DNA of 64,000 bases from Pseudomonas hormoni (GTDB taxonomy: Bacteria > Pseudomonadota > Gammaproteobacteria > Pseudomonadales > Pseudomonadaceae): assembly GCF_018502625.1 (NCBI RefSeq), contig NZ_CP075566.1, positions 3,644,001 to 3,708,000 of the forward strand, in the 5' to 3' direction. The notes under the pieces were generated by a model, which worked only from the letters and a program-made list of their open reading frames with translations, had not been told where the DNA came from and did not search any database. Shown here one piece after another: positions 1 through 64,000 of the stretch. Each line of letters begins with the position of its first letter. Positions within the stretch are counted from its first letter, which is position 1. The translations under genes were made by a program, and so were the position numbers.

Positions 1-1804
1 GCGTGCGGATTTCATGGCTCATCGTGGCCAGAAACGTGGTTTTCGCACGATTGGCATCGTCCGCGGCGTCCTTGGCCTCCTGCAACTGACTGAGCAACTG
101 TTGACGCAGACGAATCTGCCGGCGCTGCCAGGCAATCCACGCCAGTGCCAGCAACAATAAGGCGCCGGCGGCGGCAAAGGCCTGGAAAATATCCTGACGG
201 TGACCCAGCCAGAAGCTTGGCTCGACCATCAGGTCATTGCTCCAGTTGCTAGTCATTGCATCGATTTCTTCGAGTGGAATGCTGAGCAGCGCCTTGTCCA
301 GAATCGAATGCAGCACCACCGCCTCGCGACCGGTCGCCAGGGTGCTGCGGGCCGGGTCGGTGCCGACGGTGCTGGTCACTTGCAGCCGGTCCCGATACTG
401 CCGGGAAATCATGACCCTGGCGCCGATCAGCGAGTTGATGCCGCCGTCCGCCTTGCCTTGGGCCACCATTTCCATCGCTTGCGCCGTCAATGGCGCATTG
501 ACCAGTTCAATCCGCGGAAAGTGCTGACGAATGAATTCACCGGCACTGTTGCCCTGGGTGATGGCCAGCGTTTTTCCCGCCATGTCATCCAGTGTTCGGG
601 GATTGCCCGGCGCGATACGCGTCACCAGCACATTAGGGCTGGTCAAAAACGGTCGGGTGAAGCGCAGTTCGATTTCACGTTCGATGCTGGGGCTGATCCC
701 GGCGACCAGATCGACCTGCCCGGTCCTGATCCATTCCAGTATTTCAGCCACTGACCGGGTGGGTTGAATGTCAAACTTCAAGCCGGTGCGCAGGCTGATT
801 TTCGCCAGCACATCAATGCTGATGCCCCGGTACTTGCCCTCACTGTCGATGAATGAAATCGGCATGAGGTTTTCGTTGATCGCTACTCGTACGCGCGGAT
901 GATCGTCGAGCCAGCGTTGCTCGATGACGCTGAAGAGCGGGGCCTGAGTGCCTGCGATGGAGGTCCCGCTGCCGCCCCATCGGCGCAGGATGTTCATCCG
1001 TTCATTGGTCGGAATCGCCGCCAGCGCCCGGTTGACGATGCGTTGCAGCTGATGACTGTCGCTGCTCATCGCGAACGCGAAACGCCCGGACTCCAGAAGC
1101 GCAAAATCGGCCAGTTGAACATTGTTGAGGTAGTTTTTGCTGATCAGGTAGTGGGCGCTGATGGCATCGCTGAGGACAGCGTCCGCCTGACGGAACGCCA
1201 CGGCCCCCACCGCCTCAAGCGTCGAGGGATACAGCTCGACATTCGCCTTGGGATAAAACGCCCGCACTTGCTGCTCGGGCAAATAGTGGTACAGCATCGC
1301 CAGCCGTTTATTGGCCAGATCGGGGTCAAGCGGCGCAGTCGAATCCGTGCGGGTCAGCACGACGGGTTGATCGTCCGCATAGGCAGCGGACATCCGCAAC
1401 TGTGGGTCCTCGACCTCGTAACGATTGGCTGTTCCCAGCAAATCAGCCTTGCCTTCCTTGATCGCCCGCACCGCATCGTCCCGCGTCGCATAGCGGTGAA
1501 CGTCGATCTCCACGTGCAACAGCTGTTTGAGCAACCCTGCAACGTCAGCCGTCAACCCTTCATAGTCCGTGCCGGTGGTGGTGATGTCGAAGGGCGGGTA
1601 ATCCGGCGCCGAGATGGCCAACACCAACCGGCCCTTTTGCCGCAGCAGGCGCGAATCGGCATCTGACAGTTTGACGTCGTAGTCGTCGACGCTGGAGCGT
1701 CCCAGTAATTTCAGGGTTTGCGGCTTTGCGTAGACGCTGGATATCCATAGACAGCCCAGCAGTGCGAGGAGTAGCAGGCTACGCGAACGTCGGAAGGTCT
1801 TCAT
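1..1804 (-). CDS. Hybrid-type sensor histidine kinase, BvgS/EvgS-like (3' part beyond window)
   Basis: The reading frame opens at ATG 1804 and runs off the left edge, giving about 600 visible residues. It has an N-terminal signal peptide (MKTFRRSRSLLLLALLGC, cleavage near SVYA-KPQ). Two periplasmic solute-binding (SBP_bac_3) domains follow, at about residues 55-285 and 295-520. After them come a membrane segment (FQAFAAAGALLLLALAWIAW), a short linker and the H-box (FLATMSHEIR) right at the window edge. Tandem Venus-flytrap domains before a kinase are the BvgS/EvgS architecture. The catalytic ATPase, receiver and HPt domains expected for the family would lie outside the window. The start codon directly abuts the stop of the response regulator gene, so the two are co-transcribed. 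The signal sensed cannot be told from sequence. Confidence 0.9.
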   Translation of the reverse strand, partial: MKTFRRSRSLLLLALLGCLWISSVYAKPQTLKLLGRSSVDDYDVKLSDADSRLLRQKGRLVLAISAPDYPPFDITTTGTDYEGLTADVAGLLKQLLHVEIDVHRYATRDDAVRAIKEGKADLLGTANRYEVEDPQLRMSAAYADDQPVVLTRTDSTAPLDPDLANKRLAMLYHYLPEQQVRAFYPKANVELYPSTLEAVGAVAFRQADAVLSDAISAHYLISKNYLNNVQLADFALLESGRFAFAMSSDSHQLQRIVNRALAAIPTNERMNILRRWGGSGTSIAGTQAPLFSVIEQRWLDDHPRVRVAINENLMPISFIDSEGKYRGISIDVLAKISLRTGLKFDIQPTRSVAEILEWIRTGQVDLVAGISPSIEREIELRFTRPFLTSPNVLVTRIAPGNPRTLDDMAGKTLAITQGNSAGEFIRQHFPRIELVNAPLTAQAMEMVAQGKADGGINSLIGARVMISRQYRDRLQVTSTVGTDPARSTLATGREAVVLHSILDKALLSIPLEEIDAMTSNWSNDLMVEPSFWLGHRQDIFQAFAAAGALLLLALAWIAWQRRQIRLRQQLLSQLQEAKDAADDANRAKTTFLATMSHEIRT

Positions 1805-2431
1805 TCAGATCAGATGATTGCGTTTGGCGAGTTCACTCAGGTGTACATTGGATTCAACGTTGAGTTTTTCTAACAGCCGGGTCTTGTAGGTGCTGGTGGT
1901 CTTGGGGCTCAGGTTCATGAGGTCGGCGATTTCCTTGTTGCCCAACCCCTTGGCCAGGTACAGAAAGATGGTCAGTTCTCGGTCGGAGAGCTTGTCGATC
2001 ATCTCCTTCTCGCTGCGTTGCATCGTGCTCAGCGCCACCGAACTCGACGACAGCTCGGCGAAATAGGTGTAACCGGCCATCACCGCAAGCACTGCATCGT
2101 GCAAATGCTGCAAATCGTTGGACTTGGAAACATACGCCACGGCGCCGGCACGCATGCAGCGGTCCTGATAAAACCGGGGGTCCTGGCCGGTGAAAACCAG
2201 CACCCGGCATCGCTCATCACTGGCCTGGATGCGGGCCAGTACTTCCAGCCCGCCGAGACGGGGCATCATCAGATCCAGCAGCACCAGATCAGGTTGATGC
2301 TCACGGATCGCCGAAAAGACCTCGTTGCCGCTGGACAGCTCGTAAATCGATTGAAACCCTAACTGTTTAAGCAGGATTTTGACGGCTGCGCGAACCACCG
2401 GATGGTCGTCCGCTATCAGCGCTGACTTCAT
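1805..2431 (-). CDS. NarL/BvgA/EvgA-type response regulator
   Basis: A 208-aa protein with an N-terminal receiver domain (SALIADDHPVVR; phospho-acceptor Asp in LVLLDLMMPRLGG; conserved Thr/Ser and Lys in VLVFTGQD and AVAYVSKSND) and a C-terminal LuxR-type helix-turn-helix (LSDRELTIFLYLAKGLGNKE...LSPKTTSTYKTRLLEKL). The frame is open upstream to 2587. ATG 2431 was chosen because the receiver domain begins right after it and a GGGAG ribosome site lies just upstream. Its stop touches the kinase start at 1804, so it is the cognate partner of the BvgS-like kinase. A NarL-type palindrome at 3023-3036 may be its target. Confidence 0.92.
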   Translation of the reverse strand: MKSALIADDHPVVRAAVKILLKQLGFQSIYELSSGNEVFSAIREHQPDLVLLDLMMPRLGGLEVLARIQASDERCRVLVFTGQDPRFYQDRCMRAGAVAYVSKSNDLQHLHDAVLAVMAGYTYFAELSSSSVALSTMQRSEKEMIDKLSDRELTIFLYLAKGLGNKEIADLMNLSPKTTSTYKTRLLEKLNVESNVHLSELAKRNHLI

Positions 2432-2540
2432 GGCAACTCCCTGTGCAAATACACGACGAGGGGACAAAGAATGTCCATGGGCCGAACCCGGATTAACGCA
2501 GCAGTTGCGCGAAGACTCTTGCACGGAAAACAGCGCAAAA

Positions 2541-2954
2541 CTACCTGACAGAAATGACAGTGCCGACGAACGGCAATCGAGGATCAACCCTTGCCATCAA
2601 CCGCTGAATGCACGCCAGATCAGGCAGCGTGGCGAGGTTCACCTGAACCTCCTGCTGCCTGCAGGCAGGGATCAATGGCAACTTCACCTGCTCGCCGTCA
2701 TAGATCAATGCGTGATGAACCTGTGGGTTATCGAGGAAGAATTCGGGCAGGTCGAGCTCTTCACCCGCCAGCGAGGCATTGATGACCACCAGATCAAAAG
2801 GCTCGCTCCCGTACTCGACCAGCGTCAGCAATTCCGCAAGGTCCTGCACCGGCGCCACGCGGTAGTAATCGAGCCGGTTGAACAGGCGCTCGATTCTCAT
2901 CCGCTGGCAATGCTGCTGGTCGGCAATCAGGATTCGCAACGCTTTGTTCGGCAA
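2541..2954 (-). CDS. Receiver-like (pseudo-receiver) protein
   Basis: A 137-aa protein that begins like a CheY receiver (ALRILIADQQHCQRMRIERL) and continues with the predicted beta-3 strand FDLVVINASL. The position where the phosphorylated Asp normally sits is Asn-Ala, and the acidic pair after beta-1 is reduced to a single Asp. Phosphotransfer in the usual way is therefore unlikely. The start is a TTG at 2954; no ATG fits better. It lies 109 bp upstream of the NarL-type regulator on the same strand and may be part of the same signalling unit. Similar small proteins next to EvgAS-like systems in Pseudomonas are usually labelled chemotaxis or response-regulator proteins. The function is unknown. 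Confidence 0.75.
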   Translation of the reverse strand: MPNKALRILIADQQHCQRMRIERLFNRLDYYRVAPVQDLAELLTLVEYGSEPFDLVVINASLAGEELDLPEFFLDNPQVHHALIYDGEQVKLPLIPACRQQEVQVNLATLPDLACIQRLMARVDPRLPFVGTVISVR

Positions 2955-3022
2955 CCGGGGCCCCCAGAAGGGTTTCAGATTCGTGAGGCCGCAAGGCTAC
3001 GGAAGAGCCAACGAGTTTTCTG

Positions 3023-3036
3023 TAGGACTATTCCTA
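3023..3036. promoter_or_regulatory. Palindrome TAGGA-N4-TCCTA, candidate NarL/RcsB-type operator
   Basis: A perfect inverted repeat (TAGGA CTAT TCCTA) about 70 bp upstream of the pseudo-receiver gene. Spaced short palindromes of this form are typical of NarL/RcsB-family regulators, and such a regulator is encoded next door. Assignment as its binding site is inference. Confidence 0.3.
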
Positions 3037-3077
3037 AAAACCAGGGCATCCCGTCCGTTGTCAGAGGGGAATCAACG

Positions 3078-3794
3078 CTATTCCGTCGTACTCGGACTCC
3101 AGAACGCCTGTACCACCAGCGTCGACGTCGAAATCCGAGCCACCAGAGCATCCAGTTCATCGCCGTCCACCGAGGTCGTCGCGAGCGTCGCTTCCACCTC
3201 GATTTCTTCGGTGCCGAATGCGTGCACGTCCACATCGCTCGCCGGGTAATTGCAGCGCTCGAGTTCCGCCTCAAGCAGCGCCAGTACGGCTTTCTGCTGC
3301 GAGCGTCGGGCTATCACGTAAACGATGTTGGTGACTTCAGCCGAAATCACGTCCAGCGGCTGACGGTTGATGTTATTGACGATCGGCCGCAGCAAGGTAT
3401 TGGCCGCCAGCACGAACAGCGTACCGAGCAAGGCTTCGAGGACCAGGTCGGCACCGGCGCAGGCACCGACGGCCGCCGAGGCCCACAAGGTGGCGGCGGT
3501 GTTGAGGCCTCGTACGTTGCCCTCCTCGCGCATGATCACCCCGGCACCGAGAAAGCCGATGCCGGAGACCACGTAGGCAACCACCCGCACCGCCCCTTCG
3601 GCACCGCCGAGGCGGTTGGCCATGTCGACGAAAATCGCCGCACCCACCGCCACCAGCACATTGGTGCGCAGGCCGGCCGTGCGTTGACGGTATTGGCGTT
3701 CGAAGCCGATCAGGCCACCGAGGATGAAGGCCGCACTGAGGCTGACCAGGGTGTCGACCAGCGAGGTCAGGTTGATGTTGTTGAGTGCTTGCAT
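3078..3794 (-). CDS. MgtC/SapB family membrane protein
   Basis: A 238-aa protein. The N-terminal half is four or five hydrophobic segments with the MgtC signature (LGGLIGFERQYRQRTAGLRTN, VVSGIGFLGAGVIMREEG, GLNTAATLWASAAVGACAGA). The C-terminal soluble half is ACT-like (about residues 145-238). MgtC proteins help bacteria cope with low Mg2+ and modulate membrane ATPase activity. ATG 3794 was chosen because AAGGA sits 8 nt upstream. An in-frame ATG at 3815 would add seven residues and would take its ribosome site from a REP repeat. The gene lies downstream of mgtA on the same strand, with a REP pair between them. Confidence 0.88.
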   Translation of the reverse strand: MQALNNINLTSLVDTLVSLSAAFILGGLIGFERQYRQRTAGLRTNVLVAVGAAIFVDMANRLGGAEGAVRVVAYVVSGIGFLGAGVIMREEGNVRGLNTAATLWASAAVGACAGADLVLEALLGTLFVLAANTLLRPIVNNINRQPLDVISAEVTNIVYVIARRSQQKAVLALLEAELERCNYPASDVDVHAFGTEEIEVEATLATTSVDGDELDALVARISTSTLVVQAFWSPSTTE

Positions 3795-3820
3795 CGAAAA
3801 ATCCTTGAACGACATAGAAC

Positions 3821-3963
3821 CCCTGTGGCGAGGGAGCTTGCTCCCGCTGGGCTGCGAAGCGGCCCCAAAAAAACCGGACAACGCAGATATTCCGGTAGAC
3901 CGTGTCAGCCGGTTTGCGACTGCTGCGCAGTCGAGCGGGAGCAAGCTCCCTCGCCACAGGGTT
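3821..3963. repeat. REP pair (GTGGCGAGGGAGC family)
   Basis: Two inverted copies of the GTGGCGAGGGAGCTTGCTCC repeat face each other around an inner loop, between mgtA and the mgtC-like gene. The same element recurs at 18757, 29457, 55901, 59387 and 63011. Confidence 0.9.
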
Positions 3964-3986
3964 TCGGCACAGCAAATGTGTTTGGT

Positions 3987-6689
3987 TTACTGCCAGCCAA
4001 ACCGGCGGACATAGAAGCCCTTCACGGCCTGGGTCAGCGCCATGTACGCCAGCAGAATCACCGGCGGGAACACGAAATACAGCGACGGCAACGCCTGCAA
4101 TTTGAAGTAGTGCGCCAACGGTCCCATCGGCAGGAAGATGCCCACGGCCATGATGATCCCGGTCATCACCATCAGCGGCATGGCCGCGCGGCTTTGCAGG
4201 AACGGGATCTTCGGCGTGCGGATCATGTGCACGATCAGCGTCTGCGTCAGCAGCCCGACCACGAACCAGCCGGACTGGAACAGGGTTTGATGGTCCGGGG
4301 TATTGGCGTCGAACACGTACCACATCAAGGCAAACGTGGTGATGTCGAAGATCGAACTGATCGGGCCAAAGAACAGCATGAAGCGCCCGACGTCCGCCGG
4401 TTGCCAGCGCTGGGGTTGCTTGAGCATGTCTTCATCGACGTTATCGAATGGGATGGCGATCTGCGAAATGTCGTAGAGCAGGTTCTGCACCAGCAGGTGC
4501 ATCGGCAGCATCGGCAGGAACGGGATGAACGCGCTCGCTACCAGCACCGAGAACACGTTGCCGAAGTTCGAGCTCGCGGTCATCTTGATGTACTTGAGCA
4601 TGTTGGCGAAGGTGCGGCGCCCTTCCAGCACGCCCTCCTCCAGCACCATCAGGCTTTTCTCCAGCAGGATGATGTCCGCCGCTTCCTTGGCGATGTCCAC
4701 GGCGCTGTCCACCGAAATGCCGATGTCGGCGGTGCGCAGGGCCGGGGCGTCATTGATGCCGTCGCCCATGAACCCGACTACATGGCCGTTGCCTTTGAGC
4801 AGACGAACGATGCGTTCCTTGTGCGTCGGCGTCAGTTTGGCGAAGACGTTGGTGGTCTCCACGGCCACGGCCAGTTCCGCGTCCGTCATGCGTTCGATGT
4901 CGTTGCCCATCAGCAAGCCTTGCTGCTCCAGGCCGACTTCGCGGCAGATCTTCGCGGTCACCAGTTCGTTGTCGCCGGTCAGCACTTTTACCGCCACGCC
5001 ATGAGCGGCCAATGCTTTCAGGGCCGGCGCGGTGCTTTCCTTCGGTGGGTCGAGAAACGCCACGTAACCGATCAGCGTCAGTGCTTGCTCATCCGCCAGG
5101 CTATAGGTGTCGCGTCCCTCGATCATTGGCCGCGCGGCGACCGCCACCACCCGCAGTCCTTCGGCGTTGAATGCAGCGGTGACCTGACGAATCCGCGCCA
5201 GCAGGTCATCGGTCAGCGCTTCATCGATCACGCCATGACGCACCCGCGTGCACACCGCCAGCACCTCTTCCACCGCGCCTTTGCAGATCAGCAGGTGCGA
5301 GTGATCGCGCTCGGCGACCACCACCGACATGCGCCGGCGAGTGAAGTCGAACGGGATCTCGTCGACCTTGCGAAACGCCGTGCCGACTTTCAGTTCACGG
5401 TGGACATCGACGTGTTCGAGTACCGCCACGTCCAGCAGGTTTTTCAGGCCGGTCTGGTAGTAGCTGTTGAGGTAGGCCATTTCAAGCACGTCATCGGAGT
5501 CGTTGCCCCAGACATCGACGTTGCGCGCCAGAAAAATTTTGTCCTGGGTCAGGGTGCCGGTCTTGTCAGTGCACAACACGTCCATGGCGCCGAAGTTCTG
5601 GATCGCGTCGAGGCGTTTGACGATGACTTTTTTGCGCGACAGGAATACCGCGCCCTTGGCCAGGGTCGAGGTGACGATCATCGGCAGCATTTCCGGGGTC
5701 AGGCCCACGGCAATCGACAGCGCGAACAGCAGCGCTTCGGTCCAGTCGCCCTTGGTGAAACCGTTGATGAACAGCACCAGCGGCGCCATGACGAACATGA
5801 AGCGGATCAGCAGCCAGCTGACTTTGTTGACCCCGGTCTGGAACGACGTCGGCGCGCGGTCGGTGGCACCGACTCGCTGGGCCAGCGCACCGAAATAGGT
5901 GCTGTTGCCCGTGGTCAGAATCACCGCAATCGCCGTGCCGGACACCACGTTGGTGCCCATGAACAGGATGTTGTCGAGGTCCAGCGGGTTGCTCGTGTCG
6001 CTGTCCTGCTGGCGAGGGAATTTTTCCACCGGCATCGATTCGCCGGTCATGGCCGCCTGACTGACGAACAGGTCTTTGGCGTTGAGCACACGGCAATCGG
6101 CGGGAATCATGTCGCCGGCCGAGAGCACGATCAGATCGCCCGGCACCAACAATTTGATCGGCACTTCGGTGCGCAGGGCATCGCGACGCATCACCGTGGC
6201 CGTGTTGCTGACCATCGCCTTGAGCGCGTCGGCCGCCTGGTTGGATTTGGTTTCCTGCCAGAAGCGCAGCAAGGTCGAGAGCACCACCATCGAGAAAATC
6301 ACGATGGCGGCTTTCATGTCCTCGGTCAGCCAGGAGATGGCCGCGAGCAACGTCAGCAGCAGGTTGAACGGATTCTTGTAGCAGTGCCACAGGTGAATCC
6401 ACCATGGCAGCGGTTGCTCGTGCTCGACTTCGTTGAGGCCGAATTGCACGCGCAGTGCGTCGGCTTCGGCTTCGCTCAGGCCGTCGGTGTGGCTGCTGAG
6501 GTTGTCCAGCAGTTGGCCGGTGTCGCTGTTGGCGGCGCTCACCAGAGTTTGCGCCAGGGTCGGCGGCACCTCGCGGCTGACCGTGGTGTCGGTGAAATTT
6601 TCCAGCAACGCCAGGCGACGGAAGTGTCGGGCGATGTGGCGGGTGCGCAGGAATCCGGCGAAGAATTCTTTGAGCAGGGTCAGGTTCAT
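3987..6689 (-). CDS. mgtA: Magnesium-translocating P-type ATPase
   Basis: A 900-aa P3-type ATPase that imports Mg2+ across the inner membrane. Visible motifs are the phosphorylation loop DKTGTLTQDKIF, the TGES actuator motif (AAMTGESMPVEKF), the hinge GDGINDAPALRTADIG, the PEMLPMIVTS membrane motif and several C-terminal transmembrane helices (LLVQNLLYDISQIAIPFDN...). Length and order match MgtA/MgtB. The open frame extends upstream to 6809. ATG 6689 was taken because a GGGGGA ribosome site precedes it and the family N-terminus starts there. Transcription probably starts in the 500-bp gap upstream. The family is normally PhoPQ- or Mg2+-controlled, but I could not identify a PhoP box with confidence. 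Confidence 0.95.
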   Translation of the reverse strand: MNLTLLKEFFAGFLRTRHIARHFRRLALLENFTDTTVSREVPPTLAQTLVSAANSDTGQLLDNLSSHTDGLSEAEADALRVQFGLNEVEHEQPLPWWIHLWHCYKNPFNLLLTLLAAISWLTEDMKAAIVIFSMVVLSTLLRFWQETKSNQAADALKAMVSNTATVMRRDALRTEVPIKLLVPGDLIVLSAGDMIPADCRVLNAKDLFVSQAAMTGESMPVEKFPRQQDSDTSNPLDLDNILFMGTNVVSGTAIAVILTTGNSTYFGALAQRVGATDRAPTSFQTGVNKVSWLLIRFMFVMAPLVLFINGFTKGDWTEALLFALSIAVGLTPEMLPMIVTSTLAKGAVFLSRKKVIVKRLDAIQNFGAMDVLCTDKTGTLTQDKIFLARNVDVWGNDSDDVLEMAYLNSYYQTGLKNLLDVAVLEHVDVHRELKVGTAFRKVDEIPFDFTRRRMSVVVAERDHSHLLICKGAVEEVLAVCTRVRHGVIDEALTDDLLARIRQVTAAFNAEGLRVVAVAARPMIEGRDTYSLADEQALTLIGYVAFLDPPKESTAPALKALAAHGVAVKVLTGDNELVTAKICREVGLEQQGLLMGNDIERMTDAELAVAVETTNVFAKLTPTHKERIVRLLKGNGHVVGFMGDGINDAPALRTADIGISVDSAVDIAKEAADIILLEKSLMVLEEGVLEGRRTFANMLKYIKMTASSNFGNVFSVLVASAFIPFLPMLPMHLLVQNLLYDISQIAIPFDNVDEDMLKQPQRWQPADVGRFMLFFGPISSIFDITTFALMWYVFDANTPDHQTLFQSGWFVVGLLTQTLIVHMIRTPKIPFLQSRAAMPLMVMTGIIMAVGIFLPMGPLAHYFKLQALPSLYFVFPPVILLAYMALTQAVKGFYVRRFGWQ

Positions 6690-7216
6690 GGCAGTTCCCC
6701 CAGGGTCAGCCGGGAAACCTTCCAGCAGGCGTGTCGATACGCCGCGATGACGACAAAAAAAGTCGAACATCACGCACGGTTCAGCGTCGATGAGAGGACA
6801 TCGGGACACGGACCAGGACTGGCCGCGATCGGGATGCCGCTGCTCGCTATTCGGCGAGACAACGGCACAAGAATTTGCGCGTTATCTTGCCGAGAATGTG
6901 CCGGTTATTGGAACCGGCCGACTACTGTCACTCGAACAAGTACCCACTGTGGGTCTCCGCTATTGATGAAAACGCGCGAAGCTTACGCCCCGATTTGTGG
7001 AGAGTAAACGAAGTATTGGCAAGTCGTTGGGGAATTGAGGGGTTCTTCAGGAAGGGTTCAGGATTAAGGATTTGTGGAGTTAATGAGGGCCCCATCGCGA
7101 GCAGGCTCGCTCCCACAGTGGATCTTCAGTGAACACAAATTTTGTGTAAGACAAAGATCAAATGTGGGAGCGAGACCGGCTTGCCGGCGATAGCGGTTTT
7201 ACAGACGCCGAAAATC
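6690..7216. other. Intergenic region upstream of mgtA
   Basis: A gap of 527 bp between the end of pvdA and the start of mgtA, both on the minus strand. It must hold the mgtA promoter and leader. I see a REP-like inverted pair at 7091-7194 with an ACACAAA-T-TTTGTGT palindrome in its loop, and no convincing gene. Small open frames here have no recognisable protein features. Confidence 0.6.
7091..7194. repeat. REP pair (GCTCGCTCCCACA family)
   Basis: Imperfect inverted repeats (ATCGCGAGCAGGCTCGCTCCCACA and its partner TGTGGGAGCGAGACCGGCTTGCCGGCGAT) just downstream of pvdA. This sequence class differs from the GTGGCGAGGGAGC elements elsewhere in the window. Confidence 0.75.
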
Positions 7217-8554
7217 TTAACTGGCTGTCGCTAGCAGCAAGTCCATCACCGACCGACCCTGCCCACGGCTCCTGCCATGTTCATACAAAGAGCCCGCAAT
7301 CTCATCCGCGCGAATCGGCAGGATCGACAGCAAGGTGTCGCTCAACCCGTGGCTCGCCTGGCAGAAGCCCTGCATGTAGATGCCGGCCTTGCAGCGCTCG
7401 TCAGCGATCAGTTTGTAGTTGCGGTCCACTTCGAAATCACCCAGGTAGTCCTCCAGCGGCGCCAGCAGCTTGCGGTGCATCTGACGCTCATACCCGGTGG
7501 CCAGAACCACAGCGTCGTAATGACGAACCGTGACTTCGCCGGTCGCGTTGTTACGCACGGCCAGTTCGATTCCACGCTCGGTGGCGGTGGCTTTTTCGAT
7601 AGTGGTCAGGGTGCGGAAAGCATGACGGGCAATGCCCGAGACTTTCTGGCGATAGAAGATGCCGTAGATGCGTTCGATCAGGTCAATGTCCACCACCGAA
7701 TAATTGGTGTTGTGGTACTCGTTGACCAGGCGCTCACGCTCGCTGCTCGCCTGCTGGAACACCAGGTCGGTGAATTCCGGCGAGAACACTTCGTTGACGA
7801 ACGGGCTGTCGTCCGCCGGCTTCAGCGCCGAGCCGCGCAGGATCATGTCCACCTGCACCGACGGGAAGCTGTCGTTCAGATCGATGAAGGCTTCCGCCGC
7901 GCTCTGCCCGCCACCGATGATCGCGATGCTCATCGGATGATTGTTCACGCACGGTTGCTTGGCCATCTGCGCCAGGTACTGCGAGTGATGGAACACCCGA
8001 CCGTCATCCTTCAACGCCTTGAACGCTTCGGGAATGCGCGGCGTGCCACCGGCACTCACCACCACCGAACGGGCGGTGCGCACGTGTTGCTGGCCCTGGG
8101 TATCGCGGGAGATCACACGCAGCGCTTCGACCTGCTGGTTGTGCAACACGGGCTCGATGGTCAGCACTTCTTCGCCGTAGCGGCTCTGTTCGGCAAACTG
8201 CCCGGCGACCCAGCACAGGTAGTCGTTGTACTCCATGCGGCACGGATAGAAGGTGCCGAGGTTGATGAAGTCCACCAGACGGCCATGGTGCTTGAGGTAG
8301 TTGACGAAGGAATAGGGGCTGGTCGGGTTGCGCAGGGTCACCAGGTCCTTGAGGAAGGAAATCTGCAACTCGCTCTGGGTCACCAGGGTGTTGCCGTGCC
8401 AGCGATAGTCCGCCTGCTTGTCGAGAAACAGAACATCCAGCTCGCCCTGACTCGGCCCGCGCTCTTGCAGAGCGATGGCCAGCGCCAGGTTCGAAGGGCC
8501 GAAACCGACGCCGATCAGGTCGTGAACGATGGGCGATGCAATTGCCTGTGTCAT
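7217..8554 (-). CDS. pvdA: L-ornithine N5-monooxygenase
   Basis: A 445-aa FAD/NADPH enzyme that hydroxylates the side-chain nitrogen of L-ornithine, the hydroxamate precursor of pyoverdine. Motifs are the FAD-binding GVGFGPSNLALAIAL near the N-terminus, the NADPH site IAIIGGGQSAAEAF and the C-terminal DAVVLATGYERQ. Length matches PvdA. The frame is open to 8680. ATG 8554 was chosen for its GAGG site nine bases upstream and for matching the family N-terminus (IVHDLIGVGFGPSNL). An exact PvdS box lies at 8650-8673. fpvI lies just upstream, as in P. aeruginosa. Confidence 0.96.
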   Translation of the reverse strand: MTQAIASPIVHDLIGVGFGPSNLALAIALQERGPSQGELDVLFLDKQADYRWHGNTLVTQSELQISFLKDLVTLRNPTSPYSFVNYLKHHGRLVDFINLGTFYPCRMEYNDYLCWVAGQFAEQSRYGEEVLTIEPVLHNQQVEALRVISRDTQGQQHVRTARSVVVSAGGTPRIPEAFKALKDDGRVFHHSQYLAQMAKQPCVNNHPMSIAIIGGGQSAAEAFIDLNDSFPSVQVDMILRGSALKPADDSPFVNEVFSPEFTDLVFQQASSERERLVNEYHNTNYSVVDIDLIERIYGIFYRQKVSGIARHAFRTLTTIEKATATERGIELAVRNNATGEVTVRHYDAVVLATGYERQMHRKLLAPLEDYLGDFEVDRNYKLIADERCKAGIYMQGFCQASHGLSDTLLSILPIRADEIAGSLYEHGRSRGQGRSVMDLLLATAS

Positions 8555-8649
8555 TTCCAGTGTCCTCTGGATGAACCCCTCAACAAGGGGAGGAAGCCTA
8601 AGTGACCTGGCCATTCTTGGGAGCACAGCAGGTCGTCTGTTGAGTAGGA

Positions 8650-8673
8650 ACGAGGACAATGAAATAAAATTTA
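8650..8673 (-). promoter_or_regulatory. PvdS (iron-starvation) box of pvdA
   Basis: Exact TAAAT-N16-CGT on the minus strand, about 95 bp before the pvdA start. This is the known recognition pattern of the ECF sigma factor PvdS. Confidence 0.85.
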
Positions 8674-8684
8674 ACAACAAACGC

Positions 8685-9164
8685 TCAGTGGGCGTCCCAT
8701 TGCAGCATCCGCACCCGGCAATGCTTCATCGCATTGACGATGTGCTTTTCCACCAACGCGCGGGAAATGCCCAGATGTGCGGCGATCTCCGGGTGTGACA
8801 TCCCTTCGATCTTGCGCAGCAGGAAACTCTCGCGGCACAACCGCGGCAATTCCGCCAACGCACGCTGGAGCATCTCCAGGCGCTGGCCGTGATCGAGGCA
8901 GTTGTGAGGGGATGGGGTGAAGTAGCGCTCTTCGTTGTCGAGCACCTCCAGCGACTCGACCTGACGCAAGGCATTGCGCCGATGGTCGTCGATCACCAGA
9001 TTGAGCGCGGTGCGATACAGGAAAGCCCGGGGCTGCTCGATCGGCGTATCGCTGGAACGTTCCAGGACCCGCACATAAGCGTCATGCACCACATCTTCGG
9101 CCACCTGACGGTTGCCCAGCTTGGCGTTGAGGAAACACACCAGCTCGCGATAGTAGTTTTCCAA
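8685..9164 (-). CDS. fpvI: ECF sigma factor for the ferripyoverdine receptor gene
   Basis: A 159-aa ECF sigma factor with region 2 (NAKLGNRQVAEDVVHDAYVRVLER...RAFLYRTALNLVIDDHRR) and region 4 (ALAELPRLCRESFLLRKIEG...EIAAHLGISRALVEKHIVNAMKHCR). Position beside pvdA and length equal FpvI, which drives fpvA when FpvA signals bound ferripyoverdine. It is not PvdS: the sequence differs clearly from what I know of PvdS. The start is uncertain. TTG 9164 was chosen because GGGAG lies six bases upstream and the fold starts there; in-frame GTG codons at 9209 and 9239 would lengthen it by 15 or 25 residues. The anti-sigma factor gene fpvR, which follows fpvI in P. aeruginosa, is absent here. A Fur-like box lies upstream. 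Confidence 0.88.
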   Translation of the reverse strand: MENYYRELVCFLNAKLGNRQVAEDVVHDAYVRVLERSSDTPIEQPRAFLYRTALNLVIDDHRRNALRQVESLEVLDNEERYFTPSPHNCLDHGQRLEMLQRALAELPRLCRESFLLRKIEGMSHPEIAAHLGISRALVEKHIVNAMKHCRVRMLQWDAH

Positions 9165-9265
9165 CCATGACTCCCGGCCGCACGGGTGCGGTTTCTTTCC
9201 TTGAGCCACCGCAACGACCGCCGAAATGGGCAGTGGCACGATAGTGGCAGTTCAGGTGTGTAATT

Positions 9266-9284
9266 TATAGTAATTCTCATATAG
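9266..9284. promoter_or_regulatory. Fur-like box upstream of fpvI
   Basis: The 19-bp site TATAGTAATTCTCATATAG matches 11 of 19 positions of the Fur consensus GATAATGATTATCATTATC in an AT-rich promoter-like stretch. fpvI is known as a Fur target in P. aeruginosa. The match is moderate. Confidence 0.45.
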
Positions 9285-9355
9285 ATTTAAAGTGTTGCTT
9301 TGTCTTGCCCGACAAATAGTCTTGAACTACAGGTGTAACCCTAAATGTCCACGCC

Positions 9356-9379
9356 TAAATTCCCCGCCGCTTTTCTCGT
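9356..9379 (+). promoter_or_regulatory. PvdS box of pvdRT-opmQ
   Basis: Exact TAAAT-N16-CGT about 110 bp upstream of pvdR, on the strand of the transporter operon. Confidence 0.8.
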
Positions 9380-9487
9380 ATAAAGGACAGCTCCCCGTCT
9401 CTGTCGGCTTCCCGACAGCGTTCAACTGTTGCCAGATTTCGTGCGCAGGCTGAGCGACGGGCCGATATCCATTGGCCGGAACCCTGC

Positions 9488-10660
9488 ATGAAACGTCCCC
9501 GACAGACCCGACGCGCCCTGCTTGTAGCACTTTGTCTGATCCCCGTTATCGCTGTGGCTGCCTGGCAGGTCATCCCGCCCGGGCGAGACAAATTTGCCAC
9601 GGTGCAAGTCAGCCGCGGCGACATCGAAAGCAGTGTCACGGCCCTCGGCACCCTGCAACCTCGACGCTACGTGGACGTCGGCGCGCAGGCGTCCGGGCAG
9701 ATCCAGAAGATCCACGTGGAAGTCGGTGACGTGATCAAGGAAGGCCAGTTGCTGGTGGAAATCGATCCGTCCACGCAACAGGCCAAACTCGACGCCGGGC
9801 GTTTCTCGATCGAAAACCTCAAGGCGCAACTCGAGGAACAACGGGCGCAACACGAACTGGCCCGGCAAAAGTTCCAGCGCCAGCAGAACCTCAAGGCCGG
9901 CGGCGCCACGCGCGAAGAAGACGTGCAAACCGCCCAGGCTGAGCTGCGCGCCACCCAGGCGCGCATCGACATGTTCCAGGCACAAATCCGCCAGGCCCAG
10001 GCCAGCTTGCGCAGCGATCAGGCCGAGCTCGGCTACACGCGCATTTACGCACCGATGTCCGGCACCGTGGTCGCACTCGATGCCCGTGAAGGCCAGACCC
10101 TCAACGCGCAGCAGCAAACGCCGTTGATTCTGCGCATCGCCAAGTTGTCGCCGATGACCGTCTGGGCCGAGGTGTCGGAAGCCGACATCGGTCACGTCAA
10201 ACCCGGCATGACCGCCTGGTTCACCACACTCAGCGGCGGCAAGCGACGCTGGAGCAGCACCGTGCGGCAGATTCTGCCGGTGCCGCCCAAACCTTTGGAC
10301 CAGACCAGCCAGGGCGGCGGCAGCCCGGCCAGTTCGAGCAAAAGCGGCAGCGCCCGCGTGGTGCTGTACACCGTGTTGCTCGATGTCGACAACGCCGACA
10401 ACGCGCTGATGGCGGAAATGACCACCCAGGTGTTCTTCGTTTCCAACCAGGCGAAAGACGTGCTCACGGCGCCCATCGCCGCGCTGCAAGGCGGCACGCA
10501 ACCAAACATTCAGACCGCTCAGGTCGTCGCCAGGAATGGCCGCGTCGAGCAACGTGACGTGCGCACCGGCATCAGCGATCGCCTGCGGGTGCAGATCCTC
10601 GACGGCTTGCAGGAAGGCGATCACCTGTTGATTGGCCCGGCCGACGGGAGTGGCGGCTGA
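9488..10660 (+). CDS. pvdR: Pyoverdine efflux system periplasmic adaptor
   Basis: A 390-aa membrane-fusion protein of the MacA type. It has an N-terminal signal anchor (RRALLVALCLIPVIAVAAW), a lipoyl half motif (VDVGAQASGQIQKIHVEVGD), a long coiled-coil hairpin at about residues 95-180 (LKAQLEEQRAQHELARQKFQ...), then the second lipoyl half and beta-barrel (YTRIYAPMSGTVVALDAREG). It links the inner-membrane PvdT to the outer-membrane OpmQ for secretion and recycling of pyoverdine. It is the first gene of a tight three-gene operon; its stop directly abuts the pvdT ATG. Confidence 0.93.
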   Translation: MKRPRQTRRALLVALCLIPVIAVAAWQVIPPGRDKFATVQVSRGDIESSVTALGTLQPRRYVDVGAQASGQIQKIHVEVGDVIKEGQLLVEIDPSTQQAKLDAGRFSIENLKAQLEEQRAQHELARQKFQRQQNLKAGGATREEDVQTAQAELRATQARIDMFQAQIRQAQASLRSDQAELGYTRIYAPMSGTVVALDAREGQTLNAQQQTPLILRIAKLSPMTVWAEVSEADIGHVKPGMTAWFTTLSGGKRRWSSTVRQILPVPPKPLDQTSQGGGSPASSSKSGSARVVLYTVLLDVDNADNALMAEMTTQVFFVSNQAKDVLTAPIAALQGGTQPNIQTAQVVARNGRVEQRDVRTGISDRLRVQILDGLQEGDHLLIGPADGSGG

Positions 10661-12634
10661 ATGCTGACGCCACTGATCGACCTGCAGGACATCCGCAAAT
10701 CCTACGGCGGCGGCGATTCACCGCAGGTTCACGTGTTGCGAGGTATCGACCTGTCGATCCATGCCGGTGAGTTCGTGGCGATTGTCGGTGCGTCCGGTTC
10801 CGGCAAGTCGACGCTGATGAACATCCTCGGTTGCCTCGACCGCCCGACTTCGGGCGAATACCGCTTCGCCGGGGAAAACGTCGCCGCACTCGACAGCGAC
10901 GAACTGGCCTGGCTGCGTCGTGAAGCCTTTGGCTTTGTGTTCCAGGGCTACCACCTGATCCCGTCCGGCTCGGCCCAGGAAAACGTCGAGATGCCGGCCA
11001 TCTACGCAGGCTTGCCGGCCGCCGAACGCCATGCCCGCGCCGCCGCCCTGCTCGACCGCCTCGGCCTGGCCTCGCGCACCGGCAACCGGCCACATCAACT
11101 CTCCGGCGGCCAACAGCAACGCGTCTCCATCGCCCGTGCCTTGATGAACGGCGGCCACATCATCCTCGCCGACGAACCCACCGGCGCCCTCGACAGCCAC
11201 AGTGGCGCCGAGGTCATGACGCTGCTCGATGAACTGGCGAGCCAGGGCCACGTGGTCATCCTCATCACCCACGACCGCGAAGTCGCGGCCCGGGCCAAAC
11301 GCATCATCGAAATCCGCGACGGGCTGATCATCAGCGACAGCGCCCACGACAACCCCCACGTGCAAACCTCGGCCAACCCCGGCGCGCTGCAGGCCGTCGA
11401 CTTGCGCAAGCGCCTGAGCGAGGGCGCCGAGGCCACCGGAGCCTGGAAAGGCGAGCTGGTGGACGCGGTGCACGCCGCGTGGCGGGTGATGTGGATCAAC
11501 AGGTTTCGCACCGCACTGACGTTGCTCGGGATCATCATCGGCGTCGCGTCGGTGGTAGTGATGCTGGCCGTCGGCGAAGGCAGCAAGCGTCAGGTGATGG
11601 CGCAAATGGGCGCGTTCGGCTCGAACATCATTTACCTCAGCGGCTCGGCACCCAACCCGCGAACGCCGCTGGGCATCATCACCCTCGATGACGTCGCGGC
11701 GGTGGGCAGCCTGCCGCAAGTGACGCGCATCATGCCGGTCAACGGCGAGGAAGCCGGGGTGCGTTTCGGCAACCTCGATCATCTGAGCTACGTTGGCGGC
11801 AACGACACCAACTTCCCGGCGATCTTCAATTGGCCGGTGGTGGAAGGCAGCTATTTCACCCAGGACGATGAACGCAACGCAGCGGCTGTCGCGGTGATCG
11901 GCCACAAGGTGCGGACCAAATTGCTCAAGGACGTGGCCAACCCGATCGGCCAATACATCCTGATCGAAAACGTGCCGTTCCAGGTGGTCGGCGTGCTCGC
12001 GGAAAAAGGCGCCAGCTCCGGCGACACCGACAGCGACGACCGCATTGCCATCCCGTATTCCGCCGCCAGCGTCCGGCTGTTCGGCACTCACAACCCCGAA
12101 TACGTGGCCATCGCGGCAGCTGATGCGCGCAAGGTCAAAGAAACAGAAATGGCCATCGAGCAGCTGATGTTGCGTCTGCACGACGGCAAGAAGGATTTCG
12201 AGCTGACCAACAACGCGGCAATGATCCAGGCCGAGGCACGCACGCAAAATACCCTGTCGCTGATGCTCGGTTCGATCGCCGCGATTTCGCTGTTGGTGGG
12301 CGGGATTGGCGTGATGAACATCATGCTGATGACCGTGCGCGAACGCACCCGCGAGATCGGCATTCGCATGGCCACCGGCGCTCGCCAGCGCGACATCCTG
12401 CGGCAGTTCCTCACCGAAGCGGTGATGCTTTCGGTGGTCGGCGGCCTCGCCGGCATTGCCCTGGCGCTGATCGTCGGCGGTGTGCTGATCCTCAGCGAAG
12501 TGGCCGTCGCGTTTTCTTTGATAGCGGTACTCGGTGCTTTCGGCTGTGCCTTGGTCACCGGTGTTGTCTTCGGCTTCATGCCGGCTCGCAAAGCTGCCCG
12601 GCTCGACCCGGTCACGGCCCTTACCAGTGAATGA
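10661..12634 (+). CDS. pvdT: Pyoverdine efflux ABC transporter, fused ATPase-permease
   Basis: A 657-aa MacB-type protein. The N-terminal ABC domain (about 1-235) has Walker [10 protein letters not shown], signature [15 protein letters not shown] and Walker [16 protein letters not shown] first membrane helix lies near residue 285 ([21 protein letters not shown]), followed by a large periplasmic domain. The last three helices form the FtsX-like permease ([26 protein letters not shown]). With PvdR and OpmQ it exports newly made pyoverdine and recycles the ligand from the periplasm. It starts at the base after the pvdR stop. Confidence 0.95.
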
Positions 12635-12641
12635 TCGATCT

Positions 12642-14036
12642 ATGAAAGCGCCACTCAGCCTGTTGACCCTCTGCGTGTTGCTCAGCGCGTGCGCCAGCCC
12701 GGACCCGCGTCCGGACAGTGGCTTGCAGCCGCCGCCCGCCTGGCAATCGGCGCACAGTGAAAACGCCGTGTTGAGCAACGCCCGGTGGTGGACGCACTTT
12801 GGCAGCCCGCAGCTCGATCAACTGATTGAACAGGCCCGCGTCGGCAGCTATGACCTGTCAGCGGCACTGGCGCGAGTTCGTCAGGCCCGGGCGACGACTG
12901 TGATTGCTGGCGGTTCGCTGCTGCCGGAAGTGAAAGCCGCGATGAACGCCAATCGCCAGAAGCTGATGCGCGGTGACGGCTACAGCCAACTGGACGCCGA
13001 CGACAGCAACAAGGCGGTGGATTACTTCGACGCCAGCCTCAGCGCCAGTTATGAAATCGATTTCTGGGGCGGCCAGCGCGCCTCCCGCGACAGTGCGCAA
13101 TTCGGCCTGCGGGCCAGCGAGTTCGATCGCGACACGGTGGAATTGACGCTGCTCAGCGCGGTCGCCAGCACCTACGCGCAAGCCCTGTCGCTGCAAGAGC
13201 AACACCGTATCGCGCAGCTCAATCTGGCGAATGCGCAAAAGGTTTTGAACCTGGTAAAAACCCGCTTCGACGCAGGTTCGGCCACCGCCCTGGAACTGGC
13301 CCAGCAAAAGAGCCTGGTCGCCGCGCAACAACGGCAGCTGCCGCTGGTGCAGCAGCAAGCCGAAGAAGCGAGGATCACGCTCGCTGCCCTCCTCGGCCGC
13401 CCCGTTCAAGCATTGAAGCTCGATGATCAGCGCTTCGATCAACTCAGTTGGCCGGTTATCGGTGCGGGCGTGCCCAGCGACTTGCTCAACCGGCGCCCGG
13501 ACATTGCTCGCGCCGAAGCGCAGTTGGCGGCCGCCCGGGCCGACGTAACCGTGGCCCGGGCGAAAATGCTGCCCACGGTGACATTGAGCGCCCAGATCGG
13601 TTCTGGCGCCGACACCTTTAACGATGTGCTGCGCAGCCCGTTCTACAACCTCACCGCCGGATTGGTCGCGCCGATTTTCAACAACGGACGCCTGAGCGCC
13701 GAACGCGACAAAGCCACGGCCCGTCAGGAAGAACTGCTGGAAACCTACCGCGGCGCGATCATCAACGGCTTTGCCGACGTGGAAAAAGCCCTGACCGGTA
13801 TTCGCGGTCTCGACGCCCAGCGCCAATGGCAAAGTGAAGAGTTGAATCAGGCGCAAACGGCATTCGATATTGCGCAAAGCCGCTATCAGGCCGGGGCCGA
13901 GGATTTGCTGACGGTGCTGGAGACGCAGCGCACGTTGTATGCCGCGCAGGATTTGAATGTGCAGCTGCGGTTGTCGAGGTTGCAGGCGAGTATTGCGTTG
14001 TACAAGGCGCTTGGGGGTGGGTGGCAGGTTTTATAG
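12642..14036 (+). CDS. opmQ: Pyoverdine efflux outer-membrane channel lipoprotein
   Basis: A 464-aa TolC/OprM-family protein. The lipoprotein signal peptide ends in a lipobox (LLTLCVLLSAC-ASPDP). Two outer-membrane efflux repeats follow, each with long helices and the conserved LNRRPDIARAEAQLAAARADV motif. ATG 12642 was chosen from the signal peptide; the frame is open upstream inside pvdT. It is the last gene of the operon, and transcription likely stops at the perfect inverted REP just downstream. Confidence 0.93.
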   Translation: MKAPLSLLTLCVLLSACASPDPRPDSGLQPPPAWQSAHSENAVLSNARWWTHFGSPQLDQLIEQARVGSYDLSAALARVRQARATTVIAGGSLLPEVKAAMNANRQKLMRGDGYSQLDADDSNKAVDYFDASLSASYEIDFWGGQRASRDSAQFGLRASEFDRDTVELTLLSAVASTYAQALSLQEQHRIAQLNLANAQKVLNLVKTRFDAGSATALELAQQKSLVAAQQRQLPLVQQQAEEARITLAALLGRPVQALKLDDQRFDQLSWPVIGAGVPSDLLNRRPDIARAEAQLAAARADVTVARAKMLPTVTLSAQIGSGADTFNDVLRSPFYNLTAGLVAPIFNNGRLSAERDKATARQEELLETYRGAIINGFADVEKALTGIRGLDAQRQWQSEELNQAQTAFDIAQSRYQAGAEDLLTVLETQRTLYAAQDLNVQLRLSRLQASIALYKALGGGWQVL

Positions 14037-14051
14037 CTTAATTGCTAGTGA

Positions 14052-14127
14052 TGGCCTCTTCGCGGGCAAGCCTCGCTCCTACAGTAAATTTAATCTCCTG
14101 TAGGAGCGAGGCTTGCCCGCGAAGAAC
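14052..14127. repeat. REP inverted pair (CTGTAGGAGCGAGG family) between convergent genes
   Basis: Arms of 27 bases at 14058-14084 and 14098-14124 are perfect reverse complements. The hairpin sits between the convergent opmQ and pvdP genes, where it could end transcription from both sides. Confidence 0.9.
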
Positions 14128-14140
14128 GATTACGCGGTAA

Positions 14141-15769
14141 TCAAACCGGACTGTGTTTAGCCTTCAGATTCCGCGCATACCACGGCCGTTGCGGCACCTT
14201 GCGGAACAGATCCTCCAGCTTCTTCTCGTCTTCACCAAAGGTAATCCGCAACGCCAGCTTCATGGTTTCCGGGTCCATTTCCACCGACTTGCCCACCTGC
14301 AACCCCGGCGTGGCGTTGCAGCCATGGGTACTCGGGCCAAGCCACGGATCGTCGATCTCGACCCAGCGACCTGGCGCGAACCACGGCACGCCTTGGACCT
14401 CCAATCGACTCACTTCACCCGGATGAAAGCGCTCATGCGCGCGGAACCAGTCTTCGAGACGGTCGTCGATCCAGCCGTGAAAATGCCAGAACACCGGGTT
14501 CACATGGGAGGAAAACGGGTCGCCAAGGAAGTCGTTTTCCGCCGCGAACCATCGGGCGGAAAAGTCTGCGGTGTCCCGCGCGAACGGCACAGGCTGTCCA
14601 TTGGACGGGTCCCGGGGCACTGACGCCCAGCGCATGTGCAGCCAGTCATGCAGGCCCAGCTCGACCTCGGAACCGAACTGTCCCAGGGTCAGTTTCGACA
14701 AGTAACGCGGGTCACGGTAGCGCGATTCCCAGACCTGGAAATTGCTGTGGTAAGTCTCGGCGGTCTTGAGATCGGCGACCCACTGCGAATACTCGTCATC
14801 GTCATCGGCGCGCCAGGCTGGAGGCAGCGCGGTGCCGTCGTGGTTGTCGAAGTAACGGGCAAACCCTTGGCGATCACGCACCAGCTCTGGTTGCGGCAAT
14901 GGAAACTGCTGCCAGGACGGCAAATCCTGCAAGGAACGCGCGGTGCCGAGCATGTGGCGGTGCATGAAGAAAAAGTCGATGCCCGAGCCGTTGCGATCCT
15001 TGCGCGGCCCGCGAGCATCGCGCTCCTTGTCGCGAAGCCCCGGCTGCCAGCCGATCCCGCGCAAGGCGTTGCGCTTGTCCTCGGACAAGGTATGCCATTT
15101 GTCTCGAGAGGCGTGCCAGAGCTGATGGAACAAACGGTGCTCGGGCGAAATCAGCCACGCCAGCAACGCCGGGCCCAGGCCTGTGCGTTCACGCGCCTCG
15201 GGGAACACTTGCTTGACCGCGACGAAACGATTGTCCTGAGCGGTCAAGGCCAGCGGACGATCCAGACGCAGCACGCGCCCGCTCAAGGTGCCGCTGCCAG
15301 CATTGCCGAATACGGCCCAGACTTCGTCGAGTTTGAAGGTGAATTCGTAGTCCGGCGTCCCGGTCGGGGATCGGGTATCGATCAGGCGCCAGCTCAACTC
15401 GGTGGTGTTCGTGCCGGCCAGGTCGCCGAGGACGCGATAGCGCGGCGTCGGTTCGCCGCGCAGCGCATCAAAGGTATCGAGAAAGCCATTGAGCCCACGG
15501 CCCTTGTGACCGACGTCGAGCAACAGCTGCAACCCCTCGCGAGGCAAACCGTCGAGCCCGGCGTCACGGCCTTCGAAACGGATGTCCCAGACGCCCTGCA
15601 GCGTATTGGCCAGACGTTGTCCGGCCACATCCGCGACGTCGAATGACGCTTCACCGGGGGTAATCGTCGGGTCCGGTTTTGTCAGTTCGCGATGCCCGTA
15701 ATACGCCGCAGGCAGGGCAGCGCCAGTCAGTGCCAGACCCGCCAGGAACCATCGTCGAGAAATCGTCAT
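14141..15769 (-). CDS. pvdP: Periplasmic tyrosinase maturing ferribactin
   Basis: A 542-aa exported copper enzyme that oxidises the tyrosine of ferribactin to make the dihydropyoverdine chromophore. The N-terminus is a Tat signal (MTISRRWFLAGLALTGAALP). The N-terminal half is a beta-barrel-like region. The C-terminal tyrosinase half carries the histidine copper ligands (HRLFHQLWHASRDKWH, FFFMHRHMLGTARS, LHDWLHMRWASV, FSSHVNPVFWHFHGWID). ATG 15769 starts the Tat signal; the frame is open further upstream. Length is close to the P. aeruginosa protein. An exact PvdS box is at 15815-15838. It is transcribed divergently from pvdMNO. Confidence 0.94.
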   Translation of the reverse strand: MTISRRWFLAGLALTGAALPAAYYGHRELTKPDPTITPGEASFDVADVAGQRLANTLQGVWDIRFEGRDAGLDGLPREGLQLLLDVGHKGRGLNGFLDTFDALRGEPTPRYRVLGDLAGTNTTELSWRLIDTRSPTGTPDYEFTFKLDEVWAVFGNAGSGTLSGRVLRLDRPLALTAQDNRFVAVKQVFPEARERTGLGPALLAWLISPEHRLFHQLWHASRDKWHTLSEDKRNALRGIGWQPGLRDKERDARGPRKDRNGSGIDFFFMHRHMLGTARSLQDLPSWQQFPLPQPELVRDRQGFARYFDNHDGTALPPAWRADDDDEYSQWVADLKTAETYHSNFQVWESRYRDPRYLSKLTLGQFGSEVELGLHDWLHMRWASVPRDPSNGQPVPFARDTADFSARWFAAENDFLGDPFSSHVNPVFWHFHGWIDDRLEDWFRAHERFHPGEVSRLEVQGVPWFAPGRWVEIDDPWLGPSTHGCNATPGLQVGKSVEMDPETMKLALRITFGEDEKKLEDLFRKVPQRPWYARNLKAKHSPV

Positions 15770-15814
15770 TGCCCTACCTGTGTCAGCCATGGAGCAGGCT
15801 TTATCCAAGCTAGA

Positions 15815-15838
15815 ACGTTTGTTGTCTTCACAAATTTA
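15815..15838 (-). promoter_or_regulatory. PvdS box of pvdP
   Basis: Exact TAAAT-N16-CGT on the minus strand, 46 bp before the pvdP start. Confidence 0.82.
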
Positions 15839-15842
15839 AGAG

Positions 15843-15909
15843 CTTCGCGGGCAAGCCTCGCTCCTACAGGCAACTGGAAAACCTGTAGGAGCGAGGCTTG
15901 CCCGCGAAG
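15843..15909. repeat. REP inverted pair between divergent pvd promoters
   Basis: Two 28-base arms (15843-15870 and 15882-15909) form a perfect inverted repeat of the same family as 14052-14127. The element fills nearly all the space between the PvdS boxes of pvdP and pvdM. Confidence 0.9.
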
Positions 15910-15925
15910 AGGCCCTCAAGCGCAC

Positions 15926-15949
15926 TAAATTTCTCACCCGGCCACTCGT
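15926..15949 (+). promoter_or_regulatory. PvdS box of pvdMNO
   Basis: Exact TAAAT-N16-CGT on the plus strand, about 57 bp before pvdM. Confidence 0.83.
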
Positions 15950-16006
15950 TCTTCCCAGATAGCAAAGGCCCCCGCGCCTGCACCCTCGACGGCGAACCTG
16001 ACTGAG

Positions 16007-17362
16007 ATGGCAATGACAAAACCTCGTTCGAAAAAGGCTCTTTTCATTGGCCTGCCCCTGGCGCTGGCCATCGCTGGCGCGGCAGGGTTTGCGGCCTGGG
16101 ATCACTGGTTCAACGACAACCCCGGCTACCCGGTCGCAGTGATGAAACAGGCGGATGAACTGCAAGAGCGCATCCTCTCGTTCGACAGCCACATCACCGT
16201 GCCGATGGATTTCGGCACCGCCGAAAACGAGGCCGACAAGGACGGCAGCGGCCAGTTCGACCTGGTCAAGGCCGCACGCGGTCGCCTGTCCGGCGCGGCG
16301 CTGACCATTTTCGGCTGGCCGGAAATCTGGAACGGCGACAACGCCCCGCACCGCCCGACAGCCGGGTTCATCGATGAAGCCCGTCACGAGCAGGAAACCC
16401 GCTACAAAATCATCAGCACCCTGGTACGCGACTTCCCCAATCAGGTCGCCATTGCCTACACCCCGGACGACTTCCGGCGCCTGCACGGCGAGGGCAAGTT
16501 CGCCGTGTTCATCAGCATGCTCAACGCCTACCCGCTGGGCAATGACGTCAACGCCCTGGATAAATGGGCCGCCCGCGGAATGCGCATGTTCGGCTTCAGT
16601 TACGTGGGCAACAACGCCTGGGCCGATTCGTCCCGGCCACTGCCGTTTTTCAACGATTCCCGCGACGCCCTCGGCGGCCTGTCCGAGCTGGGCAAGCAAG
16701 CGGTGCATCGCCTGAACGACCTCGGCGTGATCATCGATGTGTCGCAAATGTCGACCAAGGCCCTGGAACAAGTCAGCCAGTTGAGCCGTGCGCCGATGGT
16801 CGCCTCGCACTCGGCACCACGGGCGCTGGTGGACATCCCGCGCAACCTCAGCGACCAGGAAATGCAGCTGATCAAGCACAGCGGCGGCGTGGTGCAGATT
16901 GTCGGTTTCCCGACCTACATCAAGCCCTTGAGCCAGGCCACCCAAGACAAACTCAACGCCCTGCGTGCGCGTTTCGACCTGCAACCGCTGCAAGGCCTGG
17001 AGATGGCGCTGATGCCGGGTGACCCGGTGATCACCGTGTGGTCGGAACAGCGTTTCGGCGAATACGCCAGCCAGCTCTACGGCATCATCGATGAAGAACC
17101 GAAAGCCACCCTCAAGGATTACGGCGACGCCATCGACTATGCGGTGAAAAAAATCGGCATCGACCACGTCGGCATCAGCTCCGACTTCAACGACGGCGGC
17201 GGCCTGAACGGCTGGAAAGACGTGAGCGAGGCACGCAACGTCACCGCAGAGCTGATCAGCCGCGGCTACAGCGAGGCCGACATTGCCAAGCTCTGGGGCG
17301 GCAATTTCCTGCGGGTCTGGGACCAGGTACAGAAGTCCTCCCGGCCTGTCGTCAAACATTGA
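16007..17362 (+). CDS. pvdM: Periplasmic dipeptidase-like pyoverdine maturation protein
   Basis: A 451-aa protein of the renal dipeptidase (peptidase M19) family. It has an N-terminal membrane anchor or signal (ALFIGLPLALAIAGAAGFAAW), metal-site motifs such as FDSHITVPMD and SHSAPRAL, and the C-terminal IDHVGISSDFNDGGG. PvdM is needed in the periplasm for PvdP to oxidise ferribactin; peptidase activity on pyoverdine is not established. A second ATG two codons downstream (16013) is an equally possible start. It is first in a pvdMNO operon behind an exact PvdS box. Confidence 0.93.
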   Translation: MAMTKPRSKKALFIGLPLALAIAGAAGFAAWDHWFNDNPGYPVAVMKQADELQERILSFDSHITVPMDFGTAENEADKDGSGQFDLVKAARGRLSGAALTIFGWPEIWNGDNAPHRPTAGFIDEARHEQETRYKIISTLVRDFPNQVAIAYTPDDFRRLHGEGKFAVFISMLNAYPLGNDVNALDKWAARGMRMFGFSYVGNNAWADSSRPLPFFNDSRDALGGLSELGKQAVHRLNDLGVIIDVSQMSTKALEQVSQLSRAPMVASHSAPRALVDIPRNLSDQEMQLIKHSGGVVQIVGFPTYIKPLSQATQDKLNALRARFDLQPLQGLEMALMPGDPVITVWSEQRFGEYASQLYGIIDEEPKATLKDYGDAIDYAVKKIGIDHVGISSDFNDGGGLNGWKDVSEARNVTAELISRGYSEADIAKLWGGNFLRVWDQVQKSSRPVVKH

Positions 17363-17390
17363 TCGTCACTTTGCCAAGCGAACCGAATCC

Positions 17391-18671
17391 ATGACCAACC
17401 GTCGTACCTTCCTCAAACAGGCTGGCGTTATCGCGGCCGGCATCCCCCTGAGTTCCGCGGTCAACCTGCCGGCGCTGGCCGCCACGCCGGCGCCGCTGCC
17501 CAAAGACAAATGGGCGCAGTTTCGCCAGCTGTTCAATCAAGACCCCGATTACCTGCACTTCGCCAACTTTCTGGTGACCTCGCACCCAAGGCCCGTGCGC
17601 GAGGCCATCGAGATGCACCGCGCCAACCTCGACCGCAACCCGGGCCTGGCCATGGACTGGCATCGTGGCGAAACCGAACGCCGCGAAGAAGAAGTCCGCG
17701 TGTGGGCCGGCCGTTACCTGAAAGCCAAACCCTCGCAGATCGCCCTCACCGGCAGCACCACCGAAGGCCTGGCAATGATTTACGCCGGCATTCATGTGCG
17801 TCCGGATCAGGAAATCCTCACCAGCGAACATGAGCACTACGCCGCCAACAGCGTGTTTGAATTCCGCACGCAAAAGGACGGCACCCAGGTTCGCAAAATC
17901 AAATTGTTCGAAGACCCGTACAAGGTTTCGACCGATGAAATACTGGCGTCGATTGCCCGCAACATTCGCCCCGAGACCCGCGTGCTCGGCATGACCTGGG
18001 TGCACTCCGGCAGCGGTGTGAAATTGCCGATCGGCGAGATCGGCAAACTGGTCGCCGAGAAAAACCGCGACCGTGAGGAAAACAATCGCATCCTTTATGT
18101 AGTCGATGGCGTCCACGGCTTCGGCGTGGAAAACCTCGATTTCCCGGACATGCATTGCGACTACTTCATCGCCGGCACCCACAAATGGATGTTCGGCCCA
18201 CGGGGCACCGGGATCATCTGCGCGCGCTCCGACGAGATGAAAGACATCACGCCGACCATTCCGACGTTCTCTGAAGCGACCACGTTTTCGACCGTGATGA
18301 CCTACGGCGGCTACCACTCGTTTGAACACCGCTGGGCGCTGACCGAAGCGTTCAAATTGCATCTTGATCTGGGCAAGGCCGAGGTTCAGGCGCGCATTCA
18401 CGAGATCAACAGCTACCTGAAAAAACGCTTGCAGGAGCATCCGTCGGTGGAGCTCGTCACGCCGTTGTCGCCCGAGTATTCCGCCGGCTTCACCTTCTTC
18501 CGCATCAAGAACCGGGACTGCGAGGAAGTCGCCAATTTCCTGATGGACCAGCGTGTGGTCTGCGATGCCGTCGACCGCGATGTCGGCCCGATCATTCGTC
18601 TGTCCCCGGGCCTGCTCAACACCGAGGCGCACATCGACCGCGTCATGACGCTGTTGGCCAGCAAGCTCTGA
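17391..18671 (+). CDS. pvdN: Periplasmic PLP-dependent enzyme modifying the chromophore side chain
   Basis: A 426-aa class-V aminotransferase-fold protein. The N-terminus is a Tat signal (MTNRRTFLKQAGVIAAGIPL), which fits a cofactor-loaded protein exported folded. The PLP lysine is in FIAGTHKWMFGPRGTG, with the cofactor Asp/His pair in VVDGVHGFGVENL. PvdN converts the glutamic acid side chain at the chromophore to the succinamide form. The frame is open into pvdM; ATG 17391 begins the Tat signal and lies 28 bp after the pvdM stop. Confidence 0.94.
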   Translation: MTNRRTFLKQAGVIAAGIPLSSAVNLPALAATPAPLPKDKWAQFRQLFNQDPDYLHFANFLVTSHPRPVREAIEMHRANLDRNPGLAMDWHRGETERREEEVRVWAGRYLKAKPSQIALTGSTTEGLAMIYAGIHVRPDQEILTSEHEHYAANSVFEFRTQKDGTQVRKIKLFEDPYKVSTDEILASIARNIRPETRVLGMTWVHSGSGVKLPIGEIGKLVAEKNRDREENNRILYVVDGVHGFGVENLDFPDMHCDYFIAGTHKWMFGPRGTGIICARSDEMKDITPTIPTFSEATTFSTVMTYGGYHSFEHRWALTEAFKLHLDLGKAEVQARIHEINSYLKKRLQEHPSVELVTPLSPEYSAGFTFFRIKNRDCEEVANFLMDQRVVCDAVDRDVGPIIRLSPGLLNTEAHIDRVMTLLASKL

Positions 18672-18700
18672 CACACCGATTCCCTTTAGCGAGAATGCTC

Positions 18701-19723
18701 ATGAAAAACCTCCTGCACCGATTCATTGCTGCTCAGTCCTGGGCATTGCTGAACCAGTGGCGAGGGAGCTTGCTCCCGCTGGGCCGCGCAGCAGACCCTG
18801 TTCTTCAGGCGAAGAGCGGGGGTCGCTTCGCGCCCCAACGGGAGCGAGCTCCCTCGCCACAGGTTTATGTTTACGCAGTATTGGCACTGCTGGCGTTGTT
18901 GCCCGTCGCCGCCCAGGCCTCCACCGCGCCGCTGCCGGGCAAGGTGTTCAAGGATTGCCGCAACTGCCCGGAAATGGTGGTGCTGCCTGCCGGCACCTTC
19001 ACCATGGGCACACCGGAAGGTGAAGTCGGTCGCGAGCCCGATGAAGGCCCGATGCACGAAGTGACGTTCGCCAAGCCATTCGCCATGAGCCGTTACCAGA
19101 TCACCGCCGGTGAATGGGACCAATACCTGAAGGAAACCGGGATCACCATTCCCGACGGCGACACCCGCCCCGGTCGCGAATGCATCAACAGCAAGCCACG
19201 TTATCCACAGGGCCCGCGTCAGCCGGCGGTGTGCATGAACTTTGCCGAGGTCAGCGCGTATGTCGCGTGGCTGTCCATCAAGACCGGCCAGCACTACCAC
19301 ATCGTCAGCGAGGCCCAACGCGAATACGCCGCCCGTGCCGGTTCAACGGGGCCGTTCCCGTTCCCGTTCGATGAAGGCACCGAGTACAGCATCGCCACCC
19401 ATGCCAATACTTACGGGCCAACCGACGGCTACAGCTACACCTCCCCGGTCGGCAGCTTCCCAGCCAACGCCTTCGGCATGTACGACATGCACGGCAACGT
19501 CTACGAGTGGATCGCCGACTGCGAACACACCGATTACGTGGGCGCCCCTACCGATGGCAGCGCCTGGGTCGAACCCAACTGCGAAGCCCTGCAGATTCGC
19601 GGTAACGACTGGGGGGAAGCGCCGGTGTTCTCGCGTTCCGGCAACCGCAACAACATCTACCCGCAAACCCGTGGCGACTGGATCGGTTTCCGTGTGGTGC
19701 GCGATCTGCCGTCCAAAGGCTGA
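18701..19723 (+). CDS. pvdO: FGE-like chromophore maturation protein with REP-derived N-terminal insert
   Basis: The body (from about residue 75) is a formylglycine-generating-enzyme (SUMF1) fold: EMVVLPAGTFTMGTPEGE, GEWDQYLKETG, YGPTDGYSYTSPVGSFPANA, FGMYDMHGNVYEWIADC, then a C-terminal IGFRVVRDL. PvdO completes oxidation of dihydropyoverdine to pyoverdine in the periplasm. The N-terminus is odd. MKNLLHRFIAAQSWALLNQ is followed by about 35 residues encoded by a REP pair (18757-18862), and only then comes a hydrophobic signal-like stretch (YAVLALLALLPVAAQAS). No ATG or GTG in frame lies between the REP and that stretch, so translation must cross the REP or start at a TTG. ATG 18701 has GAG seven bases upstream; ATG 18695 is the alternative. 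Confidence 0.88.
   Translation: MKNLLHRFIAAQSWALLNQWRGSLLPLGRAADPVLQAKSGGRFAPQRERAPSPQVYVYAVLALLALLPVAAQASTAPLPGKVFKDCRNCPEMVVLPAGTFTMGTPEGEVGREPDEGPMHEVTFAKPFAMSRYQITAGEWDQYLKETGITIPDGDTRPGRECINSKPRYPQGPRQPAVCMNFAEVSAYVAWLSIKTGQHYHIVSEAQREYAARAGSTGPFPFPFDEGTEYSIATHANTYGPTDGYSYTSPVGSFPANAFGMYDMHGNVYEWIADCEHTDYVGAPTDGSAWVEPNCEALQIRGNDWGEAPVFSRSGNRNNIYPQTRGDWIGFRVVRDLPSKG
18757..18862. repeat. REP pair inside the pvdO coding sequence
   Basis: The GTGGCGAGGGAGCTTGCTCC motif and its inverted partner lie in the reading frame of pvdO without a stop codon. They encode WRGSLLPLGRAADPV...RERAPSPQ, the same peptide pattern that translated REP copies show at other loci in this window. Confidence 0.9.
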
Positions 19724-19735
19724 CCCCTCCTCCTG

Positions 19736-19758
19736 CGGCCGCCGCCAGTCGGCGGCCG
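19736..19758 (+). terminator. Hairpin after pvdO
   Basis: A 9-bp perfect GC stem (CGGCCGCCG / CGGCGGCCG) with loop CCAGT, 12 bp after the pvdO stop. It lacks a T-run, so it may only weaken read-through into pvdE. Confidence 0.5.
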
Positions 19759-19760
19759 TC

Positions 19761-19784
19761 TAAATTAAACGCCTGACCACACGT
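19761..19784 (+). promoter_or_regulatory. PvdS box of pvdE
   Basis: Exact TAAAT-N16-CGT, 40 bp before the pvdE start and directly after the pvdO hairpin. Confidence 0.83.
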
Positions 19785-19824
19785 TCTACTGGGTATGCCT
19801 CACGACCCAAGGGACCGTCCTCAA

Positions 19825-21486
19825 ATGCATTTCCTCAAGACCCAGCCTACGCGCGGTGCAATTCATGAATTGTTCACCCTCCTGAAACCGTTCCGGCTGG
19901 TGGTCAGCCTGTCGATCATTCTGGGCATGGTGGGCGGTCTGAGCGTGACGGTGCTGCTGGCCACGATCAACAATGCCCTGCATTCGGAAAGTGGCCTGAC
20001 CCAAGGCGTGGTCGCGCTGTTCGGCGGTCTTTGCCTGTTGGCGCTGGCGAGTTCGATCTGCTCGGACATCGGCACCAACTATGTCGGCCAGCACATCATT
20101 GCCAAGCTGCGCAAAGAGCTGGGGGAAAAGGTCCTTTCGGCCCCCATCGAACAGATCGAACGCTATCGCAGCCACCGCTTGATCCCGGTGCTGACCCATG
20201 ACGTCGACACCATCAGCGACTTCGCGTTCGCCTTCGCGCCGCTGGCCATTTCCCTGACCGTGACCCTCGGCTGCATGGGCTACCTGGCCCTGTTGTCGTG
20301 GCCGATGTTTCTGATGATGGTGCTGGCGATCGCCATCGGCACCGGCATCCAGTTCTACGCCCAGGGCAAGGGCATCAAAGGCTTCATGGCCGCCCGCGAC
20401 GCCGAAGACGAATTGCAAAAGCATTACAACGCCATCGCCGGCGGCGCCAAGGAACTGCGCATTCACCGTCCGCGCCGCCAGCGGATGTTCACTTCGGGCA
20501 TTCAGGGCACGGCGGATTTCATCTGCAACACCCAGGTGCGTTCGATCAATACCTTCGTGATCGCCAAGACCCTGGGGTCGATGCTGTTCTTCGTGGTCAT
20601 CGGCCTGGCGCTGGCCCTGCAATCGTTCTGGCCGAGCGCCGACAAGTCGGTGATGAGCGGCTTCGTCCTGGTGTTGCTGTACATGAAAGGCCCCATCGAG
20701 CATCTGGTTGGCACCTTGCCGGTGGTCAGCCGGGCACGTATTGCCTTCCGCCGCATCGCCGAACTGTCGAGCCAGTTCTCCTCGCCCGAACCGCATCTGT
20801 TGCTCAACGACACTGGCAAAAAACCGGCCGTGGTCAACAGCCTGCAACTGGACAACGTCAGCTATGCCTTCCCCGCCGCACCGGGCAGTGAAGCGTTCCG
20901 TCTGGGACCGGTGAACCTGACCATCGAACAGGGCGACATCGTTTTCATCGTCGGCGAAAACGGCTGCGGCAAGACCACGCTGATCAAATTGTTGCTCGGC
21001 CTTTATGCGCCGCAACAGGGCGCCATCCTGCTCAACGGCGACAGCATCGACGCGCAGAATCGTGACGACTATCGCCAACTGTTCACCACGATTTTTGCCG
21101 ACTACTACTTGTTCGATGACGTGGTGCAGGGCGATCAGCACATTCCCGAAGACGCCAACAAATACCTGCAACGCCTGGAAATCGCGCACAAGGTCAGCGT
21201 CAAGGACGGCAGTTTCACCACCACCGACCTGTCCACCGGCCAGCGTAAACGCCTGGCATTGGTCAATGCCTGGCTGGAAGAACGGCCGGTGCTGGTGTTC
21301 GACGAATGGGCGGCCGACCAGGACCCGACCTTCCGCCGGATCTTCTACACCGAGCTGCTTCCGGACCTCAAGCGCCTGGGCAAAACCATCATCGTCATCT
21401 CCCACGACGATCGCTATTTCGACATGGCCGATCAGCTGGTGCGCATGGAATCGGGCCGCGTGGTGACTGAGCGGGCAACCGCCTGA
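19825..21486 (+). CDS. pvdE: ABC exporter of the pyoverdine precursor
   Basis: A 553-aa fused permease-ATPase of the cyclic-peptide exporter family. Six transmembrane helices lie in residues 20-320. The ATPase has Walker A VGENGCGKTTL, a degenerate signature DLSTGQRKRLALVNA and Walker B RPVLVFDEWAADQDP. PvdE moves acylated ferribactin from cytoplasm to periplasm. ATG 19825 was preferred over ATG 19795 because AAGGGA lies about ten bases upstream and the length then matches the family. pvdF, which sits between pvdO and pvdE in P. aeruginosa PAO1, is not present. Confidence 0.94.
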   Translation: MHFLKTQPTRGAIHELFTLLKPFRLVVSLSIILGMVGGLSVTVLLATINNALHSESGLTQGVVALFGGLCLLALASSICSDIGTNYVGQHIIAKLRKELGEKVLSAPIEQIERYRSHRLIPVLTHDVDTISDFAFAFAPLAISLTVTLGCMGYLALLSWPMFLMMVLAIAIGTGIQFYAQGKGIKGFMAARDAEDELQKHYNAIAGGAKELRIHRPRRQRMFTSGIQGTADFICNTQVRSINTFVIAKTLGSMLFFVVIGLALALQSFWPSADKSVMSGFVLVLLYMKGPIEHLVGTLPVVSRARIAFRRIAELSSQFSSPEPHLLLNDTGKKPAVVNSLQLDNVSYAFPAAPGSEAFRLGPVNLTIEQGDIVFIVGENGCGKTTLIKLLLGLYAPQQGAILLNGDSIDAQNRDDYRQLFTTIFADYYLFDDVVQGDQHIPEDANKYLQRLEIAHKVSVKDGSFTTTDLSTGQRKRLALVNAWLEERPVLVFDEWAADQDPTFRRIFYTELLPDLKRLGKTIIVISHDDRYFDMADQLVRMESGRVVTERATA

Positions 21487-21555
21487 GCACAGCAATACCA
21501 CTCACTCGACGATTTTTTCGGGTTTGTTTTCCGGTTTCGTCGGGGTGATGCGTCT

Positions 21556-21574
21556 AATAATAATTATCATTAAC
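21556..21574. promoter_or_regulatory. Fur box upstream of fpvA
   Basis: Sixteen of nineteen positions agree with the Fur consensus GATAATGATTATCATTATC. The site lies 35 bp before the fpvA start. Confidence 0.85.
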
Positions 21575-21608
21575 TAAAAAAATGCACACCTTAGGAGCGA
21601 TTTGAGCA

Positions 21609-24023
21609 ATGCAAAGCCCTACCCTGTCCCGCGCGCCGTTGGCAGTGGCCATCGCGCCGCAAAAGAAATTCCGAACAGTCGTACCGGGTGCGTTGCTGAC
21701 CCTGTTGCTGCTGGGTACGTCTGAAGTCCAGGCGGCTCCGGTGAACGTCAACGTTCCCTCGCAATCGCTGGCCAGCGCGCTGCAGCAACTGGGTCAACAG
21801 ACCGACCTGCAAATCCTGTACAGCCAGGACATGGTCAACGGTCTCAAGTCCACGGCGGTTTCCGGCAATCTGGAGCCGGAACAGGCATTGAACACGTTGC
21901 TGCTGGGGAGCGGCATCACTTTTCAATTGACTGGCAACACCGTATCGCTGGTTCCAGCAGCGGGAAACTCCAGCGCGCTGCAACTGGGCGCGACCGCGAT
22001 TTCCGGCGTGGCACCGGGGCCGACGACTGAAGGCACGCATTCATACACCTCCGATGAAGTCAGCATCGGCAAGGGCAACATCAAGCTCAAGGACATCCCG
22101 CAGTCGGTGTCCGTCGTCACGCGCCAGCGCATGGACGACCAGAACATGAACAGCCTGCAAGACGCGATGCGCCAGGTCACCGGCGTCACCATCAAGACGT
22201 ACAACTCCGGTTCCAGCCTGAACGACGTCTACATGCGCGGCTTCCTCGTCGATCAGGTGCAGGTTGACGGCGTGTCGCAACCGACCGGCCAGGGCGACAT
22301 GGGCACCAGCTTCGACCTCGCGATGTACGATCGCGTCGAAGTGTTGCGCGGCCCGTCGGGCCTGTATCAAGGCGCTGGCGAACCCGGCGGCACCATCAAC
22401 GTGGTCCGCAAGCGCGCCCTGAACAAATTCGCCCTCGGTGGCGAACTGGGCGCAGGTTCCTATGACCACTACCGCTCCATGGTGGACGTCACCGGCCCGT
22501 TGAACGATCAGGGCACCGTGCGCGGGCGCTTCATCACCGCTTACGAGAACAACAAATCCTTCGTCGACTCCGCCCAGAACGAACGCCCGATGGTGTACGG
22601 TCGCCTGGAATTCGACCTCGACCCGTCCACCACCCTGTCGGTCGGCGGCGCTTATCAGCAGAACCATTCCACCCCGGCGTTCGGTCTGCCGGCCTTTGCC
22701 GACGGCAAATTGCTCGACGTGCCGCGCTCGACGTTCGTCGATGCCAAGTGGAACACCCTGAACGAGAAAGTCTGGGAGTCCTTTGCCGAGGTCGATCATG
22801 CGCTGGACAACGGCGGTCAGTTCAAGACCACCGTCACCTACCGCGACGCAGAAACGCCACAGCGAAACTTCACGTGGGCAGACGGTGCGGTCGAGCCCAA
22901 TGGCGACAGCTGGGCCGTGGCGTATGACTACTACACCCACATCAAGACCATCGGCGTCGACAGCTTCGTGACCACGCCGTTCGAATTCGCTGACCGCCAA
23001 CACGAGTTCACCGTCGGTGCCGAGTACCAGCACCTCGACAAAGACTTCGAATACGGTGGCGGCGAGTATTTCCCGATCAACGTCTACAACCCGGGCAGTA
23101 TCGATATTCCCAAGAACGACTATGAGCGCGTCAACGGCAACTGGTCCAAGTCCGATCAATACGGCCTCTATACCCGCGCCAAGTTCAACGTCACCGACTG
23201 GCTCGACGTGATCGGCGGCAGCCGCGTGACCTGGTACGAAAGCGACGCGAAGAACGCCAACGCCTTCTTCAACAGTTTCGGCGAAGCCCACACCAGCATC
23301 AACCGCAAGGTCGTGCCCTACGGCGCCATCATCGCCAAGCTGACCCCGGAACTGTCGGCCTACGCCAGCTACACCGGCGTGTTCAAGCCACAAAGCGAAG
23401 CCGGTGCTGACAACTCGCCAATCGGACCGCGCAAAGGCAAGCAATACGAAATCGGCCTCAAGCGCGAATTCTATGACGGTCGCCTGAATGCCAGCATCGC
23501 GATGTTCCGCATCTACGACGAAAACCGCGCCGAATACAACTCCGACACCAATAGCTACGAAGCCCAAGGCAAGGCACGCAGCCAGGGTTGGGAAACCGAG
23601 TTGAGCGGCAACCTGACCGACAACTGGAGCATCGCCACCGGCTACGCCTTCACCAGCACCAAGTTGGTGAAATCTGACGACGCCACCGAAGGCAAAACCT
23701 TCAGCACCATCACGCCTAAACACAACTTCAACCTGTGGACCAAATACGAATTCGCCGACGGCCCGCTCAAAGACTTCAGCGTCGGCGGCGGCGTGCGCGT
23801 AGTCAGCAAGACCTGGTACCAGCGTGAAGTGCGCTTCGAACAAAGCGGTTATGGCATTGCCACGGCTCAGGTGGGCTACAAGTTCAACGAGAACCTGTCG
23901 GCGACACTGACTGGCAACAACCTGTTTGATCGCAAGTACTACGACCGTGTGGATGCTTCGTGGGGGACTAACTTCTATGGGGATCCGCGGAATTTGACGT
24001 TGACGTTGCGGGCTCAGTACTGA
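21609..24023 (+). CDS. fpvA: TonB-dependent ferripyoverdine receptor with signalling domain
   Basis: An 804-aa outer-membrane receptor. After a long signal peptide (ending near TSEVQA-APVN) comes an STN/secretin signalling domain (about 45-125: VNVPSQSLASALQQLGQQTDL). Then come the plug (KDIPQSVSVVTRQRMDDQNM, VEVLRGPSGLYQGAGEPGG) and a 22-strand barrel ending in the C-terminal aromatic signature (NLTLTLRAQY). The STN domain contacts an FpvR-type anti-sigma factor and so controls FpvI and PvdS. TAGGAG lies eleven bases upstream of ATG 21609. Position between pvdE and the NRPS genes is as in PAO1. Confidence 0.95.
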   Translation: MQSPTLSRAPLAVAIAPQKKFRTVVPGALLTLLLLGTSEVQAAPVNVNVPSQSLASALQQLGQQTDLQILYSQDMVNGLKSTAVSGNLEPEQALNTLLLGSGITFQLTGNTVSLVPAAGNSSALQLGATAISGVAPGPTTEGTHSYTSDEVSIGKGNIKLKDIPQSVSVVTRQRMDDQNMNSLQDAMRQVTGVTIKTYNSGSSLNDVYMRGFLVDQVQVDGVSQPTGQGDMGTSFDLAMYDRVEVLRGPSGLYQGAGEPGGTINVVRKRALNKFALGGELGAGSYDHYRSMVDVTGPLNDQGTVRGRFITAYENNKSFVDSAQNERPMVYGRLEFDLDPSTTLSVGGAYQQNHSTPAFGLPAFADGKLLDVPRSTFVDAKWNTLNEKVWESFAEVDHALDNGGQFKTTVTYRDAETPQRNFTWADGAVEPNGDSWAVAYDYYTHIKTIGVDSFVTTPFEFADRQHEFTVGAEYQHLDKDFEYGGGEYFPINVYNPGSIDIPKNDYERVNGNWSKSDQYGLYTRAKFNVTDWLDVIGGSRVTWYESDAKNANAFFNSFGEAHTSINRKVVPYGAIIAKLTPELSAYASYTGVFKPQSEAGADNSPIGPRKGKQYEIGLKREFYDGRLNASIAMFRIYDENRAEYNSDTNSYEAQGKARSQGWETELSGNLTDNWSIATGYAFTSTKLVKSDDATEGKTFSTITPKHNFNLWTKYEFADGPLKDFSVGGGVRVVSKTWYQREVRFEQSGYGIATAQVGYKFNENLSATLTGNNLFDRKYYDRVDASWGTNFYGDPRNLTLTLRAQY

Positions 24024-24053
24024 GTTTCTGGATCGTCAAAAAGCTACACACCA

Positions 24054-24082
24054 CCGGGCCGCTTGCGGCCCGGTTTTGTTTT
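24054..24082 (+). terminator. Intrinsic terminator of fpvA
   Basis: A 9-bp stem (CCGGGCCGC / GCGGCCCGG) is followed by TTTTGTTTTT, 30 bp after the fpvA stop. A near-copy lies at 25505-25528. Confidence 0.85.
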
Positions 24083-24202
24083 TGAGGTAAGCGGGAGCGG
24101 AGCAAAGGCCATCACGCAGAGATGTCATTTTGATTTCCATTGGACATCACCCTTTATTTTGTCTTAACTGCTTTTATTCCCATCCTCGAACCACTCATCA
24201 GC

Positions 24203-25378
24203 ATGAGACCGATACGAATGGAAGCTATCGCACGTTCAATGCTAGTTGTTGCGCTGACTTTTTTAACGGCTTGCAGCGCCGCCCTTGTAGCGCCTGCACC
24301 TGTAGATGTTCCGCTACCAGAGCCAGTTTCCGAAGTATCTGTCGAGGAGCCCCCGCCCTCTTCCGTTGATGAGACTCACAATGAGTTTGTCGATAAAATG
24401 ACCGGAATCGTCACGGTTTTTTTTGCCAGCAATCGAAACATAATTTCCGATTACGGTTGCGTAGATGCTTTGGGTAAAAAGCGAGGAAAGTCTCTGGTTT
24501 ATGGGTATTGCCATGTAAAAATCCCCTTCAACCATAAAACAGGAATTATCGAATCCCCGTCATGGTTTAAACTTGAATGGACTGAAAATCCCGAAAAACA
24601 TGTATCTATTGTAGGTGGCGGTGTCGTTGCCAAGGCAGAATTTGAAAAGCTTATCAGTCATAGACTAAAAGAAAACGGAACATCTTTCATTTACGTACAC
24701 GGATATAATGTTTCGTTCGAGGACGCCGCGAAACGTACGGCACAGATGGCATACGATCTGGATTTCAAGGGTGTACCGGCTTTCTACAGTTGGCCTTCGG
24801 CTGGAAACCCGAAAAACTATGTTCCCGACGAAGCGGCTGCAGAAGCGGCGAAGACCAAATATTATAAATTTTTAGTCGATTACCTCGAAAACCCCAATAT
24901 CAAAGGTGTGTATTTGATTGCACATAGCATGGGTAATCGGGCAGTTGCAGCTGGGCTTGTCACTCTTAACATTCAACACCCAGAGCTCAGGGCTAAAATA
25001 AAAGAAGTGATTCTGGCAGCTCCAGATATAGATTCCGATGTATTTGCGGATGAAATTGTTCCTGGCATCGAATCAGCAAAATGGCCAGTTACGATGTATG
25101 CGTTAGATAAAGACATGGCTTTGCTCGCATCAAAGACATTTCACGATTACCCGCGAGCCGGGTATATCTCAGACAATCTTATTGTGATGCCAGGCGTTGA
25201 CACCGTGGACGCCAGCCTGATTAAAACAGACTTTCTCAGTCACTCTTATTACGGCGACTCAACCACGCTAATTTATGACATCTACAACATAATAAACACG
25301 GGCGCACGAGCAGATAAGCGTCGAAACCTCTCCAAGATAAATGATACTAACGGAATTTATTGGCGCTTTACGCCTTGA
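24203..25378 (+). CDS. DUF900-type alpha/beta hydrolase lipoprotein
   Basis: A 391-aa protein with a lipoprotein signal (LVVALTFLTAC-SAALV), a Pro/Glu-rich linker, then an alpha/beta hydrolase domain of the DUF900 type. Motifs are FFASNRN, IYVHGYNVSFEDAAKRTAQM, FYSWPSAG and the nucleophile elbow IAHSMGNRAV; Asp and His candidates follow (LAAPDIDSDVF, LSHSYYGD). DUF900 proteins are poorly characterised hydrolases. The frame opens at 24140. ATG 24203 or 24218 gives a normal signal peptide, and neither has a clear ribosome site. Base composition is much richer in A+T than the pvd genes, and near-identical hairpins flank it, suggesting acquisition. No evident link to pyoverdine. Confidence 0.8.
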   Translation: MRPIRMEAIARSMLVVALTFLTACSAALVAPAPVDVPLPEPVSEVSVEEPPPSSVDETHNEFVDKMTGIVTVFFASNRNIISDYGCVDALGKKRGKSLVYGYCHVKIPFNHKTGIIESPSWFKLEWTENPEKHVSIVGGGVVAKAEFEKLISHRLKENGTSFIYVHGYNVSFEDAAKRTAQMAYDLDFKGVPAFYSWPSAGNPKNYVPDEAAAEAAKTKYYKFLVDYLENPNIKGVYLIAHSMGNRAVAAGLVTLNIQHPELRAKIKEVILAAPDIDSDVFADEIVPGIESAKWPVTMYALDKDMALLASKTFHDYPRAGYISDNLIVMPGVDTVDASLIKTDFLSHSYYGDSTTLIYDIYNIINTGARADKRRNLSKINDTNGIYWRFTP

Positions 25379-25504
25379 GTTTTTTACTTTCATTCTCAAG
25401 GCGTGGGCAACCTCAAGATTCTGGTTGGCTGATCGTAAAGTAAGGGCTATTGGCTTCAGAGCGTAAAGCGCTTTCATAATCCTTGTTCATTTGGCTTCTT
25501 TCAC

Positions 25505-25528
25505 CACTGGGCCACTTGCGGCCCAGTG
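25505..25528. terminator. Hairpin resembling the fpvA terminator
   Basis: A 9-bp perfect stem (CACTGGGCC / GGCCCAGTG) with loop ACTTGC, similar to the fpvA terminator with compensating base changes. It lies between the convergent DUF900 and methyltransferase genes. The T-run is weak (GTTCTTT). Confidence 0.6.
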
Positions 25529-25590
25529 ATGTTCTTTGGGGGTGTGTGGGTACTTCAGCAGATCTGCTTCAGCGTTCCCCCAAGAAATAC

Positions 25591-26340
25591 TTACAAACGG
25601 AAATAGGAGGTGTACGGCAGGAAAGGTGAGCGCTTGACTTCAATGGTGTTCATATCAAACACCTCAAACAACGCTTGTGTTTCACCCGGGAAGTGCGGGC
25701 AGTTCAATTCATCAAATACCACGATCGACCCTTTTGACAATCTTGGCTTGATCGCTTCCAGAACATCCTTCGTCGGCTTGTAAACATCCATATCAAAAAT
25801 GGCCATTGATATGATTGAGTGAGGATTATCTTCAAGCCATTGTTTCGAAGTCACTGAAGCGTCTCCCTTGATCAGGGAAAACTTCTTCAAGTGATTATTA
25901 GGGCTTAGCGACTCTTGAGCCAGCAGAAGCCGTTCTAATAATTTTTCGTAGCCTTCGTCAATATGAAAGTCACCCGACTTCACCAGTCCGCCATCTTTTT
26001 CGTCAACCCCGGCAAACCCGCTGAAGGTATCAAACCCGAAAATGTGTCGGGAGTAGTTGTAGGGTTCCTTGATGGCCCTGAGATTGAGTAACGTAGCCAG
26101 GCTGCTGCCATAATGAACGCCAAACTCGCAGATCGAACCTGCGACAGGCAGCATTTCATCGTAGAGAAAATTAAGGTTCAGGATTCGCGCCAATGACGGT
26201 CTGGTCAGCGTCGCTACCGAAGGCCAATTCCAATATTCCCCTGCAATGTCATGAATTTCGCCATGAATACCCCGCAGTTCTTTATAAGCATCTGCCTGAT
26301 TGGGAGGGGTGAAAAACAGCTGACCGTCTTGAGTTCTCAT
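25591..26340 (-). CDS. TylF/MycF-like class I SAM methyltransferase
   Basis: A 249-aa protein with the Rossmann SAM-binding motif ICEFGVHYGSSLATLL, an acidic GFDTFSGFAG region, the metal/substrate-site motif IFDMDVYKPTKDVLEAI and VVFDELNCPHFPGET. This pattern fits the TylF/MycF family of O-methyltransferases, often found with sugar or natural-product genes. The substrate is not identifiable. Its ATG overlaps the stop of the upstream MBL gene by four bases, so the two are translated together. The AT-richer codon use differs from the neighbouring pvd genes. Confidence 0.78.
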   Translation of the reverse strand: MRTQDGQLFFTPPNQADAYKELRGIHGEIHDIAGEYWNWPSVATLTRPSLARILNLNFLYDEMLPVAGSICEFGVHYGSSLATLLNLRAIKEPYNYSRHIFGFDTFSGFAGVDEKDGGLVKSGDFHIDEGYEKLLERLLLAQESLSPNNHLKKFSLIKGDASVTSKQWLEDNPHSIISMAIFDMDVYKPTKDVLEAIKPRLSKGSIVVFDELNCPHFPGETQALFEVFDMNTIEVKRSPFLPYTSYFRL

Positions 26341-27509
26341 TTGCTTTCCATTAAAAAATTAAGACCGTTCGAATTTAATTTGCTTTGAATCAGATAAGCC
26401 AGCTTGGAAACCTTGGCGTGGATGCTCGATATATTGTGATCCGGCCGGTGTATGAGCCCCATTCCGCCAATGATAATGGCTTCCAGCGTCAGTTCGGCAT
26501 TAAATATCCGCGACCAAACCTGTCGCGAAGCCTCATAACCGACGGAACCACTTTCATATTGATTGGAAGCAGTCATCAACTTGACCGGGATTGGGCCGCC
26601 AATGGCGTTATTTAAAAAGCGCTCAAGTTTTCCCAGCAGAAAATCAAACAACTCGTCGTTTGTGACGTCATGAGGCTGGCCGGTTTTCACGTCGATGCCC
26701 GCGGTACATTGAACGAACGGCCCCGGATTTCTGCGCAAAAAATCTTGCGCCATATCATAGAGCGATCCGTTTTCCCAGGAAGCGGGATATTGATACAGCG
26801 ATTGGTTCGCGTAGTAATACCCTTTATCAAGCCCCAAGTGTTTAAGGTTTGCAGTGGTTGCATCCTGATATGACTTGAAACGAGATTCGATCATCTCATT
26901 TGCGCTTTGACTATCGAAGGACGGGTAGTTGACCGGAAAACAATCCGCGATACCAAACTGGATAAAAAAGTATCGGTTTTCAACAGGGACGGCAGTCAAG
27001 CACTTATTAAGTGCATCCGTCAGGGTCGCAGGGTATTCATGCCAGTTGTCATTGGCATGAATAACCGCCTCCGTTTCAGTAATGACGGTAACAACCGAAT
27101 CATATTCGGTAAATTCCGGATTGATGAAGCATCGCAACTCTACCCCATTGACGTAATAAGCTTCATCCGTCAGTTCGACCGGGTAACGCCCTGTGAGCCG
27201 CTCAATACGCTTGGACAGTCCATTGGTCTTGAACTTCGGAACATAGAACGTGGCGTCCGCCAAGTGTTGGCGAATGAAGAAATCATCCAGGTGATCGTCG
27301 TGACCATGGGAGATAATGACATTAAGCTTGCTTGCAGGGATAGAGAGTAACTTCTCAATCACTTTAGTTTTGGGCGAGGGGTTTTGAATCCAACCACCAA
27401 ACGCAGGTGAAACATACCAGGGGTCAGTAAGGAAATAACTTTCTTTATCTTTCAGCAGTAATGAGGCGTGATTAACAAATTCTATATCCACCGACCGGAT
27501 CCTTCGCAC
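26337..27509 (-). CDS. MBL-fold (metallo-beta-lactamase superfamily) protein
   Basis: A 390-aa protein with an N-terminal metallo-beta-lactamase fold: VDIEFVNHASLLLK, FLTDPWYVSPAF and the metal motif SHGHDDHLDD (HxHxDH). AVIHANDNW could supply a further ligand. The arrangement resembles UlaG and CMP-Neu5Ac-hydroxylase-like proteins rather than beta-lactamases. The C-terminal 150 residues match nothing I recognise. It is the first gene of a two-gene cassette with the TylF-like methyltransferase (ATGA overlap), in an AT-rich island. The role is unknown; modification of a surface sugar or secondary metabolite is a guess. Confidence 0.72.
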   Translation of the reverse strand: MRRIRSVDIEFVNHASLLLKDKESYFLTDPWYVSPAFGGWIQNPSPKTKVIEKLLSIPASKLNVIISHGHDDHLDDFFIRQHLADATFYVPKFKTNGLSKRIERLTGRYPVELTDEAYYVNGVELRCFINPEFTEYDSVVTVITETEAVIHANDNWHEYPATLTDALNKCLTAVPVENRYFFIQFGIADCFPVNYPSFDSQSANEMIESRFKSYQDATTANLKHLGLDKGYYYANQSLYQYPASWENGSLYDMAQDFLRRNPGPFVQCTAGIDVKTGQPHDVTNDELFDFLLGKLERFLNNAIGGPIPVKLMTASNQYESGSVGYEASRQVWSRIFNAELTLEAIIIGGMGLIHRPDHNISSIHAKVSKLAYLIQSKLNSNGLNFLMESK

Positions 27510-27832
27510 TCATTAATTAAACCAATAAAAAACGCATAAAATAAACACCACATAATATCTCATTTTTATTTTGCGAGCAATCACCCATAAAACAAAGCAA
27601 GAAGAACACTTAACCCGACCAAGTAAAGATCTATCAAAATATACAACCCTTAAATATCAGGCTTTAGCGAAACTTACATTAATCATAAAAAATTCCGCTA
27701 CAGATCTATTTATACTTGTTAATTATCTTACAAATCTTAATAACACCTACCTGGACAAAACACGTCCAAAAGATATTTTTCTTCCTATTAAACTCAAAGT
27801 CGACAGTCGTCTTTCAACTGCGCAATAAGGCG
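27510..27832. other. AT-rich intergenic region
   Basis: A stretch of 323 bp with strikingly low GC between the MBL gene and the GNAT gene. It should hold the promoter of the MBL-methyltransferase cassette. I find no PvdS box. An 85-codon open frame (27571-27828) has no domain or ribosome site I can support. Confidence 0.55.
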
Positions 27833-28288
27833 CTATTTCCCCAACTTCAGCTCCATGATGATCGTGCGTTCCGCTCCGTGAAATTCATCTCGGACTTTTC
27901 TGAAGCCAAGCGATGCGTAAAAGCCTTCTGCCGTGATTGAGGAAGGGACCCGCAACAGACTGACCCCTCCGCTGAGGGCGCTTGACTGGATCATCGCCAC
28001 CAACCGCCTTCCTATGCCTTTCCCTTGTTGGGTCGGGTCGACGAATACGCTTCTGACCACGTCATGATCAAGGCTGGCTGTTGCAACAATATGATGGTCG
28101 ATCGTCGCTACGTAGACTCGACGTTGAGTCAGCAAGCGAAGGATGGCTTGCGGTGAGAAGTTTTGCGCCACTTGCTCGATCACTGCTGGCGTGTAGTCCT
28201 GGGCGTTGGTGTCACGTAGCGCGCCAATGATGACTTGGCTGATGGCGGCTGCATCTTCGCTTGTGGCGGTTCGGATCAGGCAGTCCAT
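27833..28288 (-). CDS. GNAT family N-acetyltransferase
   Basis: A 151-aa single-domain GNAT: the N-terminal strand and helix (IRTATSEDAAAISQVIIGAL), motif A with acetyl-CoA loop (VRSVFVDPTQQGKGIGRRLV) and motif B (GFYASLGFRKV). ATG 28288 was chosen because the GNAT fold starts there and GGAAAG lies upstream; the open frame reaches 28363. Substrate unknown. Some pyoverdine loci encode an acetyltransferase for hydroxyornithine, but this protein is too generic to claim that. Confidence 0.85.
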   Translation of the reverse strand: MDCLIRTATSEDAAAISQVIIGALRDTNAQDYTPAVIEQVAQNFSPQAILRLLTQRRVYVATIDHHIVATASLDHDVVRSVFVDPTQQGKGIGRRLVAMIQSSALSGGVSLLRVPSSITAEGFYASLGFRKVRDEFHGAERTIIMELKLGK

Positions 28289-28404
28289 TTGAGTACTTCT
28301 TTCCGTGAGGTTGAGTGATCGTAAAGGGAGGCAGCCTGGAACGCCAAATCCGCCAGACACCACTTCGACCTCCCCGGACGAAAAGCCCGATCACCTCAAA
28401 CGCA

Positions 28405-29370
28405 TCAACCCAGGCTTTCAGTAATCAACCCCGCCAGCTGCTCCAGCATCCCCGGCACTTCCTGAACCATCTCCCCCATCCGCGCGAAGTCGTGGGTCAT
28501 CCCTGCCTTCACGTCCAGCACCACCGGTTGCCCTGCCGCACGCAATTTTTCAGCCCAGGCCAGGCCTTCGTCCAGCAGCGGGTCGTATTCGGCCAGCCAC
28601 AACACCGTCGGCGTCAGGCCTTGCAAGGTCTCGGCGAACAGCGGTGAAAAGCGCCAGTCGCGACGATCATCGGCACTGCGCTGGTACTGCTGATAGAACC
28701 ATTCCAGCGTGGTCGCTTCCAGCAGATAGCCTTCGGCAAAACGTGCGAGGGACGGGCGTTTTTCCACGGCATCGATCACCGGGTACAGCAACGCTTGCAC
28801 CCGTGGCGTCAGCGGCCAGGCTTGCGGATTCTGCGCGATGGCGATCGATAACGAGGCCACCAGGCTGCCACCGACGCTGTCCCCCGCCAATGCGATGCGC
28901 GTGGCGTCCAGCCCCAAAGCACTCGCGCCAGTGGTGGCCAGCCAGTGCGTCACGTCTTCGGCATCCTCATAAGCGGTAGGAAAACGGTGTTCCGGGGCCA
29001 GTCGATAATCCGCCGACAGCACCGCAAAACCACCCGCCAGCGCCAGGCGCCGGCACAGGGTGTCGTGGGAGTCGAGGCTGCCGACCACGTAGCCGCCGCC
29101 ATGGAAATACAGCAGCACCGGGCGCTCCTGAGTGCCCAGCGACGGGCGAGCGTAGAGGCGCGCGTTGAGCAGATGGCCGTCGCGGGCCGGAATGCCGACC
29201 GCGGTCACGGTCAGCGCGCCCATCGGTGCAGCATCGAGCAGCTGCGAGGTTTGTTCGAATTGCTGGCGTGCTTCAGTCGGGCTCAGCTCGTGCATGGGCA
29301 GGCTTTTACCGGTGAGGCGGCCGAATTCGGCCAGCTCTAGAAAACCCTCGATGTCCGGGTGCAGTGCCAT
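28405..29370 (-). CDS. Alpha/beta hydrolase of the hormone-sensitive-lipase type
   Basis: A 321-aa esterase-like protein with the oxyanion motif YFHGGGYVVGS, the nucleophile elbow ALAGDSVGGSL, and a catalytic Asp/His pair near the C-terminus (LAEYDPLLDEG, GMTHDFARMG). It starts at ATG 29370. It lies downstream of the NRPS operon on the same strand, separated by a REP pair that may end NRPS transcription. A link to pyoverdine is not shown. Confidence 0.88.
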   Translation of the reverse strand: MALHPDIEGFLELAEFGRLTGKSLPMHELSPTEARQQFEQTSQLLDAAPMGALTVTAVGIPARDGHLLNARLYARPSLGTQERPVLLYFHGGGYVVGSLDSHDTLCRRLALAGGFAVLSADYRLAPEHRFPTAYEDAEDVTHWLATTGASALGLDATRIALAGDSVGGSLVASLSIAIAQNPQAWPLTPRVQALLYPVIDAVEKRPSLARFAEGYLLEATTLEWFYQQYQRSADDRRDWRFSPLFAETLQGLTPTVLWLAEYDPLLDEGLAWAEKLRAAGQPVVLDVKAGMTHDFARMGEMVQEVPGMLEQLAGLITESLG

Positions 29371-29456
29371 GGGCGGTCGTCTCCAAAAAATAAAAAGCTC
29401 GACCTATAAACGAACCGTGAGGGCCGTTCATTAGGGCACACAAGCGCAATGCTCTT

Positions 29457-29549
29457 CTGTGGCGAGGGAGCTTGCTCCCGCTGGGTCGCGAAGCGGCCCC
29501 AAAAAAGGACTGCTGCGCAGCCCAGCGGGAGCAAGCTCCCTCGCCACAA
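29457..29549. repeat. REP pair after the NRPS operon
   Basis: Inverted GTGGCGAGGGAGCTTGCTCC units around a short loop, 44 bp after the stop of the terminal NRPS gene. Confidence 0.9.
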
Positions 29550-29592
29550 GTTTTTGCAAGCCTCGATATTTTTCTTGAGTGGACGGCAAACC

Positions 29593-41387
<11,795 letters not shown>

Positions 41388-41391
<4 letters not shown>

Positions 41392-44300
41392 CGCGTGTGT
41401 TCCTCATCCACTTCGTCGAACAACGCTTCCAGCGCGTCTACATCGTTTTCTTTGTGTTCACTCTGCTGACGGAACTGCTCGATTTCCGCCGCCAGGCGCT
41501 CCAGCGTGTCGCCTTCGAAGAACAGCTTCAGCGGGATCGCCAGGTTCAGTTCTTCCTGAATCCGCGCGCGAATCCGCGTCGCCAGCAGCGAGTGGCCGCC
41601 CAGCTCGAAGAAACTGTCGTGCACGCCGACACGTTCCACGTGCAGCGCTTCGGCCCAGATCGCCGCCAGGACTTTTTCCAGGTCGGTGCGCGGGGCGACG
41701 AAGGCACTGCGGCGTACGTCGAGGTCGAGCAAGGCCTGGCGATTGAGTTTGCCGTTGGGCATCAGCGGGAAGCGTTCCAGCACTTGCAAGCGAGCCGGCT
41801 GCATGTGCTCGGGCAGCGCTTCGCCGAGGTGACTGCGCAATTCGTTGAGGCGGATGTCGGCGGTGTCGGCCGGGGAAATCACGAAGCCCAGCAGTTGCGG
41901 GCCGGTCGGCGTTTCGCGAGCAATGACGGCGGCGTCTTCGATGCCAGGTGCGCTGAGCATGGCGGATTCGATCTCGCCCAGTTCAATGCGGAAACCGCGG
42001 ATTTTCACTTGATGATCGACCCGGCCCAGGTACTCCAGCACGCCATCGGCGCGGTAGCGTGCGAGGTCGCCGGTGCGGTACAGGCGCTGACCGGCCTGCT
42101 TCGCAAACTGGTCGGGAACAAAACGTTCGGCAGTCAGCGTGGCGCGCTTGAGATAGCCGCGAGCGATGCCGGCGCCGCCGACATACAGCTCACCTTCGAC
42201 GCCCACGGCCACCGGCATCAAGTCCGGGCCGAGCACGTGGATGCGCATCCCCGGAATCGGCTGGCCAATCGGGATGGTGTCGTCATCCTGACCCAGCGGC
42301 AGTTCCCACGCCGAACACCAGACCGTGCCTTCAGTCGGGCCGTATTCGTTGACCAGCGCCAACTGCGGCAAGGCCTCGCGATGTCGTGCGACCAACGCGT
42401 TGCTGCACGCTTCGCCGGCGACGATCACGCAGGCCAGGGCATGGTCGCCGAGGTGTTCGAGAATCTGCGCGTGGTAGGACGGCAAGGTCAGGTAGTGGGA
42501 AACCTCTTCACGCTGGATCAACGCTGCCAGCAGCGCCGGGTCCTTGTAGCTGTCTTCGTCCGGCAGGCACAGGGTCGCGCCCTGCCCCAACGCCCAGAAA
42601 ACCCCGGCCACCGAACTGTCGAACGAGAACGACGAGAGCATCAGGAACGCGCGCAACGGCTGACGATAGAACGCGCTGCGCGCCAGGGTCGAGGCCACCG
42701 CGTTGGCGTGACTGATCATCACGCCCTTCGGTTTGCCGGTGGAGCCGGAGGTGTAAATGACGTAGGCCAGATTGGCGCTGTCGCCCAGCGGCATTGGTTG
42801 CTCTTGTGAAGCGGACCAGACCTCGGCATCGGCCATCAGCGAAATCACTCGCTCACTGTGCAACGCTTCCGGCAGCGGCTGGCAAGCCAGGACCTGACAC
42901 GCTGCGGCGTCCTGCAACATGAACGTCAGACGATCGATCGGGTAGTTGGGATCGAGCGGCAAGTACGCGGCGCCGGCCTTGAGTGTACCGAGCAGTGCGA
43001 TAACGATTTCCAGCGAACGCTGACCGTAAACCGCAACGATTTCGTCCGGCGCCACACCTTGGGCGCGCAAGGTGTTGGCCACTTGGTTGGAGCGTGCATC
43101 CAGCTCGGCATAACTCAGGCGCTGGCCATTGACGCTCACGGCGATGCGTTGCGGATGCAGGCGTGCATGTTCGGTGAACAGGTCTTGCAGGTAGCGGCAC
43201 GGCAATGCCTGCTCGGCGGCCAGCGGGTTGAAGTCCTCGATCAAACGGGTCAGTTGCACCGCGTTGACCTGAGTGGCCTGGCCCAAGGTCAGCTCGGGCG
43301 AGGTCAGCAACTGACGGCTGAATTCGACAAACTGTTCCAGCCAGGCCGCCAGCATCGACTCGGGCACCGCGCCGGCCAGGCACGACAGCTGCAAGTGTTC
43401 ACCCTGAACCCGCAGACGCAGGACTTCCGGGTTGGCGTCGCCCACTTCTATGTTCGCCTCGGCGTCGGCTTGAAACACCAGGCCATAACGCAGCGGCGTC
43501 GCGACTTCGGCGCTCAGTTCGAATTCGTTGAGGCAGTCGAGCCAGGACAGCGATTGCTCGACGCTGGCAGCAAACGATGCCAGCGCTTGCGCCAGGGTCT
43601 CGTTACTGCGGTTGTCGAAGGCCACTGGCAAACGACGGGCGAAACGCCCCAGGGTCGCTTCGGTCTGCTCGTTGCGCCCCGCCACTTCCCAGCCCATCAG
43701 CAACTTTTCCTGATTGCCGATGCGCGCCACGAACGCACTCCACAACAACAGCGCCACACGCTGCGCCTCGACACCCTGATCGTCGGCCACCCGTTGCACA
43801 TCGGCCAGCCATGCCGCGTCGTCGAGCGTGGCCTGATGGCGAACCAAAGTCAGGTCAACGGCTTTTTCGAAGGGCAAATGATGCGCCAGCGCGAACTGCT
43901 GTAGCAGGTTGCGCCAGAACGCCGCGCCTTGATGGCCGATGTCTTCTTCGCGCAGTTCTTCCTGCCACGCGGTGTAATCCAGGTACTGCAAATCTTCCCG
44001 ATTGTCGGCCAGTGTTTCGCCGCGCAACAGGCTCGCCAGCTCCGCCGACAGCACCTGCAGCGACACTTCATCGAGGCTGCTGGCCGGCGCCAGCAACGTG
44101 ACGAAATGCTGACCTCCTGCGGTTTGCACGGGCGTCACCACCAATACTCGAGCCGGATCGGCAGACAGGGTTTCACGGCTACGGCTCAGGGCTTCGGCCA
44201 CCGAAGACACGTTATCCAGCAGCGTCACCGGCAGCTCTTCGCACAGACTTTGCACAGGCCACTTCATGCCCGGCAAACGGCGATAGACCGTGCGCAGGGT

Positions 44301-44486
44301 TTCATGGCGCTGGCCCAACTCATCCAGTGCCGCGCGCAATGCCCGCGCCTCTACAGCCTGGGCGACCGGCACGGTCAGGGCGGCGAACAAGGCCTGTCCG
44401 CCCAGCTCCTGAGCGCGCAAATAAAAGGCTTGCTGGGCCGAAGTCTGAAAAACGTCTACCGAAGGTTCGAGGGCGGTGGTGTTCAT
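41388..44486 (-). CDS. Pyoverdine NRPS with degenerate C-like interface domain, A and T
   Basis: A 1032-aa protein. Residues 15-430 resemble a condensation domain, but the HHxxxDG motif is absent (TLLAPASSLDEVSLQ stands in its place), so it should not form peptide bonds. This is the pattern of interface domains that dock beta-hydroxylases. The A domain has YTSGSTGKPKG near 577, and the T domain has ELGGHSLLATR near 962. Pocket residues read by eye are DSALIAEVW. They share seven of ten positions with the histidine code DSELTAEVC (counting the shared Lys) and differ from the usual Asp code (DLTK...). Substrate His, to be beta-hydroxylated, is thus likelier than Asp. The amide-forming C domain is at the end of the 3083-aa NRPS. 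AAGGA lies eight bases before the ATG. Confidence 0.88.
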
Positions 44487-44497
44487 GTCGAGGGTCC

Positions 44498-45556
44498 TTA
44501 TTCCTGATCCAGGTCGGCGCTTTTCTGCGCGATGGCCATGGCCGTGAGGATTTTTCTGTAGCCAGTGAATTCGTTGCGCGCATGCACGCTGAGGATGTTG
44601 TCCAGCAGGACCACGTCGCCCTTCTCCCAGGCGAACTCGACCATCACGTCGCGATAGATGCCTTGCAGGTGGCGGATGACGTCGTCGGGAATGGCCGTGC
44701 CGTCACCGAAGAAGGTGTTCTGCGGCAGGTCCAGCGGGCCGAATTCACCCAGCAGGTTGTCGCGGATGCTGTCCGGCAGGGTCAGCGCGTTGAAGAAGGT
44801 GCCGTGGTTGAACCAGATGCGCTCGCCGGTCAGCGGATGGCGCACGATCGCCGGGCCGTTTTGCCGGGTGCGCAGGCGATTGCCCGACTTCCACTCGGCC
44901 TGAATACCGATCTTGGCGCAGTAGGCTTCGACTTCCGCGCGGTCCTCGCTCTGGAACACGGTCTGCCACGGCAGCCCCATGCCGTCGCCGTAGTTGCGCA
45001 CGTACATGATGCGTTTACGCTGAAACTCCTCGCGCACGGCCGGGTCGATTCGCGCGAGGATTTCGCGGGTGTCGCCAAACGGGGTTTCGCCGCCGGTGGT
45101 CGAGGGCGTGTCGCAGTAGAAGTACAGGTGACGCGGGAACACCGGCGAGTAGGAATGCTCGTTGTGCGGGAAGATTTTCTCCGCCGCCGGGTAGTCGGTG
45201 GAGCTGTAGATCTTGAACTGGCCGGTGATCTGGGTCCGTGGCGAGGCGCGGAACAGGTACTCCAGGGCACCGTCGGAAATCGCCGCCACGCAGCGGTTGA
45301 ACTCGGCGATGTCAGCCACCTGGAAGCCACGGAACAGAATCACTGCGTGCTCAAGCAGCTTGCTTTCGATCAGTGCGCGATTCTCCGTCGCCCACTCCAC
45401 CAGGCTCACGCCGGGCACCGCCGGGCGGCACACCAGGGGCATGCTGATGCCGTCGAACATCGGCGCAAAACTCACCAGCCGGGTCGGGTCGGTGGACAGG
45501 CTCTTGCGCGCACCGCGGCCGATTTTGGGAATGGACTTGGTGGTTGAAACAGTCAT
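44498..45556 (-). CDS. SyrP/TauD-like Fe(II)/2-oxoglutarate amino-acid beta-hydroxylase
   Basis: A 352-aa TauD-family dioxygenase of the SyrP type. The iron ligands are visible as H131-x-E133 (FPHNEHSYSP) and H325 (LLDNILSVHARNEF). Such enzymes hydroxylate the beta-carbon of an amino acid bound to an NRPS carrier domain. In siderophore pathways they give beta-OH-Asp or beta-OH-His, which bind iron. The gene lies between the NRPS that ends in an orphan C domain and the NRPS with the interface-A-T unit. The gaps are short (54 and 11 bp), and AGGGG precedes the ATG. His or Asp specificity cannot be read from this protein alone; the His-like A-domain pocket next door favours His. Confidence 0.9.
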   Translation of the reverse strand: MTVSTTKSIPKIGRGARKSLSTDPTRLVSFAPMFDGISMPLVCRPAVPGVSLVEWATENRALIESKLLEHAVILFRGFQVADIAEFNRCVAAISDGALEYLFRASPRTQITGQFKIYSSTDYPAAEKIFPHNEHSYSPVFPRHLYFYCDTPSTTGGETPFGDTREILARIDPAVREEFQRKRIMYVRNYGDGMGLPWQTVFQSEDRAEVEAYCAKIGIQAEWKSGNRLRTRQNGPAIVRHPLTGERIWFNHGTFFNALTLPDSIRDNLLGEFGPLDLPQNTFFGDGTAIPDDVIRHLQGIYRDVMVEFAWEKGDVVLLDNILSVHARNEFTGYRKILTAMAIAQKSADLDQE

Positions 45557-45610
45557 AAACCCCTCCAGAAAATGATGACGGCGGTGCCCGGTTGGCGCCG
45601 CCGCAATAAA

Positions 45611-48600
45611 TCAGTCCGCCGCGGTTTGCGCTGCCGGCGTGCCACGAATCGCCGAGCGGCGCTTGATCGCCATGCGCCCGCCGAACAACGCCTTGCGTTG
45701 TTCGTTCAGGCGCGCATCGGCGCGGCGTTGCACATCCGTGGCCAGGTCCAGCAATTCGCTGACCGTCAGCTCGTCGGCGCGCAACAACGCTTGCAGCACC
45801 GCCTCGATTTGTTCGAACAGGCTTTCCAGCGTGCTCGGCAGGTACTGCCCGGCGGGTGTTTCGAAACTCAGGTGAATGTGTTCAGCCTCGTTGTAGAACG
45901 CAGCGACCATGCCGATCTCGGCGGCTTGCCGGCCCGACGGGAAGTCCTCGACCAGCAGGCCGTCCATGGACGGCAAACGACCGACGCCTTCCTGGTAGAT
46001 CAACTTGATGTCGAACAACGGCGAACGCCCGGCCCGGCGCGGCAGACGCAACGCTTCCACCAGTCGCTCGAACGGCAGGTCCTGATGGTCCGAAGCCTCC
46101 AGAACTGCGCGGCGACAGGCTTGCAACAGTTGCCCGGCAGCCTGGTCCGCATCGACCTCCACTTGCAGCACTAATTGGTTAACGAAGAAGCCGACCATTT
46201 GTTCAAGCTCAACTTGATTTCGGTTGGCGATATCGGTGCCGATGCGTACGCGACTGACCTCGGTGCGCTGACGCAATACCAGGGTAAAGCCGGCCAATAG
46301 CACCATGAACAGCGACAATCCACGCTGTTGGGCGAAGTCGCGCAACTGCTGACTCAAGGTCGCATTCAAGGTGAAATGTTGGCTGGCGCCTTCCTGCGCC
46401 TGACGCTGATCGCCGTCGCTCGGCAGCTCCAGGACCGTTTGCGGTTGGCCAAGGCGCGTGACCCAGTAATCGAGCTGACGTTGCAGCTCACCACCTTGCT
46501 CCAGCCACTGGCGCTGCCATTTGGCGAAGTCGGCGTATTGCACGACCTGTTCCGGCAACGATGCGACGCCACCCTGGTTGAGGGTCGGATACAAGGTCAC
46601 GAACTCATTGATCAGAATACGGAATGACCAGTCATCCGCAGCGATGTGGTGCACTGTCAGCAGCAACACATGCTCCTGATCCGCGACCTGCAACACCCGC
46701 ACCCGCAGCAACGGCCCATTGCGTAAATCGAATGGTCGGGCAACTTCCTCACGGGCCAGTTGCGCGGCTTCGACGTCCGGCGCCGGCAAATGCCGCAGGT
46801 CGCTAGCGGCGAAGTTCAACGGCAGTTCGGCGTGTACTCGCTGCCAGGCGAGGCCGTCTTGCTCATAGAACGTGGTGCGCAACACGGCGTGGCGTTGTAC
46901 CAACGTTTCAAAGGTTTTCTGCAACGCCGACAGGTTCAGCTCACCGCGCAAACGCAAGGCGCCCGGCATGTTGTACATCGAGCTGTCGGGTTCCAGATTC
47001 CACAGGAACCACAACCGTTGCTGGGCAAAGGACAACGGCTGGCGTTCGCCGGAAAGGTCCGCCACCAGCGCCGGGCGTTCGCAGACATTGGCGTCGTGCC
47101 GTAGGCCTTGCACCTGAGCGGCGAAATCCTGCAGGCGCGGGTGTTCGAACAGGCTGCGCAAACTCACCGACAAGCCCAGGCGCTGGCGAATCTGCGAGAC
47201 GATCTGCGTGGCCAGCAACGAATGCCCGCCCAGCTCGAAGAAGCTGTTTTCGCGATCGACACGGGCAACCTGCAACACCTGCTGCCAGATCTGCGCCAGC
47301 TCGATTTCCAGCTCGCCTTGCGGCGCGGTGCCGGCCACGGCTTCCCAGACCTCTGGCGCCGGCAGCGCGGCGCGGTCGAGTTTGCCGTTGCGGTTGAGTG
47401 GCAACGCACTCATCACCACCAGTTGCGCCGGCAGCATGTAGTCCGGCAGCCGCTCGCCCAAAGCCTGGCGCACGGTTTCGGTGAGTTGACGCGAATCAGC
47501 ATTCGGCAACACCGGCACGACATAGCCGATCAGTTGCTTGCCACCGACGCCTTCGTGCACCAGCACCGCGGCTTCGCTGATCATCGGCAAGCCTTGCAGG
47601 TGCGCTTCCAGCTCACCCAGCTCGACGCGGAAACCGCGAATTTTCACCTGGTGGTCGATGCGCCCCAGGTATTCCAGCGCGCCGTCCTCGCGATACCGCG
47701 CCAGGTCGCCGCTGCGGTACAAGCGTGCGCCCGGCGTGGTGGAAAACGGATCGGCAATGAAACGCTCGGCGCTCAGCCCCGGACGCTGGTGATAGTGCTG
47801 GGCAATGCCGGCGTCACCGCCGATGCACAACTCGCCCACGCAACCGGTTGGCAGCAGATGGCCCTCGGTGTCCAGCACGTACAGCGCCCGGCCCGACAAC
47901 GCGCGGCCAATCGGCACGCCGAGCAGATTTTGCGTGTCGGCCAAGGTGCACAGGTGAGTGCTGGAGACCACGGTGGCCTCGGTCGGCCCATAGGTGTTGA
48001 GCAAGCGTACGTCGCCGAGACCGGCGGCATGCCAGAGCTTCAGGCCTTCCAGCGACATGGCTTCGCCACCGACGTGGACCTGACGCAACCGGCCTTTGTC
48101 ACGCTGAGGCTGCGCGGCCCACTCCTGAGCCAGCAAATACCAATAGGCCGCCGGCAAGTCCGCCAACGTCACGCCCTGTTTGATGATCTGCCGGTACAAG
48201 GTGTCGGTGTCCCACAGTTCATCACCGCGCAACACCAGCGCCGCGCCCACGCACAGCGGCGGATAGCACTGCTCGACAAAGCCGTCGAAGCTGAACGTGG
48301 CGAATTGCAGGACACGGTCGTCGGCACTGAGCTGCGAATAGTCCGCCGCAATCACGCAAAACTCGCGCAGCGCGGCGTGGGCCAGGCACACACCTTTCGG
48401 CCGGCCGGTGGAGCCGGAGGTGTAAATCAGGTACGCGAGGTCTTCGGCACAGGCGAAGTTGACCGGGTTGGCCGTGGAATAGCCGGCCAGCGACGCCGCC
48501 GTCAGCGCCAGACGCGGCAAGCCTTCGGGCAACGCGACATCGGTCAGCAGCTCCGGTTGCGCCAGCAGCAGATCCACCCCGCTGTCTTCGATCATGTAGG

Positions 48601-51600
48601 CCAGACGTTCGGCCGGGTAGTCCGGGTCCAGCGGCACATAACCGGCGCCGGACTTGAGGATGGCCATGAGGCTGACGATCATCTGCGCGTTGCGCCGCAC
48701 CGACAGGCCGACCCGTTGGCCCGGCGCCACACCGTGCTCGCGCAGGCGATGGGCGAGCTGGTTGGCCTGGGCGTTGAGCTGTGCATAAGTCAGTCGCTCG
48801 TCACCGAGGATTACGGCCCATGCATCGGGCGTGCGTGCCGCTTGCTGCTCGAAGCGTTGATGCGCCAGCAATGGACTGTCCAGCAGCGGCGCGGCGGGAC
48901 GCGAGCCCAGCAACACCTGAGTTTTTTGCTTGGCATCCAAGAGGCTGACGGCCCCCAGAACCTGTTGCGGCTGCGCGACGAATTGCTCCAGCACATGCAG
49001 CAGGTTCGCGCCCAGTCGCTCGATCTGCGCGGCGCTGAACAAAGCCTGATCGAAACTGAATTCCAGACGCAGGCTGGCGCCGACTTCGATGCCGAGGGTC
49101 AGCGGGTAGCTGGTGATTTCGTGATTGCGCAGTGCGCCGAAGGTCAGTCCCGCCGGAGCGCCTTGCTTCAGTGCTTCGGCCACCGGGAAGTTTTCAAACA
49201 CCAGCAAACTGTCGAACAGCGCGTTGCCCTGCTGCCCCGCCCAGCCCTGGATGTCGTAAAGCGGCACATGTTCGAACTCGCGCAGGCTCAGGTTCAGGGC
49301 TTGCAGTTCGTTGAGCCATTGGCTGACCGGCTGACCGGAGTGTGGCCTGGCGATGATCGGCAAGGTGTTGATGAACAGACCCAACTGTTGCTCGATGCCC
49401 GGCAACGGCGCGGATCGTCCCGCAATCGTTGCGCCGAACGCCACGCACGATTGGCCGGTGTAGCGCTGCAACAGCAGACCCCACGCGCCCTGCAACAAGG
49501 TGTTGAGGGTGATTTTCTGCTGCCGGGCGAACTCCGCCAGGCGCTGCATCGCGGCGCTTTCCAGCGTCAGGTGATGCTCGCCCATGCCACGCCCCTCGAC
49601 CGGCGTCGGCAAGGCTTGCGCCAGCAGCGTCGGCGTTTCGAGGGCGGCCAGCGCCTGTTTCCAGAACTGCTCGCCCGCCGCCAGTGGCTGCTGCTGAATC
49701 CAGCCCAGGTAGTCGCGGTATTGCCCCAGGGGTTTGGCCAGTGTTTGCCCGGCGTAATGCTGAATCACTTCGCCGAGCAACTGCGCGTTGCTCCAGCCGT
49801 CCATGAGGATGTGATGACTGGTGTAGATCAGGTGCCAGGCGTCGCTGCTTTGGCGCACCAGCATCAGGCGGAACAGCGGCGCGGCGCTGAGTTCGAAACC
49901 ACGGCTGCGCTCTTCGGCGGCCAGCGCATCGAGGTCGATATCGGCGGCCTCGATCACCTGCAATTGCAGGTCGATCTGGCGATGAATTACCTGATGAGCA
50001 GATTCCAGACCCAACCAATGGAAGCTGCTGCGCAGAATGTCGTGACGGTTGATCGCCGCTTGCCACGCCCGACCGAAGGCCGCCAGTTCCAGCCCCTGAA
50101 TGTCCAGGCGCAGTTGGTTGATGTAGGCCTCGGCCTGCGGCTCATACAAGGTGTGGAACAGCATGCCCTGCTGCATCGGCGTCAGCGGATAAATGTCCTC
50201 GATAGCCGGTGCCGCGACAGGCAACGCGTCCAGCTGCGCCTGGTTGATCCTGGCCAGCGGGAAGTCCGACGGCGTGACCTGACCCGCCGGCGTGGCGCAG
50301 CAATGTTCGATCAGCGCGGTGAGTTCTTCGCTGTAGGCATCAGCCAGTTGCTGGACGGTGCTGTCGGCGAACATTTCGCGGCTGAAGCCCCATTGCAGCG
50401 AGAGTTGACCGCCATAGACCTGACTCTCCAGGGTCAGCCAGTTGGCCAGCGGCGCATCGTCACCCTGGGCCTGACCGCCACTTTCCAGCGACGGTACAAA
50501 CAGCGCATCGTCATCGAACTGGCGGTCGAACTGGCCGAGGTAGTTGAAGGTAATCCGTGGCGCCGACAACCCTTGCAAGGACTCACGCTGGGCCGGCTCG
50601 CCGAGGTAGCGCAGCAAGCCATGACCCAGCCCTTTGTCGGGGATGGCGCGCAGTTGTTCCTTGATCGCCTTGATCGCATTCGCCGTGTCGGCTTGAGGTC
50701 GCAGGCGCACCGGGAACAGGCTGGTGAACCAGCCTACGGTGCGCGTCAGGTCGAGGTCGTCGAACAGGTCTTCACGGCCATGGCCTTCAAGCTGGATCAG
50801 CGTCGAGTGATGCCCGGTCCAGCGGCAGATCACCCGCGCCAGCGCCGTCAGCAGCAAGTCATTGACCTGGGTGCGATACGCCGCCGGGGCCGTTTGCAGC
50901 AGCTGCCGCGTCAACCCGGCGTCGAGCTTCGATTCGATCTTGTGGCCGTGGCGATGCTGCAGGCTGCCCAGCGGGTTTTCACACGGCAGGTCGCGGGCAT
51001 CGGCGTGTTGCGCCTGCCAGTACGGCAGTTGCTGATCCAGCGTGCGGGCATGCGCTTGCAGGTGTTTGGCCCAGTGTTGATAGGCGCTGGTTTTGTCCGG
51101 CAATGTCGCAACGCTGCCAGCGGCCAATTGGGCGTAGGCCTGCTGGAGGTCTTCGAGCAGCACCCGCCACGACACGCCGTCCACCGCCAAATGGTGGATC
51201 GCCAGCAACAGGCGTTGTGTGCCATCGTCGAGGCTGACCAGCAACGCGCGCAGCAACGGCCCATCGGCCAGGTCGAGACTGCGTTGCGCTTCGTCGCACA
51301 GGGCCGTCAAAGCCTCGGTCGACGCCGCCTGCCGCTGCCACAGCCCCGCTGTTTCGACCGGCGATCCGTGGCGCTGCTGCCAGCCATCGACACTCGCGGT
51401 AAAACGCAGGCGCAAGGCATCGTGATGGTTGATCACCGCGACCAGCGCGGCTTCAAGAGCTTCAGGGTTCAGCGCCTCGCGTGGCGTCAACAACAAGGAC
51501 TGGTTCCAGTGCTGCGGCTGCGCGATGGCCTGCTCAAAAAAGTAAAGTTGCGCCGGGGTTAGCACCACCTCGCCGCTGACCGGCTCTTGGTCGATGGAAC

Positions 51601-54600
51601 TGCGGTTATCGAACGCCGCCACCAGCGCGAGGCTGCGCACGGTCTGGCACTGAAACAAGTCACGCGGACTGAGACGGATGCCGGCCTGACGGGCGCGGCT
51701 GACCACTTGAATGGAGATGATCGAGTCACCGCCCAGCTCGAAGAAGTTGTCTTCGAGGCCCACGCGCTCCAGCCCCAACACGTCCTGCCAGATCTGCGCC
51801 AGCGCCGTTTGCATGGCGTCTTGCGGCGCGACGAACGCTTGTTGCGGCGCCGCATCCGGTTGCGGCAGGACCTTGCGGTCCAGCTTGCCGTTGGCGGTCA
51901 CCGGCAGGGCATCCAGTGGCATCAGGTAGGTCGGCACCATGTATTCCGGCAGGCTATTGAGCAGCCAGGCTTTGAGGGTTTCCGGCCACTGCGCCTCGGC
52001 GTTTTCCAGCACCAGGTACGCCACCAGATGCTTGCCGCCCTGCACCAGGACCACGGCTTCGCGCACCAGCGGATGCTGCATCAGGCGGGTTTCGATTTCC
52101 CCCAGCTCGATACGCAGGCCGCGCAGTTTTACTTGATGGTCGAGACGGCCGAGGTATTCGATCACCCCGTCGGCACGCTGGCGCACCCGGTCGCCGGTGC
52201 GGTACAGGCGCGCGCCGTCATGGAACGGGCACGGCACAAACCGCTCGGCCGTCAGCCCCGGACGGCGGTGATAACTGCGCGCCAGACCGGCGCCGCCCAG
52301 GTACAACTCCCCCGCCACGCCCGCCGGCACCGGCAGCAATTGCGCGTCCAGCACATGGGTACGCAAGTTGGCAATCGGCCGGCCGATCGGCACGCTGTCG
52401 GCGCCTTCGTCAACGCAGGTCCAATGGGTCACGTCGATGGCCGCTTCGGTCGGCCCGTACAAGTTGTACAACCCGGCGCCCGGCAGCTTGGCGAACACTT
52501 GAAGCTGGGCGTCCAGCGGCAGGGCTTCACCGCTGCACGCGATGCGTTTGAGGCTGGTGCAGGCTTCAACGCCCGGCTCGTGGATAAACGCCTGAAGCAT
52601 CGATGGCACAAAGTGCAAGGTGCTGATGCCGAACTCGCCGATGAGGCGGATCAACCGCGCCGGTTCGCGATGCGCACCCGGCGGCGCCACCACCAGACGG
52701 GCGCCGGTCATCAGCGGCCAGAAGAATTCCCAGACCGACACATCGAAACTGAACGGGGTTTTCTGCAACACCGAGTCACTACCATCCAGCCCATACGCCT
52801 GTTGCATCCAGCACAAACGGTTGACCAGCGCCGCATGACTATTGCCAGCGCCCTTGGGCTTGCCGGTGGAACCGGAGGTGTAAATCACGTAGGCCAGGTT
52901 CAGCGGATTCACCGAATCCTGCGGGCAGGTTTCGCTGTAACCGTCCAGCCAATCCTCGTCCTGATCCAGTGCGATGACCTTGATGCCCTCGGTCGGCAGC
53001 GCGCCAGCCAGGGCGCTTTGAGTCAGCAACACACCAACCGCACTGTCTTCAATCATGTAGGCCAGGCGTTCCGCCGGATATTCCGGATCGAGCGGCACAT
53101 AAGCGCCGCCAGCCTTGAGAATCGCCAACAGGCCGATGACCATTTCCAGCGAACGCTCGACGGCGATCCCCACCAGCACATCGGGGCCGACACCCTGCTC
53201 GCGCAGGTAATGAGCCAATTGATTGGTGCGCGCATCGAGCTGTGCATAAGTCAGCTGCCGGTCGCCAAACACCAGCGCGGACGCTTCGGGTGTGCGCAAG
53301 GCCTGGGCGTGGATCAGTTGATGAACGCATTGCTCGACGGGATAAGTTTCGGCGGTGCGGTTCCAGTCGTGCACCAGCACCTGCTGCTCATCCGCCGCCA
53401 GCATCGGCAGCTCGCCGACCCGCTGATTCGAATCGACCACCATCGCCTGCAACAGGCGCGTCCAGTGTTGCGCCATGCGCGCAATGGTCGGCGCGTCGAA
53501 CAGGTCGCTGGCGTAGGTCAGTGCGGCGTGCAGCTTGCCGCCCTTTTCGTAGGTGTCGAGGGTCAGGTCGAACTGCGTGGTGCGCCCTTCCCACTCGATC
53601 GCGCCCAGCACCAGGCCGGAAGCGGTGCTGATGCTGGACATGTCCGCGACCTGCGGCTGGTGGTTGTACATCACCTGGAACAGCGGCGTGTGGCTGAGGC
53701 TGCGTTCCAGTTTCAGCGCTTCGACCAAGCGCTCGAACGGCAGGTCCTGATGGGCCTGGGCGCCGAGGGCGGTTTCCTTGATGGCGCGCAGCAAATCCTC
53801 GACGCGGGTGTGGCCATCGAGCCTGGTGCGCAGCACCTGGGTGTTGACGAAGAAGCCGATCAGGCCTTCGATTTCCGCACGGTTGCGGTTGGCAATCGGC
53901 ACACCGACACGGATGTCGGTTTGCCCGGTGTAGCGATGCAGCAGTGCGTTGAACGCACCGAGCAACAGCATGAACAGGGTGATGTTGTGTTTCTGCGCGG
54001 TGGCACGCAGTTGCTCGGCCAGTTGCGGGTCGACGGCAAATTCGTAGCGGGTGCCGCGATAGCTCGGCATCGCCGGGCGCGAGTGGTCTGTGGGCAGCTC
54101 CAGCACCGGGTGTTCATCGCCGAGTTGCGCTTGCCAGTAATCCAGTTGACGCGCCTGTTCACCCGCCTCCAGCCAGCGGCGCTGCCACAACGCGTAGTCG
54201 CTGTACTGGATCGGCAACGGCGCGAGTTGCGGTTGTGCACCGGCCTCGAAGGCGTCGTAACAGCGAATGAATTCGTCGATCAGCACGTTCATCGACCAAC
54301 CATCGGAAACGATGTGGTGCAGGGTCAGCAGCAGGACGTGTTCCTGTTCGGCAAGCTTGAGCAGCGTCACGCGCAGCAACGGGCCGACCGAGAGATCGAA
54401 GGGCAACACTGATTGCTGCTCCGCCGCTTGGGCGACGGCGCGTTCGCGATCAGTGGGCGGCAATGCGCTGAAATCCACATGATCGATCACCAGCGGTGCG
54501 CTGGCCGGCACTTGCCGCAGGTTGCCGTCGGCCTGGCGCTGGAACACCGTGCGCAGGGTTTCGTGACGCTCCACGAGGCTGGCAAAGGCCTGCTCCAGCG

Positions 54601-54862
54601 CAGGCAGGTTCAACTGCCCGGTCAGACGCACCGCACCAGGCAGGTTGTAGGCGCCACTTTGCGCATCCAGTTGCCAGAGAAACCACATGCGTTGCTGGGC
54701 GTAAGACAACGCCTGACGATCCTCGGCCTCGACGCCCGCAGGAATCGGGAACCGGGCGAAATCAATGCCTTCCTTTTGCAAGGCCGCAAGGAACATCTGG
54801 CGCTTTTCCAGGGGCAACCCGATAAACCGGCGAGCAAGTTTCAAGGAGTCTTCAGCATTCAT
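45611..54862 (-). CDS. pvdI: Pyoverdine NRPS, two modules plus terminal orphan C domain (C-A-T-E, C-A-T, C)
   Basis: A 3083-aa protein. Landmarks are: C1 HHIVSDGWS near 182, A1 YTSGSTGKPKG near 664, T1 LGGDSI near 1044, E HHLAVDGVS near 1230, C2 HHILMDGWS near 1685, A2 YTSGSTGRPKG near 2149, T2 LGGHSLL near 2544, C3 HHIAADDWS near 2737, then about 300 further residues without A or T. Pocket codes are A1 DVWHASLID (Ser, D-configured by the E domain) and A2 DGEDHGTVV (Lys). C3 has HHxxxDD instead of HHxxxDG and must use the carrier of the 1032-aa NRPS as acceptor. The protein begins with a C domain, so it extends a precursor from PvdL, which is not in this window. It is the first gene of the NRPS operon. 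Symbol by position only. Confidence 0.92.
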   Translation of the reverse strand: MNAEDSLKLARRFIGLPLEKRQMFLAALQKEGIDFARFPIPAGVEAEDRQALSYAQQRMWFLWQLDAQSGAYNLPGAVRLTGQLNLPALEQAFASLVERHETLRTVFQRQADGNLRQVPASAPLVIDHVDFSALPPTDRERAVAQAAEQQSVLPFDLSVGPLLRVTLLKLAEQEHVLLLTLHHIVSDGWSMNVLIDEFIRCYDAFEAGAQPQLAPLPIQYSDYALWQRRWLEAGEQARQLDYWQAQLGDEHPVLELPTDHSRPAMPSYRGTRYEFAVDPQLAEQLRATAQKHNITLFMLLLGAFNALLHRYTGQTDIRVGVPIANRNRAEIEGLIGFFVNTQVLRTRLDGHTRVEDLLRAIKETALGAQAHQDLPFERLVEALKLERSLSHTPLFQVMYNHQPQVADMSSISTASGLVLGAIEWEGRTTQFDLTLDTYEKGGKLHAALTYASDLFDAPTIARMAQHWTRLLQAMVVDSNQRVGELPMLAADEQQVLVHDWNRTAETYPVEQCVHQLIHAQALRTPEASALVFGDRQLTYAQLDARTNQLAHYLREQGVGPDVLVGIAVERSLEMVIGLLAILKAGGAYVPLDPEYPAERLAYMIEDSAVGVLLTQSALAGALPTEGIKVIALDQDEDWLDGYSETCPQDSVNPLNLAYVIYTSGSTGKPKGAGNSHAALVNRLCWMQQAYGLDGSDSVLQKTPFSFDVSVWEFFWPLMTGARLVVAPPGAHREPARLIRLIGEFGISTLHFVPSMLQAFIHEPGVEACTSLKRIACSGEALPLDAQLQVFAKLPGAGLYNLYGPTEAAIDVTHWTCVDEGADSVPIGRPIANLRTHVLDAQLLPVPAGVAGELYLGGAGLARSYHRRPGLTAERFVPCPFHDGARLYRTGDRVRQRADGVIEYLGRLDHQVKLRGLRIELGEIETRLMQHPLVREAVVLVQGGKHLVAYLVLENAEAQWPETLKAWLLNSLPEYMVPTYLMPLDALPVTANGKLDRKVLPQPDAAPQQAFVAPQDAMQTALAQIWQDVLGLERVGLEDNFFELGGDSIISIQVVSRARQAGIRLSPRDLFQCQTVRSLALVAAFDNRSSIDQEPVSGEVVLTPAQLYFFEQAIAQPQHWNQSLLLTPREALNPEALEAALVAVINHHDALRLRFTASVDGWQQRHGSPVETAGLWQRQAASTEALTALCDEAQRSLDLADGPLLRALLVSLDDGTQRLLLAIHHLAVDGVSWRVLLEDLQQAYAQLAAGSVATLPDKTSAYQHWAKHLQAHARTLDQQLPYWQAQHADARDLPCENPLGSLQHRHGHKIESKLDAGLTRQLLQTAPAAYRTQVNDLLLTALARVICRWTGHHSTLIQLEGHGREDLFDDLDLTRTVGWFTSLFPVRLRPQADTANAIKAIKEQLRAIPDKGLGHGLLRYLGEPAQRESLQGLSAPRITFNYLGQFDRQFDDDALFVPSLESGGQAQGDDAPLANWLTLESQVYGGQLSLQWGFSREMFADSTVQQLADAYSEELTALIEHCCATPAGQVTPSDFPLARINQAQLDALPVAAPAIEDIYPLTPMQQGMLFHTLYEPQAEAYINQLRLDIQGLELAAFGRAWQAAINRHDILRSSFHWLGLESAHQVIHRQIDLQLQVIEAADIDLDALAAEERSRGFELSAAPLFRLMLVRQSSDAWHLIYTSHHILMDGWSNAQLLGEVIQHYAGQTLAKPLGQYRDYLGWIQQQPLAAGEQFWKQALAALETPTLLAQALPTPVEGRGMGEHHLTLESAAMQRLAEFARQQKITLNTLLQGAWGLLLQRYTGQSCVAFGATIAGRSAPLPGIEQQLGLFINTLPIIARPHSGQPVSQWLNELQALNLSLREFEHVPLYDIQGWAGQQGNALFDSLLVFENFPVAEALKQGAPAGLTFGALRNHEITSYPLTLGIEVGASLRLEFSFDQALFSAAQIERLGANLLHVLEQFVAQPQQVLGAVSLLDAKQKTQVLLGSRPAAPLLDSPLLAHQRFEQQAARTPDAWAVILGDERLTYAQLNAQANQLAHRLREHGVAPGQRVGLSVRRNAQMIVSLMAILKSGAGYVPLDPDYPAERLAYMIEDSGVDLLLAQPELLTDVALPEGLPRLALTAASLAGYSTANPVNFACAEDLAYLIYTSGSTGRPKGVCLAHAALREFCVIAADYSQLSADDRVLQFATFSFDGFVEQCYPPLCVGAALVLRGDELWDTDTLYRQIIKQGVTLADLPAAYWYLLAQEWAAQPQRDKGRLRQVHVGGEAMSLEGLKLWHAAGLGDVRLLNTYGPTEATVVSSTHLCTLADTQNLLGVPIGRALSGRALYVLDTEGHLLPTGCVGELCIGGDAGIAQHYHQRPGLSAERFIADPFSTTPGARLYRSGDLARYREDGALEYLGRIDHQVKIRGFRVELGELEAHLQGLPMISEAAVLVHEGVGGKQLIGYVVPVLPNADSRQLTETVRQALGERLPDYMLPAQLVVMSALPLNRNGKLDRAALPAPEVWEAVAGTAPQGELEIELAQIWQQVLQVARVDRENSFFELGGHSLLATQIVSQIRQRLGLSVSLRSLFEHPRLQDFAAQVQGLRHDANVCERPALVADLSGERQPLSFAQQRLWFLWNLEPDSSMYNMPGALRLRGELNLSALQKTFETLVQRHAVLRTTFYEQDGLAWQRVHAELPLNFAASDLRHLPAPDVEAAQLAREEVARPFDLRNGPLLRVRVLQVADQEHVLLLTVHHIAADDWSFRILINEFVTLYPTLNQGGVASLPEQVVQYADFAKWQRQWLEQGGELQRQLDYWVTRLGQPQTVLELPSDGDQRQAQEGASQHFTLNATLSQQLRDFAQQRGLSLFMVLLAGFTLVLRQRTEVSRVRIGTDIANRNQVELEQMVGFFVNQLVLQVEVDADQAAGQLLQACRRAVLEASDHQDLPFERLVEALRLPRRAGRSPLFDIKLIYQEGVGRLPSMDGLLVEDFPSGRQAAEIGMVAAFYNEAEHIHLSFETPAGQYLPSTLESLFEQIEAVLQALLRADELTVSELLDLATDVQRRADARLNEQRKALFGGRMAIKRRSAIRGTPAAQTAAD

Positions 54863-54916
54863 TTCTAAGCATCCGGATCAGTGGCGGGAAGCACAAAGGC
54901 ACGTCGTCCCTATAAA

Positions 54917-54940
54917 ACGAATGCAGACCGGAAAAATTAG
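54917..54940 (-). promoter_or_regulatory. Possible PvdS box of the NRPS operon
   Basis: The minus strand reads CTAAT-N16-CGT, or equivalently TAATT-N15-CGT, about 55 bp before the NRPS start. It is weaker than the exact boxes elsewhere in the locus. Confidence 0.5.
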
Positions 54941-54958
54941 CGAATGAGAATAAGTATC
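54940..54958. promoter_or_regulatory. Fur-like box upstream of the NRPS operon
   Basis: The minus-strand 19-mer GATACTTATTCTCATTCGC matches 14 of 19 positions of GATAATGATTATCATTATC and abuts the possible PvdS box. Confidence 0.5.
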
Positions 54959-54990
54959 AGGAGGGGTGGTAAAACGGAGCTACACCTCGA

Positions 54991-55088
54991 ACCTGTAGGA
55001 GCCGAGCTTGCTCGCGATGACGGATTGACATTCAACATTGATGTCGACAGGTACAACGCCATCGCGAGCAAGCTCGGCTCCTACAGGG
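54991..55088. repeat. REP pair (CTGTAGGAGCCGAGC family)
   Basis: Inverted units CTGTAGGAGCCGAGCTTGCT and partner flank a 40-bp loop between pvdG and the NRPS operon. Slightly different sequence class from the other elements. Confidence 0.85.
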
Positions 55089-55094
55089 ACTGGA

Positions 55095-55829
55095 TCAGGC
55101 AGTGGCGGCCATGGCGTGCCGGCGATGGTGAACATCGAGCTGGTCCTTGATCACCCGCAACACCTTGGCTTCGTGCTCATGGATGAAGAAGTGACCGCCG
55201 GCCAGCATGTCCACGGAGAAGCTGCCGTGGGTTTCCTTGCTCCAGCCGATCAGCTGTTCGGTGGTCGCGCGATCAGCCTTGCCGCCGAGCACGTGCACCG
55301 GGCATTTCAGCCGCGGGCGCTGGATCGGCGTGAAACGGCCGCACAGCAGGAAGTCAGCGCGCAGGATCGGCAGCGTCAGGCTCATCAGCTCTTCATTGGC
55401 CAGCACTTCTTCGCTGGTGCCATTGAGGGTGCGCAGTTGCTCGATCAGCTCGGCATCGGTTTTCGGATCGGCAAAACCCTGATCGTAATCAGCCCGCATC
55501 GTCGGCGCGGCGGTGCCTGAAGCGAACAGCGCCACCGGCTCCGGGCAACCCAGCGAGCGAAAGGCATGGGCCATTTCGCAGGCCAGCAAAGCGCCGAGAC
55601 TGTGGCCGAACAGCGCGTACGGTGCCTTGAGCGTGGCTTTCTGTTCCTGCGCGAGTTGCAGCGCCAGGCGCCGCATGTCGGTGTGCAATGGCTCGCCGAA
55701 CCGCGCGCCGCGCCCCGGCAGTTCCACCGGCTGCAGCTTGAGCCACTCCGGCAGTTTGCGCCGCCAGCGGCTGTAGACCATGGCGCTCGCGCCTGAATAG
55801 GGCAGGCACAGCAATGTCAGCTGGGTCAC
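55095..55829 (-). CDS. pvdG: Type II thioesterase of pyoverdine synthesis
   Basis: A 244-aa alpha/beta hydrolase of the GrsT/type II thioesterase family: LCLPYSGASAMVY, the nucleophile motif ALFGHSLGALLACEMA, the catalytic Asp in VHVLGGKADRATT and His in LAGGHFFIHE. It frees NRPS carrier domains from wrong or stalled acyl groups. GTG 55829 was chosen because GAGG lies eight bases upstream; GTG 55838 is possible but overlaps that site. A PvdS-box variant (TAATT-N16-CGT) lies upstream. In PAO1 pvdG is next to pvdL; here pvdL is not in view. Confidence 0.9.
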   Translation of the reverse strand: MTQLTLLCLPYSGASAMVYSRWRRKLPEWLKLQPVELPGRGARFGEPLHTDMRRLALQLAQEQKATLKAPYALFGHSLGALLACEMAHAFRSLGCPEPVALFASGTAAPTMRADYDQGFADPKTDAELIEQLRTLNGTSEEVLANEELMSLTLPILRADFLLCGRFTPIQRPRLKCPVHVLGGKADRATTEQLIGWSKETHGSFSVDMLAGGHFFIHEHEAKVLRVIKDQLDVHHRRHAMAATA

Positions 55830-55862
55830 CGGGCTCACCTCGAAAAGTTGTCTGTAAAGAGA

Positions 55863-55886
55863 ACGGATGAGCGCCGCGGGGAATTA
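55863..55886 (-). promoter_or_regulatory. PvdS box variant of pvdG
   Basis: TAATT-N16-CGT with CCC after the first element, one base away from the TAAAT consensus, about 34 bp before the pvdG start. Confidence 0.65.
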
Positions 55887-55900
55887 GTTTGATATGAATT

Positions 55901-56033
55901 GTGGCGAGGGAGCTTGCTCCCGCTGGGCTGCGGAGCAGCCCCAAAACCAGCCGCCTCTGTGTGTCAGGTAAATTTTGGTTGCGGATTTACGACGGCTTCG
56001 CCGCCGAGCGGGAGCAAGCTCCCTCGCCACAGG
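55901..56033. repeat. REP pair downstream of the MFS gene
   Basis: Inverted GTGGCGAGGGAGCTTGCTCC units. The inner loop contains CTCTGTGTGTCAGGTAAA, which also occurs in the element at 59387-59520. Confidence 0.9.
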
Positions 56034-56046
56034 TTCGGTGAATGAT

Positions 56047-57219
56047 TTACTTAAGGTGGCGAAAGCTTTGGATTGCGGAACCGAGCACCACCGCCCCCGC
56101 CGCAATCGCCACCCAGAACCCGCTTCGCGCCCCGAACGCATCCACCAGCCAACCCGAACTGGCCGCGCCAATCGCGACGCCAATGCTCAACCCGGTCACC
56201 AGCCAGGTCAGGCCTTCAGTGAGTTTGGCCGGCGGCACGATACGCTCCACCAACGCCATGGCAACAATCAGCGTCGGCGCAAAAAACAGCCCTGCGACGA
56301 ACACCGCCAGCGACAACCCGAGAATGTTGCTCGCCAGCAGCAACGGCAACGTAGTCACCGCCGTCGCCACCCCGCCGTACAGAAACAGTCGCGGCAACGG
56401 CACTTTCGAGCGCAACGCCCCGAACGCCAGCCCGGCCAAACATGAGCCGATCGCGTATACCGACAGCACAATACTCGCCGCCGCCGGTTGGCCCTGCTGC
56501 TGGGCAAACGCCACGCTGACCACATCCACCACGCCGACAATGGTGCCCAAGGCGACCATCAGCAGCACCAGCAACTGAATCTCGCCGGAACGAATGATCG
56601 AGCCCCGATGGTGTTCTTCATGGGGATGAATCGCCGGTTCCGTGTCCCGTTGCAGGACAAACGCCGTGACCCCGATCGCCAGCATCAGCAACGCCGCCAG
56701 CGGCCCGGCCTCGGGGAACGCCACCACACACAACCCCACCGACAGCGGCGGCCCGACAATAAAACAGACTTCGTCGAGCACCGATTCCAGGGCATACGCG
56801 GTTTGCAATTGCGGCTGGCCGCGATAGACCTCGGTCCACCGCGCCCGCACCATCGCCGACATGCTCGGCATACAACCGGCCAGCGCGGCGAACACGAACA
56901 GCGTCCATTGCGGCGCCTGCAAACGCGTGCACAGCAACACCAGCAACAACGCCCCGCCGCCGATCAACGCCGACACCGGCAAGATCCGGCGCTGCCCGAA
57001 ACGGTCCACCAACCGTGAAACCTGCGGAGCGCAAAAAGCCGTCGCCAAAGCGAACGTCGCCGCCACCGCGCCGGCCAGTCCGTAACCACCTTGGAGCTGG
57101 GAGAGCATGGTGATCAGGCCGATGCCGGTCATGGAAATCGGCATGCGCGCGATCATCCCGGCCAGCACGAAGGCTCGGCTGCCCGGGGCTTTGAACAGTT
57201 CGCGGTAAGGGTTGGCCAT
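56047..57219 (-). CDS. Major facilitator superfamily transporter
   Basis: A 390-aa membrane protein with about 12 hydrophobic helices. The cytoplasmic loop 2-3 motif is degenerate (APQVSRLVDRFGQRRILPVS), with further helices such as LLVLLMVALGTIVGVVDVVSV. Family: MFS, drug or metabolite exporter-like; substrate unknown. The frame is open to 57369. ATG 57219 was chosen because the N-terminus RELFKAPGSRAFVLAGMIAR is typical. It lies upstream of pvdG on the same strand with a REP between, so probably a separate unit. Confidence 0.88.
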   Translation of the reverse strand: MANPYRELFKAPGSRAFVLAGMIARMPISMTGIGLITMLSQLQGGYGLAGAVAATFALATAFCAPQVSRLVDRFGQRRILPVSALIGGGALLLVLLCTRLQAPQWTLFVFAALAGCMPSMSAMVRARWTEVYRGQPQLQTAYALESVLDEVCFIVGPPLSVGLCVVAFPEAGPLAALLMLAIGVTAFVLQRDTEPAIHPHEEHHRGSIIRSGEIQLLVLLMVALGTIVGVVDVVSVAFAQQQGQPAAASIVLSVYAIGSCLAGLAFGALRSKVPLPRLFLYGGVATAVTTLPLLLASNILGLSLAVFVAGLFFAPTLIVAMALVERIVPPAKLTEGLTWLVTGLSIGVAIGAASSGWLVDAFGARSGFWVAIAAGAVVLGSAIQSFRHLK

Positions 57220-57391
57220 GGGCAGCAGGTCTCGACAAGGGCCTGCAAGTTGCCACAAGGCTGGTTGTGGGGAAAGCGGCTTATTGTTGGTTGAATGTGA
57301 AGGCCTGCTCGCGATGAGGCCAGAACAGTCACCACTATCCTTCCACCAAATGAACTCTCGGCAGTCCAAACCAGTCAGCTGATTAGGCCCT

Positions 57392-57535
57392 CACCTCAAC
57401 GCGCTCACTTACATGCTGATGTCCCCCGCCCAACAAGTCGCCCTCGCCATGGGTGCCTCCGACTACATCGTCGGCACCACCCTGTTCATCGACGGCGGCA
57501 TGAGCCTCTATCCGGAGTTTCGCGGCAATGGCTGA
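57392..57535 (+). pseudogene. C-terminal remnant of a glucose 1-dehydrogenase-type SDR
   Basis: The frame ending at TGA 57535 encodes ...ASDYIVGTTLFIDGGMSL followed by a short tail. This is the standard C-terminus of short-chain dehydrogenases of the glucose 1-dehydrogenase type. Only about 45 residues remain and no Rossmann N-terminus precedes them. The remnant overlaps the GH15 start by eight bases, as an intact upstream operon partner would, so a deletion has removed most of the gene. Confidence 0.75.
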
Positions 57536-59354
57536 TCATCATCCCGAACGACAAAGCGCCATCGACGCCCACGGCATCATTGGCGACATGCGCAGCGCGG
57601 CACTGGTCAACGACAAGGGCAGCGTGGATTTTTTCTGCTGGCCGGAATTCGACAGCCCGTCGATCTTCTGTTCGCTGCTGGACACGCCCGAAGCCGGCAT
57701 TTTCCAACTTTCCCCGGACCTGCCCGACGCCCGCCGCGAGCAGATCTACCTGCCCGATACCAACGTGCTGCAAACCCGCTGGCTCAGCGACAGAGCGGTG
57801 GTCGAGGTCACCGACCTGCTGCCGATCGGCGACAGCGAGGATGATCTGCCGGTGCTGATACGCCGGGTTCGGGTGGTCAGCGGCCAGGCGACGTTCCACA
57901 TGCGCTGCGCCGTGCGGCATGACTATGCTCGCGCCAAAACCCGTGCGCGACTGGACGAAAATGAAGTGGTATTCGAGGCCGCCGATCAGCCGTCCATGCG
58001 CCTGTCTTCGGATCAGGTGTTGCGTGTCGAGGGCGACGCGGCGGTGGCCGAATTCACCCTGGAACAGGGCCAGGGCGCGCAGTTCCTGCTGGGCGGCTTC
58101 GACGATCCCCGCTTCAAGGAAGGGGCCGCAGACTTGTGCATGGAGCGCACGTTGAAGTTCTGGCGTGACTGGACCGGCCAGTCCAACTACCGCGGTCGCT
58201 GGCGGGAAATGGTCAACCGCTCGGCCCTCGCGCTGAAGCTGCTGACCTCACGCAAACACGGCGCGATTGTAGCCGCCGCTACGTTTGGCTTACCCGAAAC
58301 ACCGGGCGGCGAACGCAACTGGGATTATCGCTACACCTGGATCCGCGACGCCTCGTTCACCGTCTATGCCTTCATGCGCCTGGGGTTTGTCCAGGAGGCC
58401 AACGATTACATGCGCTGGCTGCGCGGGCGGGTCAGCGACTGCCACGGTAAACCGATGAAACTCAACATTCTCTACGCCATCGATGGCCGCCAGGAACTGC
58501 CAGAAACAGAACTCTCGCACCTGTCCGGCCATGGCGGCGCCACGCCGGTGCGCATCGGCAACGGTGCGTACGATCAGGTCCAGCTCGATATCTTCGGCGA
58601 GCTGATGGATGCGGTGTACCTGGTCAACAAGTACGGCGACGCCATCTCCCATGAAGGCTGGAAACACGCGGTGGAAGTGGTCGATCAGGTCTGCGAAACC
58701 TGGCAGCAAAAAGACGTCGGCATCTGGGAAATGCGCGGCGAGCAGCATCATTTCCTGCACTCTAGATTGATGTGCTGGGTGGCGCTGGACCGGGCGATCC
58801 GCCTCGCCTCCAAACGCTCCCTGCCCGCCCCTTTTGCCCGGTGGGACCAGACCCGTCAGGCGATCTACGCCGACATCTGGGAAAACTTCTGGAACGAAGA
58901 ACGGGGGCATTTCGTCCAGCACATCGGCGGTACTGCGCTGGATGGTTCGATGTTGCTGATGCCGCTGGTGCGTTTCGTCAGCGCCAAGGATCCGCGCTGG
59001 CTATCGACCCTCGAAGCCATTCAGAAAACCCTGGTACGCGACGGCATGGTGTACCGCTACCGCAACGAAGAAACGCGCATCGACGGCCTCGACGGCACCG
59101 AAGGCGCGTTTGCTGCGTGTTCGTTCTGGTACGTCGAATGCCTGGCCCGCGCCGGTCAGGTGGAAAAGGCGCATCTGGAGTTTGAACAACTGCTGCGATA
59201 CGCCAATCCACTGGGGTTGTATGCCGAAGAGTTCGACAGCCATGCGCGGCATCTGGGCAACACACCGCAAGCGCTGACGCACCTGGCGCTGATCAGCGCG
59301 GCGAGTTTTCTGGACCGGAAATTGAGTGGGGAGAAGAATTACTGGCAGCCGTGA
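57528..59354 (+). CDS. Glycoside hydrolase family 15 (glucoamylase/trehalase-like)
   Basis: A 608-aa protein. The N-terminal beta domain begins IDAHGIIGDMRSAALVNDKG. The catalytic (alpha/alpha)6 barrel carries the GH15 motifs NWDYRYTWIRDASFTVYAFM and, near the end, DGLDGTEGAFAACSFWYVECLARAG with the acidic residues expected for catalysis. Bacterial proteins of this type cleave alpha-glucosides such as trehalose or maltooligosaccharides; the substrate here is not known. No signal peptide, so cytoplasmic. Its ATG overlaps the end of the SDR remnant, evidence of a former operon. Confidence 0.9.
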   Translation: MADHHPERQSAIDAHGIIGDMRSAALVNDKGSVDFFCWPEFDSPSIFCSLLDTPEAGIFQLSPDLPDARREQIYLPDTNVLQTRWLSDRAVVEVTDLLPIGDSEDDLPVLIRRVRVVSGQATFHMRCAVRHDYARAKTRARLDENEVVFEAADQPSMRLSSDQVLRVEGDAAVAEFTLEQGQGAQFLLGGFDDPRFKEGAADLCMERTLKFWRDWTGQSNYRGRWREMVNRSALALKLLTSRKHGAIVAAATFGLPETPGGERNWDYRYTWIRDASFTVYAFMRLGFVQEANDYMRWLRGRVSDCHGKPMKLNILYAIDGRQELPETELSHLSGHGGATPVRIGNGAYDQVQLDIFGELMDAVYLVNKYGDAISHEGWKHAVEVVDQVCETWQQKDVGIWEMRGEQHHFLHSRLMCWVALDRAIRLASKRSLPAPFARWDQTRQAIYADIWENFWNEERGHFVQHIGGTALDGSMLLMPLVRFVSAKDPRWLSTLEAIQKTLVRDGMVYRYRNEETRIDGLDGTEGAFAACSFWYVECLARAGQVEKAHLEFEQLLRYANPLGLYAEEFDSHARHLGNTPQALTHLALISAASFLDRKLSGEKNYWQP

Positions 59355-59672
59355 GACCGCGTCGCTTTGCTGACCCCACTCATCACCTGTGGCGAGGGAG
59401 CTTGCTCCCGCTGGGTTGCGAAGCGGCCCTAAATCACTCGACTCTGTGTGTCAGGTAAACGCGGATGCAATGCTTGCGACGGCTTCGCCGTCGAACGGGA
59501 GCAAGCTACCTCGCCACAGGTTTCGTGTAGAGCAAAGTCCTACGTTTCATAAACAAAACCCGATGCCAACATCCCGAAATCGTTTGTTGCCACCCGTTAC
59601 ATCCCCACCTAACATCCCTCGTCAACGGGCACAGCGGAGCTGTCCAACAAAACCCGAATTCAAGGAACCCGA
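59355..59672. other. Intergenic region with REP
   Basis: A gap of 318 bp between GH15 and the small unknown gene. It contains the REP pair 59387-59520. The last 150 bp should hold the promoter of the downstream gene; nothing specific recognised. Confidence 0.6.
59387..59520. repeat. REP pair after the GH15 gene
   Basis: Inverted GTGGCGAGGGAGCTTGCTCC units, the right one with one change (CAAGCTACCTCGCC). It shares the inner sequence CTCTGTGTGTCAGGTAAA with 55901-56033. Confidence 0.9.
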
Positions 59673-60068
59673 ATGACCCAGCGTATCCACCGCAGCATCG
59701 ATACCCCACTCCGCACAGGCCTGAACCGCGACGAACTGTGGGAAGGCCCCGATAAAGGCCTGATCAAATGCTGGGAAATCGGCCGCCAACGCGCCGCCCG
59801 CTTCCCCGAACTCGCCCAACAATGCCGCGCCGGCGAATTGCCGGTGCTGGGCTGGAAAGGTGGCGTCAGCCGCAGTCTGAAGAAACTCGAAAAGTACGGA
59901 TCGCTCAAATACCTTGCGCAATGGCAGGGTCTGCGCGGGGAAGATCTGGAGGTTGATTTAAGCGAAGAACAGGCGTTGACCTGCTCGCGGACCAGGATGG
60001 TGGTGACGTTTACGCCGGATCGCTCCAAATACTTTAATCAGATGGCGGAAACCGACGTTCAAGAATGA
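59673..60068 (+). CDS. Small hypothetical protein
   Basis: A 131-aa soluble, charged protein (RIHRSIDTPLRTGLNRDELW ... GWKGGVSRSLKKLEKYGSL). No signal peptide or membrane segment. AAGGA lies six bases before the ATG, and codon use resembles the neighbours, so it is likely real. I do not recognise a family. It lies 27 bp upstream of an alpha/beta hydrolase on the same strand. Confidence 0.65.
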   Translation: MTQRIHRSIDTPLRTGLNRDELWEGPDKGLIKCWEIGRQRAARFPELAQQCRAGELPVLGWKGGVSRSLKKLEKYGSLKYLAQWQGLRGEDLEVDLSEEQALTCSRTRMVVTFTPDRSKYFNQMAETDVQE

Positions 60069-60095
60069 CCCCTGGCAACCTGTCTGGAGAGTTAG

Positions 60096-60998
60096 ATGAA
60101 CAATGACGCACTGATCCACCATGCGCTGACTCCGCATCTAAAACTCGCCTACGAACAGCACGGCCCCACCACCGGCGACCCCGTCATCCTGCTCCACGGC
60201 TTCCCCTACTCGCCCCGCGCCTACGACGACATCGCACCAGTCCTTGCCGGCAAAGGCTATCGGGTTATCGTCCCGTATCTGCGCGGCTATGGCCCTACCC
60301 GGTTCAACAGTCCCGATACCCTGCGCTCCGGTCAGCAAGCCGCCCTCGCTCAGGATTTGCTGGACCTGATGGACGCACTCAACATCAGACAAGCCGCCCT
60401 CTGTGGTTACGACTGGGGTGGGCGTGCGGCGTGCATTGTCGCGGCGCTGTGGCCGGAGCGGGTTCGTTGCCTGGTGACCGGTGACGGTTACAACCTTCAG
60501 GACATTCCCCGTTCGACCCGGCCACTGGACCCGGAAACCGAGCATCGGCTCTGGTATCAGTACTACTTCCACACCCCGCGCGGCGTTGAAGGCCTGACCG
60601 AAAATCGCCGCGCCCTGTGCCAATTGCTGTGGAAATTGTGGTCACCGACCTGGGCCGAAGGTCCCGAGCGATACCCGCTCAGCACATCGGCATTCGATAA
60701 CCCGGATTTCGTCGACGTCGTGATTCACTCCTATCGCCATCGCTTCATGTATGTCGAGGGTGATCCGGCGCTGGAGTCGATCGAAGAGGCACTGACCCGG
60801 CAACCGCCGATCAATGTTCCGACGATCTCCCTCTGCGGTGCCGACGATGGCGTGGGTCCGGCAGCGGAAATCGATGACGACATCGAACATTTCACTGGCA
60901 GCTATGAGCGGCGCGTGCTGCCAGGCGTCGGGCATAACATCCCCGAAGAAGCGCCTGAAGCAACGATCAGGGCGTTACTGGATCTGCTGGAGCGCTGA
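60096..60998 (+). CDS. Alpha/beta hydrolase (epoxide hydrolase/haloalkane dehalogenase-like)
   Basis: A 300-aa protein with the oxyanion HGFPYSPRAYDDIAP, the nucleophile elbow ALCGYDWGGRAACIV (Asp nucleophile, as in epoxide hydrolases and dehalogenases) and C-terminal His GVGHNIPEEAPE. The cap domain contains WYQYYFHTPRG. Substrate unknown. The last 32 bases overlap the convergent GlxA-type gene. Confidence 0.88.
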   Translation: MNNDALIHHALTPHLKLAYEQHGPTTGDPVILLHGFPYSPRAYDDIAPVLAGKGYRVIVPYLRGYGPTRFNSPDTLRSGQQAALAQDLLDLMDALNIRQAALCGYDWGGRAACIVAALWPERVRCLVTGDGYNLQDIPRSTRPLDPETEHRLWYQYYFHTPRGVEGLTENRRALCQLLWKLWSPTWAEGPERYPLSTSAFDNPDFVDVVIHSYRHRFMYVEGDPALESIEEALTRQPPINVPTISLCGADDGVGPAAEIDDDIEHFTGSYERRVLPGVGHNIPEEAPEATIRALLDLLER

Positions 60999-61948
60999 CG
61001 GAAAACCGCTCGCGATAGGCTTGCGGTGTCACGCCCATGGCGCGCAGGAAACTGCGACGCAGCGTCTCTTCGCTGCCGAACCCGCACTGCACCGCGACCC
61101 GTTTGATCGGCACGCCGGTATCGCTGAGCAGGCGTCGCGCAGTTTCGACCCGAATCAGTTCGATGGCTCGCGCGGGCGTCTGGCCGGTGTCGGCGCGGTA
61201 GTGGCGGACGAAGCTGCGTTCGCTCATGCCGGCCTGTAGCGCCAGGGTGGGAATACCCAGATCCATGGTGAGATGTTCGCTGATCCAGGCATGAAGGTCA
61301 TCGAATCGGCTGCCTTCCTTCTGCAATGACAGGGTCACGCTGAACTGCGACTGGCCGCCCGGACGTTTCAGAAAAACCACCAATTGTTGCGCCACTTCCA
61401 GCGCCATGTTGCGACCGAGGTCTTCTTCGACCATGGCCAGCGCGAGGTCGATGCCGGCAGTGACCCCGGCCGAGGTCCAGACCGGGCCGTCATTGATGAA
61501 AATCGGATTGGGCTCGACCTGCAGCCGTGGGTGCATCTGCGCCAGCTGCTCACAACGAGTCCAGTGCGTGACCACCCGGCGACCATCGAGCCAGCCACTG
61601 GCCGCCAGTAAAAATGCCCCGGTGCACACCGATGCCACCCGACGGCATCCCGCCGCATGCTCACGCACCCATGCCACCAATGCCGCATCCTCCGCCGCCG
61701 CGTAAACGCCCCAGCCGCCGGCAATGATCAAGGTGTCGCTGCCTTGCCCGGGCAACGGTTCGGCCAACAACGCCAGCCCCGCCGACGACATCACCGCCCC
61801 CGCCGTGGGCAATCACCGTCGGCGCGTAAGGCGGCGGCAAACCTTTCTGGCGGGCAATGTCGTTGGCCGAGGCGAACACTTGCAAGGGCCCGGTGACGTC
61901 GAGCAGTTGCACATTGGCGAACGCGAGCACATGGATGGTCTTGGGCAT
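60967..61948 (-). pseudogene. GlxA-type transcriptional regulator (DJ-1/PfpI + AraC), frameshifted
   Basis: Two overlapping frames make one protein. The N-terminal frame starts at ATG 61948 (PKTIHVLAFANVQLLDVTGP...) and breaks after VIAHGG. The other frame carries the rest of the amidase-like domain (IIAGGWGVY, SVCTGAFLLAASGWLDG) and the AraC helix-turn-helix (IPTLALQAGMSERSFVRHYR...FGSEETLRRSFLRAMG). The break lies at a run of five C on the plus strand (61797-61801); one base fewer restores a continuous frame of about 326 codons. It is a true frameshift or a sequencing error. It is divergent from the isonitrile-hydratase-like gene, which it may regulate. Confidence 0.82.
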
Positions 61949-61950
61949 GT

Positions 61951-61987
61951 TTGGCGTAATTCGTGGGATAATTGGCGTATGCGCCAA
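61951..61987. promoter_or_regulatory. Repeats in the divergent promoter region, candidate operator
   Basis: A perfect inverted repeat TTGGCG-TATG-CGCCAA (61972-61987) plus a direct copy of TTGGCGTA at 61951-61958, between the GlxA-type gene and the DJ-1/PfpI gene. The spacing suggests a regulator site; this is inference. Confidence 0.4.
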
Positions 61988-62038
61988 ATCCTACGAGCCT
62001 AGAGTGAAGCCGTCCACCCACCTCACGAGAAAAACACC

Positions 62039-62734
62039 ATGACGTTGCAGATCGGTTTTCTGTTGTTCCCGCAGGTTCAGCAACTGGACCTGACCGGCCC
62101 TTATGACGTGCTGGCCTCGTTGCCGAACGTGAAGGTGCATCTGATCTGGAAAGACCTGATGCCAGTCACCGCGAGCACCGGCCTGGTGCTGAAGCCCACT
62201 GTCACCTTCGACGACTGCCCGGCACTGGATGTGATTTGCATTCCCGGCGGCAGCGGTGTCGGGCCGTTGATGGAGGATGACGAAACGTTGGCGTTCATCA
62301 AGGCTCAGGCGGCCCATGCGCGGTATGTCACTTCGGTGTGCACGGGAGCGCTGGTGCTGGGCGCTGCGGGCCTGCTCAAGGGTAAACACGCAACCACTCA
62401 CTGGGCGTATCACGAATTGCTCGCGCCATTGGGTGCGATCCCGGTGAAGGATCGGGTGGTGCGCGATGGCAATCTGTTGACCGGTGGCGGGATCACCGCG
62501 GGCATCGATTTCGCGCTGACATTGGCCGCTGAATTGTTCGATAAGGACACGGCGCAGCTGGTGCAGTTGCAGCTGGAATATGCTCCGGCGCCGCCGTTTG
62601 CTTCGGGCTGCCCTGAGACGGCGCCGGTCAGCGTGCTGGAAGACGCGCGGAAACGGGCTGCCGGGTCGTTGAAATTGCGCTCGGAAATCACCGAGCGTGT
62701 TGCGGCGAAGCTCGATCAGGCTTCAGTACGCTGA
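62039..62734 (+). CDS. inhA: DJ-1/PfpI family protein, isonitrile hydratase-like
   Basis: A 231-aa DJ-1/PfpI protein: GFLLFPQVQQLDLTGPYDVL, ICIPGGSGVGPLMEDDETL and the nucleophile region YVTSVCTGALVLGAAGLLKG with the conserved Cys, then THWAYHELL and GGGITAGIDFAL. Order and size match Pseudomonas isonitrile hydratase, which hydrates isonitriles to N-formamides, but other members of the family differ in function. It is divergent from a GlxA-type regulator with a palindrome between them. Confidence 0.8.
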   Translation: MTLQIGFLLFPQVQQLDLTGPYDVLASLPNVKVHLIWKDLMPVTASTGLVLKPTVTFDDCPALDVICIPGGSGVGPLMEDDETLAFIKAQAAHARYVTSVCTGALVLGAAGLLKGKHATTHWAYHELLAPLGAIPVKDRVVRDGNLLTGGGITAGIDFALTLAAELFDKDTAQLVQLQLEYAPAPPFASGCPETAPVSVLEDARKRAAGSLKLRSEITERVAAKLDQASVR

Positions 62735-62786
62735 TCCATTCCTCGGTGCAGCCAGTGTCCGGCTTCACCGAGGACTTTCCATCGCC

Positions 62787-62900
62787 CACAAAAAAACCCG
62801 CCTAAGCGGGTTTCTCAAGACCATTGCGACTCCTGTCAGCAGCCATCCAGGCCTATGGTCGATCATCCGTGATCCTGAGTGCATCCTGCGACTCAGTTGA
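62787..62900 (-). ncRNA. rsmX: RsmX-like small RNA, copy 1
   Basis: On the minus strand a Rho-independent terminator (CCCGCTTAGGCGGG then seven T) ends a transcript with repeated GGA motifs in short hairpin loops: GATC-ACGGAT-GATC, GAC-AGGA-GTC, GCC-TGGAT-GGC and GAGT-N10-ACTC enclosing AGGA. ANGGA in loops is the hallmark of RNAs that sequester RsmA/RsmE (CsrA). A CTTACA element lies about 60 bp upstream of the inferred start, as in GacA-controlled rsm promoters. The 5' end is estimated from that spacing and a TACTCT -10 candidate. A second copy lies at 63151-63267. Confidence 0.75.
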
Positions 62901-63010
62901 TGGATCCAGAGTAACTGCATTGTTGAAGCATAAACAGACGACATACCCGCGCTCTGGTGTAAGCCATTGACCATCAAAGCCCCAAATCTGCAAAGTGTGG
63001 TGCGGGGGCA

Positions 63011-63122
63011 GGTGTGGCGAGGGAGCTTGCTCCCGCTCGGCTGCGAAGCAGTCGCAAAGCTTTTGGGGCCGCTTCGCGACTCTGCGGGAGCAAGCTCCCT
63101 CGCCACACAGGCTCGCTCCCAC
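63011..63122. repeat. REP pair between the two sRNA copies
   Basis: Inverted GTGGCGAGGGAGCTTGCTCC units, with an extra half-unit of another REP class (AGGCTCGCTCCCACA, as at 7091-7194) fused at the right end. Confidence 0.88.
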
Positions 63123-63150
63123 AAAGAAAATGGTCAGCTTTTCAGCAGAC

Positions 63151-63267
63151 GAAAAAAAACCCGCCGAAGCGGGTTTTTCCCAAGACCATGTCGACTCCCT
63201 GTCGATAGCGTTCCGTGCTGATGGCCGATCATCCTTGATCCCGAAGCACTTCCTGTGCCCCGGTTGA
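63151..63267 (-). ncRNA. rsmX: RsmX-like small RNA, copy 2
   Basis: Same layout as copy 1: terminator CCCGCTTCGGCGGG followed by eight T, and hairpins GCAC-AGGAA-GTGC, GATC-AAGGAT-GATC, AGC-ACGGAAC-GCT and CGAC-AGGGA-GTCG, each exposing GGA. The TAATCT -10 candidate sits at the position matching copy 1. CTTACA lies about 60 bp upstream, with a partial inverted partner (TGTAAG-N6-GCTATA on the plus strand). The start is estimated, not observed. Confidence 0.76.
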
Positions 63268-63445
63268 TGAAGCCAGATTACGCATCGGATCCAATCTGCA
63301 ACAGGCGACATAGTTACCACTGCGTGTAAGACATTCGCTATACCACCCCTTCCGAAAACCCTTAGACGCATCAGGTGTCTAGCCTGGAAGCCGCGAGTTT
63401 CCGGGCCTGCAGTCGCCTTTCAACCTGGGTTCGAACTTGCGCCCA

Positions 63446-63934
63446 CTACTCGCTCTGCTGCAGGCGAGCCTTGGTGTTGATCTTCAGAAATTCTTCGATG
63501 TTGCTCATCTGCTCATCCCAACCACGGCTGTCCATGCGGAACGCCTTTAGCCGCCGCGTCTGGGGAATGTGATCGAAACCGGACTCGGTGACCTTGAGCA
63601 AGGTGCCGTTATCCATGTCTTCAAGCTCGAACTTCACCAGCGTGGTGGGCTCCTGGGAGTAGTCGACTTCCGGCTCGACGGCATACGGGTGCCAGCGAAA
63701 CGAAAATACCCGCTCCGGCTCGACTCGCTCTACCAGGACATTCCACAGCAAGTGCTCATAACCGGGGTAGGTAATCTGCCCCTGAGTCCATTCGCCGGCG
63801 ACAAAACGCTTGCCTTCCAGTGCCACGCCAAACCACTGCCCGAACGCTTCGGCGTTGGCCAGCACACGCCAGACCTGCGAGCGCGGCGCTTTAAGCAGGA
63901 TCTTCCTTTCGATGCGATCTGATGCTGGGTTCAT
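63446..63934 (-). CDS. SRPBCC/AHSA1-domain protein
   Basis: A 162-aa START-like protein of the Aha1-C-terminal (AHSA1) type: IERKILLKAPRSQVWRVLAN, FGQWFGVALEG, EPERVFSFRWHPYAVEPE, TLLKVTESGFDHIP, RGWDEQMSNIEEFL. Such proteins bind small hydrophobic ligands; many lie next to an ArsR-type regulator, but none is seen within the window. AGGAGG stands six bases before ATG 63934, and the short inverted repeat ctactgttcagtacagg lies just upstream of that site. Confidence 0.88.
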   Translation of the reverse strand: MNPASDRIERKILLKAPRSQVWRVLANAEAFGQWFGVALEGKRFVAGEWTQGQITYPGYEHLLWNVLVERVEPERVFSFRWHPYAVEPEVDYSQEPTTLVKFELEDMDNGTLLKVTESGFDHIPQTRRLKAFRMDSRGWDEQMSNIEEFLKINTKARLQQSE

Positions 63935-64000
63935 AAGTCACCTCCTGTACTGAACAGTAGGCCTGTAAGACCACAAGACCAACCTTAAAGTTGTATCAAT

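Follow-up and report, generated by a model that had tools for sequence, protein, structure and literature searches.

Interface domain and stand-alone hydroxylase predicted to make beta-hydroxyhistidine in a pyoverdine locus of Pseudomonas hormoni

The closest described system is the IbetaH-His hydroxylase with its interface domain, reportedly the subject of work by Reitz et al. in PNAS in 2019, in which His is said to be hydroxylated at the beta carbon (L-threo). Histicorrugatin and ornicorrugatin are siderophores that hold beta-hydroxyhistidine (OHHis). The IbetaH-His system is mentioned in excerpts of PMC12971057 and PMC12230676, and the former gives ornicorrugatin as the product of P. brassicacearum DSM 13227, matching its histicorrugatin-like cluster. 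An excerpt of PMC10628113 gives both OH-Asp and OH-His for corrugatin, and the pyoverdine of P. entomophila L48 appears as Ala-xxx-OHHis-Asp-Gly-... in an excerpt of PMC4219678.

The window analysed here, 64,000 nucleotides of P. hormoni (NZ_CP075566.1, positions 3,644,001 to 3,708,000), contains both pyoverdine maturation enzymes, PvdP and PvdO, as recognised by NCBIfam profiles, and by these two it is a pyoverdine locus (Table 1). It resembles the IbetaH-His system in its TauD-type Fe(II)/2-oxoglutarate enzyme, interface (I) domain, His adenylation (A) domain and siderophore NRPS. Enzyme sets of this kind are already described, and the locus adds a new member. What was observed directly is the arrangement of its genes and domains, the active-site residues, the phylogenetic placement of the hydroxylase and the I domain, the A-code pairing and purifying selection on the I domain. 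By coordinates, the hydroxylase gene stands 54 bases from the upstream NRPS gene and 11 bases from the gene for the I-A-T protein, which in turn shares 4 bases with the next NRPS gene. The C domain of the His module is likely the last domain of the upstream NRPS. With flanking substrates that we take, from A-domain code tables, to be Ser, Lys, Thr, Ser and OHOrn, the predicted pyoverdine peptide is D-Ser-Lys-OHHis-D-(a)Thr-Ser-cOHOrn, with the beta-hydroxylated residue predicted as the third of six. Pyoverdine 9AW/9BW, reportedly described by Budzikiewicz in 1997, is said to have the structure Ser-Lys-OHHis-aThr-Ser-cOHOrn, whose residue order and number are those predicted for the window.

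Table 1. Features of the pyoverdine locus, with positions counted from the first letter of the window
Feature	Position	Strand	Basis
PvdP, pyoverdine maturation tyrosinase	14141..15808	-	NCBIfam NF051454, 1071.7 bits (cut-off 625)
PvdO, dihydropyoverdine dehydrogenase	18695..19723	+	NCBIfam NF051459, 548.4 bits (cut-off 500)
Downstream NRPS, C-A(Thr)-T-E-C-A(Ser)-T-C-A(OHOrn)-T-TE	29593..41391	-	Pfam domains, motifs, A codes
I-A-T NRPS, 1032 aa	41388..44486	-	ORF
Carrier (T) domain that would hold His, residues about 939-1001	41484..41672	-	PP-binding
Adenylation domain, residues about 437-913, code DSALIAEVW, read as His	41748..43178	-	Pfam, code reading
Interface (I) domain, residues 1-430, lacking the catalytic HH and retaining Asp139	43197..44486	-	Alignment, C/I tree
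Predicted histidine beta-hydroxylase, stand-alone, Fe(II)/2-oxoglutarate-dependent, IbetaH-His type, 352 aa	44498..45556	-	TauD PF02668, E 6.3e-42; H131/E133/H325; tree
N-terminal basic stretch of hydroxylase, PKIGRGARKSLS	45494..45529	-	Sequence
Upstream NRPS, C-A(Ser)-T-E-C-A(Lys)-T-C, 3083 aa	45611..54862	-	Pfam domains, motifs, A codes
Tail after upstream C domain, basic motif AIKRRS, candidate docking element	45614..45760	-	Tail counts
C-terminal C domain of upstream NRPS, HHIAADD	45761..47056	-	Motif and domain reading

The iron-site residues H131, E133 and H325, which the initial annotation had described as intact, are found at exactly those positions of the TauD-type hydroxylase and are common to all 103 aligned hydroxylase sequences. 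In a tree of these 103 rows, which has several long branches and a bootstrap that had not settled, the window enzyme belongs to a clade of 61 rows (99/99) that also holds those of P. entomophila COR5, P. thivervalensis and P. brassicacearum, and it lies at a distance from the fused Pseudomonas enzymes, which are presumed to be Asp-type. A separate 19-row group (100/94) elsewhere in the tree unites 5 of 6 fused hydroxylases with 14 of 15 low-scoring second hydroxylases, the labels "second" and "Asp-type" being presumed from genomic place and not from codes. The placement proposed as a check thus groups the enzyme with those of producers of OHHis siderophores (P. entomophila L48 by a published table, and the producer of ornicorrugatin) and away from the presumed Asp-type enzymes. 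The COR5 hydroxylase is 73% identical to that of the window and lies in the same order, C / hydroxylase / I-A-T; there the hydroxylase/I-A-T unit comes after an NRPS of two modules, the first with an Ala-like code. Hydroxylases of the histicorrugatin/ornicorrugatin type (P. thivervalensis, locus L049; P. brassicacearum, L052) share clade, A code and gene order with the window, but show 57% identity to its hydroxylase, serve lipopeptide siderophores and share their locus with a further, distinct hydroxylase. In the L48 pyoverdine, as far as the excerpt of PMC4219678 gives it, OHHis is third, as predicted here, while the chain has ten residues versus six and the other residues differ.

The I-A-T protein had been said to begin with a condensation-like domain that has lost HHxxxDG. 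A motif search of the whole 1032-aa protein finds HHxxxDG nowhere, and both catalytic His are indeed gone, but the Asp of the motif (D139) is retained at its active-site column; the same pattern, both His lost and Asp kept, is seen in 44 of 44 interface domains. In a C/I tree of 72 rows, made by a quick method without bootstrap, with 38 of 79 locus domains picked by hand and several long branches, one clade (SH-aLRT 99) unites the interface domains, 39 of His type and 5 presumably of Asp type, which were identified by their position next to hydroxylases; active C and E domains fall outside it. The N-terminal 430 residues of the window protein group there, as had been anticipated, apart from active C domains; these 72 rows do not resolve His-type from Asp-type interface domains. 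In a PDB search the interface domain matched mostly condensation-domain proteins and, weakly, 4tx2 and 4tx3 (E 3.6e-7), which we take to be the X domain of glycopeptide NRPSs. This X domain recruits P450s. Like the interface domain it would combine a condensation-type fold, no condensation role and oxygenase recruitment, and it differs in the kind of enzyme recruited and in its weak sequence similarity to the window domain. LPGMxxP was tried as an interface signature and dropped, being present in only 14 of the 39 His-type domains.

One could argue that the C-like domain has no role, being a degenerate condensation domain, and that the hydroxylase reaches the T domain unaided. Pfam recognises only part of the I domain, with a Condensation match confined to residues 15-311 (E 3.5e-25) and AMP-binding and PP-binding following, and in six comparisons its dN/dS exceeds that of the neighbouring C domain by a factor of 1.4 to 2. 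Its mean distance is 1.99, versus 0.59 for the hydroxylase, 0.79 for A and 1.24 for C, and such faster change would also be expected of a partly dispensable domain. However, the I-domain dN/dS between the window and six relatives (0.14-0.36) is well below 1, so the domain is under purifying selection; W249 is present in 44 of 44 interface domains and W315 in 37 of the 39 His-type ones; the domain shares one clade with interface domains that follow fused hydroxylases; and in loci from several phyla the A domain is preceded by a C-like stretch (the L023 frame breaks further on, inside the A domain). We regard a roleless domain as highly unlikely.

As a separate protein, the hydroxylase might in principle modify a different residue (Lys, Thr) or free His that is yet to be loaded, but the company it keeps makes this extremely unlikely. 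By gene order, code and tree, the window hydroxylase adjoins the interface domain and a predicted His A domain, whose pocket, DSALIAEVW, reads as first annotated. The code beside the hydroxylase is DSALIAEVW in 72 of 79 loci and DSALVAEVW in 5 (DSAL[IV]AEVW in 77 altogether), and the remaining 2 are unreadable; its reading as His is inferred from the products of relatives, and OHHis is present in the pyoverdine of one relative, P. entomophila L48, according to the excerpt cited above. Hydroxylase distances also track those of the adjoining A and I domains: across 34 loci the three rise together (r 0.81-0.83), whereas the upstream C domain, equally adjacent, tracks them less (r 0.52-0.55). Hydroxylase, interface and His A domain therefore seem to evolve in step and the adjacent C domain to follow more loosely, which would place a natural cassette boundary between them.

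It is thus very probable that this is the module for the third residue of the pyoverdine line, in which the stand-alone hydroxylase, recruited by the I domain, makes OHHis on the carrier. Phylogeny, the almost constant A-code pairing and the products of relatives give good support to the proposal that an interface domain and a stand-alone beta-hydroxylase put OHHis into the pyoverdine. The A domain of the 1032-aa protein would load L-His onto its own T domain, and the N-terminal interface domain would hold the hydroxylase against His-S-T, which would be hydroxylated at the beta carbon. Hydroxylation on the carrier would then be followed by condensation, in which the terminal C domain of the upstream NRPS would link OHHis to the ...Ser-Lys chain; Thr, Ser and cyclic OHOrn would be added by the next NRPS.

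An OHHis unit on its own protein had been called a rare form, and this did not hold. Among 78 loci with the downstream ORF read, a short I-A-T protein is found in 49 (a count that includes two ORFs whose A hit is split), of which 37 are from Pseudomonadales. Another 11 of the 78 are cyanobacterial, with about 400 extra residues in the I-A-T ORF, and in 18 the downstream ORF is longer, broken or cut.

An apparently new observation is the basic C-terminal tail of the upstream NRPS, present in 69 of 77 cases versus 14 of 130 other NRPS tails. It loosely resembles the hydroxylase N-terminus, where, counting from the first Met, 43 of 79 sequences carry a basic trio; the window hydroxylase (GARKSLS) fails the strict pattern. 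When the 77 tails are scored with the hydroxylase motif and compared with shuffled ones, only 23 exceed the 95th percentile and 12 the 99th; the window tail lies below the former (9.3 versus 10.4). A better match of each tail to its own hydroxylase N-terminus than to those of others was ruled out (mean rank 0.53), which argues against species-specific docking. A speculative and unlikely reading is that the tail is a docking peptide across the C/interface split and the hydroxylase N-terminus a looser form of it, both binding the same I-A-T site. Hydroxylase and C domain would then take turns there, and hydroxylation would precede condensation. Should the tail prove to serve docking, this would explain what holds together a split module that has an extra oxygenase.

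The boundary between C and hydroxylase/I/A would be of use to NRPS engineers. By analogy with pyoverdine 9AW, the Xxx of the type I pyoverdine is most likely OHHis. In an excerpt of PMC11366639 residue 3 of this pyoverdine of the P. fluorescens complex is left as Xxx, where we assign OHHis, and 4 of the 8 strains named there for it are among our loci (L003, L006, L017 and L050). With OHHis as residue 3, there is a mass to look for: the calculated [M+H]+ of Suc-chromophore-Ser-Lys-OHHis-Thr-Ser-cOHOrn is 1044.438, compared with 1028.443 if the hydroxyl is absent. The assignment would fill a pyoverdine residue left blank in this recent survey for the P. jessenii and P. mandelii groups, and OHHis should be an iron ligand of the pyoverdine.

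The locus in the window is a pyoverdine locus, and its hydroxylase and interface-adenylation-carrier (I-A-T) protein belong to a known interface/IbetaH-His kind. On the minus strand, transcription runs from the 3083-aa NRPS through the 352-aa oxygenase and the 1032-aa I-A-T protein to the 3932-aa NRPS; the source genome is a single contig of 6.48 Mb. The dipeptidase and the class-V aminotransferase are consistent with PvdM and PvdN. Genes for a MacA/MacB-like exporter and an outer-membrane channel lie upstream of pvdP (9488–14036) and would correspond to the PvdRT-OpmQ pump.

Features of the pyoverdine locus (window numbering)
Feature	Position	Strand	Basis
NRPS, 3083 aa	45611–54862	-	ORF
TauD-type oxygenase, 352 aa	44498–45556	-	ORF; Pfam TauD
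NRPS, 1032 aa (I-A-T)	41388–44486	-	Pfam Condensation (residues 15–311), AMP-binding, PP-binding
NRPS, 3932 aa	29593–41391	-	ORF
PvdP	14141–15808		curated cut-off passed
PvdO	18695–19723		curated cut-off passed
Cyclic-peptide ABC exporter	19795–21486		
TonB-dependent siderophore receptor	21609–24023		
Dipeptidase	16007–17362		
Class-V aminotransferase	17283–18671		
Thioesterase	55095–55838		

In a 72-row tree of C and interface domains, made by a quick method with the window and domains from 38 of 79 loci hand-chosen for spread, 39 His-type and five presumed Asp-type interface domains form a single clade (SH-aLRT 99), with active C and E domains outside it. The initial annotation had described HHxxxDG as lost from the C-like domain. 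The motif is absent from the 1032-aa protein and both catalytic histidines are substituted in 44/44 interface domains, but the aspartate is retained, so the loss is partial. HHxxxD is found in all eight C/E domains of the two neighbouring NRPSs; the motif score of the 28 C/E controls is by construction, because they were chosen by motif. W249 occurs in 44/44 interface domains, W315 in 37/39 of the His type and 0/5 of the Asp type. Against six relatives, dN/dS of the interface domain is 0.14–0.36, well under 1, and higher than that of the hydroxylase, the A domain and the upstream C domain in 6/6 comparisons.

The hydroxylase carries H131, E133 and H325 intact, as the initial annotation had read them, and these are conserved in 103/103 aligned homologous sequences. 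Its closest named relatives are from P. fluorescens PS858 (99%) and P. migulae NBRC 103157 (97%). In a 103-row IQ-TREE tree, with bootstrap not fully settled, a 61-row clade (99/99) unites it with the enzymes of P. entomophila COR5, P. thivervalensis DSM 13194 and P. brassicacearum CCUG 51508; outside this clade are the 20 cyanobacterial main enzymes. A separate part (19 rows, 100/94) holds 5/6 fused enzymes and 14/15 of the second, low-scoring hydroxylases from these loci. Of the two exceptions, the fused enzyme of L080 is cyanobacterial and close to the His type, and the second enzyme of L039 sits on a very long branch. In COR5 the hydroxylase/I-A-T unit comes after an NRPS of two modules, the first with an Ala-like code. 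CCUG 51508 is the same strain as DSM 13227; ornicorrugatin and histicorrugatin contain beta-hydroxyhistidine (OHHis). MS showed that P. brassicacearum DSM 13227 produces ornicorrugatin (PMC12971057, section 11), OH-His is listed for corrugatin (PMC10628113), and the pyoverdine of P. entomophila L48 has OHHis as its third residue (PMC4219678). PMC12971057 credits Reitz et al. 2019 with defining the IBH_His enzymes and places beta-OHHis pathways in under 2% of detected regions; profiles for both siderophore beta-hydroxylases and interface domains are part of antiSMASH 8 (PMC12230676).

A single genome-collection scan gave 105 relatives, 80 of them retained as loci. Within the window's genus, 57/398 genomes have a match at E <= 1e-90. 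The typical order is an NRPS ending in C, the hydroxylase, and a protein with a C-like start followed by A and T. The A domain that follows the hydroxylase was located in 79/80 loci (L040 is cut); its code is DSALIAEVW in 72, DSALVAEVW in five and unreadable in two. Among the 72 is L080, whose hydroxylase is fused to a C domain, with the A domain farther along. The initial annotation had found the pocket close to the His code, and its reading of the unit is right in substance. Its view of a unit on its own protein as a rare form is not supported: 49 of the 78 downstream ORFs read are short I-A-T proteins (<=1200 residues), 18 are longer, broken or cut and 11 are cyanobacterial with about 400 extra residues, so the arrangement is common within its kind. 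In P. protegens 14B2 (L023), the frames of the I-A-T protein (in its A domain) and of the next NRPS read as broken, through either assembly error or decay.

Across 34 of the 35 loci chosen, pairwise distances correlate between hydroxylase and I (0.83), hydroxylase and A (0.83) and I and A (0.81), and less with the upstream C domain (0.52–0.55); partial correlations of the hydroxylase are 0.46 with I, 0.47 with A and 0.10 with C. Adjacency alone fails to explain the gap, because C is equally near. This pattern in the sequences suggests that hydroxylase, I and A are co-inherited, with a boundary at C; alternatively, C domains follow the upstream residue instead.

The motif-anchored pocket codes are, in order, DVWHASLID, DGEDHGTVV, DSALIAEVW, DFWNVGMVH, DVWHMSLID and DGECCGGVT, which by code tables correspond to Ser, Lys, His, Thr, Ser and OHOrn. 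E-clustering C-like domains follow A domains 1 and 4, and a TE terminates the assembly line. Together these domains predict D-Ser-Lys-OHHis-D-(a)Thr-Ser-cOHOrn, the structure of pyoverdine 9AW. Loci L003, L006, L017 and L050 (NBRC 103157, DSM 17150, GM48 and GM74) share the window's first four codes save one variable position. These strains are among eight producers of type I pyoverdine named in PMC11366639, which leaves residue 3 as Xxx and whose main text lacks the whole word His. The window module fills in residue 3 of this published type, most likely as OHHis; our literature search on OHHis in pyoverdines found no paper giving this chain together with OHHis. The last C domain of the 3932-aa NRPS (residues 2621–3040) groups with C domains after E (DCL-like), although the preceding module has no E domain.

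The sole point that may be new concerns the upstream NRPS, which past its last C domain has a strongly basic tail (residues 3035–3083), conserved in relatives and loosely like the hydroxylase N-terminus. Upstream NRPSs ending in C before the hydroxylase extend a median of 48 residues past that domain and have a basic motif close to their end (AIKRRS in the window). The basic trio occurs in 69/77 tails (window and 76 loci); shuffles, which ignore relatedness, give a mean of 14.3 and at most 24. It is present in 14/130 other NRPS tails from the same loci, 0/11 other C-ending ORFs, some of them fragments, and 13/91 other T-ending ORFs. By order it is found in Pseudomonadales (43/43), Nostocales (16/16), Nitrospirales (2/2) and Burkholderiales (4/7).

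The tail may be a docking peptide, whether or not the hydroxylase shares it; another possible reading is a linker relic from a fused C-hydroxylase. Hydroxylase N-termini have a looser motif (consensus PSLGAARRKAVS), with the strict trio in 43/79 versus 1/15 second stand-alone enzymes. Scored by the hydroxylase motif, tails have a median of 8.2 versus -3.9 in other NRPS tails, and 23/77 versus 4/130 exceed the 95th percentile of shuffled tails; the window tail falls below it. A tail resembles the hydroxylase N-terminus of its own locus no more closely than those of other loci.

Hydroxylase/interface/His units occur also in two Nitrospirales metagenome genomes (L042, L046). In 20 cyanobacterial loci from Nostoc, Fischerella, Scytonema and others (L047, L058, L060–L061, L063–L065, L067–L068, L070–L077, L079–L081), a hydroxylase relative lies next to a C-like and an A domain, the latter with the same His code (19/20 readable), and the hydroxylases adjoin the proteobacterial clade in the tree. 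Given the shared code, C-like domain and hydroxylase relative, these cyanobacteria may make beta-hydroxyhistidine metallophores.
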